Assembly (NCBI RefSeq): GCF_900116205.1
Contig: NZ_FOZS01000009.1
Location: 1-45,500, forward strand
Reading direction: 5' to 3'
Source of the DNA: Halostagnicola kamekurae
GTDB taxonomy: Archaea; Halobacteriota; Halobacteria; Halobacteriales; Natrialbaceae
DNA length: 45,500 nucleotides
Notes under the pieces: generated by a model
The model's database searches: none
What the model was told of the DNA's origin: nothing
What the model saw: the letters and a program-made list of their open reading frames with translations, nothing else
Translations under genes and position numbers: made by a program
In this document: positions 1 through 45,500 of the stretch, in pieces
Layout: every line of letters begins with the position of its first letter
How positions within the stretch are numbered: the stretch's first letter is position 1

Positions 1-233
1 TCGAACCGCCCTACGAATAGACGGTTCACTGTGCTTCTCTCCTGAGCGACCACGACTCGAGGAACCTTCCCTCCTCGGTTCAGACCTCGTTGCTCACTGT
101 GTTAACCAACGTTCTTGAGTCACCTTTTTGATTGTTGGTTAATCCAATGGGTGTGTACTAGAGTACTGAACTGTGATGCTCGTGTTCTCGTAAGTATGTG
201 GAGCTTTAAGCGGAGAAATCATTGAAATCTACA

Positions 234-539
234 ATGGTAACCGATGAACAGGGTCTAGCTCGGTATCGGTTCACATCGAATCTCGATCTGCCGGAGACGT
301 TCACTGCCCTCGGCATCGAATATTTGGATGTCTCCCCGACTCGTGTAATTGTGATCTATACCCGTGCAATCATCAACATCTAAATTGCTGATGGCCGATT
401 GGATACTGCCCGGGCCCTCGATATTGAAGTGCTCGATCACCCGCCAAAGGCGGGAGGGGATAATCCGACCGAACTCATTACCATGGCCGTCAAGCGAATT
501 TCGACTACTGCAGATTCTGACTACCAACAGATTTCATAG
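234..539 (+). pseudogene. decayed small ORF, family not recognised
   Basis: Read from ATG 234 this frame gives 49 residues, a TAA at 381-383, then 51 more residues that still look protein-like before TAG at 537-539. The first part contains RYRFTSNLDLPETF and the second GGDNPTELITMAVKRIS, both with haloarchaeal composition. Just upstream, the next frame reads GEIIEIYNGNR and runs into a stop at about 246, which suggests a frameshift near the apparent start as well. I do not recognise the family. The best reading is an old coding sequence with one nonsense change and perhaps one frameshift. Two unrelated short genes, or chance, remain possible. The opposite-strand 90-residue ORF over the same bases looks like a shadow. 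Confidence 0.3.
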
Positions 540-899
540 CGCTGCTCGAAGACCATATTGTAGATAGCGATTTATCGAGTTCTCGTTCAGTCATCCAGCT
601 TTGGACTGGTCTTCTTTTTCTGCCGCCTCGAGTCTCATGCGTTCTTGTTATAGAAGTCGGAACGATTTACCAGTGTCTCGAGAGGTACTTTGATCGAAGT
701 TCGGGGTTTTGGACGTTCTAGAGGGCGCCGGGACTACGATAGCCTCCGATTTTCTAATAGGTCGGAAGTTTCTAACAAATTCACCAGATCCTTTCGAAGT
801 AACCGACAACAGGAGTCGTTGCTTCCACTCCGTTGGTTAACACGTACTGCGCCTGTTGTCACGCAAAGATTTAAATTCTGGCCCCCGTATCAATGATAC
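540..899. promoter_or_regulatory. intergenic region with UspA promoter
   Basis: I see no credible gene here; the 68-codon ORF at 690-896 has no recognisable content. The right end holds the promoter of the stress-protein gene: a TATA-like TTTAAAT at 870-876, 24-30 bases before the ATG at 900, the spacing expected of a leaderless haloarchaeal transcript. The palindrome GTATCA-A-TGATAC at 887-899 fills the space between TATA box and start codon, where transcription should begin. Confidence 0.5.
887..899. promoter_or_regulatory. 13-bp palindrome abutting the UspA start codon
   Basis: GTATCA-A-TGATAC is a perfect 6+1+6 palindrome that ends one base before the ATG of the universal stress protein. 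The same 14 bases, GTATCAATGATACA, occur on the coding strand of the DASS transporter across its start codon (4926-4939). Position over the presumed transcription start fits a repressor operator. The binding protein is unknown; the Xre-like protein at 5000-5287 is the nearest candidate. Confidence 0.5.
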
Positions 900-1346
900 A
901 TGGGACTTAGATCAGTACTCCTCGCCAGTCGGCCCGGAGATGAGGGCCATGGGACGAGACTCGCACAGACAGCCGCCGATATCGCGAAGCCCGCAAATGC
1001 CCGAGTAGTGGTCGGCCAAATATTCACAAAAGAGGAGTATAAGAATTCGGTAACGAGTCTTGGCTTCGACGACAAATCTGATGTAACGCCCGAACAGTTA
1101 GCTAGCAAACACAGGACACTTCGAAATATCGTTGATGAGTTGGACTCCCAGGGGATCGATTACGAATTGAACACAGCCACCGGACCGCATGCCGATACCA
1201 TCGTCAACCTTGCAGCTGACGCTGACCTTACCGTCATCGGTGGGAAAAATCGAACACCCGCAGGAAAGGCACTCTTCGGCTCTGCTACACAAAAGGTACT
1301 CCTCTCCGCGCCGTGTCCCGTCGTCTTCGTGCGTCGTGAGCACTGA
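900..1346 (+). CDS. UspA-family universal stress protein
   Basis: This 148-residue protein is a single-domain UspA fold, the usual length for haloarchaeal members. The family forms cytoplasmic nucleotide-binding dimers induced in stress and often encoded beside transporters. The N-terminal beta strand reads MGLRSVLLAS. The C-terminal nucleotide-binding signature is clear: GG at about residue 114, then GKALFGSATQKVLLSAPCPVVFVR, matching the G-2x-G-9x-G-S/T pattern with S-A-T in the phosphate loop, so ATP binding is plausible. The ATG at 900 is chosen because TTTAAAT lies 24-30 bases upstream, and the ATG at 893 meets a stop after four more codons. It shares an operator-like palindrome with the DASS transporter 4 kb away, suggesting common control. 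Its stress signal cannot be inferred. Confidence 0.9.
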   Translation: MGLRSVLLASRPGDEGHGTRLAQTAADIAKPANARVVVGQIFTKEEYKNSVTSLGFDDKSDVTPEQLASKHRTLRNIVDELDSQGIDYELNTATGPHADTIVNLAADADLTVIGGKNRTPAGKALFGSATQKVLLSAPCPVVFVRREH

Positions 1347-2058
1347 CCGACTTCTTAGCTTGATTCCCGATCGTCTTCTCCCCGGCCATCAACACTCACT
1401 CTCTTATTGTGCGCCGGTACGGCCACGCTAGCGGGGTTGACGATATCCATGATTCTGCCGCCTGGAGAACGTGAGCTAGTCTGTCCATCCCGACGACCAA
1501 TAGACCGATGGCTTCAACGCCGCCCAGTAGCTGGAAAAGTTTGTAACCGATGTTCCCCGCTTCGCAGTTCAGGGAAACCAGGGTGTTGGCGGGCTGTCGA
1601 GTTCCGCGAAGTCGTATGTGCAGTGAGCGTGTCCTCGACAACAGCGGTGTCGGGCTGCATTTTTCTCCCAGTATCAAAGCCCACCAGAGAAACATCTTAG
1701 AGTTGCGAGACAGCGTCCCGGGTTTCCTGAGGTCCTAGTTATCGCCGCTGCTGAAATCAGAGTATGAAACTGGTGCCACACGCGGTTCGGCGGTGAATCG
1801 GTGGGCGAGTTCTACCATGTGTTTCGTTGGCTAGTAAGAATCCCTCTGGGTCTAAACCCATTGTCGTATACGACAGAATCCGATCTCGTCGATGACCCGA
1901 CAGGAAGCTATAACACCGGGAAGTAAGGAACAGATCGCGCTGTGTGCTCGTCGGTTTCGTTGTCGAAATTCTACTTTTCTCGGCTAGGAGCCTCGGTAGT
2001 AGTCGAGTGTACCTCTGCTGTCTGTCATTGGTGATGACTTCGTTATTGGAAAGTATTG
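1347..2058. other. 712-base gap without a recognisable gene
   Basis: The gap lies between the stop of the UspA gene and the convergent end of the MFS gene. Opposing ORFs of about 99 codons cover 1396-1700, but neither has a recognisable motif, a sensible start or haloarchaeal composition. It looks like decayed DNA. I see no strong hairpin, tRNA or repeat. Confidence 0.4.
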
Positions 2059-3273
2059 TTAGTCATCACACGGACTGGTGCAGGTTGTTTTGCTGCTTTG
2101 ACTAGTCTTCGGTGGTGGTGTGACGATAACGCGAACCACAAACAGCAATGAGAGAAAGGACAGTCCTGCAAGTAGCAGCCAACTCATCCGATACCCGAAG
2201 CGCTCTGCAATGAATCCAAACGTGGGTGGAGCAAGAAGAGCCCCGGAAGTGAGCGCTAACTGGCCGCCAGCAGTCGCACCGCCCATCTTCGTATTCGGGA
2301 CGAGCGTTGCAAGACAGGAGTAGTAAACGCCGGTGAATCCGAGAATGAAGAACCCGAGGGCCACGAATACTACTATCGCCGCGAGACGCTGCTCAACAAA
2401 CGCGACCCCACCGAACAGTACAGTGCTCCCAACAGCTTGAACTGCTAGAATCTTTCCGATCCGTCGGCGCGGCTCACCTGGCAGGGTGTCGCTTAACCAG
2501 CCAGTGACGATCCGACCGACACTTCCCGACACCTGTAGTCCCGCGAGGACCAAGCCGCTCACGACGACCGATAGCCCGAGGGACTCGTTGAGGTAGATGA
2601 TCGTATAACCAACGGTCGTAAACAGTGCCGCACCGAGGAACCACCCCGCTATGCAGAGCGACCGATACGGTCGGTTTCGAAACAAGACGCGAAAGCTGGG
2701 GAACTCGGTCGTACGGTCCTCATTGGAAGGGGTATAGGAGATGGCGAAGACTATAGCCACACCGAGCGCGATCGCGGCAGCGAGATAAAACCCCACCTCC
2801 CAGAATGCGATCTCGGCCACGTTGGTAAGGAGAACCGCACTCAGTCCGCTCCCGGCAGTGACCCCGACCTGCTTGATGCCCGTGGCGAGATTCTGCCGGT
2901 CGACAGAAATATTTCCGAAGATTGCCTTATTCGTCCCAGGCATCGCCGTACCGTAAAGCGAGCCAAGCACGAAGACACCAGCTAGCAGCATCATGTACGA
3001 ACCCGCAAACGAAACAAGCAGAGATCCCCCTGCGAGACCAATGAGGCCAGCAGTGAGGATCCGGCGTTCGCCGTAGCGATCCGTAATCGCTCCGAACGGG
3101 AGCAGAAACACCGCATATCCCAATGTGAGCATCGTGACCGCGAACCCGACTGTTGTTCCAGTAAGACCGAACTCGTCACGGAAAAACGGCGTTGCGGCGA
3201 ACACGGCGTAGTAACAGATGCTCGCGGCGAGTTGCCACAGGAAGACAAGTGATATCGTTCGGTGTTGTTTCAT
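2059..3273 (-). CDS. major facilitator superfamily transporter
   Basis: A 404-residue integral membrane protein with about 12 hydrophobic segments, normal for MFS permeases. The loop between segments 2 and 3 reads GAITDRYGERR, the MFS motif A, and the corresponding loop of the second half reads GWLSDTLPGEPRRR. The family moves small solutes across the cytoplasmic membrane by uniport, symport or antiport; the sequence resembles the oxalate/formate and monocarboxylate side of the superfamily, but the substrate cannot be told. The C-terminus is a short polar tail ending in CDD. The start lies 40 bases after the stop of the DASS transporter gene on the same strand, so the two may share a transcript, although a TAGTATACTA palindrome at 3276-3285 directly before its ATG could carry its own signal. 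Confidence 0.85.
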   Translation of the reverse strand: MKQHRTISLVFLWQLAASICYYAVFAATPFFRDEFGLTGTTVGFAVTMLTLGYAVFLLPFGAITDRYGERRILTAGLIGLAGGSLLVSFAGSYMMLLAGVFVLGSLYGTAMPGTNKAIFGNISVDRQNLATGIKQVGVTAGSGLSAVLLTNVAEIAFWEVGFYLAAAIALGVAIVFAISYTPSNEDRTTEFPSFRVLFRNRPYRSLCIAGWFLGAALFTTVGYTIIYLNESLGLSVVVSGLVLAGLQVSGSVGRIVTGWLSDTLPGEPRRRIGKILAVQAVGSTVLFGGVAFVEQRLAAIVVFVALGFFILGFTGVYYSCLATLVPNTKMGGATAGGQLALTSGALLAPPTFGFIAERFGYRMSWLLLAGLSFLSLLFVVRVIVTPPPKTSQSSKTTCTSPCDD

Positions 3274-3313
3274 GTTAGTATACTAGTGGCGGTTACGCTA
3301 CAGTCCTGCATTT

Positions 3314-4933
3314 TCACCAGAGGAAGTGCGGCCAGACGAACGTGAACAGTATCCAGATCAGTCCCGTCAGCACGCCAGTCATGATAACGTTGAGGATGAT
3401 CCCGGTCCGGAGCATGTGGCTCTGCTTGATATAGCCGCTCCCATAGACGATCGCATTCGGCGGAGTTGCAACGGGTAGAGCGAACGCGAAACTGGCCGCG
3501 ATCGTGCCAGCTACAGAAAGGAAGATGGCAGTCTTGAAGTCCGTCATACCTAGTGTAGCCGCGAAAACACTTCCTAATCCAATGAGGATCGGCACCAAGA
3601 TACTCGTGGTAGCGGTGTTCGAAGTCATCTCAGTGAGGAAGACGACAAGCAGCACGATGGTAGCGATAATGATTACCACAGGCGTTCCGGTGAGACCACT
3701 GAATACCGTGTTAGCAATCCATTCCGTCGTACCGGTCTCCGCGAGGGCTCTCGCGAGCGCGATACCGCCGCCAAACAGTAGGAGCGTCCCCCAATCGATG
3801 TCGACGAGTTCGTCCCACTCCATCGTATCCGCCAACACGAGTGCGGGAATCGCCATCACACCCACCATCACATAGTAGAGGAGCCCCTGATGCCCTTCGA
3901 GGCCGAAGACGGTCATTCCGCTTCCGCCGAAGAGCGTGGTCATCCACACCTCCGGCAGATACGGACTCAGGAACGCTCCAAGACCACCCAGTACCCAGAG
4001 ACCGGCCGTGGTAGCGAAGATGATCGCCACCCGCCGCCCACGTGAGTTGAGACTGTCCTCCTCTTCTAAGAATAGGCGTGCCTGTTCCTGTGCATCGTCG
4101 ACATTGGCGATCTGTGGCGGGTACAGAACGAACGTGAGGAGGTACCAGACGAGCGGCAGCGTAACGAGTACCACCGGGAATCCGACCAGCAGCCAGTCCA
4201 CGAAACCGATCTCGTATCCGAGCGTGGCGTTGAGCTGTCCGACGAGGACGGCGTTGGGCGGCGTACCAATTATTGTTCCGACGCCGCCGATGCTGGCAGC
4301 GTACGCCGTCCCGAGCAACATACCGATCTGCATGTTGGTAAAGTCCTCCGAAGCGCCGATCGCCCCACCATCAGCGACTGATTCCGGAGATATGTCCTTC
4401 ACGCTTGATTCACCGACAGCGGCGGTACTCTCGCGACTGAGAACCTGTGAGAGAACCCCGACAGCGATCGGCGTCATCATCGCCGTCGTCGCCGTGTTCG
4501 AGACCCACATTGACAGTCCTGCGGTCGCGATCATTACGGCCCCAATCAGACGACGGGGTGAACTCCCCATCTTGGCCATCGTGTACAGCGCAATCCGGCG
4601 GTCAATGTCGTACTTCTGGACGGCGTTTGCCAGCATGAATCCCGCCATGAAGAGGAAGATGAGGTGATCTGCGAACCCTACGAGTGCCGCATCCATCTCA
4701 TCGTACACACCGGTGCCAGTGAGGAGCACCGGAATTGACAGCGCAGTGACCGCAAGTGGCATTGTTCCCGTTACCCACAACGAACCCGCGAAAAACATCG
4801 TCGCGAGCGTATATTGACCAGCCAGCGTGAGCCCCTCGGGTGTCGGAGCGATGGCGATGAGCACTGTCCCGAGAGATGCCAGGCAGAATTTTCCGAGTCG
4901 CTGCTGTACTTCCGTCAAGTGGCCGTGTATCAT
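3314..4933 (-). CDS. DASS/SLC13-family anion:sodium symporter
   Basis: A 539-residue membrane protein of the divalent anion:Na+ symporter family, which imports dicarboxylates, citrate, sulfate or related anions with sodium. Both halves carry the diagnostic SNT motif: SNTATT at residues 145-150 and SNTATTS at 438-444, corresponding to the sodium and substrate-binding hairpins known from bacterial INDY. The conserved GTPPNA at 223-228 and ATPPNA near the C-terminus are also present. A hydrophilic insertion of about 30 residues near 165-200 separates the first repeat. The ATG at 4933 sits inside the palindrome at 4926-4940, with AT-rich TTAATAATTATTA about 30 bases upstream as a likely TATA region, so a leaderless transcript is likely. 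The neighbours, an Xre-like regulator upstream and an MFS permease downstream on the same strand, suggest a regulated organic-anion uptake unit. The exact substrate is not deducible. Confidence 0.85.
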   Translation of the reverse strand: MIHGHLTEVQQRLGKFCLASLGTVLIAIAPTPEGLTLAGQYTLATMFFAGSLWVTGTMPLAVTALSIPVLLTGTGVYDEMDAALVGFADHLIFLFMAGFMLANAVQKYDIDRRIALYTMAKMGSSPRRLIGAVMIATAGLSMWVSNTATTAMMTPIAVGVLSQVLSRESTAAVGESSVKDISPESVADGGAIGASEDFTNMQIGMLLGTAYAASIGGVGTIIGTPPNAVLVGQLNATLGYEIGFVDWLLVGFPVVLVTLPLVWYLLTFVLYPPQIANVDDAQEQARLFLEEEDSLNSRGRRVAIIFATTAGLWVLGGLGAFLSPYLPEVWMTTLFGGSGMTVFGLEGHQGLLYYVMVGVMAIPALVLADTMEWDELVDIDWGTLLLFGGGIALARALAETGTTEWIANTVFSGLTGTPVVIIIATIVLLVVFLTEMTSNTATTSILVPILIGLGSVFAATLGMTDFKTAIFLSVAGTIAASFAFALPVATPPNAIVYGSGYIKQSHMLRTGIILNVIMTGVLTGLIWILFTFVWPHFLW

Positions 4934-4940
4934 TGATACA
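4926..4940. promoter_or_regulatory. 15-bp palindrome spanning the DASS transporter start
   Basis: TGTATCA-T-TGATACA is a perfect 7+1+7 palindrome and the start codon of the DASS gene (4931-4933, minus strand) lies inside it. Read on the coding strand it contains GTATCAATGATACA, identical to the site at the UspA start. A second palindrome, TAATAATTATTA at 4962-4973, is probably the TATA region. This arrangement is what a repressor site over a transcription start looks like. No binding evidence exists here. Confidence 0.5.
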
Positions 4941-4999
4941 GCCCACCTTCTGGGCCTTAGTTAATAATTATTAGGGTCCGACGCAAATTATGACTGTAA

Positions 5000-5287
5000 T
5001 CAGAAATTATTGATGATTGCATTGACCTGTTCGTCGTCAAGTTCGGTAGTGTACAGGTCGAATATCAGACTCCGTCGGGAGATTGAGAGGCCACGAGTTC
5101 CGTTTTCGAGCATCGAAAGGTGTGCCTGCATAATGTCGTCTACCTGTCGTTCGACTTCTCGCTGCTCGTACCCGGCAGCAACCCGAAGCAGTCGCCAGGC
5201 CATCGGGGAGACCTCCTCCAATTCCGTAGATTCAATGACTTCAGTGTCATCTTTCGTCACTTTCATCACCACCAGTGGTTCCGGCAC
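5000..5287 (-). CDS. small Xre/Cro-type helix-turn-helix protein
   Basis: A 95-residue acidic protein whose middle matches the Xre pattern: MAWRLLRVAAGYEQREVERQ, then MQAHLSMLENGTRGLS, the order of a Cro/CI recognition unit (leu-arg-x-x-ala-gly-x-x-gln, then hydrophobic-ser-x-leu-glu-asn-gly). The N-terminal 28 residues are acidic and the C-terminus LDDEQVNAIINNF is probably helical. Such proteins bind short palindromes as dimers. It is encoded 66 bases upstream of the DASS transporter on the same strand, so it is the natural candidate to bind the palindromes at 4926-4940 and 4962-4973, and the identical site at the UspA gene. That link is inference. The recognition helix is somewhat divergent, so the domain call is probable rather than certain. 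Confidence 0.6.
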   Translation of the reverse strand: MPEPLVVMKVTKDDTEVIESTELEEVSPMAWRLLRVAAGYEQREVERQVDDIMQAHLSMLENGTRGLSISRRSLIFDLYTTELDDEQVNAIINNF

Positions 5288-5521
5288 TCACGGACCAGAG
5301 CGCCGGTGCCGAATTAAACGACCAGGACAGCAAGGTACTGATACTGAACCAGACATCCCTGAGACCAACATCAATTGTGATTCTATTTTCACTAAATAAT
5401 ATCATATATCCTCATAGGTGTGTTCGATAATTCACCTAGGACCATTTCTTCGTGGGCAGTAGTAGCCTTTGATACGAGAGAATAGCACAACCTAAAAGGA
5501 GGTTACGGAATGATACCGAAT

Positions 5522-5896
5522 ATGCCGCTATTACAATTCGACACCTCACTCTCATTATCCGACAAGGAGAAATCATCATTCGCCGAGCAGGTGATGGAGT
5601 TCTTCACGACCGAAATGGCGACAACCAGTGGCCACGTCGCGGTGTCCATTCGAAATCGCGAGTCTGCTGATCTGCATCTCGGGCGCGCAGTAGAGGGTCC
5701 CGTTCTGTTCCTCAACGCCGATGTCCGTCGAGGTCGGTCGTTGGACCGTAAACGTGCGTTCGCCCTCGCCACGATGGAATACGCCAGCAACGAGTTTGCT
5801 ATCCCAGACGATAATATGAAAGTCGTATTCACTGAACATCGCGGGCCGGAAATGATGGGTGTAGATCGAATCGGCGACGAGTGGAACTCTGAATGA
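5522..5896 (+). CDS. tautomerase-superfamily protein
   Basis: Read from ATG 5522 the protein is 124 residues and begins M-P-L-L-Q-F, so removal of the methionine would expose the N-terminal proline that is the catalytic base of 4-oxalocrotonate tautomerase/MIF-fold enzymes. The segment VAVSIRNRESADLHLG followed by GPVLFLNADVRRGRS fits the beta-alpha-beta core, and EYASNEFAIPDDNMKVVFTEHRG fits the second unit. The family isomerises keto/enol compounds, and longer two-unit forms exist. A strong GGAGG at 5499-5503 lies seven bases before an alternative ATG at 5510, which would add M-I-P-N and bury the proline; by ribosome-site spacing 5510 is better, by chemistry 5522 is better. No operon partner is evident. 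The function remains a guess beyond the superfamily. Confidence 0.5.
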   Translation: MPLLQFDTSLSLSDKEKSSFAEQVMEFFTTEMATTSGHVAVSIRNRESADLHLGRAVEGPVLFLNADVRRGRSLDRKRAFALATMEYASNEFAIPDDNMKVVFTEHRGPEMMGVDRIGDEWNSE

Positions 5897-5977
5897 CACC
5901 TGATCCATGACCCGGTGATTTGGGATCAAATGACGCTGGTAAGTCTAGGAAGATACTGATTCCCTCCCATGGCAGGA

Positions 5978-6003
5978 ACAACCCCAATCGTACGCGGGGT
6001 TGT
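5978..6003. terminator. 8-bp perfect hairpin after the tautomerase gene
   Basis: ACAACCCC (5978-5985) pairs perfectly with GGGGTTGT (5996-6003) around a 10-base loop. It lies about 80 bases after the stop of the rightward tautomerase gene, and a terminator or transcript-end hairpin is the simplest reading. No T-run follows it. Confidence 0.3.
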
Positions 6004-6042
6004 AGAGCGAGTTCTTGCAGTCCCCTAGGATAACGGACTACA

Positions 6043-6180
6043 TTAATCGACATCAGCGAGGATCCGAAGGGTTACCTAACGCTGCACGGTGGCCGGCAAG
6101 GTGTACTTCCGGAACGCCGATCACTCCGCCACACGCGGGCGCTTCGACACACCGATCCGGCTACGACGATCGGTTCAACG
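6043..6180 (+). pseudogene. C-terminal remnant of a tyrosine recombinase (integrase)
   Basis: This short frame reads LIDISEDPKGYLTLHGGR, then LRHTDPATT, resembling the end of haloarchaeal XerC/D-type integrases (the region between the catalytic His-x-x-Arg box and the terminal helices). An in-frame TAA at 6031-6033 precedes it, the part between the two matching blocks is shortened or frameshifted, and no catalytic tyrosine context follows. It is therefore a stub of a once longer gene. It sits just upstream of the CRISPR array and marks this stretch as a former integration or mobile-element site. The match is from memory of family motifs, so the assignment is tentative. Confidence 0.35.
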
Positions 6181-6450
6181 AACTTCCCCTGCGTACCTCG
6201 TCACGATCGGCTTTGGCGACGAAACCCACGAATCCCGGTGACCGATTGCCTGTTTTTGAACGCTACTGAGTGGTGTGGTACATTCTGAATTGCCACAGTC
6301 GTGGTGAACTCGGGCTAGTAAAGAAAGTGTTCTCGGGGTAGGAGAGATCGAATTGGCATCTGCGCTCACCGCTCAAGATCATGGCAATGCACGTTGGGCA
6401 CTGGGTATACTTCGATCAGCGGGGAGGCTCGCAGAGAAAGATGATGATGT

Positions 6451-6777
6451 GTCGCGACGCGGTAGAAACCCGAACTGGGATTGAAACGACAAGAGCGGCC
6501 AGAGCGACGACGAACGCCGCTTTGTCGCGACGCGGTAGAAACCCGAACTGGGATTGAAACATCTCCGTGCGATCAACACGGACGTCGACCGCTCCGGTCG
6601 CGACGCGGTAGAAACCCGAACTGGGATTGAAACTCGGGCCTGCTCTGGCAGGAGGACCTCGAGGCCCGTCGCGACGCGGTAGAAACCCGAATTGGGATTG
6701 AAACTTGCATCCTGAACGACGCCGGCGTCGATCGGACCGTGTCGCAACGCGGTAGAAACCCAGAACGAGATTGGAAA
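6451..6777 (+). CRISPR. orphan CRISPR array, five 37-bp repeats and four spacers
   Basis: Repeats lie at 6451-6487, 6524-6560, 6597-6633, 6668-6704 and 6741-6777. Each intact unit begins GTCGCGACGCGGTAG and ends GGGATTGAAAC. Units 1-3 are identical, unit 4 has one C-to-T change, and unit 5 is degenerate over its second half. Spacers are 36, 36, 34 and 36 bases. The ATTGAAAC end is typical of the 5-prime crRNA handle, so transcription should run rightward. The degenerate repeat on the right is then the trailer end, and the leader lies left of 6451. No cas gene is present in the window, so processing would need Cas proteins encoded elsewhere. The 37-base length differs from the roughly 30-base repeats usual with haloarchaeal type I-B, hinting at another subtype (inference). 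Antisense ORFs over the array are artefacts. Confidence 0.95.
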
Positions 6778-6963
6778 TGGCGCCTTCGGTGCGCTCTCGT
6801 GCTTGAGAACGGAAGAACTGCAGATGTCTGACTAGGGTAACCAACACCACCGGCGAATGCGGCCAATTGTTGGCTACTACTCTCCAGACAACCGAAGAAC
6901 TGCAGTAGACGTGGTTGAAGCAATGGACCGAGAGGTTTTCCCTCGATACGACCAAGATCTGGT

Positions 6964-7860
6964 ATGCCCTTTACCGCGAGCTGGCGGACGCTCCTCGACG
7001 AGTGTGAGGAGCTCGCTGCGGATGCAACACTCATCACGCCGCTATCAGAAACACGCTTCCGCATCACCGATGTCCAAGAGCACCGCATCGTCATCGAGTT
7101 CGGCAATTCAGGCGACTCTCAGCCGCTGCAACGCGAGCAGTTTGAAACACTCGCCGAGCGCATCACCGACGCTGGCAGCACGTTCGAACTCGAGCGGCTC
7201 CCATCAGATGCAGAACCATATGCCGCGGTACTCAGCCTACATCCTCGCTACGAGATCAACGACCAAGCGGGGACACTCACTGAAACCGACGAGCCGACGA
7301 CGTCGCAACTCATCAAAGGGACCTCTGTCCAGTCCGCTAACGAGAAGGTCGATGCAGCGGGTCGGACGGAACCTGACCTCAAGGTCTACGCGGATATGCT
7401 TCTGTTGATCGACGCGCTCGAACGCCACGATCCGACGGCACTCAAGGAGTGTGCGACTCCCGTGTTGATCAATCTCTATACGCTACTCTCTGACGTCCAG
7501 CGCAATGCTGGCGATCTACGGAAGGCGGTCCGTGAAGTACTCCTCGGGCGACTCCATCACGACCAACCGGTTCACGGCCAGTACGGATCGGTCTAGCGGA
7601 CGAGCCGACGCAATCGCTCGCTGAAGGACGATGAGGAAGTCATCAGTGTGCTCGGGAACGCAGGGATCTCTCGCGAGCGGATCCTTACCGTCGACCGTGA
7701 GAAGGTCGACGAGGCGTTAGAGGTGACCGAACTTGCTGAATCAGCAGTTTATGAAATCGACGAGAGCGAATACGTCCGCAAAGCCGACGTTGACGAGGAG
7801 CGGAAGGAAACCCGACTGCAAGGCCTGAAGGATCAGCTGGCTCTGCCGGACAGATCTTGA
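6964..7860 (+). pseudogene. haloarchaeal plasmid-type hypothetical gene broken by an amber codon
   Basis: The frame runs from ATG 6964 to TAG 7594-7596 (210 residues) and continues in the same frame for 87 more codons to TGA at 7858-7860. Both halves read as one acidic haloarchaeal protein: the first starts MPFTASWRTLLDECEELAAD, the break follows HDQPVHGQYGSV, and the second resumes RTSRRNRSLKDDEEV and ends LKDQLALPDRS. A single C-to-T change (CAG to TAG) explains the stop. I recall unbroken relatives of about 295 residues in haloarchaeal plasmid and integrated-element regions, function unknown. No membrane segment or catalytic motif is visible. The truncated 210-residue product could still be made. 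The codon is unlikely to be read as an amino acid, as haloarchaea are not known for amber decoding. Confidence 0.7.
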
Positions 7861-7958
7861 CCCGAGCCGACGATCGGAATCTGTATCAACAATCTCCGTC
7901 ACAAGAGCGTATGTATTTGAATTTTACAGGAGAAGATTAATTACATCCTAAACTAAAA

Positions 7959-8939
7959 ATGATAGATGCTGTGTCAGATCAAGATAGATCAATAAAAGAT
8001 CAAGGTCGTGAACAAGCATCTACAGGATCTCGCCCATCACATAATTCAGAAGATGACGCCCTGAATAGAAGGGGGGTTGAATATATTTTTGAGACTCCGC
8101 AGGAGGTCAGTGGGAAGTCTTCTATAGCGCAGTTTGAGAAGTGGACTTGGACGCGACTCGAATATCTTGCTCGGTCTCCCAGACGAATTCGAATCCTCCG
8201 TTATCTCCGAAACAACTCCGAACAGAGAGAAACAATATCTGAAGATCTCGATATTCCTCAATCAACACTCATTCGAACTCTTAAGGAGATGACAGAGTAC
8301 GGCTGGATAACTAAAGTTAGCAGCGGTGAATATACTGTCACTTCGATGGGTTCGGCAATCGCAGATATGTTTGGGGATTTTTATATGAGATTTGAGGTGG
8401 TTGCGAGCCTATCTCAACTGCATAAACTTTTACCGGAAGAATTAATGGAGCAAAATCCTTTTAGTAAAGATGACTTGGGAATTATTAATCCATCTGACAT
8501 TATAACATGTATAGCTACACCAGATTCCCCGTATGCTCCAATGCAGCGATTTGCAGAGAAGTTCCGAACAGCAGATGTTAATAATATATTTTTAGGAGTG
8601 TCAAATCCATTATATTATAATTTAATTAGCAAGTCTATTAATAATAATTCAAGTATAAAATTATTCATTCCTCGAGAGGTTGGAAGGGATATTTTTAAAG
8701 GGAATAGGTTGAATCAACCCTTATTTAATAATTCAATATCTGTCTCCTTTACAGGAAATAAATTCCAATACTGCGGACTCACAACGGATGATTCACTCCT
8801 AATTGAAGGCCTAAATAAGGATATGAAATCCCAAATCGTTGTAGAACTGCCTCGTACATATGATACTGTCGAAGACTGGACTAGCTATATTATCTCCCAT
8901 TTAGAAGAGAAGTCAACATCAGTTGAGAATATCAATTAA
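7959..8939 (+). CDS. winged-helix transcription regulator, FilR1-like
   Basis: A 326-residue protein with a disordered polar N-terminus (about residues 1-45), a winged helix-turn-helix (about 65-125, including ISEDLDIPQSTLIRTLKEM as helices 2-3 and the wing SSGEYTVTSMG) and a C-terminal sensor half resembling the FilR1/DUF1724 middle domain of haloarchaeal and methanogen regulators. The sensor half contains CIATPDSPYAPMQRFAEKF and KLFIPREVGRDIF. The family usually has a cytoplasmic DNA-binding domain joined to a ligand- or partner-sensing domain, but the ligand is not known. Codon use is strikingly AT-rich against the flanking genes, with long runs of AAT, ATA and TTA codons after residue 150, suggesting recent acquisition from a low-GC halophile or element. 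It stands alone: a broken plasmid gene upstream and a broken transposase downstream. Its target is unknown. Confidence 0.75.
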   Translation: MIDAVSDQDRSIKDQGREQASTGSRPSHNSEDDALNRRGVEYIFETPQEVSGKSSIAQFEKWTWTRLEYLARSPRRIRILRYLRNNSEQRETISEDLDIPQSTLIRTLKEMTEYGWITKVSSGEYTVTSMGSAIADMFGDFYMRFEVVASLSQLHKLLPEELMEQNPFSKDDLGIINPSDIITCIATPDSPYAPMQRFAEKFRTADVNNIFLGVSNPLYYNLISKSINNNSSIKLFIPREVGRDIFKGNRLNQPLFNNSISVSFTGNKFQYCGLTTDDSLLIEGLNKDMKSQIVVELPRTYDTVEDWTSYIISHLEEKSTSVENIN

Positions 8940-9040
8940 TAGTTATTACTCAGAGGGTGTCATAGCTGTACTTCCGAGGTTTAGCTTCGGCGAGTGTGTC
9001 ATAGAAAGCCTCACATACGAGGCAGCAGGGTGCGCGAAGT

Positions 9041-9437
9041 GTGTCCAACACAAGCGCAACCCTGCAAGATGTAGCTTCGGTCGACGACTTCTTGAATGTC
9101 GCGGCTACCGAGACAGTGCCGCTGTTCGAGCACCTTGAGTTCGAGTTTCTGTTGGAGTACGAGTTTACCAGCCACCGGATCTATTTCGGGGCTTTCTCCA
9201 CTGCTACTACGGAACGTCTACGGCACACGCCCTGTCACACGAGAACTCCAGCACAGCCTCGTCTGGTACTACTGCAGACTCGACAAACCGCCATCCAGAG
9301 ACACGGTTGATCGCTTTCTCACCGACCTCGAACACGTTATTAACGATGTCTTCAACAGGCTTGTCGAGCAGGCCGCGAATGGCGGCCTTCTCGACTCCAC
9401 GTACTCTATCGATTCAATGGCCGTGGTGAATCGTTAG
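9041..9437 (+). pseudogene. frameshifted N-terminal remnant of a DDE transposase
   Basis: Three frames must be joined to read the original protein. Frame one starts MSNTSATLQDVASVDDFLNV at 9041 and continues to LEYEF; a second gives PPDLFRGFLHCYY at about 9172-9210; a third gives VYGTRPVTRELQHSL and runs through RLDKPPSRDTVDRFLTDLEH to STYSIDS before stopping at 9435-9437. These blocks match a common haloarchaeal transposase of the IS4/IS5 superfamily. Roughly 20 residues between the first two blocks are missing, and everything after the first catalytic Asp (in STYSIDS) is gone. At 9440 an IS5-like remnant abuts it, so the loss is probably due to that insertion or a later deletion. It cannot be functional. 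Confidence 0.7.
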
Positions 9438-9439
9438 AT

Positions 9440-9900
9440 GTAGCTTGATTTCACGGGTTCAGAGACTGCTTGATGTTGTGAACCGCACACATCAGGATGA
9501 GTTCACAGAATTCACCGTACCAAGTTCGCGCACGCTCGGCGATAGTGAACCAGGAAAGCTATTGAGGAACTCTGTCGACAGATCTCGCAAATGCCGTTAC
9601 GTCCTGCGATTTTTCGTCGCTCTTCTCTCGATTCCTCAAAACCTTCTCCGGAGTACTAACGCCGAGCGTGCGCTTGATCGTCAAGAAGACGGTCTCACAC
9701 ATCGATCGTTGGCGGTAGTGAGGCCCATCAATCCGCGCGTTGTGCGCGTGGTCGATGGGCCGGAACTCACGATGTTGGCTCTGGTGAATTGTCATACAGC
9801 GTCGGGTTTTAGCAGTAAGAGGACGTTGTGAGAACGCCCATTCGCTTCGTCACTACTGAAATCCTCGACATCATAGTCGAATCCATCCCAATATGCCGCC
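9440..9900 (-). pseudogene. IS5-like transposase remnant, leftward
   Basis: On the minus strand the block HREFRPIDHAHNARIDGPHYRQRSMCETVF corresponds to the C-terminal catalytic part of haloarchaeal IS5-group transposases (the conserved Y-(2)-R-(3)-E region). After a frame change, RARTWYGEF and LILMCAVHNIKQSLNP give the normal C-terminus. Between them lies foreign or frameshifted sequence ending in a stop near 9560. The element end GTAGCTTGAT (9440-9449) is inverted relative to ATCAAGCTAC at 11515-11524, the end of a second copy. I place the other limit only roughly. This copy and the one at 10905-11524 point away from each other and enclose the Tat-protein gene. Confidence 0.65.
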
Positions 9901-10081
9901 TCGAGTAACGTAGTTTCCACCGAAGCTCTCTGCCGTCTAGCGATTCACCAAAGTTTATATAAGTAAATGTGTCTCATGTGTTGGACTATTCATACATTGG
10001 TTATTCCACTTAGAGATATGCTTAAGCTGTGTGTAATTCCACTGAATAAACTTATTATTAAAGGTGATTAGTTACAGTTGT

Positions 10082-10828
10082 ATGGAAGATCAAGACCATA
10101 CAGATCCACGTCGTCGAAACGTTCTCAGACTCATCGGAGCAGGAACAATCGCAGGTCTCTCCACTGGTGCCGTTGGAACTGTAGCTGCAAATGATGAAGA
10201 TGAGGAGACGTACTCCCCTTTCACACGGGAGCAACGCAGAGAAATGCGCAGCGCGCTTCAACAGAAGGCAAACGAAAGCTTCCGTGAATCAAGTGAAGGG
10301 GTATCAACGCAAGCAACGATCCCCTCTTGGATTCCTGGCCTTCCGTCCGCAATTCCGTTCAATTGGTGCTTAAAGAACATTCCGCTTGCACCAGAATTCT
10401 GTGCGTTGGCAAATTCACCAGTTGCTACTGGTTCGTTTGATTGTAATGGCGCCCAATACAACGGGATTTCGGTCTCGGCTGGGCTCGCTTACGGACCTAG
10501 TGTCAGTATTGATGGTGATGATTTCACTGGAGATATTCAGCACGAGGTGAGCATGGAACTGTTATACGATCCCGATAACGATTGCTTCGCTCTTAAGTTC
10601 TCATCTGGTGGAGTTGAGGGTTGTACTGGACAGACCTGTATTTCTAGTCTTCCTAGTCCTACTGAGTCAATTACTAACCTGATGAACGAACTCTACGACA
10701 TGAGCTATGATTTCGCCGAGGAAATGTATGATCGACTTGGGTATACACCTCCGTCGACAGTACTTATTGTAACGGCTGTCGTCATCGCTGCGATTTTTGC
10801 GTTCTCAGTTGCTTCCCCTGTACCGTGA
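10082..10828 (+). CDS. Tat-exported cysteine-containing protein with C-terminal anchor, unknown function
   Basis: Read from ATG 10082 the protein has 248 residues. The start MEDQDHTDPRRRNVLRLIGA carries a Tat signal (RRRNVL followed by a hydrophobic stretch ending near AVGTVAAND). The mature part has an acidic, Arg/Gln-rich segment and then a domain with six cysteines (NWC, EFC, DCNG, DCFA, GCTGQTC), enough for three disulfides outside the cell. The last 25 residues, STVLIVTAVVIAAIFAF and a short tail, form a membrane anchor. ATG 10082 is preferred over the GTG at 10064 because TTATTATTA lies about 25-30 bases upstream and the Tat signal follows at the right distance. I do not recognise the family. 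Tat export, cysteine content and isolation between insertion sequences recall halocin precursors, but no known halocin sequence is matched. The first residues MEDQD also open the GH68 protein at 34591. Confidence 0.75.
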   Translation: MEDQDHTDPRRRNVLRLIGAGTIAGLSTGAVGTVAANDEDEETYSPFTREQRREMRSALQQKANESFRESSEGVSTQATIPSWIPGLPSAIPFNWCLKNIPLAPEFCALANSPVATGSFDCNGAQYNGISVSAGLAYGPSVSIDGDDFTGDIQHEVSMELLYDPDNDCFALKFSSGGVEGCTGQTCISSLPSPTESITNLMNELYDMSYDFAEEMYDRLGYTPPSTVLIVTAVVIAAIFAFSVASPVP

Positions 10829-10904
10829 TGCCCAACATTTGTGAGTGCTGAAATCACTATTGAGGACGCTGTCTAGTTGTCAGCCTTTGCTTCCTCTTTC
10901 CTTT

Positions 10905-11524
10905 ATCCATGTGTGGGAGATGCCACAAATAACAGGGGAGATCGGCCTTGACGCAGTCGGTCTTCCCTCGCCATCCACGTTAAAGCGTTCGACCGGATCA
11001 GCATGAGCGTCTGCTGAGTGTTGCTGCGCCAGTCGGCGCATCTACATGATCCATCCAAACACAACACGATCGACGTCACATTCTACGAACGATCGACTGT
11101 GTGCAGAAGGCTGAAAGTCACGAAACTCGCCGACACAGAGCCCCAGCTATTCTTGACGTACACTGCCCGACGAATCGAGAAGGCAGCGACGTAGACCTCG
11201 CCGAGTAGATCGCCCGCATTCCGGCGGGAGATCTGAATTCTCTTGCTGCCGACAAGGTCTATGACAAGCAGTCACTCCGCGATTTCGACATCAGACCGCT
11301 GATCAAGCATCAGATCTTCGCATCCTACAACCACTCGCACACCGCCAAAACCGACGAAGAACGCTACAATCAGCGCTCTATGACCGAAACCGTGAACTCG
11401 GATGTCAAGCGCCCGCTCGGCTTCACCGTGCGAGCACGTTTCTGGTTCCGTGAGTTTCGAGAGATCGTGCTGATGTGTGTCGTTCATGGCATCACCCAGT
11501 CTCTAAACCCATGAATCAAGCTAC
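10905..11524 (+). pseudogene. IS5-like transposase remnant, rightward
   Basis: Rightward frames joined across several frameshifts read MPQITGEIGLDAVGLPSPSTL, LLRQSAHLHDPSKH, LKVTKLADTE, LLPTRSMTS (as a frameshifted AADKVYDKQS block), then NHSHTAKTDEERYNQRSMTETVN and the end FREIVLMCVVHGITQSLNP. This order is that of haloarchaeal IS5-group transposases from N- to C-terminus, with the final Y-R-E-like box YNQRSMTE. At least four frame changes and stops make it dead. The right end ATCAAGCTAC (11515-11524) is the inverse of the end at 9440-9449. The left end is not precisely visible. With the leftward copy it brackets the Tat-protein gene. Confidence 0.7.
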
Positions 11525-11560
11525 GTCTGGCAATTCGTTACGGCCGTTAATCATCATATA

Positions 11561-12007
11561 TTAGTTAAGCGCTTTTTTGAGGTGGGGGCTACTATAAATC
11601 CCAATGAGAACTATAATCCGGCTCACTATATACACCAACGCGAAGATAAGACTTGATACGGGATTGTAGAACATGAATAGAGTGTACATACCAAATGTTA
11701 GTATTGACCAAAGAACTCTAGATTGTATTAAACTATTTATTTGATTCATATACCCCCAATATTGAATAAGATATGGAAGACCAGCACCGAGCACTAACGC
11801 TGGACATATTCCGAGTAACAACGGTAATATAGTTGATTCGGGTGTTGGGTCAAGAGTAGCAAGTTGAAGTGCAGCTATAACCCAAAATATTAATATAAAT
11901 GAAATAGTACTTAGCACGACCTGTGCAAATCCAAGAAGAAATATTCTTGTTTCAGTAAAATCAACTGAGTCTATAGAAAACATTTGCTGAATTTTTGATT
12001 TTACCAT
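11561..12007 (-). CDS. AT-rich four-helix membrane protein, unknown function
   Basis: From ATG 12007 (MVKSKIQQMFSIDS) the protein has 148 residues; an upstream ATG at 12025 would add six. Four hydrophobic segments are visible: IFLLGFAQVVLSTISFILIF, LPLLLGICPALVLGAGLPYL, LWSILTFGMYTLFMFY and LIFALVYIVSRIIVLIGIY, with a positively charged C-terminus (HLKKALN), fitting an integral membrane protein with both ends inside. The family is not recognised. Codons are AT-rich, unlike the GC-rich islands around, so it probably arrived with the same kind of low-GC DNA as the regulator at 7959-8939. It lies between the IS5-like and ISH3-like remnants. A role as immunity or accessory protein for the neighbouring exported protein is conceivable but unsupported. 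Confidence 0.55.
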   Translation of the reverse strand: MVKSKIQQMFSIDSVDFTETRIFLLGFAQVVLSTISFILIFWVIAALQLATLDPTPESTILPLLLGICPALVLGAGLPYLIQYWGYMNQINSLIQSRVLWSILTFGMYTLFMFYNPVSSLIFALVYIVSRIIVLIGIYSSPHLKKALN

Positions 12008-12171
12008 AATGTACGTATTTAACACACTCTCGGAAATATTTTTTTATAAAATATATTATCGACACTTCCTAGTCGGCGTGAACAGCAGAACTGAAGCGTC
12101 GCTCTGATTGAGGAAGATATCCAGTTTAGAAGTGTGTTAGAACTACCCGAACGGATGGTGGTCTTTCGGCA

Positions 12172-13205
12172 GCAGACGTGAAAGATGTGGTGGTTGAGGT
12201 GATCGGACAACTCCCACTCCGAGGAATCGAGGAGTCGCCTCTCGATTCCGCCGATATCCGGCCTGTCGTCACCATGGCCAGTGCCAACCAGTCGTCTGTC
12301 TGGGAGGACCCCAGACGGACGACACGCCTGCGATGATTTTGTCATGGACTGGCTCACACCCTTCAGCGTGAGAAGTTCGAAATGGCAGCAAACATCCTGT
12401 TTCGACACCTTTCCCTGACGATTTTCGATCCTGACCGGTTGAGAACCGTTTCCATCGGCTTCGTCGATACCCCTACCCCGAATCTCTTGACCAAGACAGC
12501 GGTGAACTCTGTACAACCACGCCAACCGACGGTACCACGACCTGCCACCGTTACTGCACCGCGTATGTCGTCTCCAACGGAAAGCCAGTGACACTGGCGC
12601 TCTCCTGCGCCTGCAGCGACGAGAGGGAGGCCGACACGGTAGAGCGCGTACTCGACCGCGTCGGCACCTATCCCTTCGAGATTGACCTCTTGCTCGCTGA
12701 TCGCGGCTTTTACACCGAACAGGTGTATTCGTCGCGCACGCGACCTAGCGACGACAGTGATCCCTGTTAAAGGAAGGGCGAGCGTATGAAGGACAAACAT
12801 GACGACCTACCCATGTACAAGGACAGCGAGCGGGAACTGCGCTTCCCGCTCGCAGTGTCTGTCTCCTACCAGAACGGTGATCGCAGAAAGCACGGTGAAG
12901 TTGTCCGGGGGTACGTGGCGTGCGATCTCGAAGATCGCACGTCCACGCAGGTCGAACGCCGCTATCGGAAACGCTCAGCAATAGAGACGAGTTACCGGCT
13001 GTTTCGACAAGCGCGAGCAACAACGACGACACAGGATCCACTCGTCCGGTTCGCGTTCGTGATCGTGAACTTCCTACTGGAGAACCTCTCTTAGTGCTGT
13101 GATGGGCGGTCGTCCGTCCGCGGCGGGGCGGGCGCGACCTGCCTGGGCAGTTCACATTCACGACATTCTGTGACTGGATCCGCCACGAACTGGAACAGAG
13201 TTAGG
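12172..13205 (+). pseudogene. ISH3-like transposase remnant
   Basis: Blocks from one transposase appear in order over three frames: ADVKDVVVEVIGQLPLRGIE and SANQSSVWE at the N-terminus, then after frameshifts NGKPVTLAL-SCACSDEREADTVERV and PFEIDLLLADRGFY, KDSERELRFPLAVSVSYQNG, VERRYRKRSAIETSYRLFRQ and FCDWIRHELEQS at the C-terminus (stop 13203-13205). These match the ISH3 family of haloarchaea, including the YRKRSAIETSYR catalytic Glu box. At least four frameshifts and internal deletions (for example between 12440 and 12560) inactivate it. Ends of the element are not certain, but the sequence 13206-13330 may belong to its right flank. Confidence 0.75.
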
Positions 13206-13733
<528 letters not shown>

Positions 13734-13757
13734 TGAGTGCTGGTTTACCAGCACTCA
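13734..13757 (-). terminator. 10-bp perfect hairpin downstream of the ParA locus
   Basis: TGAGTGCTGG (13734-13743) and CCAGCACTCA (13748-13757) pair perfectly around the loop TTTA. The hairpin lies 80 bases beyond the stop of the leftward ParA-partner gene, so it is most simply its transcript terminator. A plasmid-related site is an alternative, since it sits next to a partition locus. Confidence 0.45.
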
Positions 13758-13836
13758 TGTGTTGGCGCTAGTCGAATGTCATTCTTTCGCGTGATTCGGG
13801 AGACAGTCACGATGAATTAGATTCTCGAGTCTGTCG

Positions 13837-14244
13837 CTATTCGATGTCGTATCCCCACTCACGGAGTTGGCTCGCGACCTCTTCCGGATGCTGCATGGCG
13901 ACCAGATACGCTGCTTCTCGAACGTCAAGCGCGTAGACGTCCTCGCCGAGGAGGTCTTCGACGTCGTCTTGGAGGTCGCGCTCTCCGTTGACGGTCTCGC
14001 CCCGGACGTGCATCTGGATGATCTCCGGCCGGTCGGACTTGACTGTATCTCGGCGGTGGATCCACGGGAGCGAGTAGCCATCACTCGAGTCGCTGCCAGT
14101 GTCGTCGGTCGGCTCAAGGTCCGTCTCTTCGGCGGGTTCGTCGGGATCGAGGAGATCGTGGTTGACTCCCGTGTCCGCCGACTCTTCGCTCTCGTCGCCC
14201 TCACTGTCATCACTTAGGAGGTCGTCGCCGGCGCCGGGCTTCAT
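13837..14244 (-). CDS. ParA-associated haloarchaeal plasmid partition protein
   Basis: A 135-residue very acidic protein. The N-terminal 60 residues are low-complexity Asp/Glu/Ser; the conserved part begins SLPWIHRRDTVKSDRPE and continues with MHVRGETVNGERDLQDDVEDLLGEDV, LDVREAAYLVAMQ and ends QLREWGYDIE. I recognise this C-terminal block from small proteins encoded immediately after ParA ATPases on haloarchaeal plasmids, where they probably act as the DNA- or ParA-binding partner, though this has little experimental support. Its ATG overlaps the stop of the upstream ParA gene by four bases (ATGA), the usual coupled arrangement. Since the upstream ParA is broken, coupled translation and function are doubtful, although this frame itself is open. 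Confidence 0.7.
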   Translation of the reverse strand: MKPGAGDDLLSDDSEGDESEESADTGVNHDLLDPDEPAEETDLEPTDDTGSDSSDGYSLPWIHRRDTVKSDRPEIIQMHVRGETVNGERDLQDDVEDLLGEDVYALDVREAAYLVAMQHPEEVASQLREWGYDIE

Positions 14245-14942
14245 AGGTCACCCTCCGCTTCAATCGCTGCGGCGAGTTCGTCGATCAACTCGAGCGTCTC
14301 GTGTTCTCGGTCGGGTACTCGGTCTCGGTGTTCGTCTGCGAATCGGAACGGCGAGCACTGGTGTTCCCATGCTCCGTCGAACAGTGCGCCGCGGATCGGA
14401 ATCTCGACCGGACGGGGTACTCGAATTCCTGGAGGGTTTCGAGATACGTACGCTGGGTACCCGACCGCTTGTCGACTTGTTCGGGACGACAGCCAGCACG
14501 CCGATGTCGATCCCCAGCTCGTCCTCGAGGCCACGGACCAGTTGCTCGAGTCCGGCCACCGACCAGTTGCTCGAGCCCCACTACTGACTGCTTCCCTTTG
14601 CCGTCGCTTCCGCCGGGACGACGAGTGAGCCGCTCGCTCCGATCGCGTTGTAGAGGCCAGCGCCCTCGATCCGGGACGGATCGACGATGACCACATCATA
14701 CTTCTCCGCGACGCCAAACTCGACCAGTACTTCACGGAGTCGTGTCTGGGGATCGAACGCCTCGCCCATGTCGTTAGCCATCTGGGCGACGCGGTCGAGG
14801 AGATCATCGAGGTTCGCGAGGGCGTTGTGCGATGGGACGATATCGATCCCGTGGTCGGTGGTCTGGATCAAATCCTTGAACGGGCCCTGTGGTCGGTCGA
14901 TCAGATGACGAACGAGGTGGTCCCCATCCGAATTTACGCGAT
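14241..14942 (-). pseudogene. parA: ParA-type partition ATPase, N-terminally truncated and frameshifted
   Basis: Leftward from about 14942 the sequence reads LDVNDDRVNSDGDHLVRHLI, RPQGPFKDLIQTTDHG, IDIVPSHNALANLDD and YDVVIVDPSRIEGAGLYN, then AIGASGSLVVPAEATAKGSSQ: the Walker A-prime/switch and Walker B side of a ParA ATPase. The deviant P-loop (KGGVGKT) end, roughly 50 residues, is absent; the sequence changes character at 14943, next to the hydroxyacid dehydrogenase gene. A 25-bp imperfect tandem duplication (14531-14555 and 14556-14580, core GACCAGTTGCTCGAG) shifts the frame, after which the proper C-terminus resumes (LVRGLEDELGIDIGVLAVVP in one frame, ending LIDELAAAIEAEGDL in another). 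Without the P-loop the protein cannot bind ATP, so the locus cannot partition a replicon. Confidence 0.8.
14531..14580. repeat. 25-bp imperfect tandem duplication inside parA
   Basis: Two 25-base units sit head to tail, 14531-14555 and 14556-14580. They share CCAC, then GACCAGTTGCTCGAG, and differ by a few bases at the edges. Because 25 is not a multiple of three the duplication shifts the ParA reading frame. The divergence between the copies suggests it is not a sequencing slip. Confidence 0.7.
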
Positions 14943-14988
14943 CATCGTTGACGTCGAGTTTGGGTGTTCGGCAGCGTGACTCGTCGAC

Positions 14989-15960
14989 TCACTCCGGGCT
15001 GTAGACGACGTTCTCGAGCGCGTCTCCCTCCCCGTCCTCGAGCGCAGCCACGTTCGTCGCGACGATGTCGGCCAATCGGTCCCAGTGTTTCGGCGTGTGA
15101 CCGCCGGTGTGGGGGGTGAGCAAGCAGTTCTCGAGGTCCCAGAGCTCGTGATCGCTCGGGAGCGGTTCGGGATCGGTGACGTCCAGCGCCGCCCCGCGGA
15201 TTCCCTCGAACTGCAGCGCCTCGACGAGCGCGTCGGTGTCGACGATGCCGCCGCGGGCCGCGTTGACGAGCACGGCGTTCGGCGGCAGCGTAGCCAGCGC
15301 GTCCTCGTCGACGAGCCCGCGAGTGAGGTCGTTCAGCGGGCAGGCGAGGACGACGTAGTCGCTGCGCGAAAAGGCCTCGTGGACGTCGTCCTCGTCGAAG
15401 CCGAGCACCTCGTCGGTCGGGCCGCCCTTCTCGGGCGTGTAGCGGATGCCGATCGTCTCCACCTCGAAGCCCTCGAGGCGCTTTACGACCGCCTGCCCGA
15501 TGGAGCCGAGGCCGACGACCGTTACGGTGCTGTCGGTGAACTCGTACGACTGGAAGTGGCGCCACTCGCCGTTTCGCTTGCGCCGCCAGCCCTCGTGGAG
15601 GTTGCGCGCGAAGACGAGCATGTTGGCGATCGTCTGCTCGGCGATTCCGGGCGCGTGGATCCCGCCCGCGTTCGTCACGGCGACGCCGTGGTCGGCCAGC
15701 GCGTCCATCGGGACGTGGTCGGTGCCGGCGAACGTACAGGCGAACAGCTCGAGCCGATCGGCTTCCTCGAGCAGTGCCTCGTCGATCGTGACCCCGGTGA
15801 CGACCCGCGCCTGCGGGACGAGTTCGTGTTCCTCCTTCGGCGTCCGCGCGAGCGCGACGGTGTGGTCGGGCAACCGTTCGCGGAGGATCTCGGCGTACGA
15901 TTCCATCGACAGTCCTTCCGTCCCCTCCCGTAGAACGACGATATCTGGGTTCGTGCTCAT
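14989..15960 (-). CDS. D-2-hydroxyacid dehydrogenase (NAD-dependent)
   Basis: A 323-residue cytoplasmic enzyme of the D-isomer 2-hydroxyacid dehydrogenase family, which interconverts 2-keto and D-2-hydroxy acids with NAD(P). The Rossmann motif is VVGLGSIGQAVVKRL (GxGxxG), about residues 148-162. The catalytic triad is visible as Arg in VNAARGGIVDTDAL, Glu in LDVTDPEPLPSDH and His in TPHTGGHTPKHW. The discontinuous substrate domain (VTGVTIDEALLEEAD, CTFAGTDHVPMDAL) is normal. Length and order match family members in other haloarchaea. It is transcribed leftward, divergent from the M20 amidohydrolase 124 bases away. In this cluster it might reduce a 2-keto acid made by the threonine ammonia-lyase or the aminotransferases (inference). 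The junction with the truncated ParA lies 46 bases beyond its stop. Confidence 0.85.
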   Translation of the reverse strand: MSTNPDIVVLREGTEGLSMESYAEILRERLPDHTVALARTPKEEHELVPQARVVTGVTIDEALLEEADRLELFACTFAGTDHVPMDALADHGVAVTNAGGIHAPGIAEQTIANMLVFARNLHEGWRRKRNGEWRHFQSYEFTDSTVTVVGLGSIGQAVVKRLEGFEVETIGIRYTPEKGGPTDEVLGFDEDDVHEAFSRSDYVVLACPLNDLTRGLVDEDALATLPPNAVLVNAARGGIVDTDALVEALQFEGIRGAALDVTDPEPLPSDHELWDLENCLLTPHTGGHTPKHWDRLADIVATNVAALEDGEGDALENVVYSPE

Positions 15961-16084
15961 GTGTGACGCGCGTCGGAACGACGCGATACCCTACGGTTGT
16001 CATCGATTCTCTTATTCTTTTTGTGTATCTGCCGTCAACATAGATTGTGTATAATTAAGTCCCTGGGGCGCGTCAGCGACTCGC

Positions 16085-17452
16085 ATGAGCGAGCCAATCC
16101 GGGATCGCCTCGTCTCTCTCAGACGGAGCCTGCATCGCCACCCCGAGCCCGCGTGGCGCGAGTTCTACACCACGACGCGACTCGTCGAGGAGATCCGGGC
16201 CATCGGCGTCGACGAACTGGCCGTCGGCCCCGACGCCTACGACCCTGCGGATCGGATGGCCGTCCCCGACGACGACGAACTCGAGCCGTGGATCGATCGC
16301 GCCCGCGAACGCGGCGCGGACGAGGCGCTCCTCGAGCGAATGACCGGCGGCAACACCGGCGCCGTCGCCGTCCTCGAGCGGGGCGACGGCCCCGCGGTCG
16401 GCCTGCGGGTCGACATCGACGGGCTGTTCATCGAAGAATCGACCGATCCGAAGCACCATCCAGCGGACGAGGGTTTTCGCTCGGATATCGACGGCACGAT
16501 GCACGCCTGTGGCCACGACGCCCACATGACGTGGGGGCTAGCCGTCCTCGAGGCGATCAAAGAGAGCGACTTCGCGGGGCGGCTGGTCGTCTTCTTCCAG
16601 CCGGCCGAGGAGACCGGCGGCGGCGGCTGTCCAATGGCGAAAAGCGAGTTCGCGGACGACCTGGACTACCTGCTCGCAATCCACGTCGGACTCGATCACC
16701 CCACGGGCGAGGTCGTGGCAGGGATCGAGAAGCCGCTGGCGATGTGCCACGTCGACGCGACGATCGAGGGGACCTCGGCCCACGCGGGCAAGGCCCCGAA
16801 CGAGGGAGCCAACGCCATGCACGCGATGGGGGCCGCGATCGTGAACGCCTACGGCATCCCCCGGCACAGCGACGGCATGACTCGAGTGAATATCGGCAAG
16901 GCCGAGGCGGGCACCGCGAGCAACGTCATCGCCGAGGAGGCCCACATGGCGGCCGAGGCGCGCGGCGAGACGACCGCGGTGATGGAATACATGGAACGGC
17001 GACTCGAGCGCACGATCAAGTCGGCGGCGAAGATGCACGACTGCCGAGCCGAGGTCGACGTTGTCAGCAAGTCGCCGCGGGCGGACAGCGACCCCGAACT
17101 GCAGGCCCTAGTCAGCGAAATCGCGAGCGAGGTTCGGGGGATCGACCACGTGCTACCGGCCGCCGACTTCGGCGCGAGCGAGGACGCGACCTTCCTGATG
17201 GAGCGGGTCCAGGACGAGGGCGGGCTGGCAACCTACATGATCGTCGGCACCGATCACCCGACGAGCCACCACACGCCGACGTTCGACGTCGACGAAGCGA
17301 GTTTGCAACACGGCGTCGACGTACTGGTCGGGACGATCCGGGAGCTCGAGCGGCGGCATCCGGTTCCGCGTGTCGATGACGAGGCGACCGTAGAGCACGG
17401 GGAAAGCGGGGTACTCGGGGAGAGCGGGGCACTTGGCGAGGACGACGGATGA
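16085..17452 (+). CDS. M20D-family amidohydrolase (AbgA/AbgB-like)
   Basis: A 455-residue metallo-amidohydrolase. The family cleaves N-acyl or N-aroyl bonds of amino acids using a di-metal site. Metal-ligand motifs are RVDIDG (108-113), HACGHDAH (140-147, with the M20D cysteine) and QPAEE (172-176); the dimerisation domain includes SAHAGKAPNEGANAM and NAYGIPRHSDGMTRVNIG, and the C-terminal catalytic part has SEDATFLMERVQ and DHPTSHHTPTFDVDE. The last 35 residues form a repetitive acidic tail. A TATA-like TGTATAATTAA lies about 27-37 bases before ATG 16085, fitting a leaderless transcript. Its stop overlaps the next gene by four bases, so it is co-translated with the threonine ammonia-lyase. 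A paralogue lies at 23455-24738 and aligns without gaps through residue 180. I infer deacylation of an imported amino compound; the substrate is unknown. Confidence 0.85.
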   Translation: MSEPIRDRLVSLRRSLHRHPEPAWREFYTTTRLVEEIRAIGVDELAVGPDAYDPADRMAVPDDDELEPWIDRARERGADEALLERMTGGNTGAVAVLERGDGPAVGLRVDIDGLFIEESTDPKHHPADEGFRSDIDGTMHACGHDAHMTWGLAVLEAIKESDFAGRLVVFFQPAEETGGGGCPMAKSEFADDLDYLLAIHVGLDHPTGEVVAGIEKPLAMCHVDATIEGTSAHAGKAPNEGANAMHAMGAAIVNAYGIPRHSDGMTRVNIGKAEAGTASNVIAEEAHMAAEARGETTAVMEYMERRLERTIKSAAKMHDCRAEVDVVSKSPRADSDPELQALVSEIASEVRGIDHVLPAADFGASEDATFLMERVQDEGGLATYMIVGTDHPTSHHTPTFDVDEASLQHGVDVLVGTIRELERRHPVPRVDDEATVEHGESGVLGESGALGEDDG

Positions 17453-18699
17453 GCAGGGATCGCGACGCTGTGGATGCGCTCGTTACCCGCGAAGACATAG
17501 AGGCTGCACGAGATCGAATCGCCGACGTCGTCCACCGCACGCCGCTCGACACTTCCCGGACCTTCGCCGAACTGAGCGGAGCCGACTCGATCGGGCTGAA
17601 ACTCGAGAACGCCCAGCGGACGGGCTCGTTCAAGATCCGCGGCGCGTACAACGAGATAAGCCAGCTCTCCGCGGCGGAGCGCGAGGCCGGGGTCATCTCC
17701 TCGAGCGCGGGCAATCACGCACAGGGGGTCGCTCTGGCCGGCGACCTGCTCGATATCGACACGACGATCGTGGTCCCGGAGGTCACGCCCGCGGCGAAGA
17801 TCGAAGCCACCCGCGGCTACGGCGCCGAGGTCGTCGTCGAGGGCGACATCTACGAGCGCTCCTACGAGTACGCCACGGAGCGCGCCGCCGAAACCGGCGA
17901 GACGTTCGTCCACCCGTTCGACGACGAGGCGATCGTCGCCGGCCAAGGGACGATCGGCCTCGAATTGCTCGAGCAGTACCCCGATCCCGACACCGTTCTC
18001 GTCGCGATCGGTGGTGGCGGATTGATCTCGGGGATCGGGACGGTCCTGAAGGCCCACGATCCCGATATCCGCGTAATAGGCGTCCAGCCCGAGGGGGCGG
18101 CCCACGCGAAACCGTCGCTCGAGGCGGGGGAGATCCGCGAACTCGCGGACGTCGACACGGTCGCTGAGGGGATCGCCGACACACGGATGCTCGAGACCAC
18201 CTTCGCGATCGCCCGCGAGGTCGTCGACGACGTCGTGACGGTCGACGATACGGAGATCGCCGCCGCGGTCGCGCTGCTCGCCGAGCGCGCAAAGACGGTG
18301 GCGGAGGGCGCCGGCGCCGCCCCGCTGGCAGCCGCGCTGTCCGATGATCTGACTCTCGAGGACGAGCGCGTCGCCGTCGTGATCTCCGGCGGGAACGTCG
18401 ACCTCACCGAGCACGCCGAACTGACGCGAGCGGGTCTACACGAACTCGAACGCTACGTCGAGACCCGACTCGAACTCGACGGCTGGCCGACGACCGTTGG
18501 GACGGTCACGGAGACCGTGGCGGCCGAGGGCGCGGAACTGGACGCCCTCGAGCGCGCCCGGCGCACCGCGGTCGACGATCCGAACCGGGTGCCGGTCACC
18601 GTCGGCCTCGAGGGGAGCGGCCCCGACCATCTCACGGACGTGCTCGAGGCCCTGGACGCCCTCGAGGCGGTGTCGGTCGTGGAGCGCTCGCTCGAGTAA
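17449..18699 (+). CDS. ilvA: threonine ammonia-lyase with C-terminal ACT-like domain
   Basis: A 416-residue fold-type II PLP enzyme. The family deaminates threonine to 2-oxobutyrate (serine to pyruvate), releasing ammonia through an enamine. The PLP lysine is in ENAQRTGSFKIRGAYN, the substrate loop is SSAGNHAQGVA, and the PLP phosphate loop is AIGGGGLISGIG. Residues from about 335 (VISGGNVDLTEH onward) end in an ACT-like domain with VTVGLEGSGPDHLTDVLEAL, as in the catabolic/regulated long form. The start ATG overlaps the stop of the M20 amidohydrolase, so the two are coupled. RidA, encoded in the same cluster, normally hydrolyses the enamine this enzyme makes, which supports the pairing. It could equally serve isoleucine synthesis. 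The short EutB enzymes of hydroxyectoine breakdown lack the ACT domain, so I do not assign that role. Confidence 0.88.
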   Translation: MSRDRDAVDALVTREDIEAARDRIADVVHRTPLDTSRTFAELSGADSIGLKLENAQRTGSFKIRGAYNEISQLSAAEREAGVISSSAGNHAQGVALAGDLLDIDTTIVVPEVTPAAKIEATRGYGAEVVVEGDIYERSYEYATERAAETGETFVHPFDDEAIVAGQGTIGLELLEQYPDPDTVLVAIGGGGLISGIGTVLKAHDPDIRVIGVQPEGAAHAKPSLEAGEIRELADVDTVAEGIADTRMLETTFAIAREVVDDVVTVDDTEIAAAVALLAERAKTVAEGAGAAPLAAALSDDLTLEDERVAVVISGGNVDLTEHAELTRAGLHELERYVETRLELDGWPTTVGTVTETVAAEGAELDALERARRTAVDDPNRVPVTVGLEGSGPDHLTDVLEALDALEAVSVVERSLE

Positions 18700-18798
18700 C
18701 TACCAGCCGTCTTCGAGTTCGTCCGACGAGGAGGATGGGGTCGGCAATCCGACGAATGTCAACGAAACGCTTTCTACACCACACAGACAAGTCCGGAT

Positions 18799-19080
18799 GT
18801 GAATCGACCGCTCGTCTATCACGTCTCACAGATGATCGTCGGCTGCGGTCTCATCCTGCTCGGAATTTCGGGCGTCGTGGCCGGCGATCTCGACGGCCTC
18901 CTGGTCCCCGTTACCACGGCGTTGATGATCGTCGGCGGCGTCGGAATCCTGCTCGGTAACGGATATCACATTTGGAACGAGAACACCGACCGCGTCGATA
19001 TCGGCCCCGTGAGCTTCTGGCTCTCGATCGTCGCTGCGGTGCTTATTTTGCTCGCTGGCGTGTTGTCGCTCGCGGTTTGA
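18799..19080 (+). CDS. small three- to four-helix membrane protein
   Basis: A 93-residue protein starting with GTG 18799. The hydrophobic segments MIVGCGLILLGISGVVAG, LLVPVTTALMIVGGVGILLG and FWLSIVAAVLILLAGVLSLA leave short polar loops, with NENTDRVD as the main exposed one. The product should be embedded in the cytoplasmic membrane. I do not recognise a family; small proteins of this sort are common in haloarchaea. It follows the threonine ammonia-lyase by 99 bases on the same strand and converges on the aminotransferase at 19155. Whether it belongs to the catabolic cluster is unclear. Confidence 0.65.
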   Translation: MNRPLVYHVSQMIVGCGLILLGISGVVAGDLDGLLVPVTTALMIVGGVGILLGNGYHIWNENTDRVDIGPVSFWLSIVAAVLILLAGVLSLAV

Positions 19081-19154
19081 TCAGGCCGGCGAACGGTGAA
19101 CAGCAGACTTCGATGGAGCCCTCGGGAGAACGAAAATCGATCGGCGGATGGGAG

Positions 19155-20528
19155 TCAGGCCACCTTCGCACTCGGTCCGACCGCCTCGATGGCCTCGAGG
19201 AAGATGCCGACCCCGAACTCGATCTCGCGCGCCGTCGAGTCAAGCGGCGGGAGCAGCCGAATCGTCTTCTTGCCACAGCCGAGCGTGAGGAGTCCGCGCT
19301 CGAGCGCCGCCTCGACCACGGCGGTGCGTCGCTCGGGGGTGTCGAACTCGACGGCCAGCATCAGCCCCTTACCGCGGACGTCCTCGACGTAGTCGGGCGC
19401 GTCGTCGCGCAGGAGTTCCTTTGCCTGCCGACCGCGCTCGAGAGCGTTCTCGAGCAGGTCGTGTTCCTGGATCGCCTCGAGCGTGAACGTCCCCATCATC
19501 GCGCCGAGGATATCGCCGCCGCCGAAGGTGGAGCCGAGCCGGTTCTTCTGGTCGGGGAATATCTCCGACCGGGAGATCGTCGCGCCGACGCGAAGGGCCT
19601 TGGCGCTGGCGATGACGTCGGGCTCGATCGGGTAGTGGTCCGAGGCCCAGATCTCGCCGGTGCGGCCGACGCCCGACTGGATCTCGTCGACGACCAGCGG
19701 GATGTCGTACTCGTCGGTGACGGCGGCGACCTCGCGCATGAACGCCTCGCTGGGGAACCGGTAGCCGCCGACGCCCTGGATCGGCTCGAGGGTGAGGAAG
19801 GCGATCTCGTCGGGATCGATGTGGCCGCCTTCGGGCGCGAGCATCGATCGGAGCTGGGACCGCCCGCCGGCGAAGAACCCGCAGTCGCAGGTGTCGCCTG
19901 GTCCGTCGCAGCCTCGATCGTCACAGAACGGTACGGTCTCGACGCCGCTTATCTGGGGATAGTGGCGCGTGTAGACCTCTTTGGACTTCGTGATCGATAG
20001 CGTTCCCAGGGTGCGGCCGTGGAAACTCCCCGCGAAGGCGACGCCGTACTTCGCGGGCGCCCGGTAGTCGCTGGTGATCTTCATCGCGTTCTCCATGGCC
20101 TCCGCGCCGGAGTTCGAGAGGAAAACCGTGTCCATCCCGTACTGGCTCGAGACCTCCGTGAGTTTGTCCATGAGGTGACTCGAGCCCGGTACCGACGACT
20201 CCTCGGGCGTCGGGCCGGCGCCGAAGTACATGTCCTGGCCGGCGATCTTCATCGGCTCGACGAGGTCGAACTCGGCGAGTTTCTCGGTGAGTTTCTCGTT
20301 GTTGTAGCCGAGCGGCGCCGCACCGATGTGACAGGTAAAATCCAGCAAGACGTTTCCGTCGACGTCGGTGACGAACGGGCCGTCGGCCTCGCGGGTGACG
20401 TCCCAGACGAACTCGTGGGAGTACTCGCTGGGCGCCGAGTTCGACTGGTGGAACTCGACCCACCGCTTCGCGTTGGGGCCGGGAAAGGCGCCCACGTCCG
20501 GTTCGGCTGTGTCCCTATCCATATACAA
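19155..20528 (-). CDS. class III (omega) aminotransferase
   Basis: A 457-residue fold-type I PLP enzyme of the acetylornithine/GABA/lysine-6 aminotransferase family, which moves an amino group from an omega-amine or 2-amino donor to 2-oxoglutarate or pyruvate. Motifs: SNSGAEAMENAMK for the PLP phosphate, SFHGRTLGTLSITKSK, the PLP-ring Asp in LVVDEIQSGVGRTGE and the Schiff-base lysine in DVIASAKALRVGATIS. A cysteine-rich insertion (FCDDRGCDGPGDTCDCGFF, about residues 198-216) with five cysteines could bind a metal and is unusual for the family. The ATG two codons in (20522, MDRDTAEPD) is an alternative start. Directly upstream, 20529-20539 reads ATTATGTGTAC, a motif repeated before the RidA gene. 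Its place beside the BCCT transporter and semialdehyde dehydrogenase suggests it acts on the imported amine. Substrate unknown. Confidence 0.82.
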   Translation of the reverse strand: MYMDRDTAEPDVGAFPGPNAKRWVEFHQSNSAPSEYSHEFVWDVTREADGPFVTDVDGNVLLDFTCHIGAAPLGYNNEKLTEKLAEFDLVEPMKIAGQDMYFGAGPTPEESSVPGSSHLMDKLTEVSSQYGMDTVFLSNSGAEAMENAMKITSDYRAPAKYGVAFAGSFHGRTLGTLSITKSKEVYTRHYPQISGVETVPFCDDRGCDGPGDTCDCGFFAGGRSQLRSMLAPEGGHIDPDEIAFLTLEPIQGVGGYRFPSEAFMREVAAVTDEYDIPLVVDEIQSGVGRTGEIWASDHYPIEPDVIASAKALRVGATISRSEIFPDQKNRLGSTFGGGDILGAMMGTFTLEAIQEHDLLENALERGRQAKELLRDDAPDYVEDVRGKGLMLAVEFDTPERRTAVVEAALERGLLTLGCGKKTIRLLPPLDSTAREIEFGVGIFLEAIEAVGPSAKVA

Positions 20529-20673
20529 ATTATGTGTACACCATACATTAAAACTTGTTATAGGTTGTCGGGGATATCGGTCGGAGACGACGAAGTCGAG
20601 CGGTCACCGCGTGAGAACGAGAATCGAGGTCCCGGTCAATGAAAGCGACCGGCGAGGGGGAGTCGCGAGCGGG

Positions 20674-22320
20674 TCAGTCGTCGTCCGATTCGACGGGGCC
20701 GCCGGGTCCGGCCGGTGGTGACTCGGGTTCGGTCGTCTTGCTCGAGCCGACAAGGACGGTCTCGTCCTGCAGTAACACCCGGCCGTGGCTCGAGGCGAAG
20801 TCCTTGATCAGCGAGCACATCGCGAGGAAGCAGACGAACGCGAACGGGGCGCCGGTGATGATGACCGCGTTCTGGAGCGCGGTCGTTCCGCCCTCGCCGC
20901 CGATGATCATGAGGATCGCCGCGGTCATACCGAGGACGACCCCCCAGAAGATTCGGTTGATGTTCGAGGGACTCGCCTTCCCGCCGGTCGTCATCATCGA
21001 GACGGCGAGTGTCGACGAGTCGGCAGACGTGATGAAAAACGTCGTCACGAGGATCATGAAGGCGATCATGAACACGGTTCCAAATGGGAACGCCTCGAAG
21101 AGAATGAAGCCCGAGATCTCCGGCGTGTTGTTAGCGATCACGTTGCTGAAGTCGGCCGTTCCGGTGTGGTGGTACTGCAGCGCGGTACCGCCGATGAACG
21201 TGAACCAGGGGATGGTCGCGGCTGAGGTCGCCCCGATTCCCGTAAACGCGACTTCGCGGACGGTCCGTCCCTTCGAGATGCGGGCGATGAAGAGGCCGGC
21301 GAACGGGGACCACGAGAGGGCCCACGCCCAGTAGAAGACGGTCCACGAGTTCATCCATCCCGTCCCGCCGTCGGAACCGGTGCCGGTGTACAGACTCATG
21401 GACGTGAAGTCGGCGATCATGCCGCCGATCGCCTGCGAGCCGAGCAGAAGCAAGAACAGCGTCGGGCCGAGGATGAACGTCGCGAGCATGAGCGCGACGA
21501 ACAGGATCATGTTGAAGTTCGAGAGCCGTCGGATCCCCCGATCGACGCCGAGGACCATCGAGATGGTAAACAACAGCGTCATCGTGGTCACCACGAGGAG
21601 GATGCCGACGTTTCCGAGGTCGATCCCCCATTGGTAGCTGAGGCCGGCGATGAACTGGCTCCCGATGAAGCCGAGCGACGTCGCCACGCCGCCGATCGTC
21701 GCGAAGACGGCCAGGATGTCGACGACCTTCGCGGCGGGGCCGTCCAGGTTCTCCTTTCCGAGAATCGGCGTCAGCGCCGAGGAGACCCGTAACGGGACGT
21801 CCTCGTAGTTGTACGCGAAGTAGGCGATAGCGAGCCCCATGATCGTGAACACCGCCAGTTGGGGTAGCGCCCAGTGGAACAGCGTCTGCTGGATCGCGAT
21901 CGGGACCGCCTCGGCCGTGCCTCCCTGGACATCGAACAGCGGGGAGGGATTATCGTAGTAGAAAAGCGCCTCCGTCGGGCCCCAGAAGACGACGCCGGCG
22001 GCGAACCCGGCAGAGTACAGCATCGCGAAGTACGACAAGAAGCTGTACTCCGGATCCGAATCCCCCATCTTGATCTTCCCCCACGGCCCGACGATCAGGA
22101 ACAACAGGAAGAGGACGATCAGGAACACGATCACTAGCAGCGCCCAGTTCAGGTATTCGACAACCCAGCCGTAGGTCGTGTTGATCGCCTCCGTGACGGC
22201 GCTCTGATTGATGAAAAACGCCGCGATCACGCCGACGGTCAACAGCGCGCCGAACGCGAACACGATCGGATCGATCTCCTCGAGGAAGGTGTCGACCGCC
22301 CCCTTTTCCGCGTCACTCAT
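20674..22320 (-). CDS. BCCT-family betaine/carnitine/choline-type transporter
   Basis: A 548-residue membrane protein with about 12 helices of the betaine-carnitine-choline transporter family, which imports trimethylammonium or related zwitterionic compounds with sodium or protons. The signature region SWTVFYWAWALSWSPFAGLF is clear (the last Trp of the strict signature is Ala), and the conserved YLNWALLV, GPWGKIKMGDSDPEYSF and FAAGVVFWGPTEALFYY blocks are present in the first half. The C-terminal 45 residues are hydrophilic and rich in Glu, Pro and Gly, a form sometimes linked to osmotic sensing. It sits 145 bases upstream of the class III aminotransferase on the same strand. In this cluster it likely brings in the compound that the amidohydrolases and aminotransferases process (inference); osmolyte uptake is the alternative. 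Confidence 0.88.
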   Translation of the reverse strand: MSDAEKGAVDTFLEEIDPIVFAFGALLTVGVIAAFFINQSAVTEAINTTYGWVVEYLNWALLVIVFLIVLFLLFLIVGPWGKIKMGDSDPEYSFLSYFAMLYSAGFAAGVVFWGPTEALFYYDNPSPLFDVQGGTAEAVPIAIQQTLFHWALPQLAVFTIMGLAIAYFAYNYEDVPLRVSSALTPILGKENLDGPAAKVVDILAVFATIGGVATSLGFIGSQFIAGLSYQWGIDLGNVGILLVVTTMTLLFTISMVLGVDRGIRRLSNFNMILFVALMLATFILGPTLFLLLLGSQAIGGMIADFTSMSLYTGTGSDGGTGWMNSWTVFYWAWALSWSPFAGLFIARISKGRTVREVAFTGIGATSAATIPWFTFIGGTALQYHHTGTADFSNVIANNTPEISGFILFEAFPFGTVFMIAFMILVTTFFITSADSSTLAVSMMTTGGKASPSNINRIFWGVVLGMTAAILMIIGGEGGTTALQNAVIITGAPFAFVCFLAMCSLIKDFASSHGRVLLQDETVLVGSSKTTEPESPPAGPGGPVESDDD

Positions 22321-22703
22321 CCGATCTCACCCCCCGACTCGAGCGACACCCAGCCGGTTGGCCGTGTCTCCACCTGACATCTGCCGTGCTGCGCGATGGC
22401 ATACCGCATCCATTGACACCGTATACAATAAGTGTTTCTCACTCTGGCAGATAATACACGGATAGCGTTTACTTTGCATTAATTCGGATAGTGCCGAGCA
22501 ACTCCAGAATAAGTGGACGTACATTCGATATATTTATATATAACCAACATATATAGGCTAATTTAGCTATATGGACAATTATACTGAATGAGGGATGTAC
22601 TCAGGAATCGATCACAAGGAGTGGCGACGCGACGAACGAATCGATTCACATCGCGGATCGAGCGCGACGACGCAGCGAACGAAAACGAAGTTCGATGGGG
22701 CCG
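22321..22703. promoter_or_regulatory. BCCT upstream region with AT-rich inverted repeat
   Basis: No gene is visible. The right part (about 22520-22580) is strongly AT-rich and contains an imperfect inverted repeat, ATATAGGCTA (22551-22560) against TAGCTATAT (22564-22572), with one bulged G. A GTATAC palindrome lies at about 22420-22426 in front of the BCCT gene. These may be control sites for the leftward transporter gene; nothing proves it. Confidence 0.3.
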
Positions 22704-23351
22704 TCAGTTCGTCAGTTCTTCGAGTTTCTCGTCGCGGGCTGTGGCACTCTCGGCGACCCGGTCGGCGAACTCGTCGACGCGGTCTTTGATCTCCTCGCGG
22801 GTGTCTGCGGGCGAGAACGTGTCGGACATCGTCAGGAGGCGGACGAACGCGCGGAGTTCCTCGTCGGTGAGCTGTGCGAACTCCTCGTTCTCGAGTTTCG
22901 CGATGACCTCGTCGACGTCGATCTGGCCGACCGGTTCGACGTTGAACTCGACGTTGACCATCCGGTAGTTCGATCCCGCCAGGTGCTGTTCGGCCTTTCC
23001 AACGCCCTCCGAGAGCATGTCCTTGAACGGCGCGTGATAGCCCATCGTCCCGAGGTGGAGAAACGCGAGCATGTCGGTGATCCCCTGCGTGTAGGCGTCG
23101 CGGTCCTCGTCGTCGGGATCGAACACTGTCTCGCGGTCGCGTTCTTCCATGTACTCGAACAGGATACTGAAATCGAGAATCGCGTTGCGAACCCGTCGCC
23201 GGATGCGGTTGCGCTTCTGTTTCTTCGAGTGGTCCGTATAATCGGTCTTCCGCCCGAGCAGGAAGTCGCGGTCGGACGGTGTGAGAATGCCGCGGGGCCG
23301 ATCCGAGTCCGCCGCCGTTCGAAGCGACTCCGGAACGTCGTCTTGGCTCAT
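22704..23351 (-). CDS. haloarchaeal conserved protein of unknown function
   Basis: A 215-residue soluble, acidic protein. The N-terminal signature RGILTPSDRDFLLGRKTDY, followed by a basic helix KKQKRNRIRRRVRNAILDFS and ILFEYMEERDRETVF, is a pattern I know from many haloarchaeal proteins of unknown function. The middle contains MLAFLHLGTMGYHAPFKDML, and the C-terminal third (LTDEELRAFVRLLT, DTREEIKDRVDEFADRV) looks coiled-coil. The basic helix could bind nucleic acid; no classical helix-turn-helix is visible. It lies between the BCCT transporter and the second M20 amidohydrolase on the same strand and is the only gene of the island without an obvious metabolic role, so a regulatory role is possible. 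That is inference from position. Confidence 0.7.
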   Translation of the reverse strand: MSQDDVPESLRTAADSDRPRGILTPSDRDFLLGRKTDYTDHSKKQKRNRIRRRVRNAILDFSILFEYMEERDRETVFDPDDEDRDAYTQGITDMLAFLHLGTMGYHAPFKDMLSEGVGKAEQHLAGSNYRMVNVEFNVEPVGQIDVDEVIAKLENEEFAQLTDEELRAFVRLLTMSDTFSPADTREEIKDRVDEFADRVAESATARDEKLEELTN

Positions 23352-23454
23352 ACGTCACACACCGTTTGCTCGCGAATTAACGTTTCTGTTCTCTAGAACA
23401 TGATTTCGGAACCACAGCTCCGGCGGTCGTCCCGTATCGATCGCGGTCCGCAGT

Positions 23455-24738
23455 TCAAACCGGCCGCTGAGAGAGTTCGACCGCGGTTTCGGCGAGGACA
23501 TCGACGCCGTGTCCCAGGCTGGCTTCGTCGACGTCGAACGTCGGCGTGTGGTGGCTCGTCGGGTGATCGGTGCCGACGATGAGGTACGACGCGAGCCCGC
23601 CGCCACCGTCTTGCACGCGGTTCATCAGGTAGGTGACGTCCTCGCTGACGCCGACCTCCGCCGTCGGAACGACGCGCTCGACGCCGTCGACCCCTCGAGC
23701 GGTCCGTTCGATGAGGTCGCACAAGGCCGGGTGGCTGTCGGCCCGGGGCGACTCGCTGATCACCCGCGGCGTGACGTCGCAGTCGTGCATCTCCGCCGCG
23801 GCGTAGCAGACGCGCTCGAGTTCAGTTCGCATGTACTCCATAAGACCGGTCGTCTCGCCGCGGACCTCCGCCTCCATCGTGATCTCCTCCGCGATGACGT
23901 TGCTCGCGGTGCCGCCCTCGATGTGCCCGACGTTGATGCGGGTCATCCCGTCGCTGTGGCGAGGAATCGCGTAGGCGTTCTGGATCGCCGTCGCGGCGGC
24001 CTGCATCGCGTTTCCGCCCTCGTTGGGCGCTTTTCCGGCGTGCGCGCTGGCGCCCTCGAACGTCGCCGTCACGTGGGCCATCGCCAGCGGCTTCTCGACG
24101 CCGGCGACGATCTCGCCCGTCGGATAATCGAGGCCAACGTGCAACGCGAGCAGGTAATCGACGTCGTCGAGATAGCCGCCTTCGGCCATGGCCTTCCCGC
24201 CGCCGGAGATCTCTTCGGCGGGTTGGAAGAACACCTTCAGCGTCCCCGAAAAGTCGCTCCCCTGAATCGCCTCGATCGTCCCGAGCGCCATCGCGATGTG
24301 AGCGTCGTGACCGCAGGCGTGCATGTAGCCGTCGTGTTCCGACCGAAATCCCTCCGCGGCCGGCCGGTGATCGTCGGCCGTCGACTCCGTCATCGAGATC
24401 GCGTCGAGGTCGACCCGCAGCGCCACGGTCGGTCCCTCCCCCTGCTCGAGGACGCCGACGACGCCGGTGTGGCCCCCGGCAGTTCGCTCGAGGATATCTT
24501 CGCGGACGCCGGCCTCGCGCGCTCGCTCGAGCCAGGAGTCGAGTTCGTCCTCGTCGGGGACGGCCATTCGCGCGTCGGTCGCCATCGACTCCCGTCCGAC
24601 GGCGATCTCGTCGACTCCGAGTCGCTCGAGTTCCTCGACGACGCGGGCCGTCGTCCTGAACTCTCGCCACCCCGGTTCGGGATGGCGGTGAAACGCGCGC
24701 CGTAATTCGTGCAGTCTGTTTCGGACTTCGTATGCCAT
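23455..24738 (-). CDS. M20D-family amidohydrolase, second paralogue
   Basis: A 427-residue paralogue of the enzyme at 16085-17452, with all motifs at the same residue numbers through residue 180: RVDLDA (108-113), HACGHDAH (140-147) and QPAEE (172-176). The dimerisation domain SAHAGKAPNEGGNAM and the segment IPRHSDGMTRINVG are nearly identical to the first copy, and DHPTSHHTPTFDVDE closes the catalytic domain. It lacks the repetitive C-terminal tail of its relative. Differences cluster after the RVD motif (LDAISMTESTADDHRP versus a different stretch in the other copy), the part that lines the pocket in this family, so the paralogues may have different substrates. It lies 70 bases upstream of nothing on its own strand except the unknown gene 22704-23351, and follows the second aminotransferase by 70 bases. 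Confidence 0.85.
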   Translation of the reverse strand: MAYEVRNRLHELRRAFHRHPEPGWREFRTTARVVEELERLGVDEIAVGRESMATDARMAVPDEDELDSWLERAREAGVREDILERTAGGHTGVVGVLEQGEGPTVALRVDLDAISMTESTADDHRPAAEGFRSEHDGYMHACGHDAHIAMALGTIEAIQGSDFSGTLKVFFQPAEEISGGGKAMAEGGYLDDVDYLLALHVGLDYPTGEIVAGVEKPLAMAHVTATFEGASAHAGKAPNEGGNAMQAAATAIQNAYAIPRHSDGMTRINVGHIEGGTASNVIAEEITMEAEVRGETTGLMEYMRTELERVCYAAAEMHDCDVTPRVISESPRADSHPALCDLIERTARGVDGVERVVPTAEVGVSEDVTYLMNRVQDGGGGLASYLIVGTDHPTSHHTPTFDVDEASLGHGVDVLAETAVELSQRPV

Positions 24739-24808
24739 TCTTTCTCAATACTAGCGGGGGTACCTACTTAACGATAGTCAATGAAATACTTGGGCTACGT
24801 ACGTTCGC

Positions 24809-26191
24809 TCAAGCCGTCTGCTTCGCCTCGGCCGTCACGTGTTCGATCGCCTCCACGACGACGTCGAGCGCCGTCTCGGCCAGTTCGTGAGTGAGCACGA
24901 GCGGCGGGAGGAATCGGAGCACGTTGCCGTGCCGACCGGCCGTCCAGACGAGGACGCCGCGCTCGAAGCAGTACTGCTGGATGGCATCGGCCGCATCGCC
25001 GTCAGGCCGGCCGTCCGCGTCGACGAACTCGGCGCCGATGAAAAGCCCCTTGCCGCGGATGTCCGCCAGCCGTTCCGTGCCGTCGGCGGCCTCGCGGAGT
25101 CGACCCTGAATGTACTCGCCGAGTTCGCGAGCGTGGGCGAGCAGGTCGTGGTCCTGAATGTACTCGATGGCGCGGGTGCCGGCGCGCATGCCGACGACGT
25201 GCCCGCGGTAGGTCCCGGCGTGGTCGCCCGGGCCCCACGTGTCGAGTTCCTCCCTGTACATCGTCGCCGAGAGCGGGAAGCCGACACCGCCCAGCGCCTT
25301 CGCGGAGGTCATCACGTCGGGCGCGACGCCCGCCCAGTCGCAGGCCCACCACTGGCCGGATCGTCCGAGCCCGCTCTGGATCTCGTCGAAGATGAGCACG
25401 ACGTCGTTGTCGTCGGCGATGTCGCGCAGTCCCTGCAGGAACCCTTCCGGCGGCGTGACGATCCCGCCCTCGCCCTGAATCGGTTCGACGACGATCCCCG
25501 CCGGGTTCGCCAGCCCGCCGTAGGGGTCCTCGACGATCGCCTGAACCTCTTCCAGGGCGTGATCGACCGCCTCCTGGGGTGTCTTGTCCTGGCGGAACGG
25601 GTGGGGGTACGGCGCGTGGACGATGTCCGGGAGCAGGGGTGTGTAATGGCCCTTGAACTCCTTGTTCGACGTGACGCTCATCGCGCCGCTGGTCGCGCCG
25701 TGATAGGCGCCGCGGAACGCGATGAGGCCGTCGCCGCCGGTGTTGTACTTGGCTAGCTTGATCGAGGCCTCGATCGCGTCGCTGCCGGTCGGTCCGCCGA
25801 AGACGACCCGGTTGTTGCCCTGCAGTCCGTCCGGCGCGATCTCGTCGAGTTTCTCGATTAGCTCGAGGCGCGCCTCCGTCGGAAAGTCGACGGTGTGGAC
25901 GAGCTTGTCGGCCTGTTCGTGGACGGCCTCGAGCACGTAGGGATTCGCGTGGCCGACGTTTAACACGCCGATCCCCGCGAAGAGATCGATGTACGTGTTG
26001 CCGTCGGCGTCGCGCACCGTCGCGCCTTTCCCCTCCTCGAACGCGATCGGGATGTCGTTCGGGTACGCGACCGCGCTGCTGTCGATCTCTTCTTGTTTCT
26101 CGAGCAGCGATCGAGTCTTCGGCCCGGGAACAGAGCCGACGTTCGGTGCTTCATCGAAGTGGAGTTCGTCGATCGGCGGTCCTGCCGTCAT
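24809..26191 (-). CDS. class III aminotransferase, diaminobutyrate/GABA type
   Basis: A 460-residue PLP-dependent omega-aminotransferase. Motifs: the entry segment [33 protein letters not shown] for the PLP phosphate, [15 protein letters not shown], the PLP-ring Asp in [15 protein letters not shown] and the lysine in [17 protein letters not shown]. These resemble 2,4-diaminobutyrate:2-oxoglutarate and 4-aminobutyrate aminotransferases, which yield an aspartate- or succinate-semialdehyde. This fits the semialdehyde dehydrogenase encoded next upstream on the same strand, 275 bases away. The gene is 70 bases upstream of the second M20 amidohydrolase, so these two probably form a unit. It is not a close copy of the aminotransferase at 19155-20528, so the two likely act on different amines. 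Confidence 0.85.
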
Positions 26192-26342
26192 ACGTCACCC
26201 CAGGTGAAACAGATATTAATAACTTGTCCACATTATCCATGCAGGCCATCTACAGATACTGATTACAAAACGCCGAATGAATGACAGAGATCTGTCTTTA
26301 TGTGGTGAGAGAGTAGGCCCGCCATCGTGACGTGGGTTGTCA

Positions 26343-26402
26343 CATCGAGTGTCGGCATCTCGCATCGAGTCTCAGTTTCCCGCATCGAGTGTCGGCTTAC
26401 TC
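26343..26402. repeat. three tandem 20-bp repeats
   Basis: Three imperfect 20-base units begin CATCGAGT at 26343, 26363 and 26383. Units 1 and 3 both start CATCGAGTGTCGGC; unit 2 reads CATCGAGTCTCAG. They lie about 65 bases after the stop of the leftward semialdehyde dehydrogenase gene and 150 bases before the start of the aminotransferase. Function unknown; a protein-binding array or a replication-slippage product are both possible. Confidence 0.65.
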
Positions 26403-26417
26403 CCCCAACCGTGAGGG

Positions 26418-26433
26418 CGGGGCATCCGCCCCG
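26418..26433 (-). terminator. GC-rich hairpin after the semialdehyde dehydrogenase gene
   Basis: CGGGGC (26418-26423) pairs with GCCCCG (26428-26433) around ATCC. It lies 33 bases beyond the stop of the leftward dehydrogenase gene, so it is a plausible transcript-end hairpin. There is no strong T-run on the leftward side. Confidence 0.35.
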
Positions 26434-26466
26434 TTTCGTCCGTGAAACCGAACACAGCGCGGCGGC

Positions 26467-27849
26467 CTACTCGTCGAGGCCGTCGGCCGGCGACACCCAG
26501 ACCGTCTTTTTGTTCGTGAACTCGCGGATGCCGTCGGCGGCGAGTTCGCGTCCGTACCCGGAGTTTTTGATACCGCCGAACGGGAGTTTCGGGTGTGACT
26601 GGACGAGTTCGTTGACGAAGGCGGCGCCCGCCTCGAGTTCGTGGGCGACGCGCTCGCCGCGCTCTAAGTCTGTCGTCCAGACGCTCGCGCCGAGCCCGAA
26701 TTCGGTGTCGTTGGCGAGCGCGATCGCTTCGTCCTCGTCCTCGACGACGAAGAGGCTCGCCACCGGGCCGAACAGTTCGTCGCATCCTGCGGGGCTGTCG
26801 GCCGGGACGTCTTCGAGCACCGTGGGTTCGAAGAAGTACCCCTCCCTGTTGATCCGTTCGCCCCCGGTCAGGGCGGTCGCTCCGGCGTCGAGACTCTCTG
26901 TGACCTGTGTCTCGAGCGTATCGAGGAGGTCGGCCCGGGCGATGGGACCGACGTCCGTGTCGGGGTCCGTCGGGTCGCCGACGGTGAGCGACTCCATCTC
27001 ACGGACGAAGCCGTCGCGGAACTCCTCGTAGACATCCTCGACGACGATGAAGCGCTTGGCCGCGATGCAGGCCTGGCCGTTGTTGTTGACCCGAGCCTGG
27101 GCGCCGACCTCACACGCACGCTCGAGCGGCGCGTCGTCGAGGACGACGAAGGGGTCGCTTCCGCCGAGTTCGAGGACGGTCGGTTTGAGGTTCGCACCGG
27201 TGGTCTCCGCGACGGCCCGTCCCGCTCGGACGCTTCCCGTCAGCGTCGCAGCCGCCACGCGGTCGTCCGCGATGACGTCGTGGAGGCTGTCATCGTCCAC
27301 GAGAATCGTCGTAAACGCGCCATCGGGGAACCCGGCGTCCGCGAGAACGCGTTCGATGGTCGTCGCACAGCCGGTGACGTTCCGTGCGTGGCTGAGCAAG
27401 ACCGTGTTTCCGGCGGCGAGCGTCGGTGCCGCGACGCGCAGGACCTGCCAGAACGGGTAGTTCCACGGCATCACCGCCAGGAGCGGGCCCAGCGGTTCGT
27501 AGGAAACCTTCGTCTTCGCCCGCGGGTGGACGCCGATGCGCTCGTCCTGCAGGAACTGGGCGGCGTGTTCGGCGTAGAACTCGCACACCCACGAGCACTT
27601 TTCTATCTCGGCGCGCGCCTGTTCGATCGGTTTCCCCATCTCGCGAGTCATCAGGGCGGCGTAGTCGTCCTCGTTCTCGCACAAGACATCGGCGATACCG
27701 CCGACGAGCGCCTGGCGTTCGGTTATCGGTCGTTCGCTCCAGGATTCGAAGCGGTCGGCCGACCGCTGTACGAAACGCTCGAGCGCCTCGTCGTCGTGTT
27801 CGTCGTACGTTTCGATCGGTTCGTCCGTCGTCGGATTGATAGTCTGCAT
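26467..27849 (-). CDS. NAD(P)-dependent semialdehyde dehydrogenase with altered cofactor-site residue
   Basis: From ATG 27849 (MQTINPTTDEPIETY) the protein has 460 residues, the length of short haloarchaeal and cyanobacterial-type succinate-semialdehyde dehydrogenases; ATG 27867 would add six. The catalytic cysteine is in NNNGQACIAAKRF and the general-base Glu in VLELGGSDPF; the oxyanion Asn is in MPWNYPFWQV. The family oxidises succinate semialdehyde or related aldehydes to acids. One oddity: the cofactor-binding lysine normally found in the L-L-K-H-A/L-K-P-A motif is Ser153 here (TVLLSHARNVTG), an AGC codon. That lysine contacts the NAD(P) ribose or phosphate in this family, so activity or cofactor choice may be changed. 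The gene follows RidA by 27 bases and probably shares its transcript. It would complete the route from amine to acid. Confidence 0.8.
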   Translation of the reverse strand: MQTINPTTDEPIETYDEHDDEALERFVQRSADRFESWSERPITERQALVGGIADVLCENEDDYAALMTREMGKPIEQARAEIEKCSWVCEFYAEHAAQFLQDERIGVHPRAKTKVSYEPLGPLLAVMPWNYPFWQVLRVAAPTLAAGNTVLLSHARNVTGCATTIERVLADAGFPDGAFTTILVDDDSLHDVIADDRVAAATLTGSVRAGRAVAETTGANLKPTVLELGGSDPFVVLDDAPLERACEVGAQARVNNNGQACIAAKRFIVVEDVYEEFRDGFVREMESLTVGDPTDPDTDVGPIARADLLDTLETQVTESLDAGATALTGGERINREGYFFEPTVLEDVPADSPAGCDELFGPVASLFVVEDEDEAIALANDTEFGLGASVWTTDLERGERVAHELEAGAAFVNELVQSHPKLPFGGIKNSGYGRELAADGIREFTNKKTVWVSPADGLDE

Positions 27850-27876
27850 AGTGTTGATGAGTGCCAACCGCTCCTG

Positions 27877-28263
27877 TTATTCGACCTTGGCTATGGCGTC
27901 GATCTCGACGCTGACGTCCCCGGGAAGTCGCGCGGCCTCGAGACAGACGCGGGCCGGCGGTTCGTCGCCGAAATGATTCGCGTAGGCCTCGTTGACCGCG
28001 TCGTAGTCGTCCATGTCGTCGAGATACACCGTTACCTTCACCACGTCCTCGAGCGAGCCTCCGCCTTCCGCCAGCACCGCCGAAAGGTTGGCTATGACCC
28101 GGTCGGTCTGGTCCTCGATATCGCCGTCGACGTCCGCCATCGTCTCCGGGTCCACGGGACCGAATCCGGAGACGAACAGGAAGCCGTCGACCAGGATGCC
28201 CTGGGAGTACGGGTTGTCAGTGTTCGGTGCGTCTTCGGTCGTGACCGCCGTTCGCTGGGCCAT
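27877..28263 (-). CDS. ridA: RidA-family enamine/imine deaminase
   Basis: A 128-residue RidA/YjgF protein, a small trimer in the cytoplasm that hydrolyses reactive 2-aminoacrylate-type enamines/imines released by PLP enzymes. Family features: NPYSQGILVDGFLFVSGFGP at residues 17-36, the linking segment VVKVTVYLDDMDDYDAVNEAYANHF and the conserved arginine that binds the substrate carboxylate in PARVCLEAARLPGDVSVEIDAIA. The start ATG 28263 is well placed. It is immediately upstream of the semialdehyde dehydrogenase (27 bases) on the same strand, so it is likely the first gene of that unit. The threonine ammonia-lyase and two aminotransferases in the cluster produce the kind of intermediate RidA clears, which gives it a clear role here. 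The sequence ATTATGTGTAC on its coding strand (28321-28331) recurs before the aminotransferase at 20528. Confidence 0.9.
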   Translation of the reverse strand: MAQRTAVTTEDAPNTDNPYSQGILVDGFLFVSGFGPVDPETMADVDGDIEDQTDRVIANLSAVLAEGGGSLEDVVKVTVYLDDMDDYDAVNEAYANHFGDEPPARVCLEAARLPGDVSVEIDAIAKVE

Positions 28264-28627
28264 AAATGGGTTCGAGTGAATTCACGGACAGCAATGTAAT
28301 AAACGTTATTAGACTTTTACGTACACATAATCCGTTTTCGAAGTGCGAGGGAGAGGGAAACCGAGTCGATCACTGTGGATCGGCTGGACCAACCGCCGTT
28401 CCTGATGAGTCGCGGTGTCGAGAGTTCAGTCGGTGATACCCACGGCGACGGAGGGTTTCGCTCGTCGTCGAGGTCTCGCATGGGATTCGTTCGACGGCCC
28501 GCTCGAGCACACGCTCGGAGAACTAGTCGCTGCGCCTGTGTGAGTACCCTACCGCCTTGCACGAGAGGCTCTCTATGACACCTTCATATAGGTCAAAGCT
28601 TTTCACGGTTGCTATTGGCAATTTCCT
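28264..28627. promoter_or_regulatory. divergent intergenic region between ridA and the gamma-glutamyltransferase gene
   Basis: No gene is visible in 364 bases. It must hold the promoters of the leftward RidA gene and the rightward gamma-glutamyltransferase gene. GTACACATAAT at 28321-28331 lies 58-68 bases before the RidA start; AT-rich GTAATAAACGTTATTAGAC lies at 28296-28314. AACTAG at 28521-28526 is 102-107 bases before the gamma-glutamyltransferase start and matches the motif found in both fructan-enzyme promoters, possibly by chance. Confidence 0.35.
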
Positions 28628-30550
28628 ATGGGACAAGACAGTCCTGAAGCAGATTCGAGCGATTCGGCGGACGAATCCACGGAACGCGTTCGGACGACGA
28701 AGCGGACGTTCCTCCAGGGGACCGGCGCCACACTGGGAGCCGGCATGGTTCCGGTCGGAGCCAGTAGCGCGTTCGAGCGATCGAACGTAGCGTCGCCATC
28801 CAACGCCGTCGCAGAAGCCGCCGACGGAATGGTCTCGAGCGTCCATCCGCAGGCGACGGAAGCCGGCGTGGAGGTCCTCGAGAACGGAGGGAACGCCATC
28901 GATACGGCGGTTGCCGTCCAGTTCGCGCTCAACGTCGTTCAACCCCACTCGTCGGGGATCGGTGGCGGCGGGTTCACGCTCGTCTACAGCGCCGCGGAGG
29001 ACGAGATTACCGCCATCGACAATCGGGAGCGAGCACCCCTCGGCGCACAACCCGACATGTTTCTGGACAATCAAGGCGAGGAGGTGCCGTTCTTCGACCG
29101 CCACACGAACGGCAAGGCGGTCGGCGTCCCCGGGACGCTGAAGGCCGCCGACGTGGCCGTCAAGCGGTTCGGACGAACGCCGCTCGACGAACTACTCCAG
29201 CCGGCCATCGAGTTGGCCGCACCGGGCGGACGAACGGTTACCGTCGACGAGTTCCTGGCGGGTTCGATCGCGGACAACGTCGACGATGGAGCGCTCACCC
29301 CGACCGCTCGAGAAGTGTTCGCTCCGGGAGGCGACCCCCTCGAGGCGGGCGACGAACTCGTTCAGTCGGACCTCGCCGATACCCTCCGCACCATCCGCGA
29401 CGACGGCATCGGCTCGTTTTACAAGGGAGAGATCGCGGAGGATATCGCCGAGACGGTTCAGGGTGCGGCACGCTCCCGCAAGACGGGCGGGAGCATGACC
29501 GTCGACGACCTCGGCCGCTATAACGTCGCCATCACCAGGCCCACCTACGAGACCTACGACGGTGACGCACACGAGATCACCGTCCGAACGATGCGTTCGC
29601 CGACCTCCGGCGGCTACGTCATCGCACAGATTCTCGCCCTCCTCGAGTCGTTCGATCTCGCGCAGTACGATCGGCGGTCGTTCGACGTGTACCACCGGCT
29701 GATCGAGGCGTTCCAGTTGGCGTTCGCCGACCGCAACGAGTACCTCGGCGACGAGGAGTTCGTCGACATCCCGTGGCAGGGACTGCTCGACGACGAGTAC
29801 GTCGACGCTCGCCGGCGGATCATCGACCCGGAAACGGCGACGTCCGCGACTCGCGAGCCCGGTGATCCCTTCGCCCATCAACCCGGCGGACAGTACTACA
29901 CGAGCCCGAGAGACATCGAGCAGGCCAAACACGACGGCAACGCCTCGGGCGCACGGAACGGGAAAGGCAACGAGCCCCGCACGAACAGTGCCGTGGCCCA
30001 CCCCGGGCAGACGACGCATTTTACGACGGCCGACGCCGAGGGGAACGTCGTCTCCTGGACCAGCACCATCGAACAGTTGTTCGGATCTGGAATCATGGTT
30101 CCCGGTCGGGGCTTCATGCTGAACAACGAGCTCACGGACTTCGACGCAACCCCCGGCGGACCGAACGAGGTGCAGCCGGAAAAGCGCCCGCTGAGCAGCA
30201 CGAGTCCGACGATCGTCACGCGCGACGGTGACCCCTTCCTGACGGTCGGCTCCCCCGGCGGCTGGTCGATCATCCACACCGTCTCCCAGATCCTGCTCAA
30301 CGTCGCCGAGTTCGGCATGGACATCGACGACGCTATCGCGGAACCTCGCGTCTACTCCGCGACCGGGACCTGGGTAGATGCCGAAAACGGCGTCCCCGAC
30401 GACGCCGTTGACGAACTGAACGCCGCCGGTCACGACGTCTCTACCGTCGATTCCATCGGCAACGCCCAATCCATCCTCGTCAAAGAAGACGGCGGCTACG
30501 TCGGTGTCGCTGACCACCGGAGGAACGGTTCAGCCGGGTCGCCGTCGTGA
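28628..30550 (+). CDS. ggt: gamma-glutamyltransferase, Tat-exported
   Basis: A 640-residue Ntn-hydrolase of the gamma-glutamyltranspeptidase family, which cleaves gamma-glutamyl bonds (glutathione, gamma-glutamylated amines or peptides, poly-gamma-glutamate) and can transfer the glutamyl group. The N-terminus TTKRTFLQGTGATLGAGMV is a Tat-like signal with Lys-Arg instead of Arg-Arg, so export outside the cell is likely. The Arg that binds the glutamate carboxylate is in IDNRERAPLG (about residue 133). The self-cleaving nucleophile is Thr462 in GQTTHFTTADAEGN, matching Thr391 of E. coli; a Pro/Asn/Gly-rich loop of about 30 residues precedes it. SSTSPTIV and LTVGSPGGWS complete the small subunit. 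It stands downstream of the amine-oxidation cluster and divergent from RidA, and would release the amino compounds imported by the BCCT transporter (inference). Confidence 0.9.
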   Translation: MGQDSPEADSSDSADESTERVRTTKRTFLQGTGATLGAGMVPVGASSAFERSNVASPSNAVAEAADGMVSSVHPQATEAGVEVLENGGNAIDTAVAVQFALNVVQPHSSGIGGGGFTLVYSAAEDEITAIDNRERAPLGAQPDMFLDNQGEEVPFFDRHTNGKAVGVPGTLKAADVAVKRFGRTPLDELLQPAIELAAPGGRTVTVDEFLAGSIADNVDDGALTPTAREVFAPGGDPLEAGDELVQSDLADTLRTIRDDGIGSFYKGEIAEDIAETVQGAARSRKTGGSMTVDDLGRYNVAITRPTYETYDGDAHEITVRTMRSPTSGGYVIAQILALLESFDLAQYDRRSFDVYHRLIEAFQLAFADRNEYLGDEEFVDIPWQGLLDDEYVDARRRIIDPETATSATREPGDPFAHQPGGQYYTSPRDIEQAKHDGNASGARNGKGNEPRTNSAVAHPGQTTHFTTADAEGNVVSWTSTIEQLFGSGIMVPGRGFMLNNELTDFDATPGGPNEVQPEKRPLSSTSPTIVTRDGDPFLTVGSPGGWSIIHTVSQILLNVAEFGMDIDDAIAEPRVYSATGTWVDAENGVPDDAVDELNAAGHDVSTVDSIGNAQSILVKEDGGYVGVADHRRNGSAGSPS

Positions 30551-31002
30551 TGGACACGACGATCTAATACTGAAACACGACCTGTCCAAACGAGAAGGAT
30601 TTTTCGGCGGTATGTTCGAATCTCGACGGAACGGTTGTTCAGAGACGAGGATGTCGCTCATAGGTGTCTCTACAAGGCGAGGCAAGAACAGGGAGCGCGG
30701 ATGATACGAAGTAAAATCGACGGGTCCGGGAACGTCTCGTCAACGACTGACTGGGTGTATCAAGAGACGGTCGGTGGGCTACCTGTCTAAACCGAACATG
30801 TCGGAAGCGATGGGATTCCATTTTTCCAGTGAGGACTTCGGGGCGGTTGAAAAGAGCGAAATCCTAACTTTGAATGCCATCGGTACCATCCAGTCGTCCT
30901 GTTTACGTATTCGGTCGGGATCGTTCAGTGATATCTGTGCCCGCTCTGTCGTTCGAACATCGGTCACTACGAGGTCGTGAACCGGCTCGGGGTCAAGTGG
31001 TT
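30551..31002. other. 452-base gap without a recognisable gene
   Basis: The stretch separates the gamma-glutamyltransferase stop from the hairpin run. ORFs of about 68-82 codons on both strands around 30774-31027 have no recognisable motif, no clear start and overlap each other, so I do not call a gene. No RNA gene or IS is evident. Confidence 0.35.
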
Positions 31003-31113
31003 CGAGACGCCTTTGGCGTCTCGTCACTAAGCGGGATCGGAGATCCCGTGAGGTCCGCGAACCCGAAGGGTTCGCTTGATCCCGAAAGGCGAAATCCTCG
31101 GACGACCCCGAGG
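31003..31113. repeat. run of four close-packed hairpins, three with triloops
   Basis: Hairpin A: CGAGACGCC (31003-31011), loop TTT, GGCGTCTCG (31015-31023). B: CGGGATC (31032-31038), loop GGA, GATCCCG (31042-31048). C: GCGAACCC (31057-31064), loop GAA, GGGTTCGC (31068-31075). D: CCTCGG (31096-31101) against CCGAGG (31108-31113). All arms pair perfectly. The run begins 26 bases beyond the stop of the leftward P-type ATPase gene, so it may end that transcript. Four perfect, very short-looped hairpins in about 110 bases is unusual in this window. Confidence 0.75.
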
Positions 31114-31138
31114 CACTCGCCGCGTTTCTTCTGTAGAG

Positions 31139-33514
31139 TCAGGCGTCGGCGGATCGGGCAGGGTCGATTCGCGACAACCGCATCGCGTTCCCGGTGACGC
31201 CGAGGCTCATCCCCATATCGCCGACGACGACCGCCAACGCAACGCTGACTAGACCCAGCGGCACGCCCAGCGCGAGCAAGAATTTCACGCCGAGGCTCGC
31301 CCAGATATTCTGTCGGATCACGCCGTTGGCCGTATGCGACAGGTCGTACAAGTACGGGAGTTTCCCGATGTCGTCGCCCATCAACGCGATGTCTGCCGTC
31401 TCGAGGGCGGTGTCGGTCCCGGCCGCACCCATCGCAATGCCGACCTCCGCGGTGGCGAGCGCGGGCGCGTCATTAATCCCGTCACCGACCATCGCGACCT
31501 CACCGCACTCCGCTTGTAACTCCTCGACTGCGTCGACCTTCTCGTCCGGTAGGAGGTCGGCGCGGTATTCGTCGACGCCGGCCTGCTCGGCGATGGCACG
31601 AGCGGTGCCCTCGTTGTCACCGGTCAGCATCACTACTCGCTCCACACCAAGCTCTTGGAGCCGCTCGACGGCCCGCCTCGAGGCTGGGCGTACCTCGTCC
31701 GCGATGGCAATTGCACCCAGCAGCTCCGACTTCGTACCGACGATAACGACCGTCTTGCCCTCCCCCTCCAGCGTCGCGAGCGCGTCCTCGGCGAACGCCC
31801 CGTCGTCACCCTCGACCGCGTCTGGTGCTGGAACACCGCCGTCGGTCGCTGAGCGGGCCCGGGTGAGGTCGAAGCCCAGTTCCTCGAAGAGTGCGGGTTT
31901 TCCCGCATAGTACGTCTCGCCGTCGATATCGCCACGGATTCCCTTGCCGGTCAGGCTCTCGAAGGCGTCCGGCTCGGGTGAGTTACCCACGCCCGTATCA
32001 TCGGCGCGGGCGAGAATCGCTGTTGCGATGGGGTGTTCGCTCCGTCGCTCCAGCCCGGCCGCGTACCGGAGCAGCGTCGCCTCGTCGGTGTCGCTGACTG
32101 GGATGACGTCTGTGACGGCGAGTTCGCCCTTCGTGAGTGTGCCCGTCTTGTCGAGGGCGACGGCGTCGACCTCGCCCATCGCCTCGAGGTAGTTACCGCC
32201 CTTGATGAGGACGCCGTTTTTCGCAGCGCTAGTGATGCCCGACACCACCGAGACGGGCGTGGAGATGACGAACGCACATGGACACGCGATCACCAGCAGC
32301 GTGAGTCCGCGGATGAACCACGTCTGCCAGTCGGCAGCGAAGGTGAAGCCGTATCCAGCTACGTCCACCGAGACGGGAGTGGTGATTACCAGCGGCGGAA
32401 GGACCGCTGTAAGGATCGCCAGAACGACTACGACAGGCGTGTAGTACCCCGAAAACCGATCGACGAACTGCTCGGTCTCGGTCTTTTTCGCCTGTGCGCC
32501 CTGCACCATCTCGATGATGCGCGAGAGAGTGGAGTCACCCGCCGTCGACGTGGCCTCTATCTCGAGGTACCCCTCCTCGGTGATCGCGCCGGCGTACACC
32601 TCGTCACCGGAGGTCTTGTCGACGGGAACGCTCTCGCCGGTGATCGGCGACTGGTCGACCGCACTCTCGCCGTCGATGACCGCCCCGTCGAGCGGGATCT
32701 TGTCACCCGGCCGGACGACCACCGTTTCACCGACGGCTACGTCCTCGGCCGGTATCGTCACCTCCTCGCCGTCGCGCAGGACGGTGGCCTCGTCGGGCGA
32801 CAGTTCCATTAGCTCTCGCAGGGAATCCCGCGCCCTGTCCATCGCGTAGTCCTCGAGCAGCTCGGCGATGCTGAACAGAACGGCCAGCGTGGCGGCTTCG
32901 ACGAAGTAGCCGATACCGGTCGCGGCGATGATCGCCGTCCCCATCAGCAGATCGATGTCGAGACTCCGATTTTTGGCTGAATAATAGCCACCACGGACGA
33001 CGGGAATACCGCTGACAGCGACGGCACCGAGGAACAAGACATCTGCGACGCGAAGCGGGTAGTCGAGGCCGCTCGCTATCGTGACGTTCTGGCCAGTGAG
33101 AAGGAATTCGAAGACAAGACCGAGGGTGACGAACGCCGCACCGAGCCACGTCTTCTTCGCGCGGGCGCTCGTCCAGACCTCTGAAGGTGGTGCGATGTCG
33201 ACGCCGTCACTCGCCTCGATTCGCTCGTCGCCCTCAGTGCCGGGGCCGCCAACAACCTCGTAGCCGGCGCCTTCAATCGCCTTGACTACGTCGGCTTCGC
33301 TGGTGCGTTTGGGGTCGTACGTGATGTTGGCCGTGCCGGTGGTCGGCTGGAGCGTGGCGTCGACGACGCCGTCGACGCGCTGGAGGCTCTTGTCGACTTT
33401 CTGCGCACACGACGGACAGTCCATCTCGGGGACGGTAAGGCGAGCGGACAGCTCCCGTTGTTGCCCGCCGCCGTTCGGCGGTCCCGCCGTATCCCCATCC
33501 AGATTCTCTGTCAT
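31139..33514 (-). CDS. Zn/Cd/Pb-type P1B heavy-metal ATPase
   Basis: From ATG 33514 (MTENLDGDTAGPP) the pump has 791 residues; the ATG at 33565 adds 17. One N-terminal heavy-metal-associated domain has the CxxC pair at residues 33 and 36 (EMDCPSCAQKV). Then come about eight membrane helices with the actuator TGES (292-295), CPC in the sixth helix (411-413), the phosphorylated Asp455 in DKTGTL, the HP dipeptide at 494-495 and the hinge GDGINDAPAL. The last helices hold N-x7-K (NIWASLGVK) and D-x-G (VVGDMG), which with CPC are the P1B-2 pattern for Zn2+, Cd2+ and Pb2+ export. It pumps metal ions out of the cytoplasm using ATP. It lies directly after its probable regulator on the same strand, with a 16-bp palindrome between them, so a metal-induced operon is likely. 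Confidence 0.93.
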   Translation of the reverse strand: MTENLDGDTAGPPNGGGQQRELSARLTVPEMDCPSCAQKVDKSLQRVDGVVDATLQPTTGTANITYDPKRTSEADVVKAIEGAGYEVVGGPGTEGDERIEASDGVDIAPPSEVWTSARAKKTWLGAAFVTLGLVFEFLLTGQNVTIASGLDYPLRVADVLFLGAVAVSGIPVVRGGYYSAKNRSLDIDLLMGTAIIAATGIGYFVEAATLAVLFSIAELLEDYAMDRARDSLRELMELSPDEATVLRDGEEVTIPAEDVAVGETVVVRPGDKIPLDGAVIDGESAVDQSPITGESVPVDKTSGDEVYAGAITEEGYLEIEATSTAGDSTLSRIIEMVQGAQAKKTETEQFVDRFSGYYTPVVVVLAILTAVLPPLVITTPVSVDVAGYGFTFAADWQTWFIRGLTLLVIACPCAFVISTPVSVVSGITSAAKNGVLIKGGNYLEAMGEVDAVALDKTGTLTKGELAVTDVIPVSDTDEATLLRYAAGLERRSEHPIATAILARADDTGVGNSPEPDAFESLTGKGIRGDIDGETYYAGKPALFEELGFDLTRARSATDGGVPAPDAVEGDDGAFAEDALATLEGEGKTVVIVGTKSELLGAIAIADEVRPASRRAVERLQELGVERVVMLTGDNEGTARAIAEQAGVDEYRADLLPDEKVDAVEELQAECGEVAMVGDGINDAPALATAEVGIAMGAAGTDTALETADIALMGDDIGKLPYLYDLSHTANGVIRQNIWASLGVKFLLALGVPLGLVSVALAVVVGDMGMSLGVTGNAMRLSRIDPARSADA

Positions 33515-33550
33515 TACGTCACGGTAGGAACGGGAGTTCGATATGTCTTT

Positions 33551-33566
33551 GTTGGAATATTCCAAC
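33551..33566. promoter_or_regulatory. 16-bp perfect palindrome between metal regulator and ATPase
   Basis: GTTGGAATATTCCAAC is fully self-complementary. It lies 37 bases upstream of the ATPase start codon (33514) and 5 bases past the stop of the upstream regulator gene (33572). The position in the ATPase promoter region fits an operator for a metal-responsive regulator, or an upstream activator site. The regulator encoded beside it is the natural candidate. Confidence 0.6.
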
Positions 33567-33571
33567 CAGGG

Positions 33572-34321
33572 TCAGTGGGATGTCAGTCGTTCTTCCGCAA
33601 CCCGCTCGCCGGCGACGTATTGCTTCGCTAAATATTCCTCCGCCCGCCGGAGTCGGTAGGTGAGTGTTGAGCGCGGCACGTCGAGATGGCCGGCGAGCCC
33701 ACCGACGTCGGTCTCGCGGGGAGATTCATAGTAGCCGTGTTCGACGGCGGCTTGGAGAGCAGCCTCCTGTGTCGGGGACAATCCACTTGGTGTCCCGTCG
33801 TTCTCTCGAGTTACTGTCGTCGTGTCCGCAGTGCGGAGCATCTCCATCTGAGCACAGTCCCCGACGGCGGTCTCCAGAGCGTCGAAGAACGCCGCCACGT
33901 CGCCGTCCCCGGAGTGGATTAGTCGCCACGTGTAGTGACGCCCCTCGTGGCGGGTTTCGAACAGCACGCCGTCGCCGAGATGGTCTCGTGCGATGTGGGG
34001 AACTGAGGCGCAGGTAGGAGTACGCTCCCAGTCGGAATAGAGGACGAGCCTGTTGTCCGCCCGATCCAGGACTCGAGTGGTCTGTGTAGCGCCGCAGTTC
34101 TCAGTGGCGAGACAGTCAGCGTAGTAGTCGCCGTCGAGAAAAGCGTCCTCGATGGCGTCGAGCGCCTCGGGAGTTCCGGTGGCATGGTCGACCCGCCAGA
34201 GACGCTCGGCAGTAGCGTGGAGCGAGAGCGAACGGACGCGAGCGTTAGGGTGGTCGGCAAGGGCGTCTGCCACCTCGTTGCAACCCGGTTCGTATTCCAG
34301 GGCGAAGACGAGTTCACGCAT
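33572..34321 (-). CDS. HTH-10 (bacterioopsin-activator type) transcription regulator with cysteine-rich sensor half
   Basis: A 249-residue protein. The C-terminal part from about residue 183 is the haloarchaeal HTH-10 domain: LSPTQEAALQAAVEHGYYESPRE followed by LAGHLDVPRSTLTYRLRRAEEYL. The N-terminal part has cysteines in GCNEV, DCLATENCGATQ, CASVPH and DCAQ and several His, a pattern able to bind a thiophilic metal. The order regulator-ATPase on one strand with a palindrome between them suggests it controls the pump. HTH-10 proteins are usually activators, so activation by bound metal is the simplest model (inference). Whether the cysteines really bind metal cannot be seen from sequence. The start ATG 34321 is clear, with no better upstream alternative. 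Confidence 0.8.
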   Translation of the reverse strand: MRELVFALEYEPGCNEVADALADHPNARVRSLSLHATAERLWRVDHATGTPEALDAIEDAFLDGDYYADCLATENCGATQTTRVLDRADNRLVLYSDWERTPTCASVPHIARDHLGDGVLFETRHEGRHYTWRLIHSGDGDVAAFFDALETAVGDCAQMEMLRTADTTTVTRENDGTPSGLSPTQEAALQAAVEHGYYESPRETDVGGLAGHLDVPRSTLTYRLRRAEEYLAKQYVAGERVAEERLTSH

Positions 34322-34388
34322 ACTCCTCTGTACGGCCTACTACCATTTGACACCCTCCTTCGTGTTTCTCAGAAGTGACGGCGTGTAT

Positions 34389-34408
34389 CCACGGTCTGAA
34401 GACCGTGG
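34389..34408. other. perfect 8-bp hairpin in the regulator/GH68 gap
   Basis: CCACGGTC (34389-34396) and GACCGTGG (34401-34408) pair perfectly around TGAA. It lies 68 bases upstream of the regulator start and 180 bases before the GH68 start. Similar hairpins occur near the ends of haloarchaeal IS200/IS605-type elements, so it may be a relic of one, but no other IS200/IS605 part is present. Confidence 0.3.
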
Positions 34409-34472
34409 TATTGTGTCTGTTCAGCGTATGAATTACTGGAAATATTCTTTCTACCACCTCGCCAACCGATCG

Positions 34473-34496
34473 AACTAGATATTTTTCTAACTAGAT
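34473..34496 (+). promoter_or_regulatory. direct repeat AACTAGAT x2 and GH68 promoter
   Basis: AACTAGAT occurs at 34473-34480 and 34489-34496, 16 bases apart, which places both copies on one face of the helix about 1.5 turns apart. They lie 95-118 bases upstream of the GH68 start (34591). The TATA-like TTATTATATC at 34558-34567 is about 25-33 bases before ATG, so the transcript is probably leaderless. AACTAG also occurs twice in the promoter of the GH32 gene. Confidence 0.45.
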
Positions 34497-34590
34497 GAAG
34501 TCGATATACATTTGATATATACTGTTCGTACCTTATATATAATCAGCCTAGAAAATCTTTATTATATCAAGAGTAAATATTTCAAGCGCG

Positions 34591-35946
34591 ATGGAAGATC
34601 AGGATCAGACAGAGGTGAGCAGACGTACTGTCCTTAGAACGACCGGCGCGATCGGCGCAGCCGGTCTCGGGCTGTCGATCGGGACCGGCACCGGGGCCGC
34701 CGTCGAGACGGGTGAGCCAAGCGCGTGGACACGCGAGCACGCGAACAACATCGAACTCACCGACGACCTGACGGCGCCGGTGATCGACGAGAATCCCGAC
34801 GTAATCTCGGACGACTACTGGGTCTGGGACACGTGGCCGCTTCGGTACCGCGACGGTTCGATCGCGAAGATTAACGGCTGGCAGATCGTCTTCTCGCTCA
34901 CAGCGTCGAAGGACCTCGTGCCGGGCGCTCGCCACAATGAGGCGACGATTCGTTACTTCTACTCCCGGAACGGCCATGACTGGACTGAGGGCGGGACGGC
35001 CTTCGAGAACCCACTCGGTCATCATCAGTGGGCCGGCTCCGCGATGTACGACCACGAGCAAGACCAGATCTACCACTTCTACACCGCGACCAGTCCCGAG
35101 CCGGAGTTCCGCCAGCGACTCGCGCTCGGCAAAGGCGCGTCGCTCGAGACCGGTCCGCACGGCGTCGACCTGGTCGGAGACCAAGAGCACGTCATCATGG
35201 CCGAGGCCGACGGCGAACTCTACCAGACGCTAGAGCAGTCCCGGGACCAGGGCATCGTCTATGCGTTCCGCGACCCGTGGTACTTCCGGCACCCCGAGAC
35301 GGGCGAAGACATGGTCGTCTTCGAGGGCAACACGCCCACAGACGGCGAGGACCCGAGCGATCCGCGGAGTTACAACGGGAACGTCGGGGTAGCGCGGGCG
35401 ACGAACGACGACCTCACCGAGTGGGAGTTGCTCCCACCGAACCTGGAGGCCATCGAGGTCAATCAGCAACTCGAGCGCCCCCACTACGTCTTCCAGGACG
35501 GGAAGTGGTATCTGTTCGTGCTGAGCCACGAGTTTACGTTCGCACCCGGCCTCTCGGGGCCTGATGCCCTGTACGGGTTCGTCGCCGACTCGCTATACGG
35601 CGACTACGAGCCGCTCAATGAGAGCGGACTGGTCCTCGCGAACCCCGAGGCGGCGCCGTTCCAGGGCTACTCTTGGTTAGCGATGCCTCAGGGTAACGAC
35701 GTCCTCGTCGAGAGCTTCGAGAACTTCCGCGGCCTCGACGACACCTCTCGGGGCGAGATCGGTCTCGACGAAGTCGGATTCTTGCCAGCCGAGGAACAGA
35801 AGGAGCTGTTCGGTGGTACCCTCGCCCCGAGTCTGAAAGTCCAACTCGACGGCACCGAGACGCGGGTCGTCGCCGAACTCAACGATGGCCATTTCATCCC
35901 GTCGGGCGGCAGTCCGAACGGAAACGGCAACGGACGCGGTCGGTAG
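34591..35946 (+). CDS. GH68 levansucrase/invertase-type enzyme, Tat-exported
   Basis: A 451-residue family-68 glycoside hydrolase. GH68 enzymes split sucrose and transfer the fructosyl unit to water, sugars or a growing levan/inulin chain. The Tat signal is VSRRTVLRTTGAIGAAGLGL, so it acts outside the cell. The three catalytic acids fit the five-bladed propeller pattern: nucleophile Asp80 in YWVWDTWPLR, transition-state Asp228 in FRDPW and acid/base Glu295 in LERPHYV (corresponding to Asp86, Asp247 and Glu342 of B. subtilis SacB). HQWAGSAMYD and EFTFAPGLSGPD are also conserved in the family. The C-terminus SPNGNGNGRGR is a short low-complexity tail. It converges on a GH32 gene with a 92-base gap. 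Whether it makes polymer or only hydrolyses cannot be told. The start MEDQD resembles that of the protein at 10082. Confidence 0.9.
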   Translation: MEDQDQTEVSRRTVLRTTGAIGAAGLGLSIGTGTGAAVETGEPSAWTREHANNIELTDDLTAPVIDENPDVISDDYWVWDTWPLRYRDGSIAKINGWQIVFSLTASKDLVPGARHNEATIRYFYSRNGHDWTEGGTAFENPLGHHQWAGSAMYDHEQDQIYHFYTATSPEPEFRQRLALGKGASLETGPHGVDLVGDQEHVIMAEADGELYQTLEQSRDQGIVYAFRDPWYFRHPETGEDMVVFEGNTPTDGEDPSDPRSYNGNVGVARATNDDLTEWELLPPNLEAIEVNQQLERPHYVFQDGKWYLFVLSHEFTFAPGLSGPDALYGFVADSLYGDYEPLNESGLVLANPEAAPFQGYSWLAMPQGNDVLVESFENFRGLDDTSRGEIGLDEVGFLPAEEQKELFGGTLAPSLKVQLDGTETRVVAELNDGHFIPSGGSPNGNGNGRGR

Positions 35947-36038
35947 GCGACACTACCAGTGGCCACGAAGACGATAAGAAGGAGAGTAATGCCGGATAGG
36001 CGACTCAGTCAACGACACTTGACGATCCCTAAGGGACG

Positions 36039-37721
36039 TCACCTCAGGTGAGACCCCTCGTGAAGCTCGATTCCCAATGGCTGTGAGGCGAGGTCGTAGA
36101 CGACCATGTCTTCAACTCTCGCGGCGCCTTTATCCGCGAAAAGGGACATTCCAGTACTGTCCCAGTCCGGGAATATTTGATTCGTCATCACCCTCCGTCC
36201 ACCGTTGCCGAATATTTCGACCGACGATCGGTCGACGAGGACGCGAAGCTGAATCGTTCCGTCCTCTCGTAGTTCGAGCGGCATCGTCGTTGTGTCTTCT
36301 TGACCTGGATCGTAGAATCCGTCTGCCGGGCCATCGACTGACGATTCCAATCGATCGAACTCCAACTGGTTTTTATCCGTGTAGTAGGTGATCACGCTTT
36401 GATCATTCTCACCCTCTCGAACTCGAAGTCCGACCGTATCGGCGCTATGCGGGTCGATCGTCATGATTATCTCAAGCGACCGTCCGTTCGCATTCGTGTC
36501 CTCGAGCGGATCTCTACACGACGTGACCATCTCCTTGCTGACATCGGCGAGTTTGTCCTGCCGGAGGTCAACGAGTTTCTCGGCCGGATACTCTCGCAGT
36601 CTGATGTCACTCTCTTCTCCTTCGAGGGCAACGTTACGTGGAACCGACATGATACCGCGCCATCCGGTTTCGGGGATGAAGTCCATGTAGGGCCAGTGAG
36701 CCGCCCACCCGATCTGGATTCGACAGTCATTGGGCTCGTTGTCCCATGACATAGCAGCGAAGTAATCGTAGCCATAATCCGCGAGTTCGCGATCCTCCAT
36801 CGTGAACTCGTGTCCATCAAACTCACCTATGAGGTGATCGACGTGAGGGTCACCTTGGACGGAGACCGTCAGTACCCATTTGGTTTCGTCAGTACCCTCG
36901 ACGGGTAGTTCGAACAAGTCCGGACATTCCCAGAGATCCACAGTATCATTGTAGACACCGTTGTTTGTCTCGATCTCAGCGACTACGTCCTCATACTCGT
37001 CGATCGTGAACGTGCTTTCGTACGTCCAGTCGATGTGGTCCTCGGAACTGTAAAATTCGATACCGGCGGGTCGTTCGTCCCCGTTATCGTCGCCGTCTGC
37101 AGCGCGGGAAACGACCATGATCCAGTGTTCGTTTGGTTCGTACCAGAAGACGTTTGGATCACGGAATTCTGGGTCGTTGGTATCGACAACTGGATTGTCG
37201 GCGTACGCCGTAACCGTCTTGCCGTTATCGGTACTATACGCGATACGTTGATCCTGGATCGACTCGTTGAGGTGGGCACCTGTATACGACAAGATCAGCG
37301 CATCCTCACCGAATCCAGCCGTGTTCTGGGTATCAACGGTGCCACCACCCGAGAATTTTCCAATGTTGTTCTCTTCATCGAATGGGAGTTTGACACCGTG
37401 GTACGTCCATTCGAAAAGGTCCTCGCTGGTCGCATGTCCCCACTCGATATCCTCCCAGAAGGGGTTGTAGGGGTTGTACTGGAAAAACAGATGGTAAACA
37501 CCTTCGTGGTAGACTAACCCGTTCGGGTCATTGATCCAGCCTTGTGGTGGTGCGAAGTGAAAGCCCGGTCGCCAGAGATCCGATTCCGACGCTTCTATCT
37601 GTTCGACGTGATCTGTGGCTGAGACACTCAGCCCGGAACCACCGAGTACCGTCGTCGTAAACAGGCCGGTCCCTGTCACTCGGAGTGCATTCCGACGGCT
37701 GAGCCGCAATAATTCGTTCAT
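36039..37721 (-). CDS. GH32 levanase/inulinase/invertase-type enzyme, Tat-exported
   Basis: A family-32 glycoside hydrolase, 560 residues from ATG 37721. This start is preferred over 37790 because MNELLRLSRRNALRVTGTG places the Tat motif (SRRNAL) at the N-terminus. GH32 enzymes hydrolyse terminal or internal beta-fructosyl bonds of sucrose, levan or inulin. Catalytic residues: nucleophile Asp65 in GWINDPNG, Asp188 in FRDPN, acid/base Glu265 in WECPDL. The FQYNPYNPFW and FSGGG blocks are typical. The C-terminal beta-sandwich contains VLVDRSSVEIFGNGG and RVMTNQIFPD. Together with the facing GH68 gene this gives a make-and-break fructan pair outside the cell. AACTAG occurs at 37761-37766 and 37790-37795, 40-75 bases upstream of the start. 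Whether it is exo- or endo-acting is not visible. Confidence 0.9.
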   Translation of the reverse strand: MNELLRLSRRNALRVTGTGLFTTTVLGGSGLSVSATDHVEQIEASESDLWRPGFHFAPPQGWINDPNGLVYHEGVYHLFFQYNPYNPFWEDIEWGHATSEDLFEWTYHGVKLPFDEENNIGKFSGGGTVDTQNTAGFGEDALILSYTGAHLNESIQDQRIAYSTDNGKTVTAYADNPVVDTNDPEFRDPNVFWYEPNEHWIMVVSRAADGDDNGDERPAGIEFYSSEDHIDWTYESTFTIDEYEDVVAEIETNNGVYNDTVDLWECPDLFELPVEGTDETKWVLTVSVQGDPHVDHLIGEFDGHEFTMEDRELADYGYDYFAAMSWDNEPNDCRIQIGWAAHWPYMDFIPETGWRGIMSVPRNVALEGEESDIRLREYPAEKLVDLRQDKLADVSKEMVTSCRDPLEDTNANGRSLEIIMTIDPHSADTVGLRVREGENDQSVITYYTDKNQLEFDRLESSVDGPADGFYDPGQEDTTTMPLELREDGTIQLRVLVDRSSVEIFGNGGRRVMTNQIFPDWDSTGMSLFADKGAARVEDMVVYDLASQPLGIELHEGSHLR

Positions 37722-38637
37722 CGACTCTTCACTTTCCTGTAGATTGTTATCTTGTACCACAACTAGGTTGAGTACGAGAATTATTTTCAAACTAGTGGTT
37801 TTTATCGTTTCTGATCGATATATACATCATAATACTGTACTTGTTCAATAGAAGATTCAAGGATAGTGAAAATATTCTCCCTGCATTTCCCGTAGAGTAT
37901 TTCGAATTCCAGTTCATCGCGGGAAGGAATGTTCGAGCTCAAAATTTGAGCGGAACGCTAAGGCCAAAACGGGAGATAGCCTTATTCATTTTCACATGCC
38001 ACTTAGCAAGTAATATACTCATCTATATATTGTCTTATTAATCGTGCTGTCACTGTCTAGTTTTACACCACCTCAACGGGAGTTGGCCCGTTTAATGCTT
38101 GATTCAGCCGATGTGATTATAGTGATGAGCGTGTCATACGATAATATCCATATTTTTAATTTAACTAGTTAGACTACCTTCAGCTGTGGTGATACCTAAC
38201 TCACTCACCGGTACCGAATCTCTTCTTCAGTAGCAACCGCTGGCCGGAACTCGTCACTGGCTGCCTCGCAGCAATCGTCTGAGTCATTGATCGACGACGC
38301 GATGACCAGTTACTAATTGCTCAGTAACCCTGCGGTCCCCATCCGGGTCAGCGAGCAGGATCGAATGTGTGACGATATCAAGTGCTCGCCCCACAATCTG
38401 GTAGAATTGATTAAGGATACAGCCTGACAATCAGGCTGTGATACAGACCTCTGGAGACTGGCGAGGAATCAACCGTCTATCTTAGCGAACTGATAGTCTG
38501 GCACCCGGAGACGCAAACAGAATTCTCAAAAAAGCTGGCTGGATTGTATAGACGATTCTCTTGAAAAGCCTGCTGCAGTCTTCTAATACGAAATTTGACT
38601 CATTTCCCCCTGGTATGGACTACGGAAGATAAATCGA
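37722..38637. other. 916-base AT-rich gap with GH32 promoter and no clear gene
   Basis: The left 80 bases are the GH32 promoter with two AACTAG copies. TAACTAGTTA at 38162-38171 is a palindrome containing the same core. A perfect 9-bp hairpin, ACAGCCTGA (38419-38427), loop CAA, TCAGGCTGT (38431-38439), lies in the right half. A leftward frame at about 38285-38405 contains ILLADPDGDRRVTEQLV and might be a relic of a protein, but it is only about 47 codons. I see no tRNA or known repeat. Confidence 0.35.
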
Positions 38638-38970
38638 GTGGTCGTTCAAGTCTGTCGATTTGAGTTCATAGGAGTCGGTGTCACTCGAGGTGAAGCAGAC
38701 CGCCGGAGCTATGTTGATCTCTGGGTGCTCACTCGGTCTGGGCGTGCTGTGAACCAACGCGAGGCGAACGCTGTAGCTCGCGAGCTCGAAGAGCAGGTCT
38801 TTGACAGGGACAGATATGCCTACGATATTGACGTTGAGTCGGTCAATTCGACCCCCGATTACACAACAGCCATCCGAGAAATCGTCGTTTCGGGTATCCC
38901 ACACTACACCACCGATGGCTTTGAGAGCGTTGAGGAGTACCTGTTGGAAGTGAGCAGCGATAACGCGTAG
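38638..38970 (+). CDS. small hypothetical protein
   Basis: A 110-residue acidic frame starting with GTG 38638. The frame is open back to 38599, so the start is not fixed and the gene may be the tail of something longer. It contains SYVDLWVLTRSGRAVNQREANAVARELEEQVF and DYTTAIREIVVSGIPHYTTDGFES, with a haloarchaeal amino-acid balance, and looks like a real coding sequence. No domain is recognised, and there is no membrane segment or signal peptide. It stands alone between the fructan module and the first IS630-like remnant. It may be a leftover of an older gene rather than a working one. Confidence 0.4.
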   Translation: MVVQVCRFEFIGVGVTRGEADRRSYVDLWVLTRSGRAVNQREANAVARELEEQVFDRDRYAYDIDVESVNSTPDYTTAIREIVVSGIPHYTTDGFESVEEYLLEVSSDNA

Positions 38971-39055
38971 TCGGTACGGAGCGTACCGAGCGCCTGTTTC
39001 AAAGGTACTCTAGTAACCGTTAGAACTTTTCACTCATCACTTGTTACAAGAGATA

Positions 39056-39584
39056 GTGAATCATCTCGACGAGATCTCCGTCGAGGAATTGCATGACGCT
39101 CTCGACAATGTGGACCGAAAGAAGTCGAGACAACGGCTCTTACGGCCGTCGCATACAAGAACGGTGTGACACAAACTGAGCTATCCGAGTGGTACGACGT
39201 TCAGCGGCGGACGATCTACAGCTGGCTCAATCGACTCGTCGGTGTCGAGTCGCTTGAGCAAGCCGTTTCTGACAAGAAACGAACTGATAGGAAGCGAAAA
39301 CTCACAGAACTACAGCAAGAAGAATTCGAAGATAATTCGATCGTCGTATTGGATGGAGCGCCGTATTTTCAGGCGTCGACTGTCACGGGCCGCCAGGTCC
39401 GTGACGACCTTGCCTTCGTGACGTTACCATCGTATTCGCCGGATCTGAACGCTGTCGAGGAATGCTGGAGACAGCTTCAAGCAGCTCTCAGCAACCGCTT
39501 CTTGACTCGCTCGACGAGGTTACGACAGCAATCGACACTGCTCTCGACCAACTCCCTATCCCTAACATGAGCAATTACTTCTAG
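39056..39584 (+). pseudogene. IS630-like transposase remnant with internal deletion
   Basis: The start reads MNHLDEISVEELHDALDNVD (GTG 39056), a frameshift at about 39140 follows, then AYKNGVTQTELSEWYDVQRR gives the N-terminal helix-turn-helix of IS630-group transposases. After LTELQQEEFEDN the sequence jumps to VVLDGAPYFQAS, so the middle third (including the first two catalytic acids) is gone. The C-terminal DDE block YSPDLNAVEECWRQLQAALSN follows, then another frameshift. It ends at TAG 39582-39584. The right end resembles that of the second copy at 41280-41641. It lies directly upstream of a broken enolase-superfamily gene and probably caused its truncation. Confidence 0.75.
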
Positions 39585-39592
39585 GTTCTACT

Positions 39593-39706
39593 ATGGAAGA
39601 ACTCCCAGAGTTTGAGGACAGCCATGTCATCCTCCCGGATCGGCCCGGCCACGGCTACCGAGTCGATTCAGACGCACGCGAGGAGTACGCCGTCTCATTC
39701 AACTGA
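39593..39706 (+). pseudogene. C-terminal stub of an enolase-superfamily dehydratase
   Basis: Thirty-seven residues from 39593 read MEELPEFEDSHVILPDRPGHG and YRVDSDAREEYAVSFN, the usual C-terminal tail of mandelate-racemase/enolase-superfamily sugar-acid dehydratases (gly-hydrophobic-x-x-pro-x-x-pro-gly, then val-asp-x-asp). Everything before it is missing: the IS630-like remnant ends 8 bases upstream. In the pentose pathway of Haloferax the xylonate dehydratase XacD belongs to this family, and the FAH and aldehyde dehydrogenase genes nearby would be XacE- and XacF-like. So this is probably the remains of the xacD-like gene. It may be a different dehydratase. Confidence 0.5.
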
Positions 39707-39819
39707 TCGTGACTTCACCGGTGCTACAACTGGAGTCCGCTGCGGGTACGGTCCTACTCCCACCCAATATGTCTCGATATTCGATATCCTTTTTAGCCAC
39801 ACAGGAAAAATTGGTAGTG

Positions 39820-40791
39820 ATGACACACACCATACTAGTGACTGACTTTGATTTCTCCGATCTATCGATTGAACGCGATCAATTACCAGATTCCGATGTA
39901 GAGATCGTTGAAGGGCAGGCACGGAGTGAAGCGGACTTAGTCGAGACCGTTAAAGAGGTCAAGCCTGACGCGCTGTTGAACCAATATGCACCAGTCACGC
40001 GGGCCATCTTTGAGGCCCATTCCGGAATTCAAGCGGTTGGAAGATACGGTATCGGCGTCGATACTGTCGATCTCGATGCGGCGACTGAGCATGGAGTCGT
40101 TACGCTCAATGTTCCTGATTATTGCCTCGATGAAGTTCCAACTCACACTATGGCCCTCATTCTTTCGGTAAAGCGGAACACAGCACAGTATACCGCCGAA
40201 ATCAAATCCGGGACATGGAACTGGACGAATGGGCAACCAATCTACCGTCTCCGCGGCCAGACTCTCGGTCTTGCCGGATTCGGAAAACTTCCTAAGAACT
40301 TGGTCGACAAGGCTAAACCATTCGGACTCGAGCCAATCGCCTATGATCCGTATGTGACCGAAGAGGAAATGGCCGAGCACAACGTCGAAAAGGTCTCATT
40401 CGACGAACTGCTCGAGCGCTCTGATATTGTGTCGGTTCATACGCCGCTGACCGACGAAACGCGGGAAATGTTTGACACTGAAGCGTTCACTGCGATGGAT
40501 GAGGACGCGATCATTGTGAATACCTCCCGCGGTTCGACAATTGATGTCGATGCACTCCACGAAGCGCTTGTCAATAGCGAGCTTCGGGGCGCCGGCATCG
40601 ACGTAATGCCCGATGAACCGCCGGAACACCATCCGCTCTTCGAACTTGATGAGACAGTGATGACACCCCATGTTGCTTGGTATTCAGAGGAATCAATCGG
40701 CGATATGCGAGGCACCGTTGCGGAAGACGTCTACCGTGTGCTTGAGGGTGAGACACCGATAAACCCAGTCAACGAAGAGGTCCTCAATTGA
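39820..40791 (+). CDS. D-2-hydroxyacid dehydrogenase, C-terminal-binding-protein-like
   Basis: From ATG 39820 (MTHTILVTDFDFSDLSIER) the enzyme has 323 residues; earlier ATGs belong to the flanking stub region. The family reduces 2-keto acids or oxidises D-2-hydroxy acids with NAD(P). The Rossmann loop is LGLAGFGKLPKNLV (GxGxxx, with Pro in place of the usual Gly/Ala). The active-site arginine is in NTSRGSTIDVDAL, the glutamate in IDVMPDEPPEHHP and the histidine in MTPHVAWYSEES. It is not the same enzyme as the one at 14989-15960. The neighbouring sugar-acid genes suggest it works on a pentose- or hexose-derived acid (inference). It is read rightward from a possible ribosome site GGTAGTGA just before the start. 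It is intact despite decayed neighbours. Confidence 0.82.
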   Translation: MTHTILVTDFDFSDLSIERDQLPDSDVEIVEGQARSEADLVETVKEVKPDALLNQYAPVTRAIFEAHSGIQAVGRYGIGVDTVDLDAATEHGVVTLNVPDYCLDEVPTHTMALILSVKRNTAQYTAEIKSGTWNWTNGQPIYRLRGQTLGLAGFGKLPKNLVDKAKPFGLEPIAYDPYVTEEEMAEHNVEKVSFDELLERSDIVSVHTPLTDETREMFDTEAFTAMDEDAIIVNTSRGSTIDVDALHEALVNSELRGAGIDVMPDEPPEHHPLFELDETVMTPHVAWYSEESIGDMRGTVAEDVYRVLEGETPINPVNEEVLN

Positions 40792-41279
40792 CATCCTTCT
40801 CGCCTGCACCCACGGGCCGTGCCATCAATCCACCTTGATCACGAGTGTCGAGTAGCCGTCCGATGCAAGGTTACTTTCTGATGACGAAGACCTGGCTTGC
40901 TTACTTCATGATAGGTTATCTGACTTTCCGGTAAGTCTGAGGCCTTTTCTGTGCTTGAAGGGCGAAATCGGTGGTGAATCCCTATACATGGTGGTCCAGA
41001 CTTCACCATTTAACCTCTCCCCAGATGGCCGCAAACGAGGGCAGACCAATGCACTCTTCTCCGTGGTTCTGATATCCTACCGAAAGTGCCTTTCATCCGC
41101 GGTGCTGGTAACGAGCATAACTCCCGAACCGTCGTTGATTTCATCGCAACCGAGGGGTTTGTTCTGTAGGAGATTGTTGATACTGCTCAGCTATCGCTGT
41201 AGAATCGAAGAGAGCAAGGACACCGCGTCAACGGTGTCCGTTGGGCATGATCCCGCTCGATGTGTTATTTGGACAATGC
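40792..41279. other. 488-base gap with a degenerate frame
   Basis: No intact gene. A rightward frame at about 40998-41260 reads protein-like blocks separated by stops: HGGPDFTI, PLPRWPQTRADQCTLLRGSD, ILPKVPFIRGAGNEHNSR and VVDFIATEGFVL, then stop, EIVDTAQLSL, stop, and GHRVNGVRWA. It looks like an old gene with several nonsense changes, of a family I do not recognise. No RNA gene or hairpin is evident. Confidence 0.3.
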
Positions 41280-41641
41280 GATTGGACGTGTCTCTTAGGT
41301 TCGATCACCGTCCTCGATGATCGCTTTTTCTCTCGGTTTGAGGAGTACGTGACCGCCGATCACGCGAAACATTTCATTCTCGCGTTATGCAAAAGTTCGA
41401 AGATAACTTGATTATTGTGTTGGATGGAGCGCCGTATTTTCGAGCGTCGGCCGCCACGGACCTGGCGACCCGTGACGATCTCGAATACGTAACATTCCAG
41501 TCATATCCACCTAGCTAAATCCGGTCGAAGAGTGCTGGAGACAACTCCAAGCGGCACTCAGTAATCGCTTCTTTGACTCACCCAACGAACTCACAAGCGG
41601 TTGACCAACTCTCGATCCCAAAAGTGAACAATTATTTCTGA
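41280..41641 (+). pseudogene. second IS630-like transposase remnant, C-terminal part
   Basis: The sequence reads DWTCLLGSITVLDDRFFSRF, EEYVTADHAKHFILALC and, after a frameshift, KFEDNLIIVLDGAPYFRAS, then AATDLATRDDLEYVTF and a stop in YPPS, then out of frame the NPVEECWRQLQAALSNRFF-type end. The stop TGA at 41639-41641 lies in SIPKVNNYF. It is the C-terminal 60 per cent of an IS630-like transposase, with the N-terminal helix-turn-helix gone. It overlaps in family with the remnant at 39056-39584, but the two copies have lost different parts, so they are independent decays of related elements. The original left end is not visible. Confidence 0.7.
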
Positions 41642-42260
41642 TACTACTATAGCCGTCTGAGCGATGCCATATCGCCAGACGGCGTCCATTTCCCGGTTGA
41701 TATGGCCGAATATTACAGTGAGGCCGTCTGAAACTGTCGTCACTCGGCGGCAAAACAAGGCATTCTCTATTCTGGTGCTGCTCCAACCGTTCACCAGAAA
41801 TCAGCATAGCTCACAGATTGACGTTCGGGAAGTACCAATTATGCGTGCCCGAGGTACGCTGTTTGCCGTTACACAGGTCGAACGTCCAGAGTGGATCACG
41901 TCGACGTTACACACTCACTGGATGAGGTTGGTACTGTCATCAGTTGATACGCCCTCAAGGAAGGCACTGCCGTTGATATTTGTGATCGTGTACGTTTCTT
42001 TGTTAATACCGATACCGCTGGTGATATCACTGTAATCGTCGCTTCCGGTGCCTGACATCGGACTCTGCGTGCTCGGTGTGCCGTCGCAGCCTTGATCAGC
42101 TCCGAATATGCGTAGGTCGGTCAGACAATGTACGATGCACTCAAACTCGCCGGACACGACATCTGGGCCAACACGTCGCGCTCGGAATCATCAAGACCTC
42201 GTATGGTCCCCGACTTATCGGCGTACGTGGTTCGGTTCGCCGGCGGTTCCTCGAGGCGAC
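41642..42260. other. 619-base gap without a recognisable gene
   Basis: Short ORFs on both strands (about 67-123 codons) overlap one another and have no recognised motif or sensible start. The right end holds the 3-prime flank of the leftward FAH-family gene. I see no strong hairpin or repeat. It is probably eroded insertion-sequence or gene debris. Confidence 0.35.
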
Positions 42261-43127
42261 TCATACTTCGACGACCGTGTTCACGAGTTCGCCGATCCCG
42301 TCGATTTCGATACGCACCTCGTTGTCCGGTTGGAGCGTGAACCCTTCGTCCGGAACGAGCGACGTTCCCGTGAGCAGAACGCCACTCTGCGGAACGGAAT
42401 TGTGATCGCACCAGTACTCGACCAGTTCCTCGCACGAGCGGTCCATCTCGCTGGTTGAGGTCTCGCCTTCGTAGAGCGTCTCCCCGTCGCGGCTGATCTC
42501 CATCGTCATCGTCAGGTCGTGGGGGTCGCCGACGCTTTCGGCCGACGCGATGCAGGGACCGATCGCACAGCACCTATCGTACACCTTCGCCTGCGGGAGG
42601 TAGAGCGGGTTCTCGCCCTCGATCGAGCGGCTGCTCATGTCGTTGCCGACCGTGTAGCCGACGATATCACCGTCGTAGAGGACGATCCCCAGCTCCGGCT
42701 CCGGGACGTCCCACTTGGAGTCGCCGCGGATACCGACCGCTTCGTCGGGGCCGACGGTTCGACTCGGCGTCGCCTTGAAGAAGATCTCCGGCCGCTCGGC
42801 TTCGTAGACCTGCATGTACATCTCCGCCATCTCGCTTTCGGCCTCGCGAGCTTCCTCGCTGATCTCGTAGGTGACACCGGCCGCCCAGACTTCGTCAGGG
42901 ACGATCGGAAGCGCGCTGTCATCTAAGGCGTCGCGGTCGACCGTCGGCGCGGTCTCTACGAGCGGTTTCGCGAGTTCGTCGACGGCCGTGTCGGCGACGT
43001 CCGCCGCGGCGGCGAGTTTGGTAAATTCGTCGAGACGAGGCTTCACCGCCGTCAGATCGTAGGAAGCATTCCCATCGTCGGCAATCAGTCTATACCCGTC
43101 TCCATCAGGAAGACGATGATATCGCAT
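42261..43127 (-). CDS. FAH-family 2-keto-3-deoxy sugar-acid dehydratase
   Basis: A 288-residue fumarylacetoacetate-hydrolase-family protein. It resembles archaeal 2-keto-3-deoxy-pentonate dehydratases such as Haloferax XacE and Sulfolobus KdaD, which convert 2-keto-3-deoxy-D-xylonate or arabinonate to 2-oxoglutarate semialdehyde. The N-terminal domain (MRYHRLPDGDGYRLIADDGN) precedes the catalytic domain from about residue 80. Metal and substrate signatures are EIFFKATPSRTVGPDEAVGI, KWDVPEPELGIVLY and TVGNDMSSRSIEGENP; the E-x-E and D fit the divalent metal site. The start ATG 43127 is 47 bases from the broken aldehyde dehydrogenase, which reads away from it. In the xac pathway the two enzymes act in sequence, so this was a divergent pair. 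It is intact, but its partner is not. Confidence 0.75.
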   Translation of the reverse strand: MRYHRLPDGDGYRLIADDGNASYDLTAVKPRLDEFTKLAAAADVADTAVDELAKPLVETAPTVDRDALDDSALPIVPDEVWAAGVTYEISEEAREAESEMAEMYMQVYEAERPEIFFKATPSRTVGPDEAVGIRGDSKWDVPEPELGIVLYDGDIVGYTVGNDMSSRSIEGENPLYLPQAKVYDRCCAIGPCIASAESVGDPHDLTMTMEISRDGETLYEGETSTSEMDRSCEELVEYWCDHNSVPQSGVLLTGTSLVPDEGFTLQPDNEVRIEIDGIGELVNTVVEV

Positions 43128-43174
43128 GAGCAGTTAGAGTAGCTTCTGGGTAATAAAATTCCCGTCCGTGGCAG

Positions 43175-44674
43175 ATGTCGGCGTGGCTCTCGTCGAATCA
43201 CAAAACGTTATCAGACTATTCCCGAATTACGCGCGATGCCGCTGAAAACCGCTTGAATTACGTCGACGGTGAATGGACCGAATCACACACCGGCGAAACG
43301 TTCGAAACGACCGACCCAGCGAACCCGGAGGAAGTCGTCGCGACCTATCCGCAGTCCGACGCCGAGGACACGGAGCGCCATCGAGGCGGCCGACGGGGCG
43401 AGCGACGACTGGGGAACAACACCCGGCCCCGAGCGCGGACGAATCCTCACCGAGACCGGCTCGCTGCTCGCCGACCGCAAGGACGATCTCACCGAACTGC
43501 TCGTCCGCGAGGAGGGCAAGACCTGGAGCGAGGCCGCCGGCGAGGTACGGCGAGCGATCGACATCTTCCACTACTACGGCGCCAAAGCCAGCGACCTCGG
43601 CGGTACGGTCAAAAGATCCAGCGCCCGCAACACGAACCTCTACACGAAGAACGAACCGCTCGGCGTCGCCGGACTGATCACGCCCCGGAACTACCTCATC
43701 GCCATCCCGGCCTGGAAGATCGCGTCCGCGCTGGCCGTGGGCAATACGATCGTCATCAAGCCGGCAACACTGGCGCCGGGCGTCGTCCACGAGATGGCGT
43801 CCGCCCTCGAGGAGGCCGATCTCCCCCACGGAGTCATCAACGTCGTCACCGGCCCGGGCGGCACGGTCGGCGACGCGATCGCGGACCACTCCGCGGTCGA
43901 CGCCGTCTCCTTCACCGACAGCACGCAGGTCGGGAACGCGGTCTACGACACCGCGACCGAGGATGGCAAGCGCGTCCAGATGGAGATGGTCGGCAAGAAC
44001 CCCACCCTCGTCACCGACAGCGCGGATGTCGAGGAAGCGGCTGACATCGTCTCTGCGGGCGCGTTCGGCGTCACCGGGCAGGCGTGTACGGCCGCGTCCC
44101 GCGCGATCGTCCACGAGGACGTCTACGACGAGTTCGTCGAGGTGATCGTCGAGCGTGCCGAGGCCATCGATCACGGCCACGGGCTGGACGACCCCGGCAA
44201 GGGCCCCCACGTCAGCGAGTCGGAACTCGAGACCACCCTCGAGTACGTCGACATCGCCGACGACGAGGGCGCGACCCTCGAGTGCGGCGGGAACGAAGTC
44301 GGCCGGGAGGGTTACTTCGTCGAGCCGACCGTCTTCTCCGACGTGGACAACGACATGCGCCTCGCACAGGAAGAGGTCTGCGGACCGGTCCTCACAGTTA
44401 TCCCGGTCAGCGACTTCGACGAGGGCGTCGCGGTCGCCAACGACGTCGACTTCGGCCTCTCGGCCAGCGTCGTCACGGACGACCACACCGAGGCGAACCG
44501 CTTCGTCGAGGAAGTCGAAGCGGGCGTCGTCAAGATCAACGAGAAGACCAGCGGCCTCGAGCTGCATGTCCCCGAGGCGGCATGAAGGACTCCTCGAGCG
44601 AGACCTACCTCGAGCAGGGTGACGCCGGGCTGGACTTCTACCAGATCAGCAAGACGGTCTACGACAACTACTAA
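43175..44674 (+). pseudogene. 2-oxoglutarate semialdehyde dehydrogenase with two frameshifts
   Basis: Three frames join to one aldehyde dehydrogenase. Frame one (43175) gives LNYVDGEWTESHTGETFE up to DAEDTER at about 43380; frame two gives AIEAADGASDDWGTTPGPE to TSGLELHVP at about 44570; frame three gives GGMKDSSSETYLEQGDAG and ends DFYQISKTVYDNY at TAA 44672-44674. The first break is explained by loss of two bases between codons for Arg and Ala (43378-43382), the second by loss of one base near 44576. Catalytic features survive in the middle frame: Cys in GVTGQACTAASR, Glu in QMEMVGKNP and the cofactor Lys in IVIKPATLAPG. It resembles XacF-like 2-oxoglutarate semialdehyde dehydrogenases that act after the FAH dehydratase next door. 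Unless recoding or an assembly error is involved, no full enzyme is made. Confidence 0.8.
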
Positions 44675-44694
44675 CGGGCTGACGGGGCGCAACG

Positions 44695-44963
44695 CCGCGC
44701 CATCGCAGCATGACCAGATGGCTCGTGCAGCTGCGCCGACAGGCGCAGCAGCACTCGCCAGACAGCCATATAGGTCCTGTCAAACCCCTCACTAGCGTCG
44801 AATGATAAGGGAGATCGGCCTTCTGAAGGCCCATCTCCGCCAGTATTTGTATTACTTCGCTCAAGAGATTGAGTGTTTCACGGTAGGATTTCTCTAGGTA
44901 AACCCGCAGACAATGTAGCGAAACGACGGCGTAGTCGGCGAATCCGCACCCCACCAACAGCAC
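44695..44963 (-). pseudogene. N-terminal remnant of an IS5-like transposase
   Basis: On the minus strand FADYAVVSLHCLRVYLEKSY and RETLNLLSEVIQILAEMGLQ give the N-terminal helix region of haloarchaeal IS5-group transposases; KADLPYHSTL matches the block before the first catalytic region, and a frame change then leads to LLRLSAQLHEPSGH-like sequence at about 44710-44750. The catalytic acids and C-terminus are absent. It ends just beyond the stop of the broken semialdehyde dehydrogenase. It is of the same group as the remnants at 9440-9900 and 10905-11524. Confidence 0.65.
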
Positions 44964-45375
44964 TTTTAGCTAACGTCACGATCTTTTCAGTGAAGCGGGA
45001 AATTTTGGACATGAATCATCCGCCGTTTCCCGCTTCAACTCCCTAGTTGTGACGGTTCAACTCGATGCTATCTGGCGATCACCAGCACCAATGCAATCGA
45101 ACGTGATTCCGGAGCGCCGACTGAACCGCGTTCAGTCGACTGTACGGCGACGTCGGAAGGATTGTGCCCAATTGCCGGGTGCGAATTCGTCTCGCTTCGT
45201 CGATTTTTCAATCACACAACGAGAATCGTAACCGCAACTCGCCGAAGCCCCTCGAATACGCCCACATAGCGCTTGAACCATCGAAATCCATCCATGTCAT
45301 GAATTTCAACATTATATCCAACTGGATATTAGATACACGAAAAATTAAAGAAGGAGAAGGAGAGACGGAATTGTG
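44964..45375. promoter_or_regulatory. 412-base gap with inverted repeats and permease promoter
   Basis: No gene is visible. TGAAGCGGGAAA (44991-45002) and TTTCCCGCTTCA (45026-45037) form a perfect 12-bp inverted repeat 23 bases apart. ATATCCA-AC-TGGATAT (45314-45329) is a perfect inverted repeat 46-62 bases before the ATG at 45376, and a purine-rich AAGGAGAAGGAGAG (45351-45364) provides a strong ribosome site. The second repeat is a plausible operator for the permease gene. Confidence 0.5.
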
Positions 45376-45500
45376 ATGTTCAATAATACAGTACTGCAAC
45401 TCGGTGGACAGGCACCACTTGTCTCGCTCGTAGCGGGCATTGTGGTAATCGTACTCATGCTGGTCATCCTCGACCTCCCGGCGTTCGTTTCGCTCGTCGT
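45376..45500 (+). CDS. partial gene, probable GntP-type permease (runs off the window)
   Basis: From ATG 45376 the open frame runs to the window edge: MFNNTVLQLGGQAPLVSLVA, GIVVIVLMLVILDLPAF and VSLVV. A short polar start, then a hydrophobic helix with LDLPAF, is typical of the beginning of gluconate/GntP-family sugar-acid permeases, which import gluconate, ketogluconate or related acids with protons. The identification rests on 42 residues only and on context: it follows a decayed sugar-acid pathway. AAGGAG at 45351-45356 and the nearby purine-rich stretch are a good ribosome site. The inverted repeat at 45314-45329 may control it. Another membrane-protein family is possible. Confidence 0.4.
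   Translation, partial: MFNNTVLQLGGQAPLVSLVAGIVVIVLMLVILDLPAFVSLV

What the first reader, a model, noticed from the sequence alone, without database searches (positions are those of the whole stretch)
34591..37721. Facing GH68 and GH32 exported enzymes: a fructan make-and-break pair
Both have Tat signals and complete catalytic triads. Archaea seldom carry both families side by side. A haloarchaeon could produce levan as an exopolymer and recover fructose from it.
Basis: partly seen in the sequence, partly recalled or inferred. Interest (0 to 1): 0.55.

Follow-up and report, generated by a model that had tools for sequence, protein, structure and literature searches.

The report
Exported fructan-making and fructan-cutting enzyme pair
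A salt-loving archaeon carries two apparently secreted sugar enzymes side by side, one that may build fructose chains from table sugar and one that can cut them; such neighbours are common in this group, but the usual ones lack an export signal and belong to other branches, so this is an uncommon exported version of a known pair.

Summary
In detail: GH68 (34591-35946 +) and GH32 (36039-37721 -) are intact, tail to tail, 92 bp apart, with complete catalytic motifs and twin-arginine N-termini. The claimed rarity is wrong: GH68 occurs in 154 and GH32 in 160 of 391 Halobacteria-class genomes, and 103 of 151 GH68 places checked have a GH32 facing them within 3 kb. What is unusual is the kind of pair. 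The common GH68 has no signal (83 of 84 frames), an HXHT motif (82 of 84) and a GH32 partner of about 700 aa. The window's genes belong to other lineages of both families: a Tat/HXFT GH68 clade (13 of 391 genomes) and a short GH32 lineage. Among 19 genomes with such a GH68, a facing GH32 was found in 2, this one and Halegenticoccus soli. The genome has a fructose PTS operon, so a path sucrose -> fructan -> fructose is complete on paper. 'Levan' is not supported: the haloarchaeal GH68 whose product I read about makes inulin, and the altered motif leaves the linkage open. A variant of a known system; function untested.

The parts
34591..35946 (+). GH68 sucrase/fructosyltransferase, 451 aa, Tat-type signal, HXFT-type clade
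   Evidence: PF02435 4.2e-87; best PDB sequence match 7bj4, 392 bits; Tat pattern; clade support 100/99; motif H313-E-F315-T316
36039..37721 (-). GH32 beta-fructosidase, short type, 560 aa from ATG (583 aa from TTG 37790), Tat-type signal
   Evidence: PF00251 1.1e-75 and PF08244 1.5e-31; model pLDDT 78.5, top fold matches 8i12 (InuAMN8), 3sc7 endo-inulinase, 1y4w exo-inulinase; lineage support 100/99
35947..36038 (.). 92-bp gap between the facing stop codons; no terminator-like site found by the simple bacterial-type scan of 35900-36100
34373..34590 (+). GH68 upstream region shared with H. larsenii (block 34373-35945, 94% DNA identity); holds hairpin CCACGGTCTGAAGACCGTGG at 34389 and an AT-rich stretch before the start codon
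39008..39583 (+). IS630-type transposase remnant (134-aa ORF 39166-39570), 1.3 kb beyond the GH32 start; similar DNA lies near exported-type GH68 in two other genomes
   Evidence: PF13358 8.8e-15; IS630 model 74.7 bits, below its cut-off of 100; blastn to L251 and L271

Best explanation
The two genes encode an extracellular sucrose/fructan pair. GH68 is exported folded by the Tat pathway, splits sucrose outside the cell and transfers fructose to a growing beta-fructan or fructo-oligosaccharide, releasing glucose. GH32, also exported, trims fructan, oligosaccharides and leftover sucrose to free fructose, which the cell takes up by its PTS as fructose 1-phosphate and feeds to 1-phosphofructokinase. 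Shown by sequence: families, catalytic motifs, export-type N-termini, facing arrangement, PTS operon in the genome. Inferred: export itself, polymer formation, exo-action, co-use by the cell. Not known: linkage (inulin or levan), regulation, cooperation. By lineage it is an uncommon exported variant, made from members of both families other than those of the common signal-less haloarchaeal pair.
For: Family hits; triads; Tat-type N-termini; high acidity, 75 acidic to 28 basic residues in GH68 and 110 to 37 in GH32; GH32 model matches inulinases and fructofuranosidases. Fructose PTS operon in the same genome: DeoR-type regulator, 1-phosphofructokinase (NF041320 over cut-off), fructose EIIC (TIGR01427 over cut-off), fructose EIIA (TIGR00848 over cut-off), HPr, EI. 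In Haloterrigena turkmenica and Natrinema plasmids the same GH68 type lies near an ABC importer with binding protein, GH32 genes and TrmB-type regulators, which fits a sugar-feeding role. A second facing pair of the exported types exists in Halegenticoccus soli (L161). A GH68 from another haloarchaeon, Halomicrobium sp. IBSBa, makes inulin (PMC8066391, sections read; its sequence was not compared here).
Against: Of 19 genomes with exported-type GH68 examined, 2 have a facing GH32, 1 an adjacent tandem one, 2 a GH32 within 1.6 kb in another orientation, and 14 none within 3 kb, so the pairing is not required. H. larsenii (G057) has the 97% GH68 and no GH32 match. G+C differs: 0.637 in the bin 35001-36000 (most of GH68) against 0.544 and 0.497 in the two GH32 bins, and an IS remnant is near, consistent with separate arrival. 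No sugar transporter or sugar regulator was recognised next to the pair. GH68 members can act mainly as hydrolases (general knowledge).
Confidence: 0.5

Rival explanations
1. Sucrose scavenging only: both enzymes serve as extracellular invertases that liberate glucose and fructose; any fructan is a by-product.
For: GH68 includes hydrolases; GH32 structural neighbours include invertases; the PTS takes up free fructose. PMC13260240 Table 2 labels haloarchaeal GH68_2 'sucrose beta-2,1-fructosidase' (passages seen).
Against: A haloarchaeal GH68 with a described product makes inulin (PMC8066391). The residues that the paper lists for acceptor binding, carried over by me by counting offsets and not by aligning that enzyme, are mostly kept: R114, H115, A148, H313, T316, Y360, S361, N378, D393; F315 replaces H.
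Confidence: 0.25
2. Chance neighbours: two mobile genes landed next to each other and do not work as a pair.
For: The GH68 block shared with H. larsenii ends at the stop codon and at 34373, flanks unrelated; G+C differs; IS630-type remnant nearby; 14 of 19 genomes with exported-type GH68 have no GH32 within 3 kb.
Against: A facing pair also exists in Halegenticoccus soli, with a GH32 of the sister sub-lineage, whether by common descent or anew; both enzymes here have export signals and act on linked substrates; facing GH68/GH32 pairs of other lineages are common in the class.
Confidence: 0.2
3. GH32 feeds on fructans made by others while GH68 makes short oligosaccharides or adhesive polymer; the two have separate uses.
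For: Haloarchaea that grow on levan or inulin exist, one of them (Natranaeroarchaeum aerophilus) with both GH32 and GH68 (PMC9726719, passages).
Against: No fructan importer recognised near; side-by-side placement.
Confidence: 0.05

Closest known systems
Haloarchaeal GH68 inulosucrases: HmcIsc of Halomicrobium sp. IBSBa (PMC8066391) and the enzyme in PDB 7bj4 (labelled Levansucrase; that it is the Halalkalicoccus jeotgali enzyme is recalled)
   Same: GH68 by sequence, triad, most acceptor-site residues, acidic make-up
   Different: Window enzyme is 47-53% identical to most canonical frames, has a Tat-type signal, HXFT instead of HXHT, no cysteine, and a 5-residue insertion before D393 that is shared with H. 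larsenii, L070, L071 and H. soli but not with L001. HmcIsc itself was not aligned; its place among the canonical type rests on its HXHT motif
Canonical haloarchaeal tail-to-tail GH68/GH32 pair (e.g. Natronorubrum aibiense plasmid, L253)
   Same: Same families, same facing arrangement
   Different: Canonical GH68 lacks a signal and its GH32 is about 700 aa with an extra N-terminal region of about 250 aa; window proteins fall in other clades
Exported-GH68 locus of Haloterrigena turkmenica pHTUR01 and Natrinema sp. SYSU A 869 plasmid
   Same: GH68 about 86% identical, Tat-type signal
   Different: There it lies near an ABC importer, other GH32 genes and TrmB-type regulators; here only one facing short GH32
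Short haloarchaeal GH32 of Natronococcus sp. AD-5 plasmid (L069) and of G263 (L066)
   Same: 71% and 68% identical, Tat-like N-terminus
   Different: No GH68 beside them in the stretches fetched
GH32 enzyme 8i12 (InuAMN8, labelled exo-inulinase) and other solved GH32
   Same: Fold, triad, C-terminal domain
   Different: 34% identity in the structure alignment; window has about 18 extra residues before the acid/base motif relative to 6 of the 8 haloarchaeal relatives aligned

Membership tests
GH68 | Pfam PF02435 over the curated cut-off | tested here: met
   293.3 bits, cut-off 27
GH68 | Catalytic triad D / RDP / ER | tested here: met
   D80, D228, E295
GH68 | Five-bladed propeller fold | tested here: inconclusive
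   Model from a 2-row alignment failed, pLDDT 30.6; sequence match to 7bj4 covers residues 45-434
Haloarchaeal inulosucrase subgroup (PMC8066391) | HXHT motif | tested here: not met
   HEFT. HXHT in 82 of 84 canonical frames (the others: 1 HXDT, 1 not resolved); HXFT in 10 of 11 exported-type frames by pattern, the 11th reads THEFT by eye
Haloarchaeal inulosucrase subgroup (PMC8066391) | D365 equivalent | tested here: inconclusive
   D393 fits by my offset count, after a 5-residue insertion
Inulosucrase / levansucrase | beta-2,1 or beta-2,6 product | not testable with these tools
   -
GH32 | PF00251 and PF08244 over cut-offs | tested here: met
   255.5 and 110 bits
GH32 | Triad WINDPNG / FRDP / WECP | tested here: met
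   D65, D188, E265
GH32 | Propeller plus beta-sandwich fold | tested here: met
   Model pLDDT 78.5, pTM 0.82; the 50 PDB matches shown are inulinases, fructofuranosidases, invertases, levan fructotransferases and kin by title (their GH32 membership is recalled)
Canonical haloarchaeal GH68/GH32 pair | Facing neighbours | tested here: met
Canonical haloarchaeal GH68/GH32 pair | Members orthologous to the common pair | tested here: not met
   Separate clades in both trees
Canonical haloarchaeal GH68/GH32 pair | No N-terminal signal on GH68 | tested here: not met
   Window has a Tat-type N-terminus; 83 of 84 canonical frames have none
Tat substrates | RR motif plus hydrophobic stretch | tested here: met
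   My own pattern; Pfam TAT model below cut-off for GH68 and not listed for GH32; export itself not tested

The most novel reading that the evidence does not exclude
Haloarchaea hold two separate GH68/GH32 systems: a widespread signal-less pair acting inside the cell (sucrose or fructan metabolism rather than exopolymer) and an uncommon Tat-exported system with a changed acceptor site (HXFT) that makes a different fructan outside. In this genome and in Halegenticoccus soli the exported system has taken up the same tail-to-tail layout with members of other lineages, as a reversible extracellular fructose store.
Probability: 0.3. Interest if true: 0.55.

Novelty: new variant of a known kind. Interest (0 to 1): 0.35.

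Why it matters
If right, the picture of archaeal fructans drawn from the common HXHT type covers only one of two systems. The clean split in these frames between signal-less/HXHT and Tat/HXFT GH68 gives a direct test of where and what fructan haloarchaea make, and warns against calling these genes levansucrases by name alone.

Tried and rejected
Rejected: (1) rarity of the neighbour pair: refuted for Halobacteria; other archaea not searched. (2) Levan as product: no evidence either way; HXFT is not diagnostic because the levansucrase chain 7ehr also shows HKFT in the alignment. (3) A selected, conserved facing layout among exported pairs: 2 facing and 1 adjacent tandem of 19 genomes, too few to say. 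(4) A known structured RNA near the pair: no Rfam match up to E = 1 in 33300-40000. (5) A curated NCBI name: GH68 none, GH32 only below cut-offs.

Led nowhere: genome-contig scan with the single GH32 (nothing); GH68 structure (unusable); a 76-aa frame after the H. larsenii GH68 stop reads like a TnpB end by eye, but Pfam gives only E = 0.0055 below cut-off and NCBIfam nothing, so it is not claimed. Paper searches: nine. Opened: PMC8066391 (outline, sections 3.1, 3.5.4 and 3.6, passages), PMC9726719, PMC3102087 and PMC13260240 (passages). In these I saw no description of an exported HXFT haloarchaeal GH68 clade or of the class-wide facing pair; the rest of the listings were seen as titles and abstract starts only, and most subscription papers are not held.

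Limits of counts: the place lists are cut at about 150 rows, so neighbour counts are lower bounds; distances are between domain edges; the class draw is 391 genomes of a larger group. The sample of 95 GH68 frames comes from stretches that I chose (20 for short GH32 or family members, 80 from the GH68 list, plus H. soli and the window). In one search, 4 of 76 canonical GH32 frames matched my RR-plus-hydrophobic pattern and 26 more held a hydrophobic segment; rechecked, 31 of these 33 segments begin beyond residue 70 of the frame, inside the long N-terminal region, and 2 (L087, L091, without RR) lie within 60 residues of the first ATG/GTG, so a signal is not excluded for those two. Of 10 short-type GH32 frames the script flagged 6; by eye 9 have RR plus a hydrophobic stretch (L066, L077 and L161 added), L068 has none. 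The single canonical GH68 flagged (L096) lies in an over-long 1194-aa frame. Four of 15 window-type GH68 places carry a flagged stop. Trees used subsets: 40 of 106 GH68 rows and 59 of 201 GH32 rows; one GH68 row (L260) is on a very long branch.
Full report
WHAT IS THERE. The window is one whole contig (C9, 45,500 bases) of a 4.1-Mb genome in 16 contigs. Two genes face each other: GH68 at 34591-35946 (+, 451 aa) and GH32 at 36039-37721 (-, 560 aa), 92 bp between stop codons. Pfam assigns both far over cut-off. Catalytic motifs are complete: D80, D228, E295 in GH68 and D65, D188, E265 in GH32. Both begin with a twin-arginine motif followed by a hydrophobic stretch, although the Pfam TAT model is below cut-off for GH68 and not listed for GH32. 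Both are strongly acidic. The GH32 start may lie upstream of the ATG. A GH32 model from 13 aligned rows has pLDDT 78.5 and pTM 0.82; its best solved matches are InuAMN8 (8i12), an endo-inulinase and an exo-inulinase, with fructofuranosidases, invertases and levan fructotransferases close behind. The GH68 model failed, but the sequence matches 7bj4 over residues 45-434.

WHOSE GENOME. The GH68 is 97% identical to one on a Halostagnicola larsenii plasmid. That record's size (573,680) and gene position match contig C2 of G057, which the search tool calls same genus. So the window most likely comes from a Halostagnicola (family Natrialbaceae). Of five genomes of this genus searched, two have GH68; GH32 was found only in the window's genome among the four of them that the GH32 searches covered.

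THE RARITY CLAIM FAILS. In 391 genomes of the class, 154 have GH68 and 160 have GH32. Of 151 GH68 places checked (150 listed plus the window's own), 103 have a GH32 facing them within 3 kb, 83 of them within 1 kb; 34 have no listed GH32 on the contig; 14 have one further off or in another orientation. The facing pair is therefore an ordinary haloarchaeal arrangement.

BUT THIS IS ANOTHER KIND OF PAIR. I extracted 95 GH68 frames from fetched stretches. By best query they fall into 84 canonical, 9 of the window's type and 2 of a third type. A Tat-like N-terminus was found in 1 of 84 canonical frames (an over-long frame), 9 of 9 and 2 of 2. HXHT, which PMC8066391 proposes as a marker of haloarchaeal inulosucrases, is in 82 of 84 canonical frames; the other 11 have HXFT, 10 by pattern and 1 by eye. 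The window-type GH68 forms a clade with support 100/99. The GH32 likewise belongs to a short lineage (12 rows, 100/99), parted by a 100/100 branch from the common GH32 of about 700 aa. The common type groups with an actinomycete row (99/93) and, further out, two Bacteroidota rows; the short lineage groups with the other bacterial rows, among them Bacteroidota and Salinibacter. The tree is rooted at the midpoint only. The window's GH32 is about 30% identical to the common type.

HOW COMMON IS THE EXPORTED KIND. GH68 of the window's type (60% identity or more) occurs at 15 places in 13 of 391 genomes, 4 of the places with a flagged stop; short-type GH32 (43% or more) at 15 places in 14 of 391. 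I then looked at 20 stretches from 19 genomes with exported-type GH68, both types, some from outside the class draw. A GH32 faces it in 2 (the window and Halegenticoccus soli, L161), lies adjacent in tandem in 1 (G265, L077), 1.3 kb downstream on the same strand in 1 (G404, L311) and 1.5 kb away divergently in 1 (G111, L159); in the other 14 none lies within 3 kb. In Haloterrigena turkmenica, Natrinema and Haladaptatus plasmids this GH68 is close to an ABC importer with binding protein and TrmB-type regulators.

IS THE COMMON PAIR CYTOPLASMIC? My scan finds no signal on the common GH68. Independently, Table 2 of PMC13260240 (passages read; localisation by SignalP 6.0) marks GH68_2 as 'Cpl' in 3 of 3 haloarchaeal isolates and all 7 GH32 genes as 'Cpl', against 'Extra (Tat/SPI)' for other families; I read 'Cpl' as cytoplasmic. 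Against this, PMC8066391 (sections read) reports that PRED-TAT predicts a signal for HmcIsc while SignalP 5.0 does not, and that inulin was purified from the growth medium. The question is open.

HOW IT LIKELY WORKS. Outside the cell GH68 splits sucrose, passes fructose to an acceptor and frees glucose; GH32 releases fructose from the product and from sucrose. The genome holds a fructose PTS operon (G000:C1, L277: aldolase of the DeoC/LacD family, DeoR-type regulator, haloarchaeal 1-phosphofructokinase, fructose EIIC, fructose EIIA, HPr, EI; EIIB was not looked for separately). Such operons are known in haloarchaea (PMC3102087, passages). This closes a path from sucrose to glycolysis on paper. 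Polymer formation, linkage and cooperation are inferred. HmcIsc makes inulin, slowly (PMC8066391), so inulin is at least as likely as levan. The same paper models F as able to replace H in Gram-positive enzymes, but a solved enzyme labelled levansucrase (7ehr) also carries HKFT, so the motif does not decide.

HOW THE PAIR AROSE. The GH68 gene with 218 bp upstream is 94% identical to H. larsenii DNA; similarity stops at the stop codon and the flanks are unrelated. G+C falls from 0.637 in the bin that holds most of GH68 to 0.544 and 0.497 in the GH32 bins. An IS630-type remnant lies at 39008-39583; similar DNA lies near the same GH68 type in Natrinema (L251) and G350 (L271). Separate arrival of the two genes is likely; whether they now work together is not shown.

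VERDICT. A real, intact, probably exported pair; ordinary in family and layout, unusual in lineage and export. New variant of a known kind, interest 0.35.

Noticed in passing
window 34389-34408; L061 10670: Hairpin CCACGGTCTGAAGACCGTGG upstream of GH68; H. larsenii has CCACGGCCTGAAGGCCGTGG, a change on both sides of the stem. It resembles a transposon end hairpin (recalled, not tested); no Rfam match.
   Followed up: partly
window 39008-39583; L251 12781-13827; L271 8504-8881: IS630-type remnants near exported-type GH68 in three genomes; the window copy lacks about 450 bp present in L251.
   Followed up: partly
L159 4407-7364; L311 7551-10278: Two exported-type GH68 genes in tandem in G111 and in G404.
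   Followed up: no
G191:C4:123286-126168; G111:C27:126636-129524; G180:C2 around 337350-338741: Very long open frames (1360-1422 aa); two GH32 matches each are listed for G191 and G111. They lie 1.6 kb (G111) to about 20 kb from exported-type GH68.
   Followed up: no
canonical GH32, e.g. L080 7141-9297: N-terminal region of about 250 aa with only a sub-cut-off DUF4960 hit; role unknown.
   Followed up: no
L264 7992-9404; L263 7968-9389: Short-type GH32 without a signal lies near ABC importer genes in Halomontanus rarus and Haloterrigena salifodinae; perhaps export is lost where oligosaccharide uptake is present (inference).
   Followed up: partly
window 14000-31000: Higher-G+C block with BCCT transporter, an M20-type peptidase, a PALP enzyme, an aldehyde dehydrogenase and a gamma-glutamyltranspeptidase, not visibly related to the pair.
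   Followed up: no
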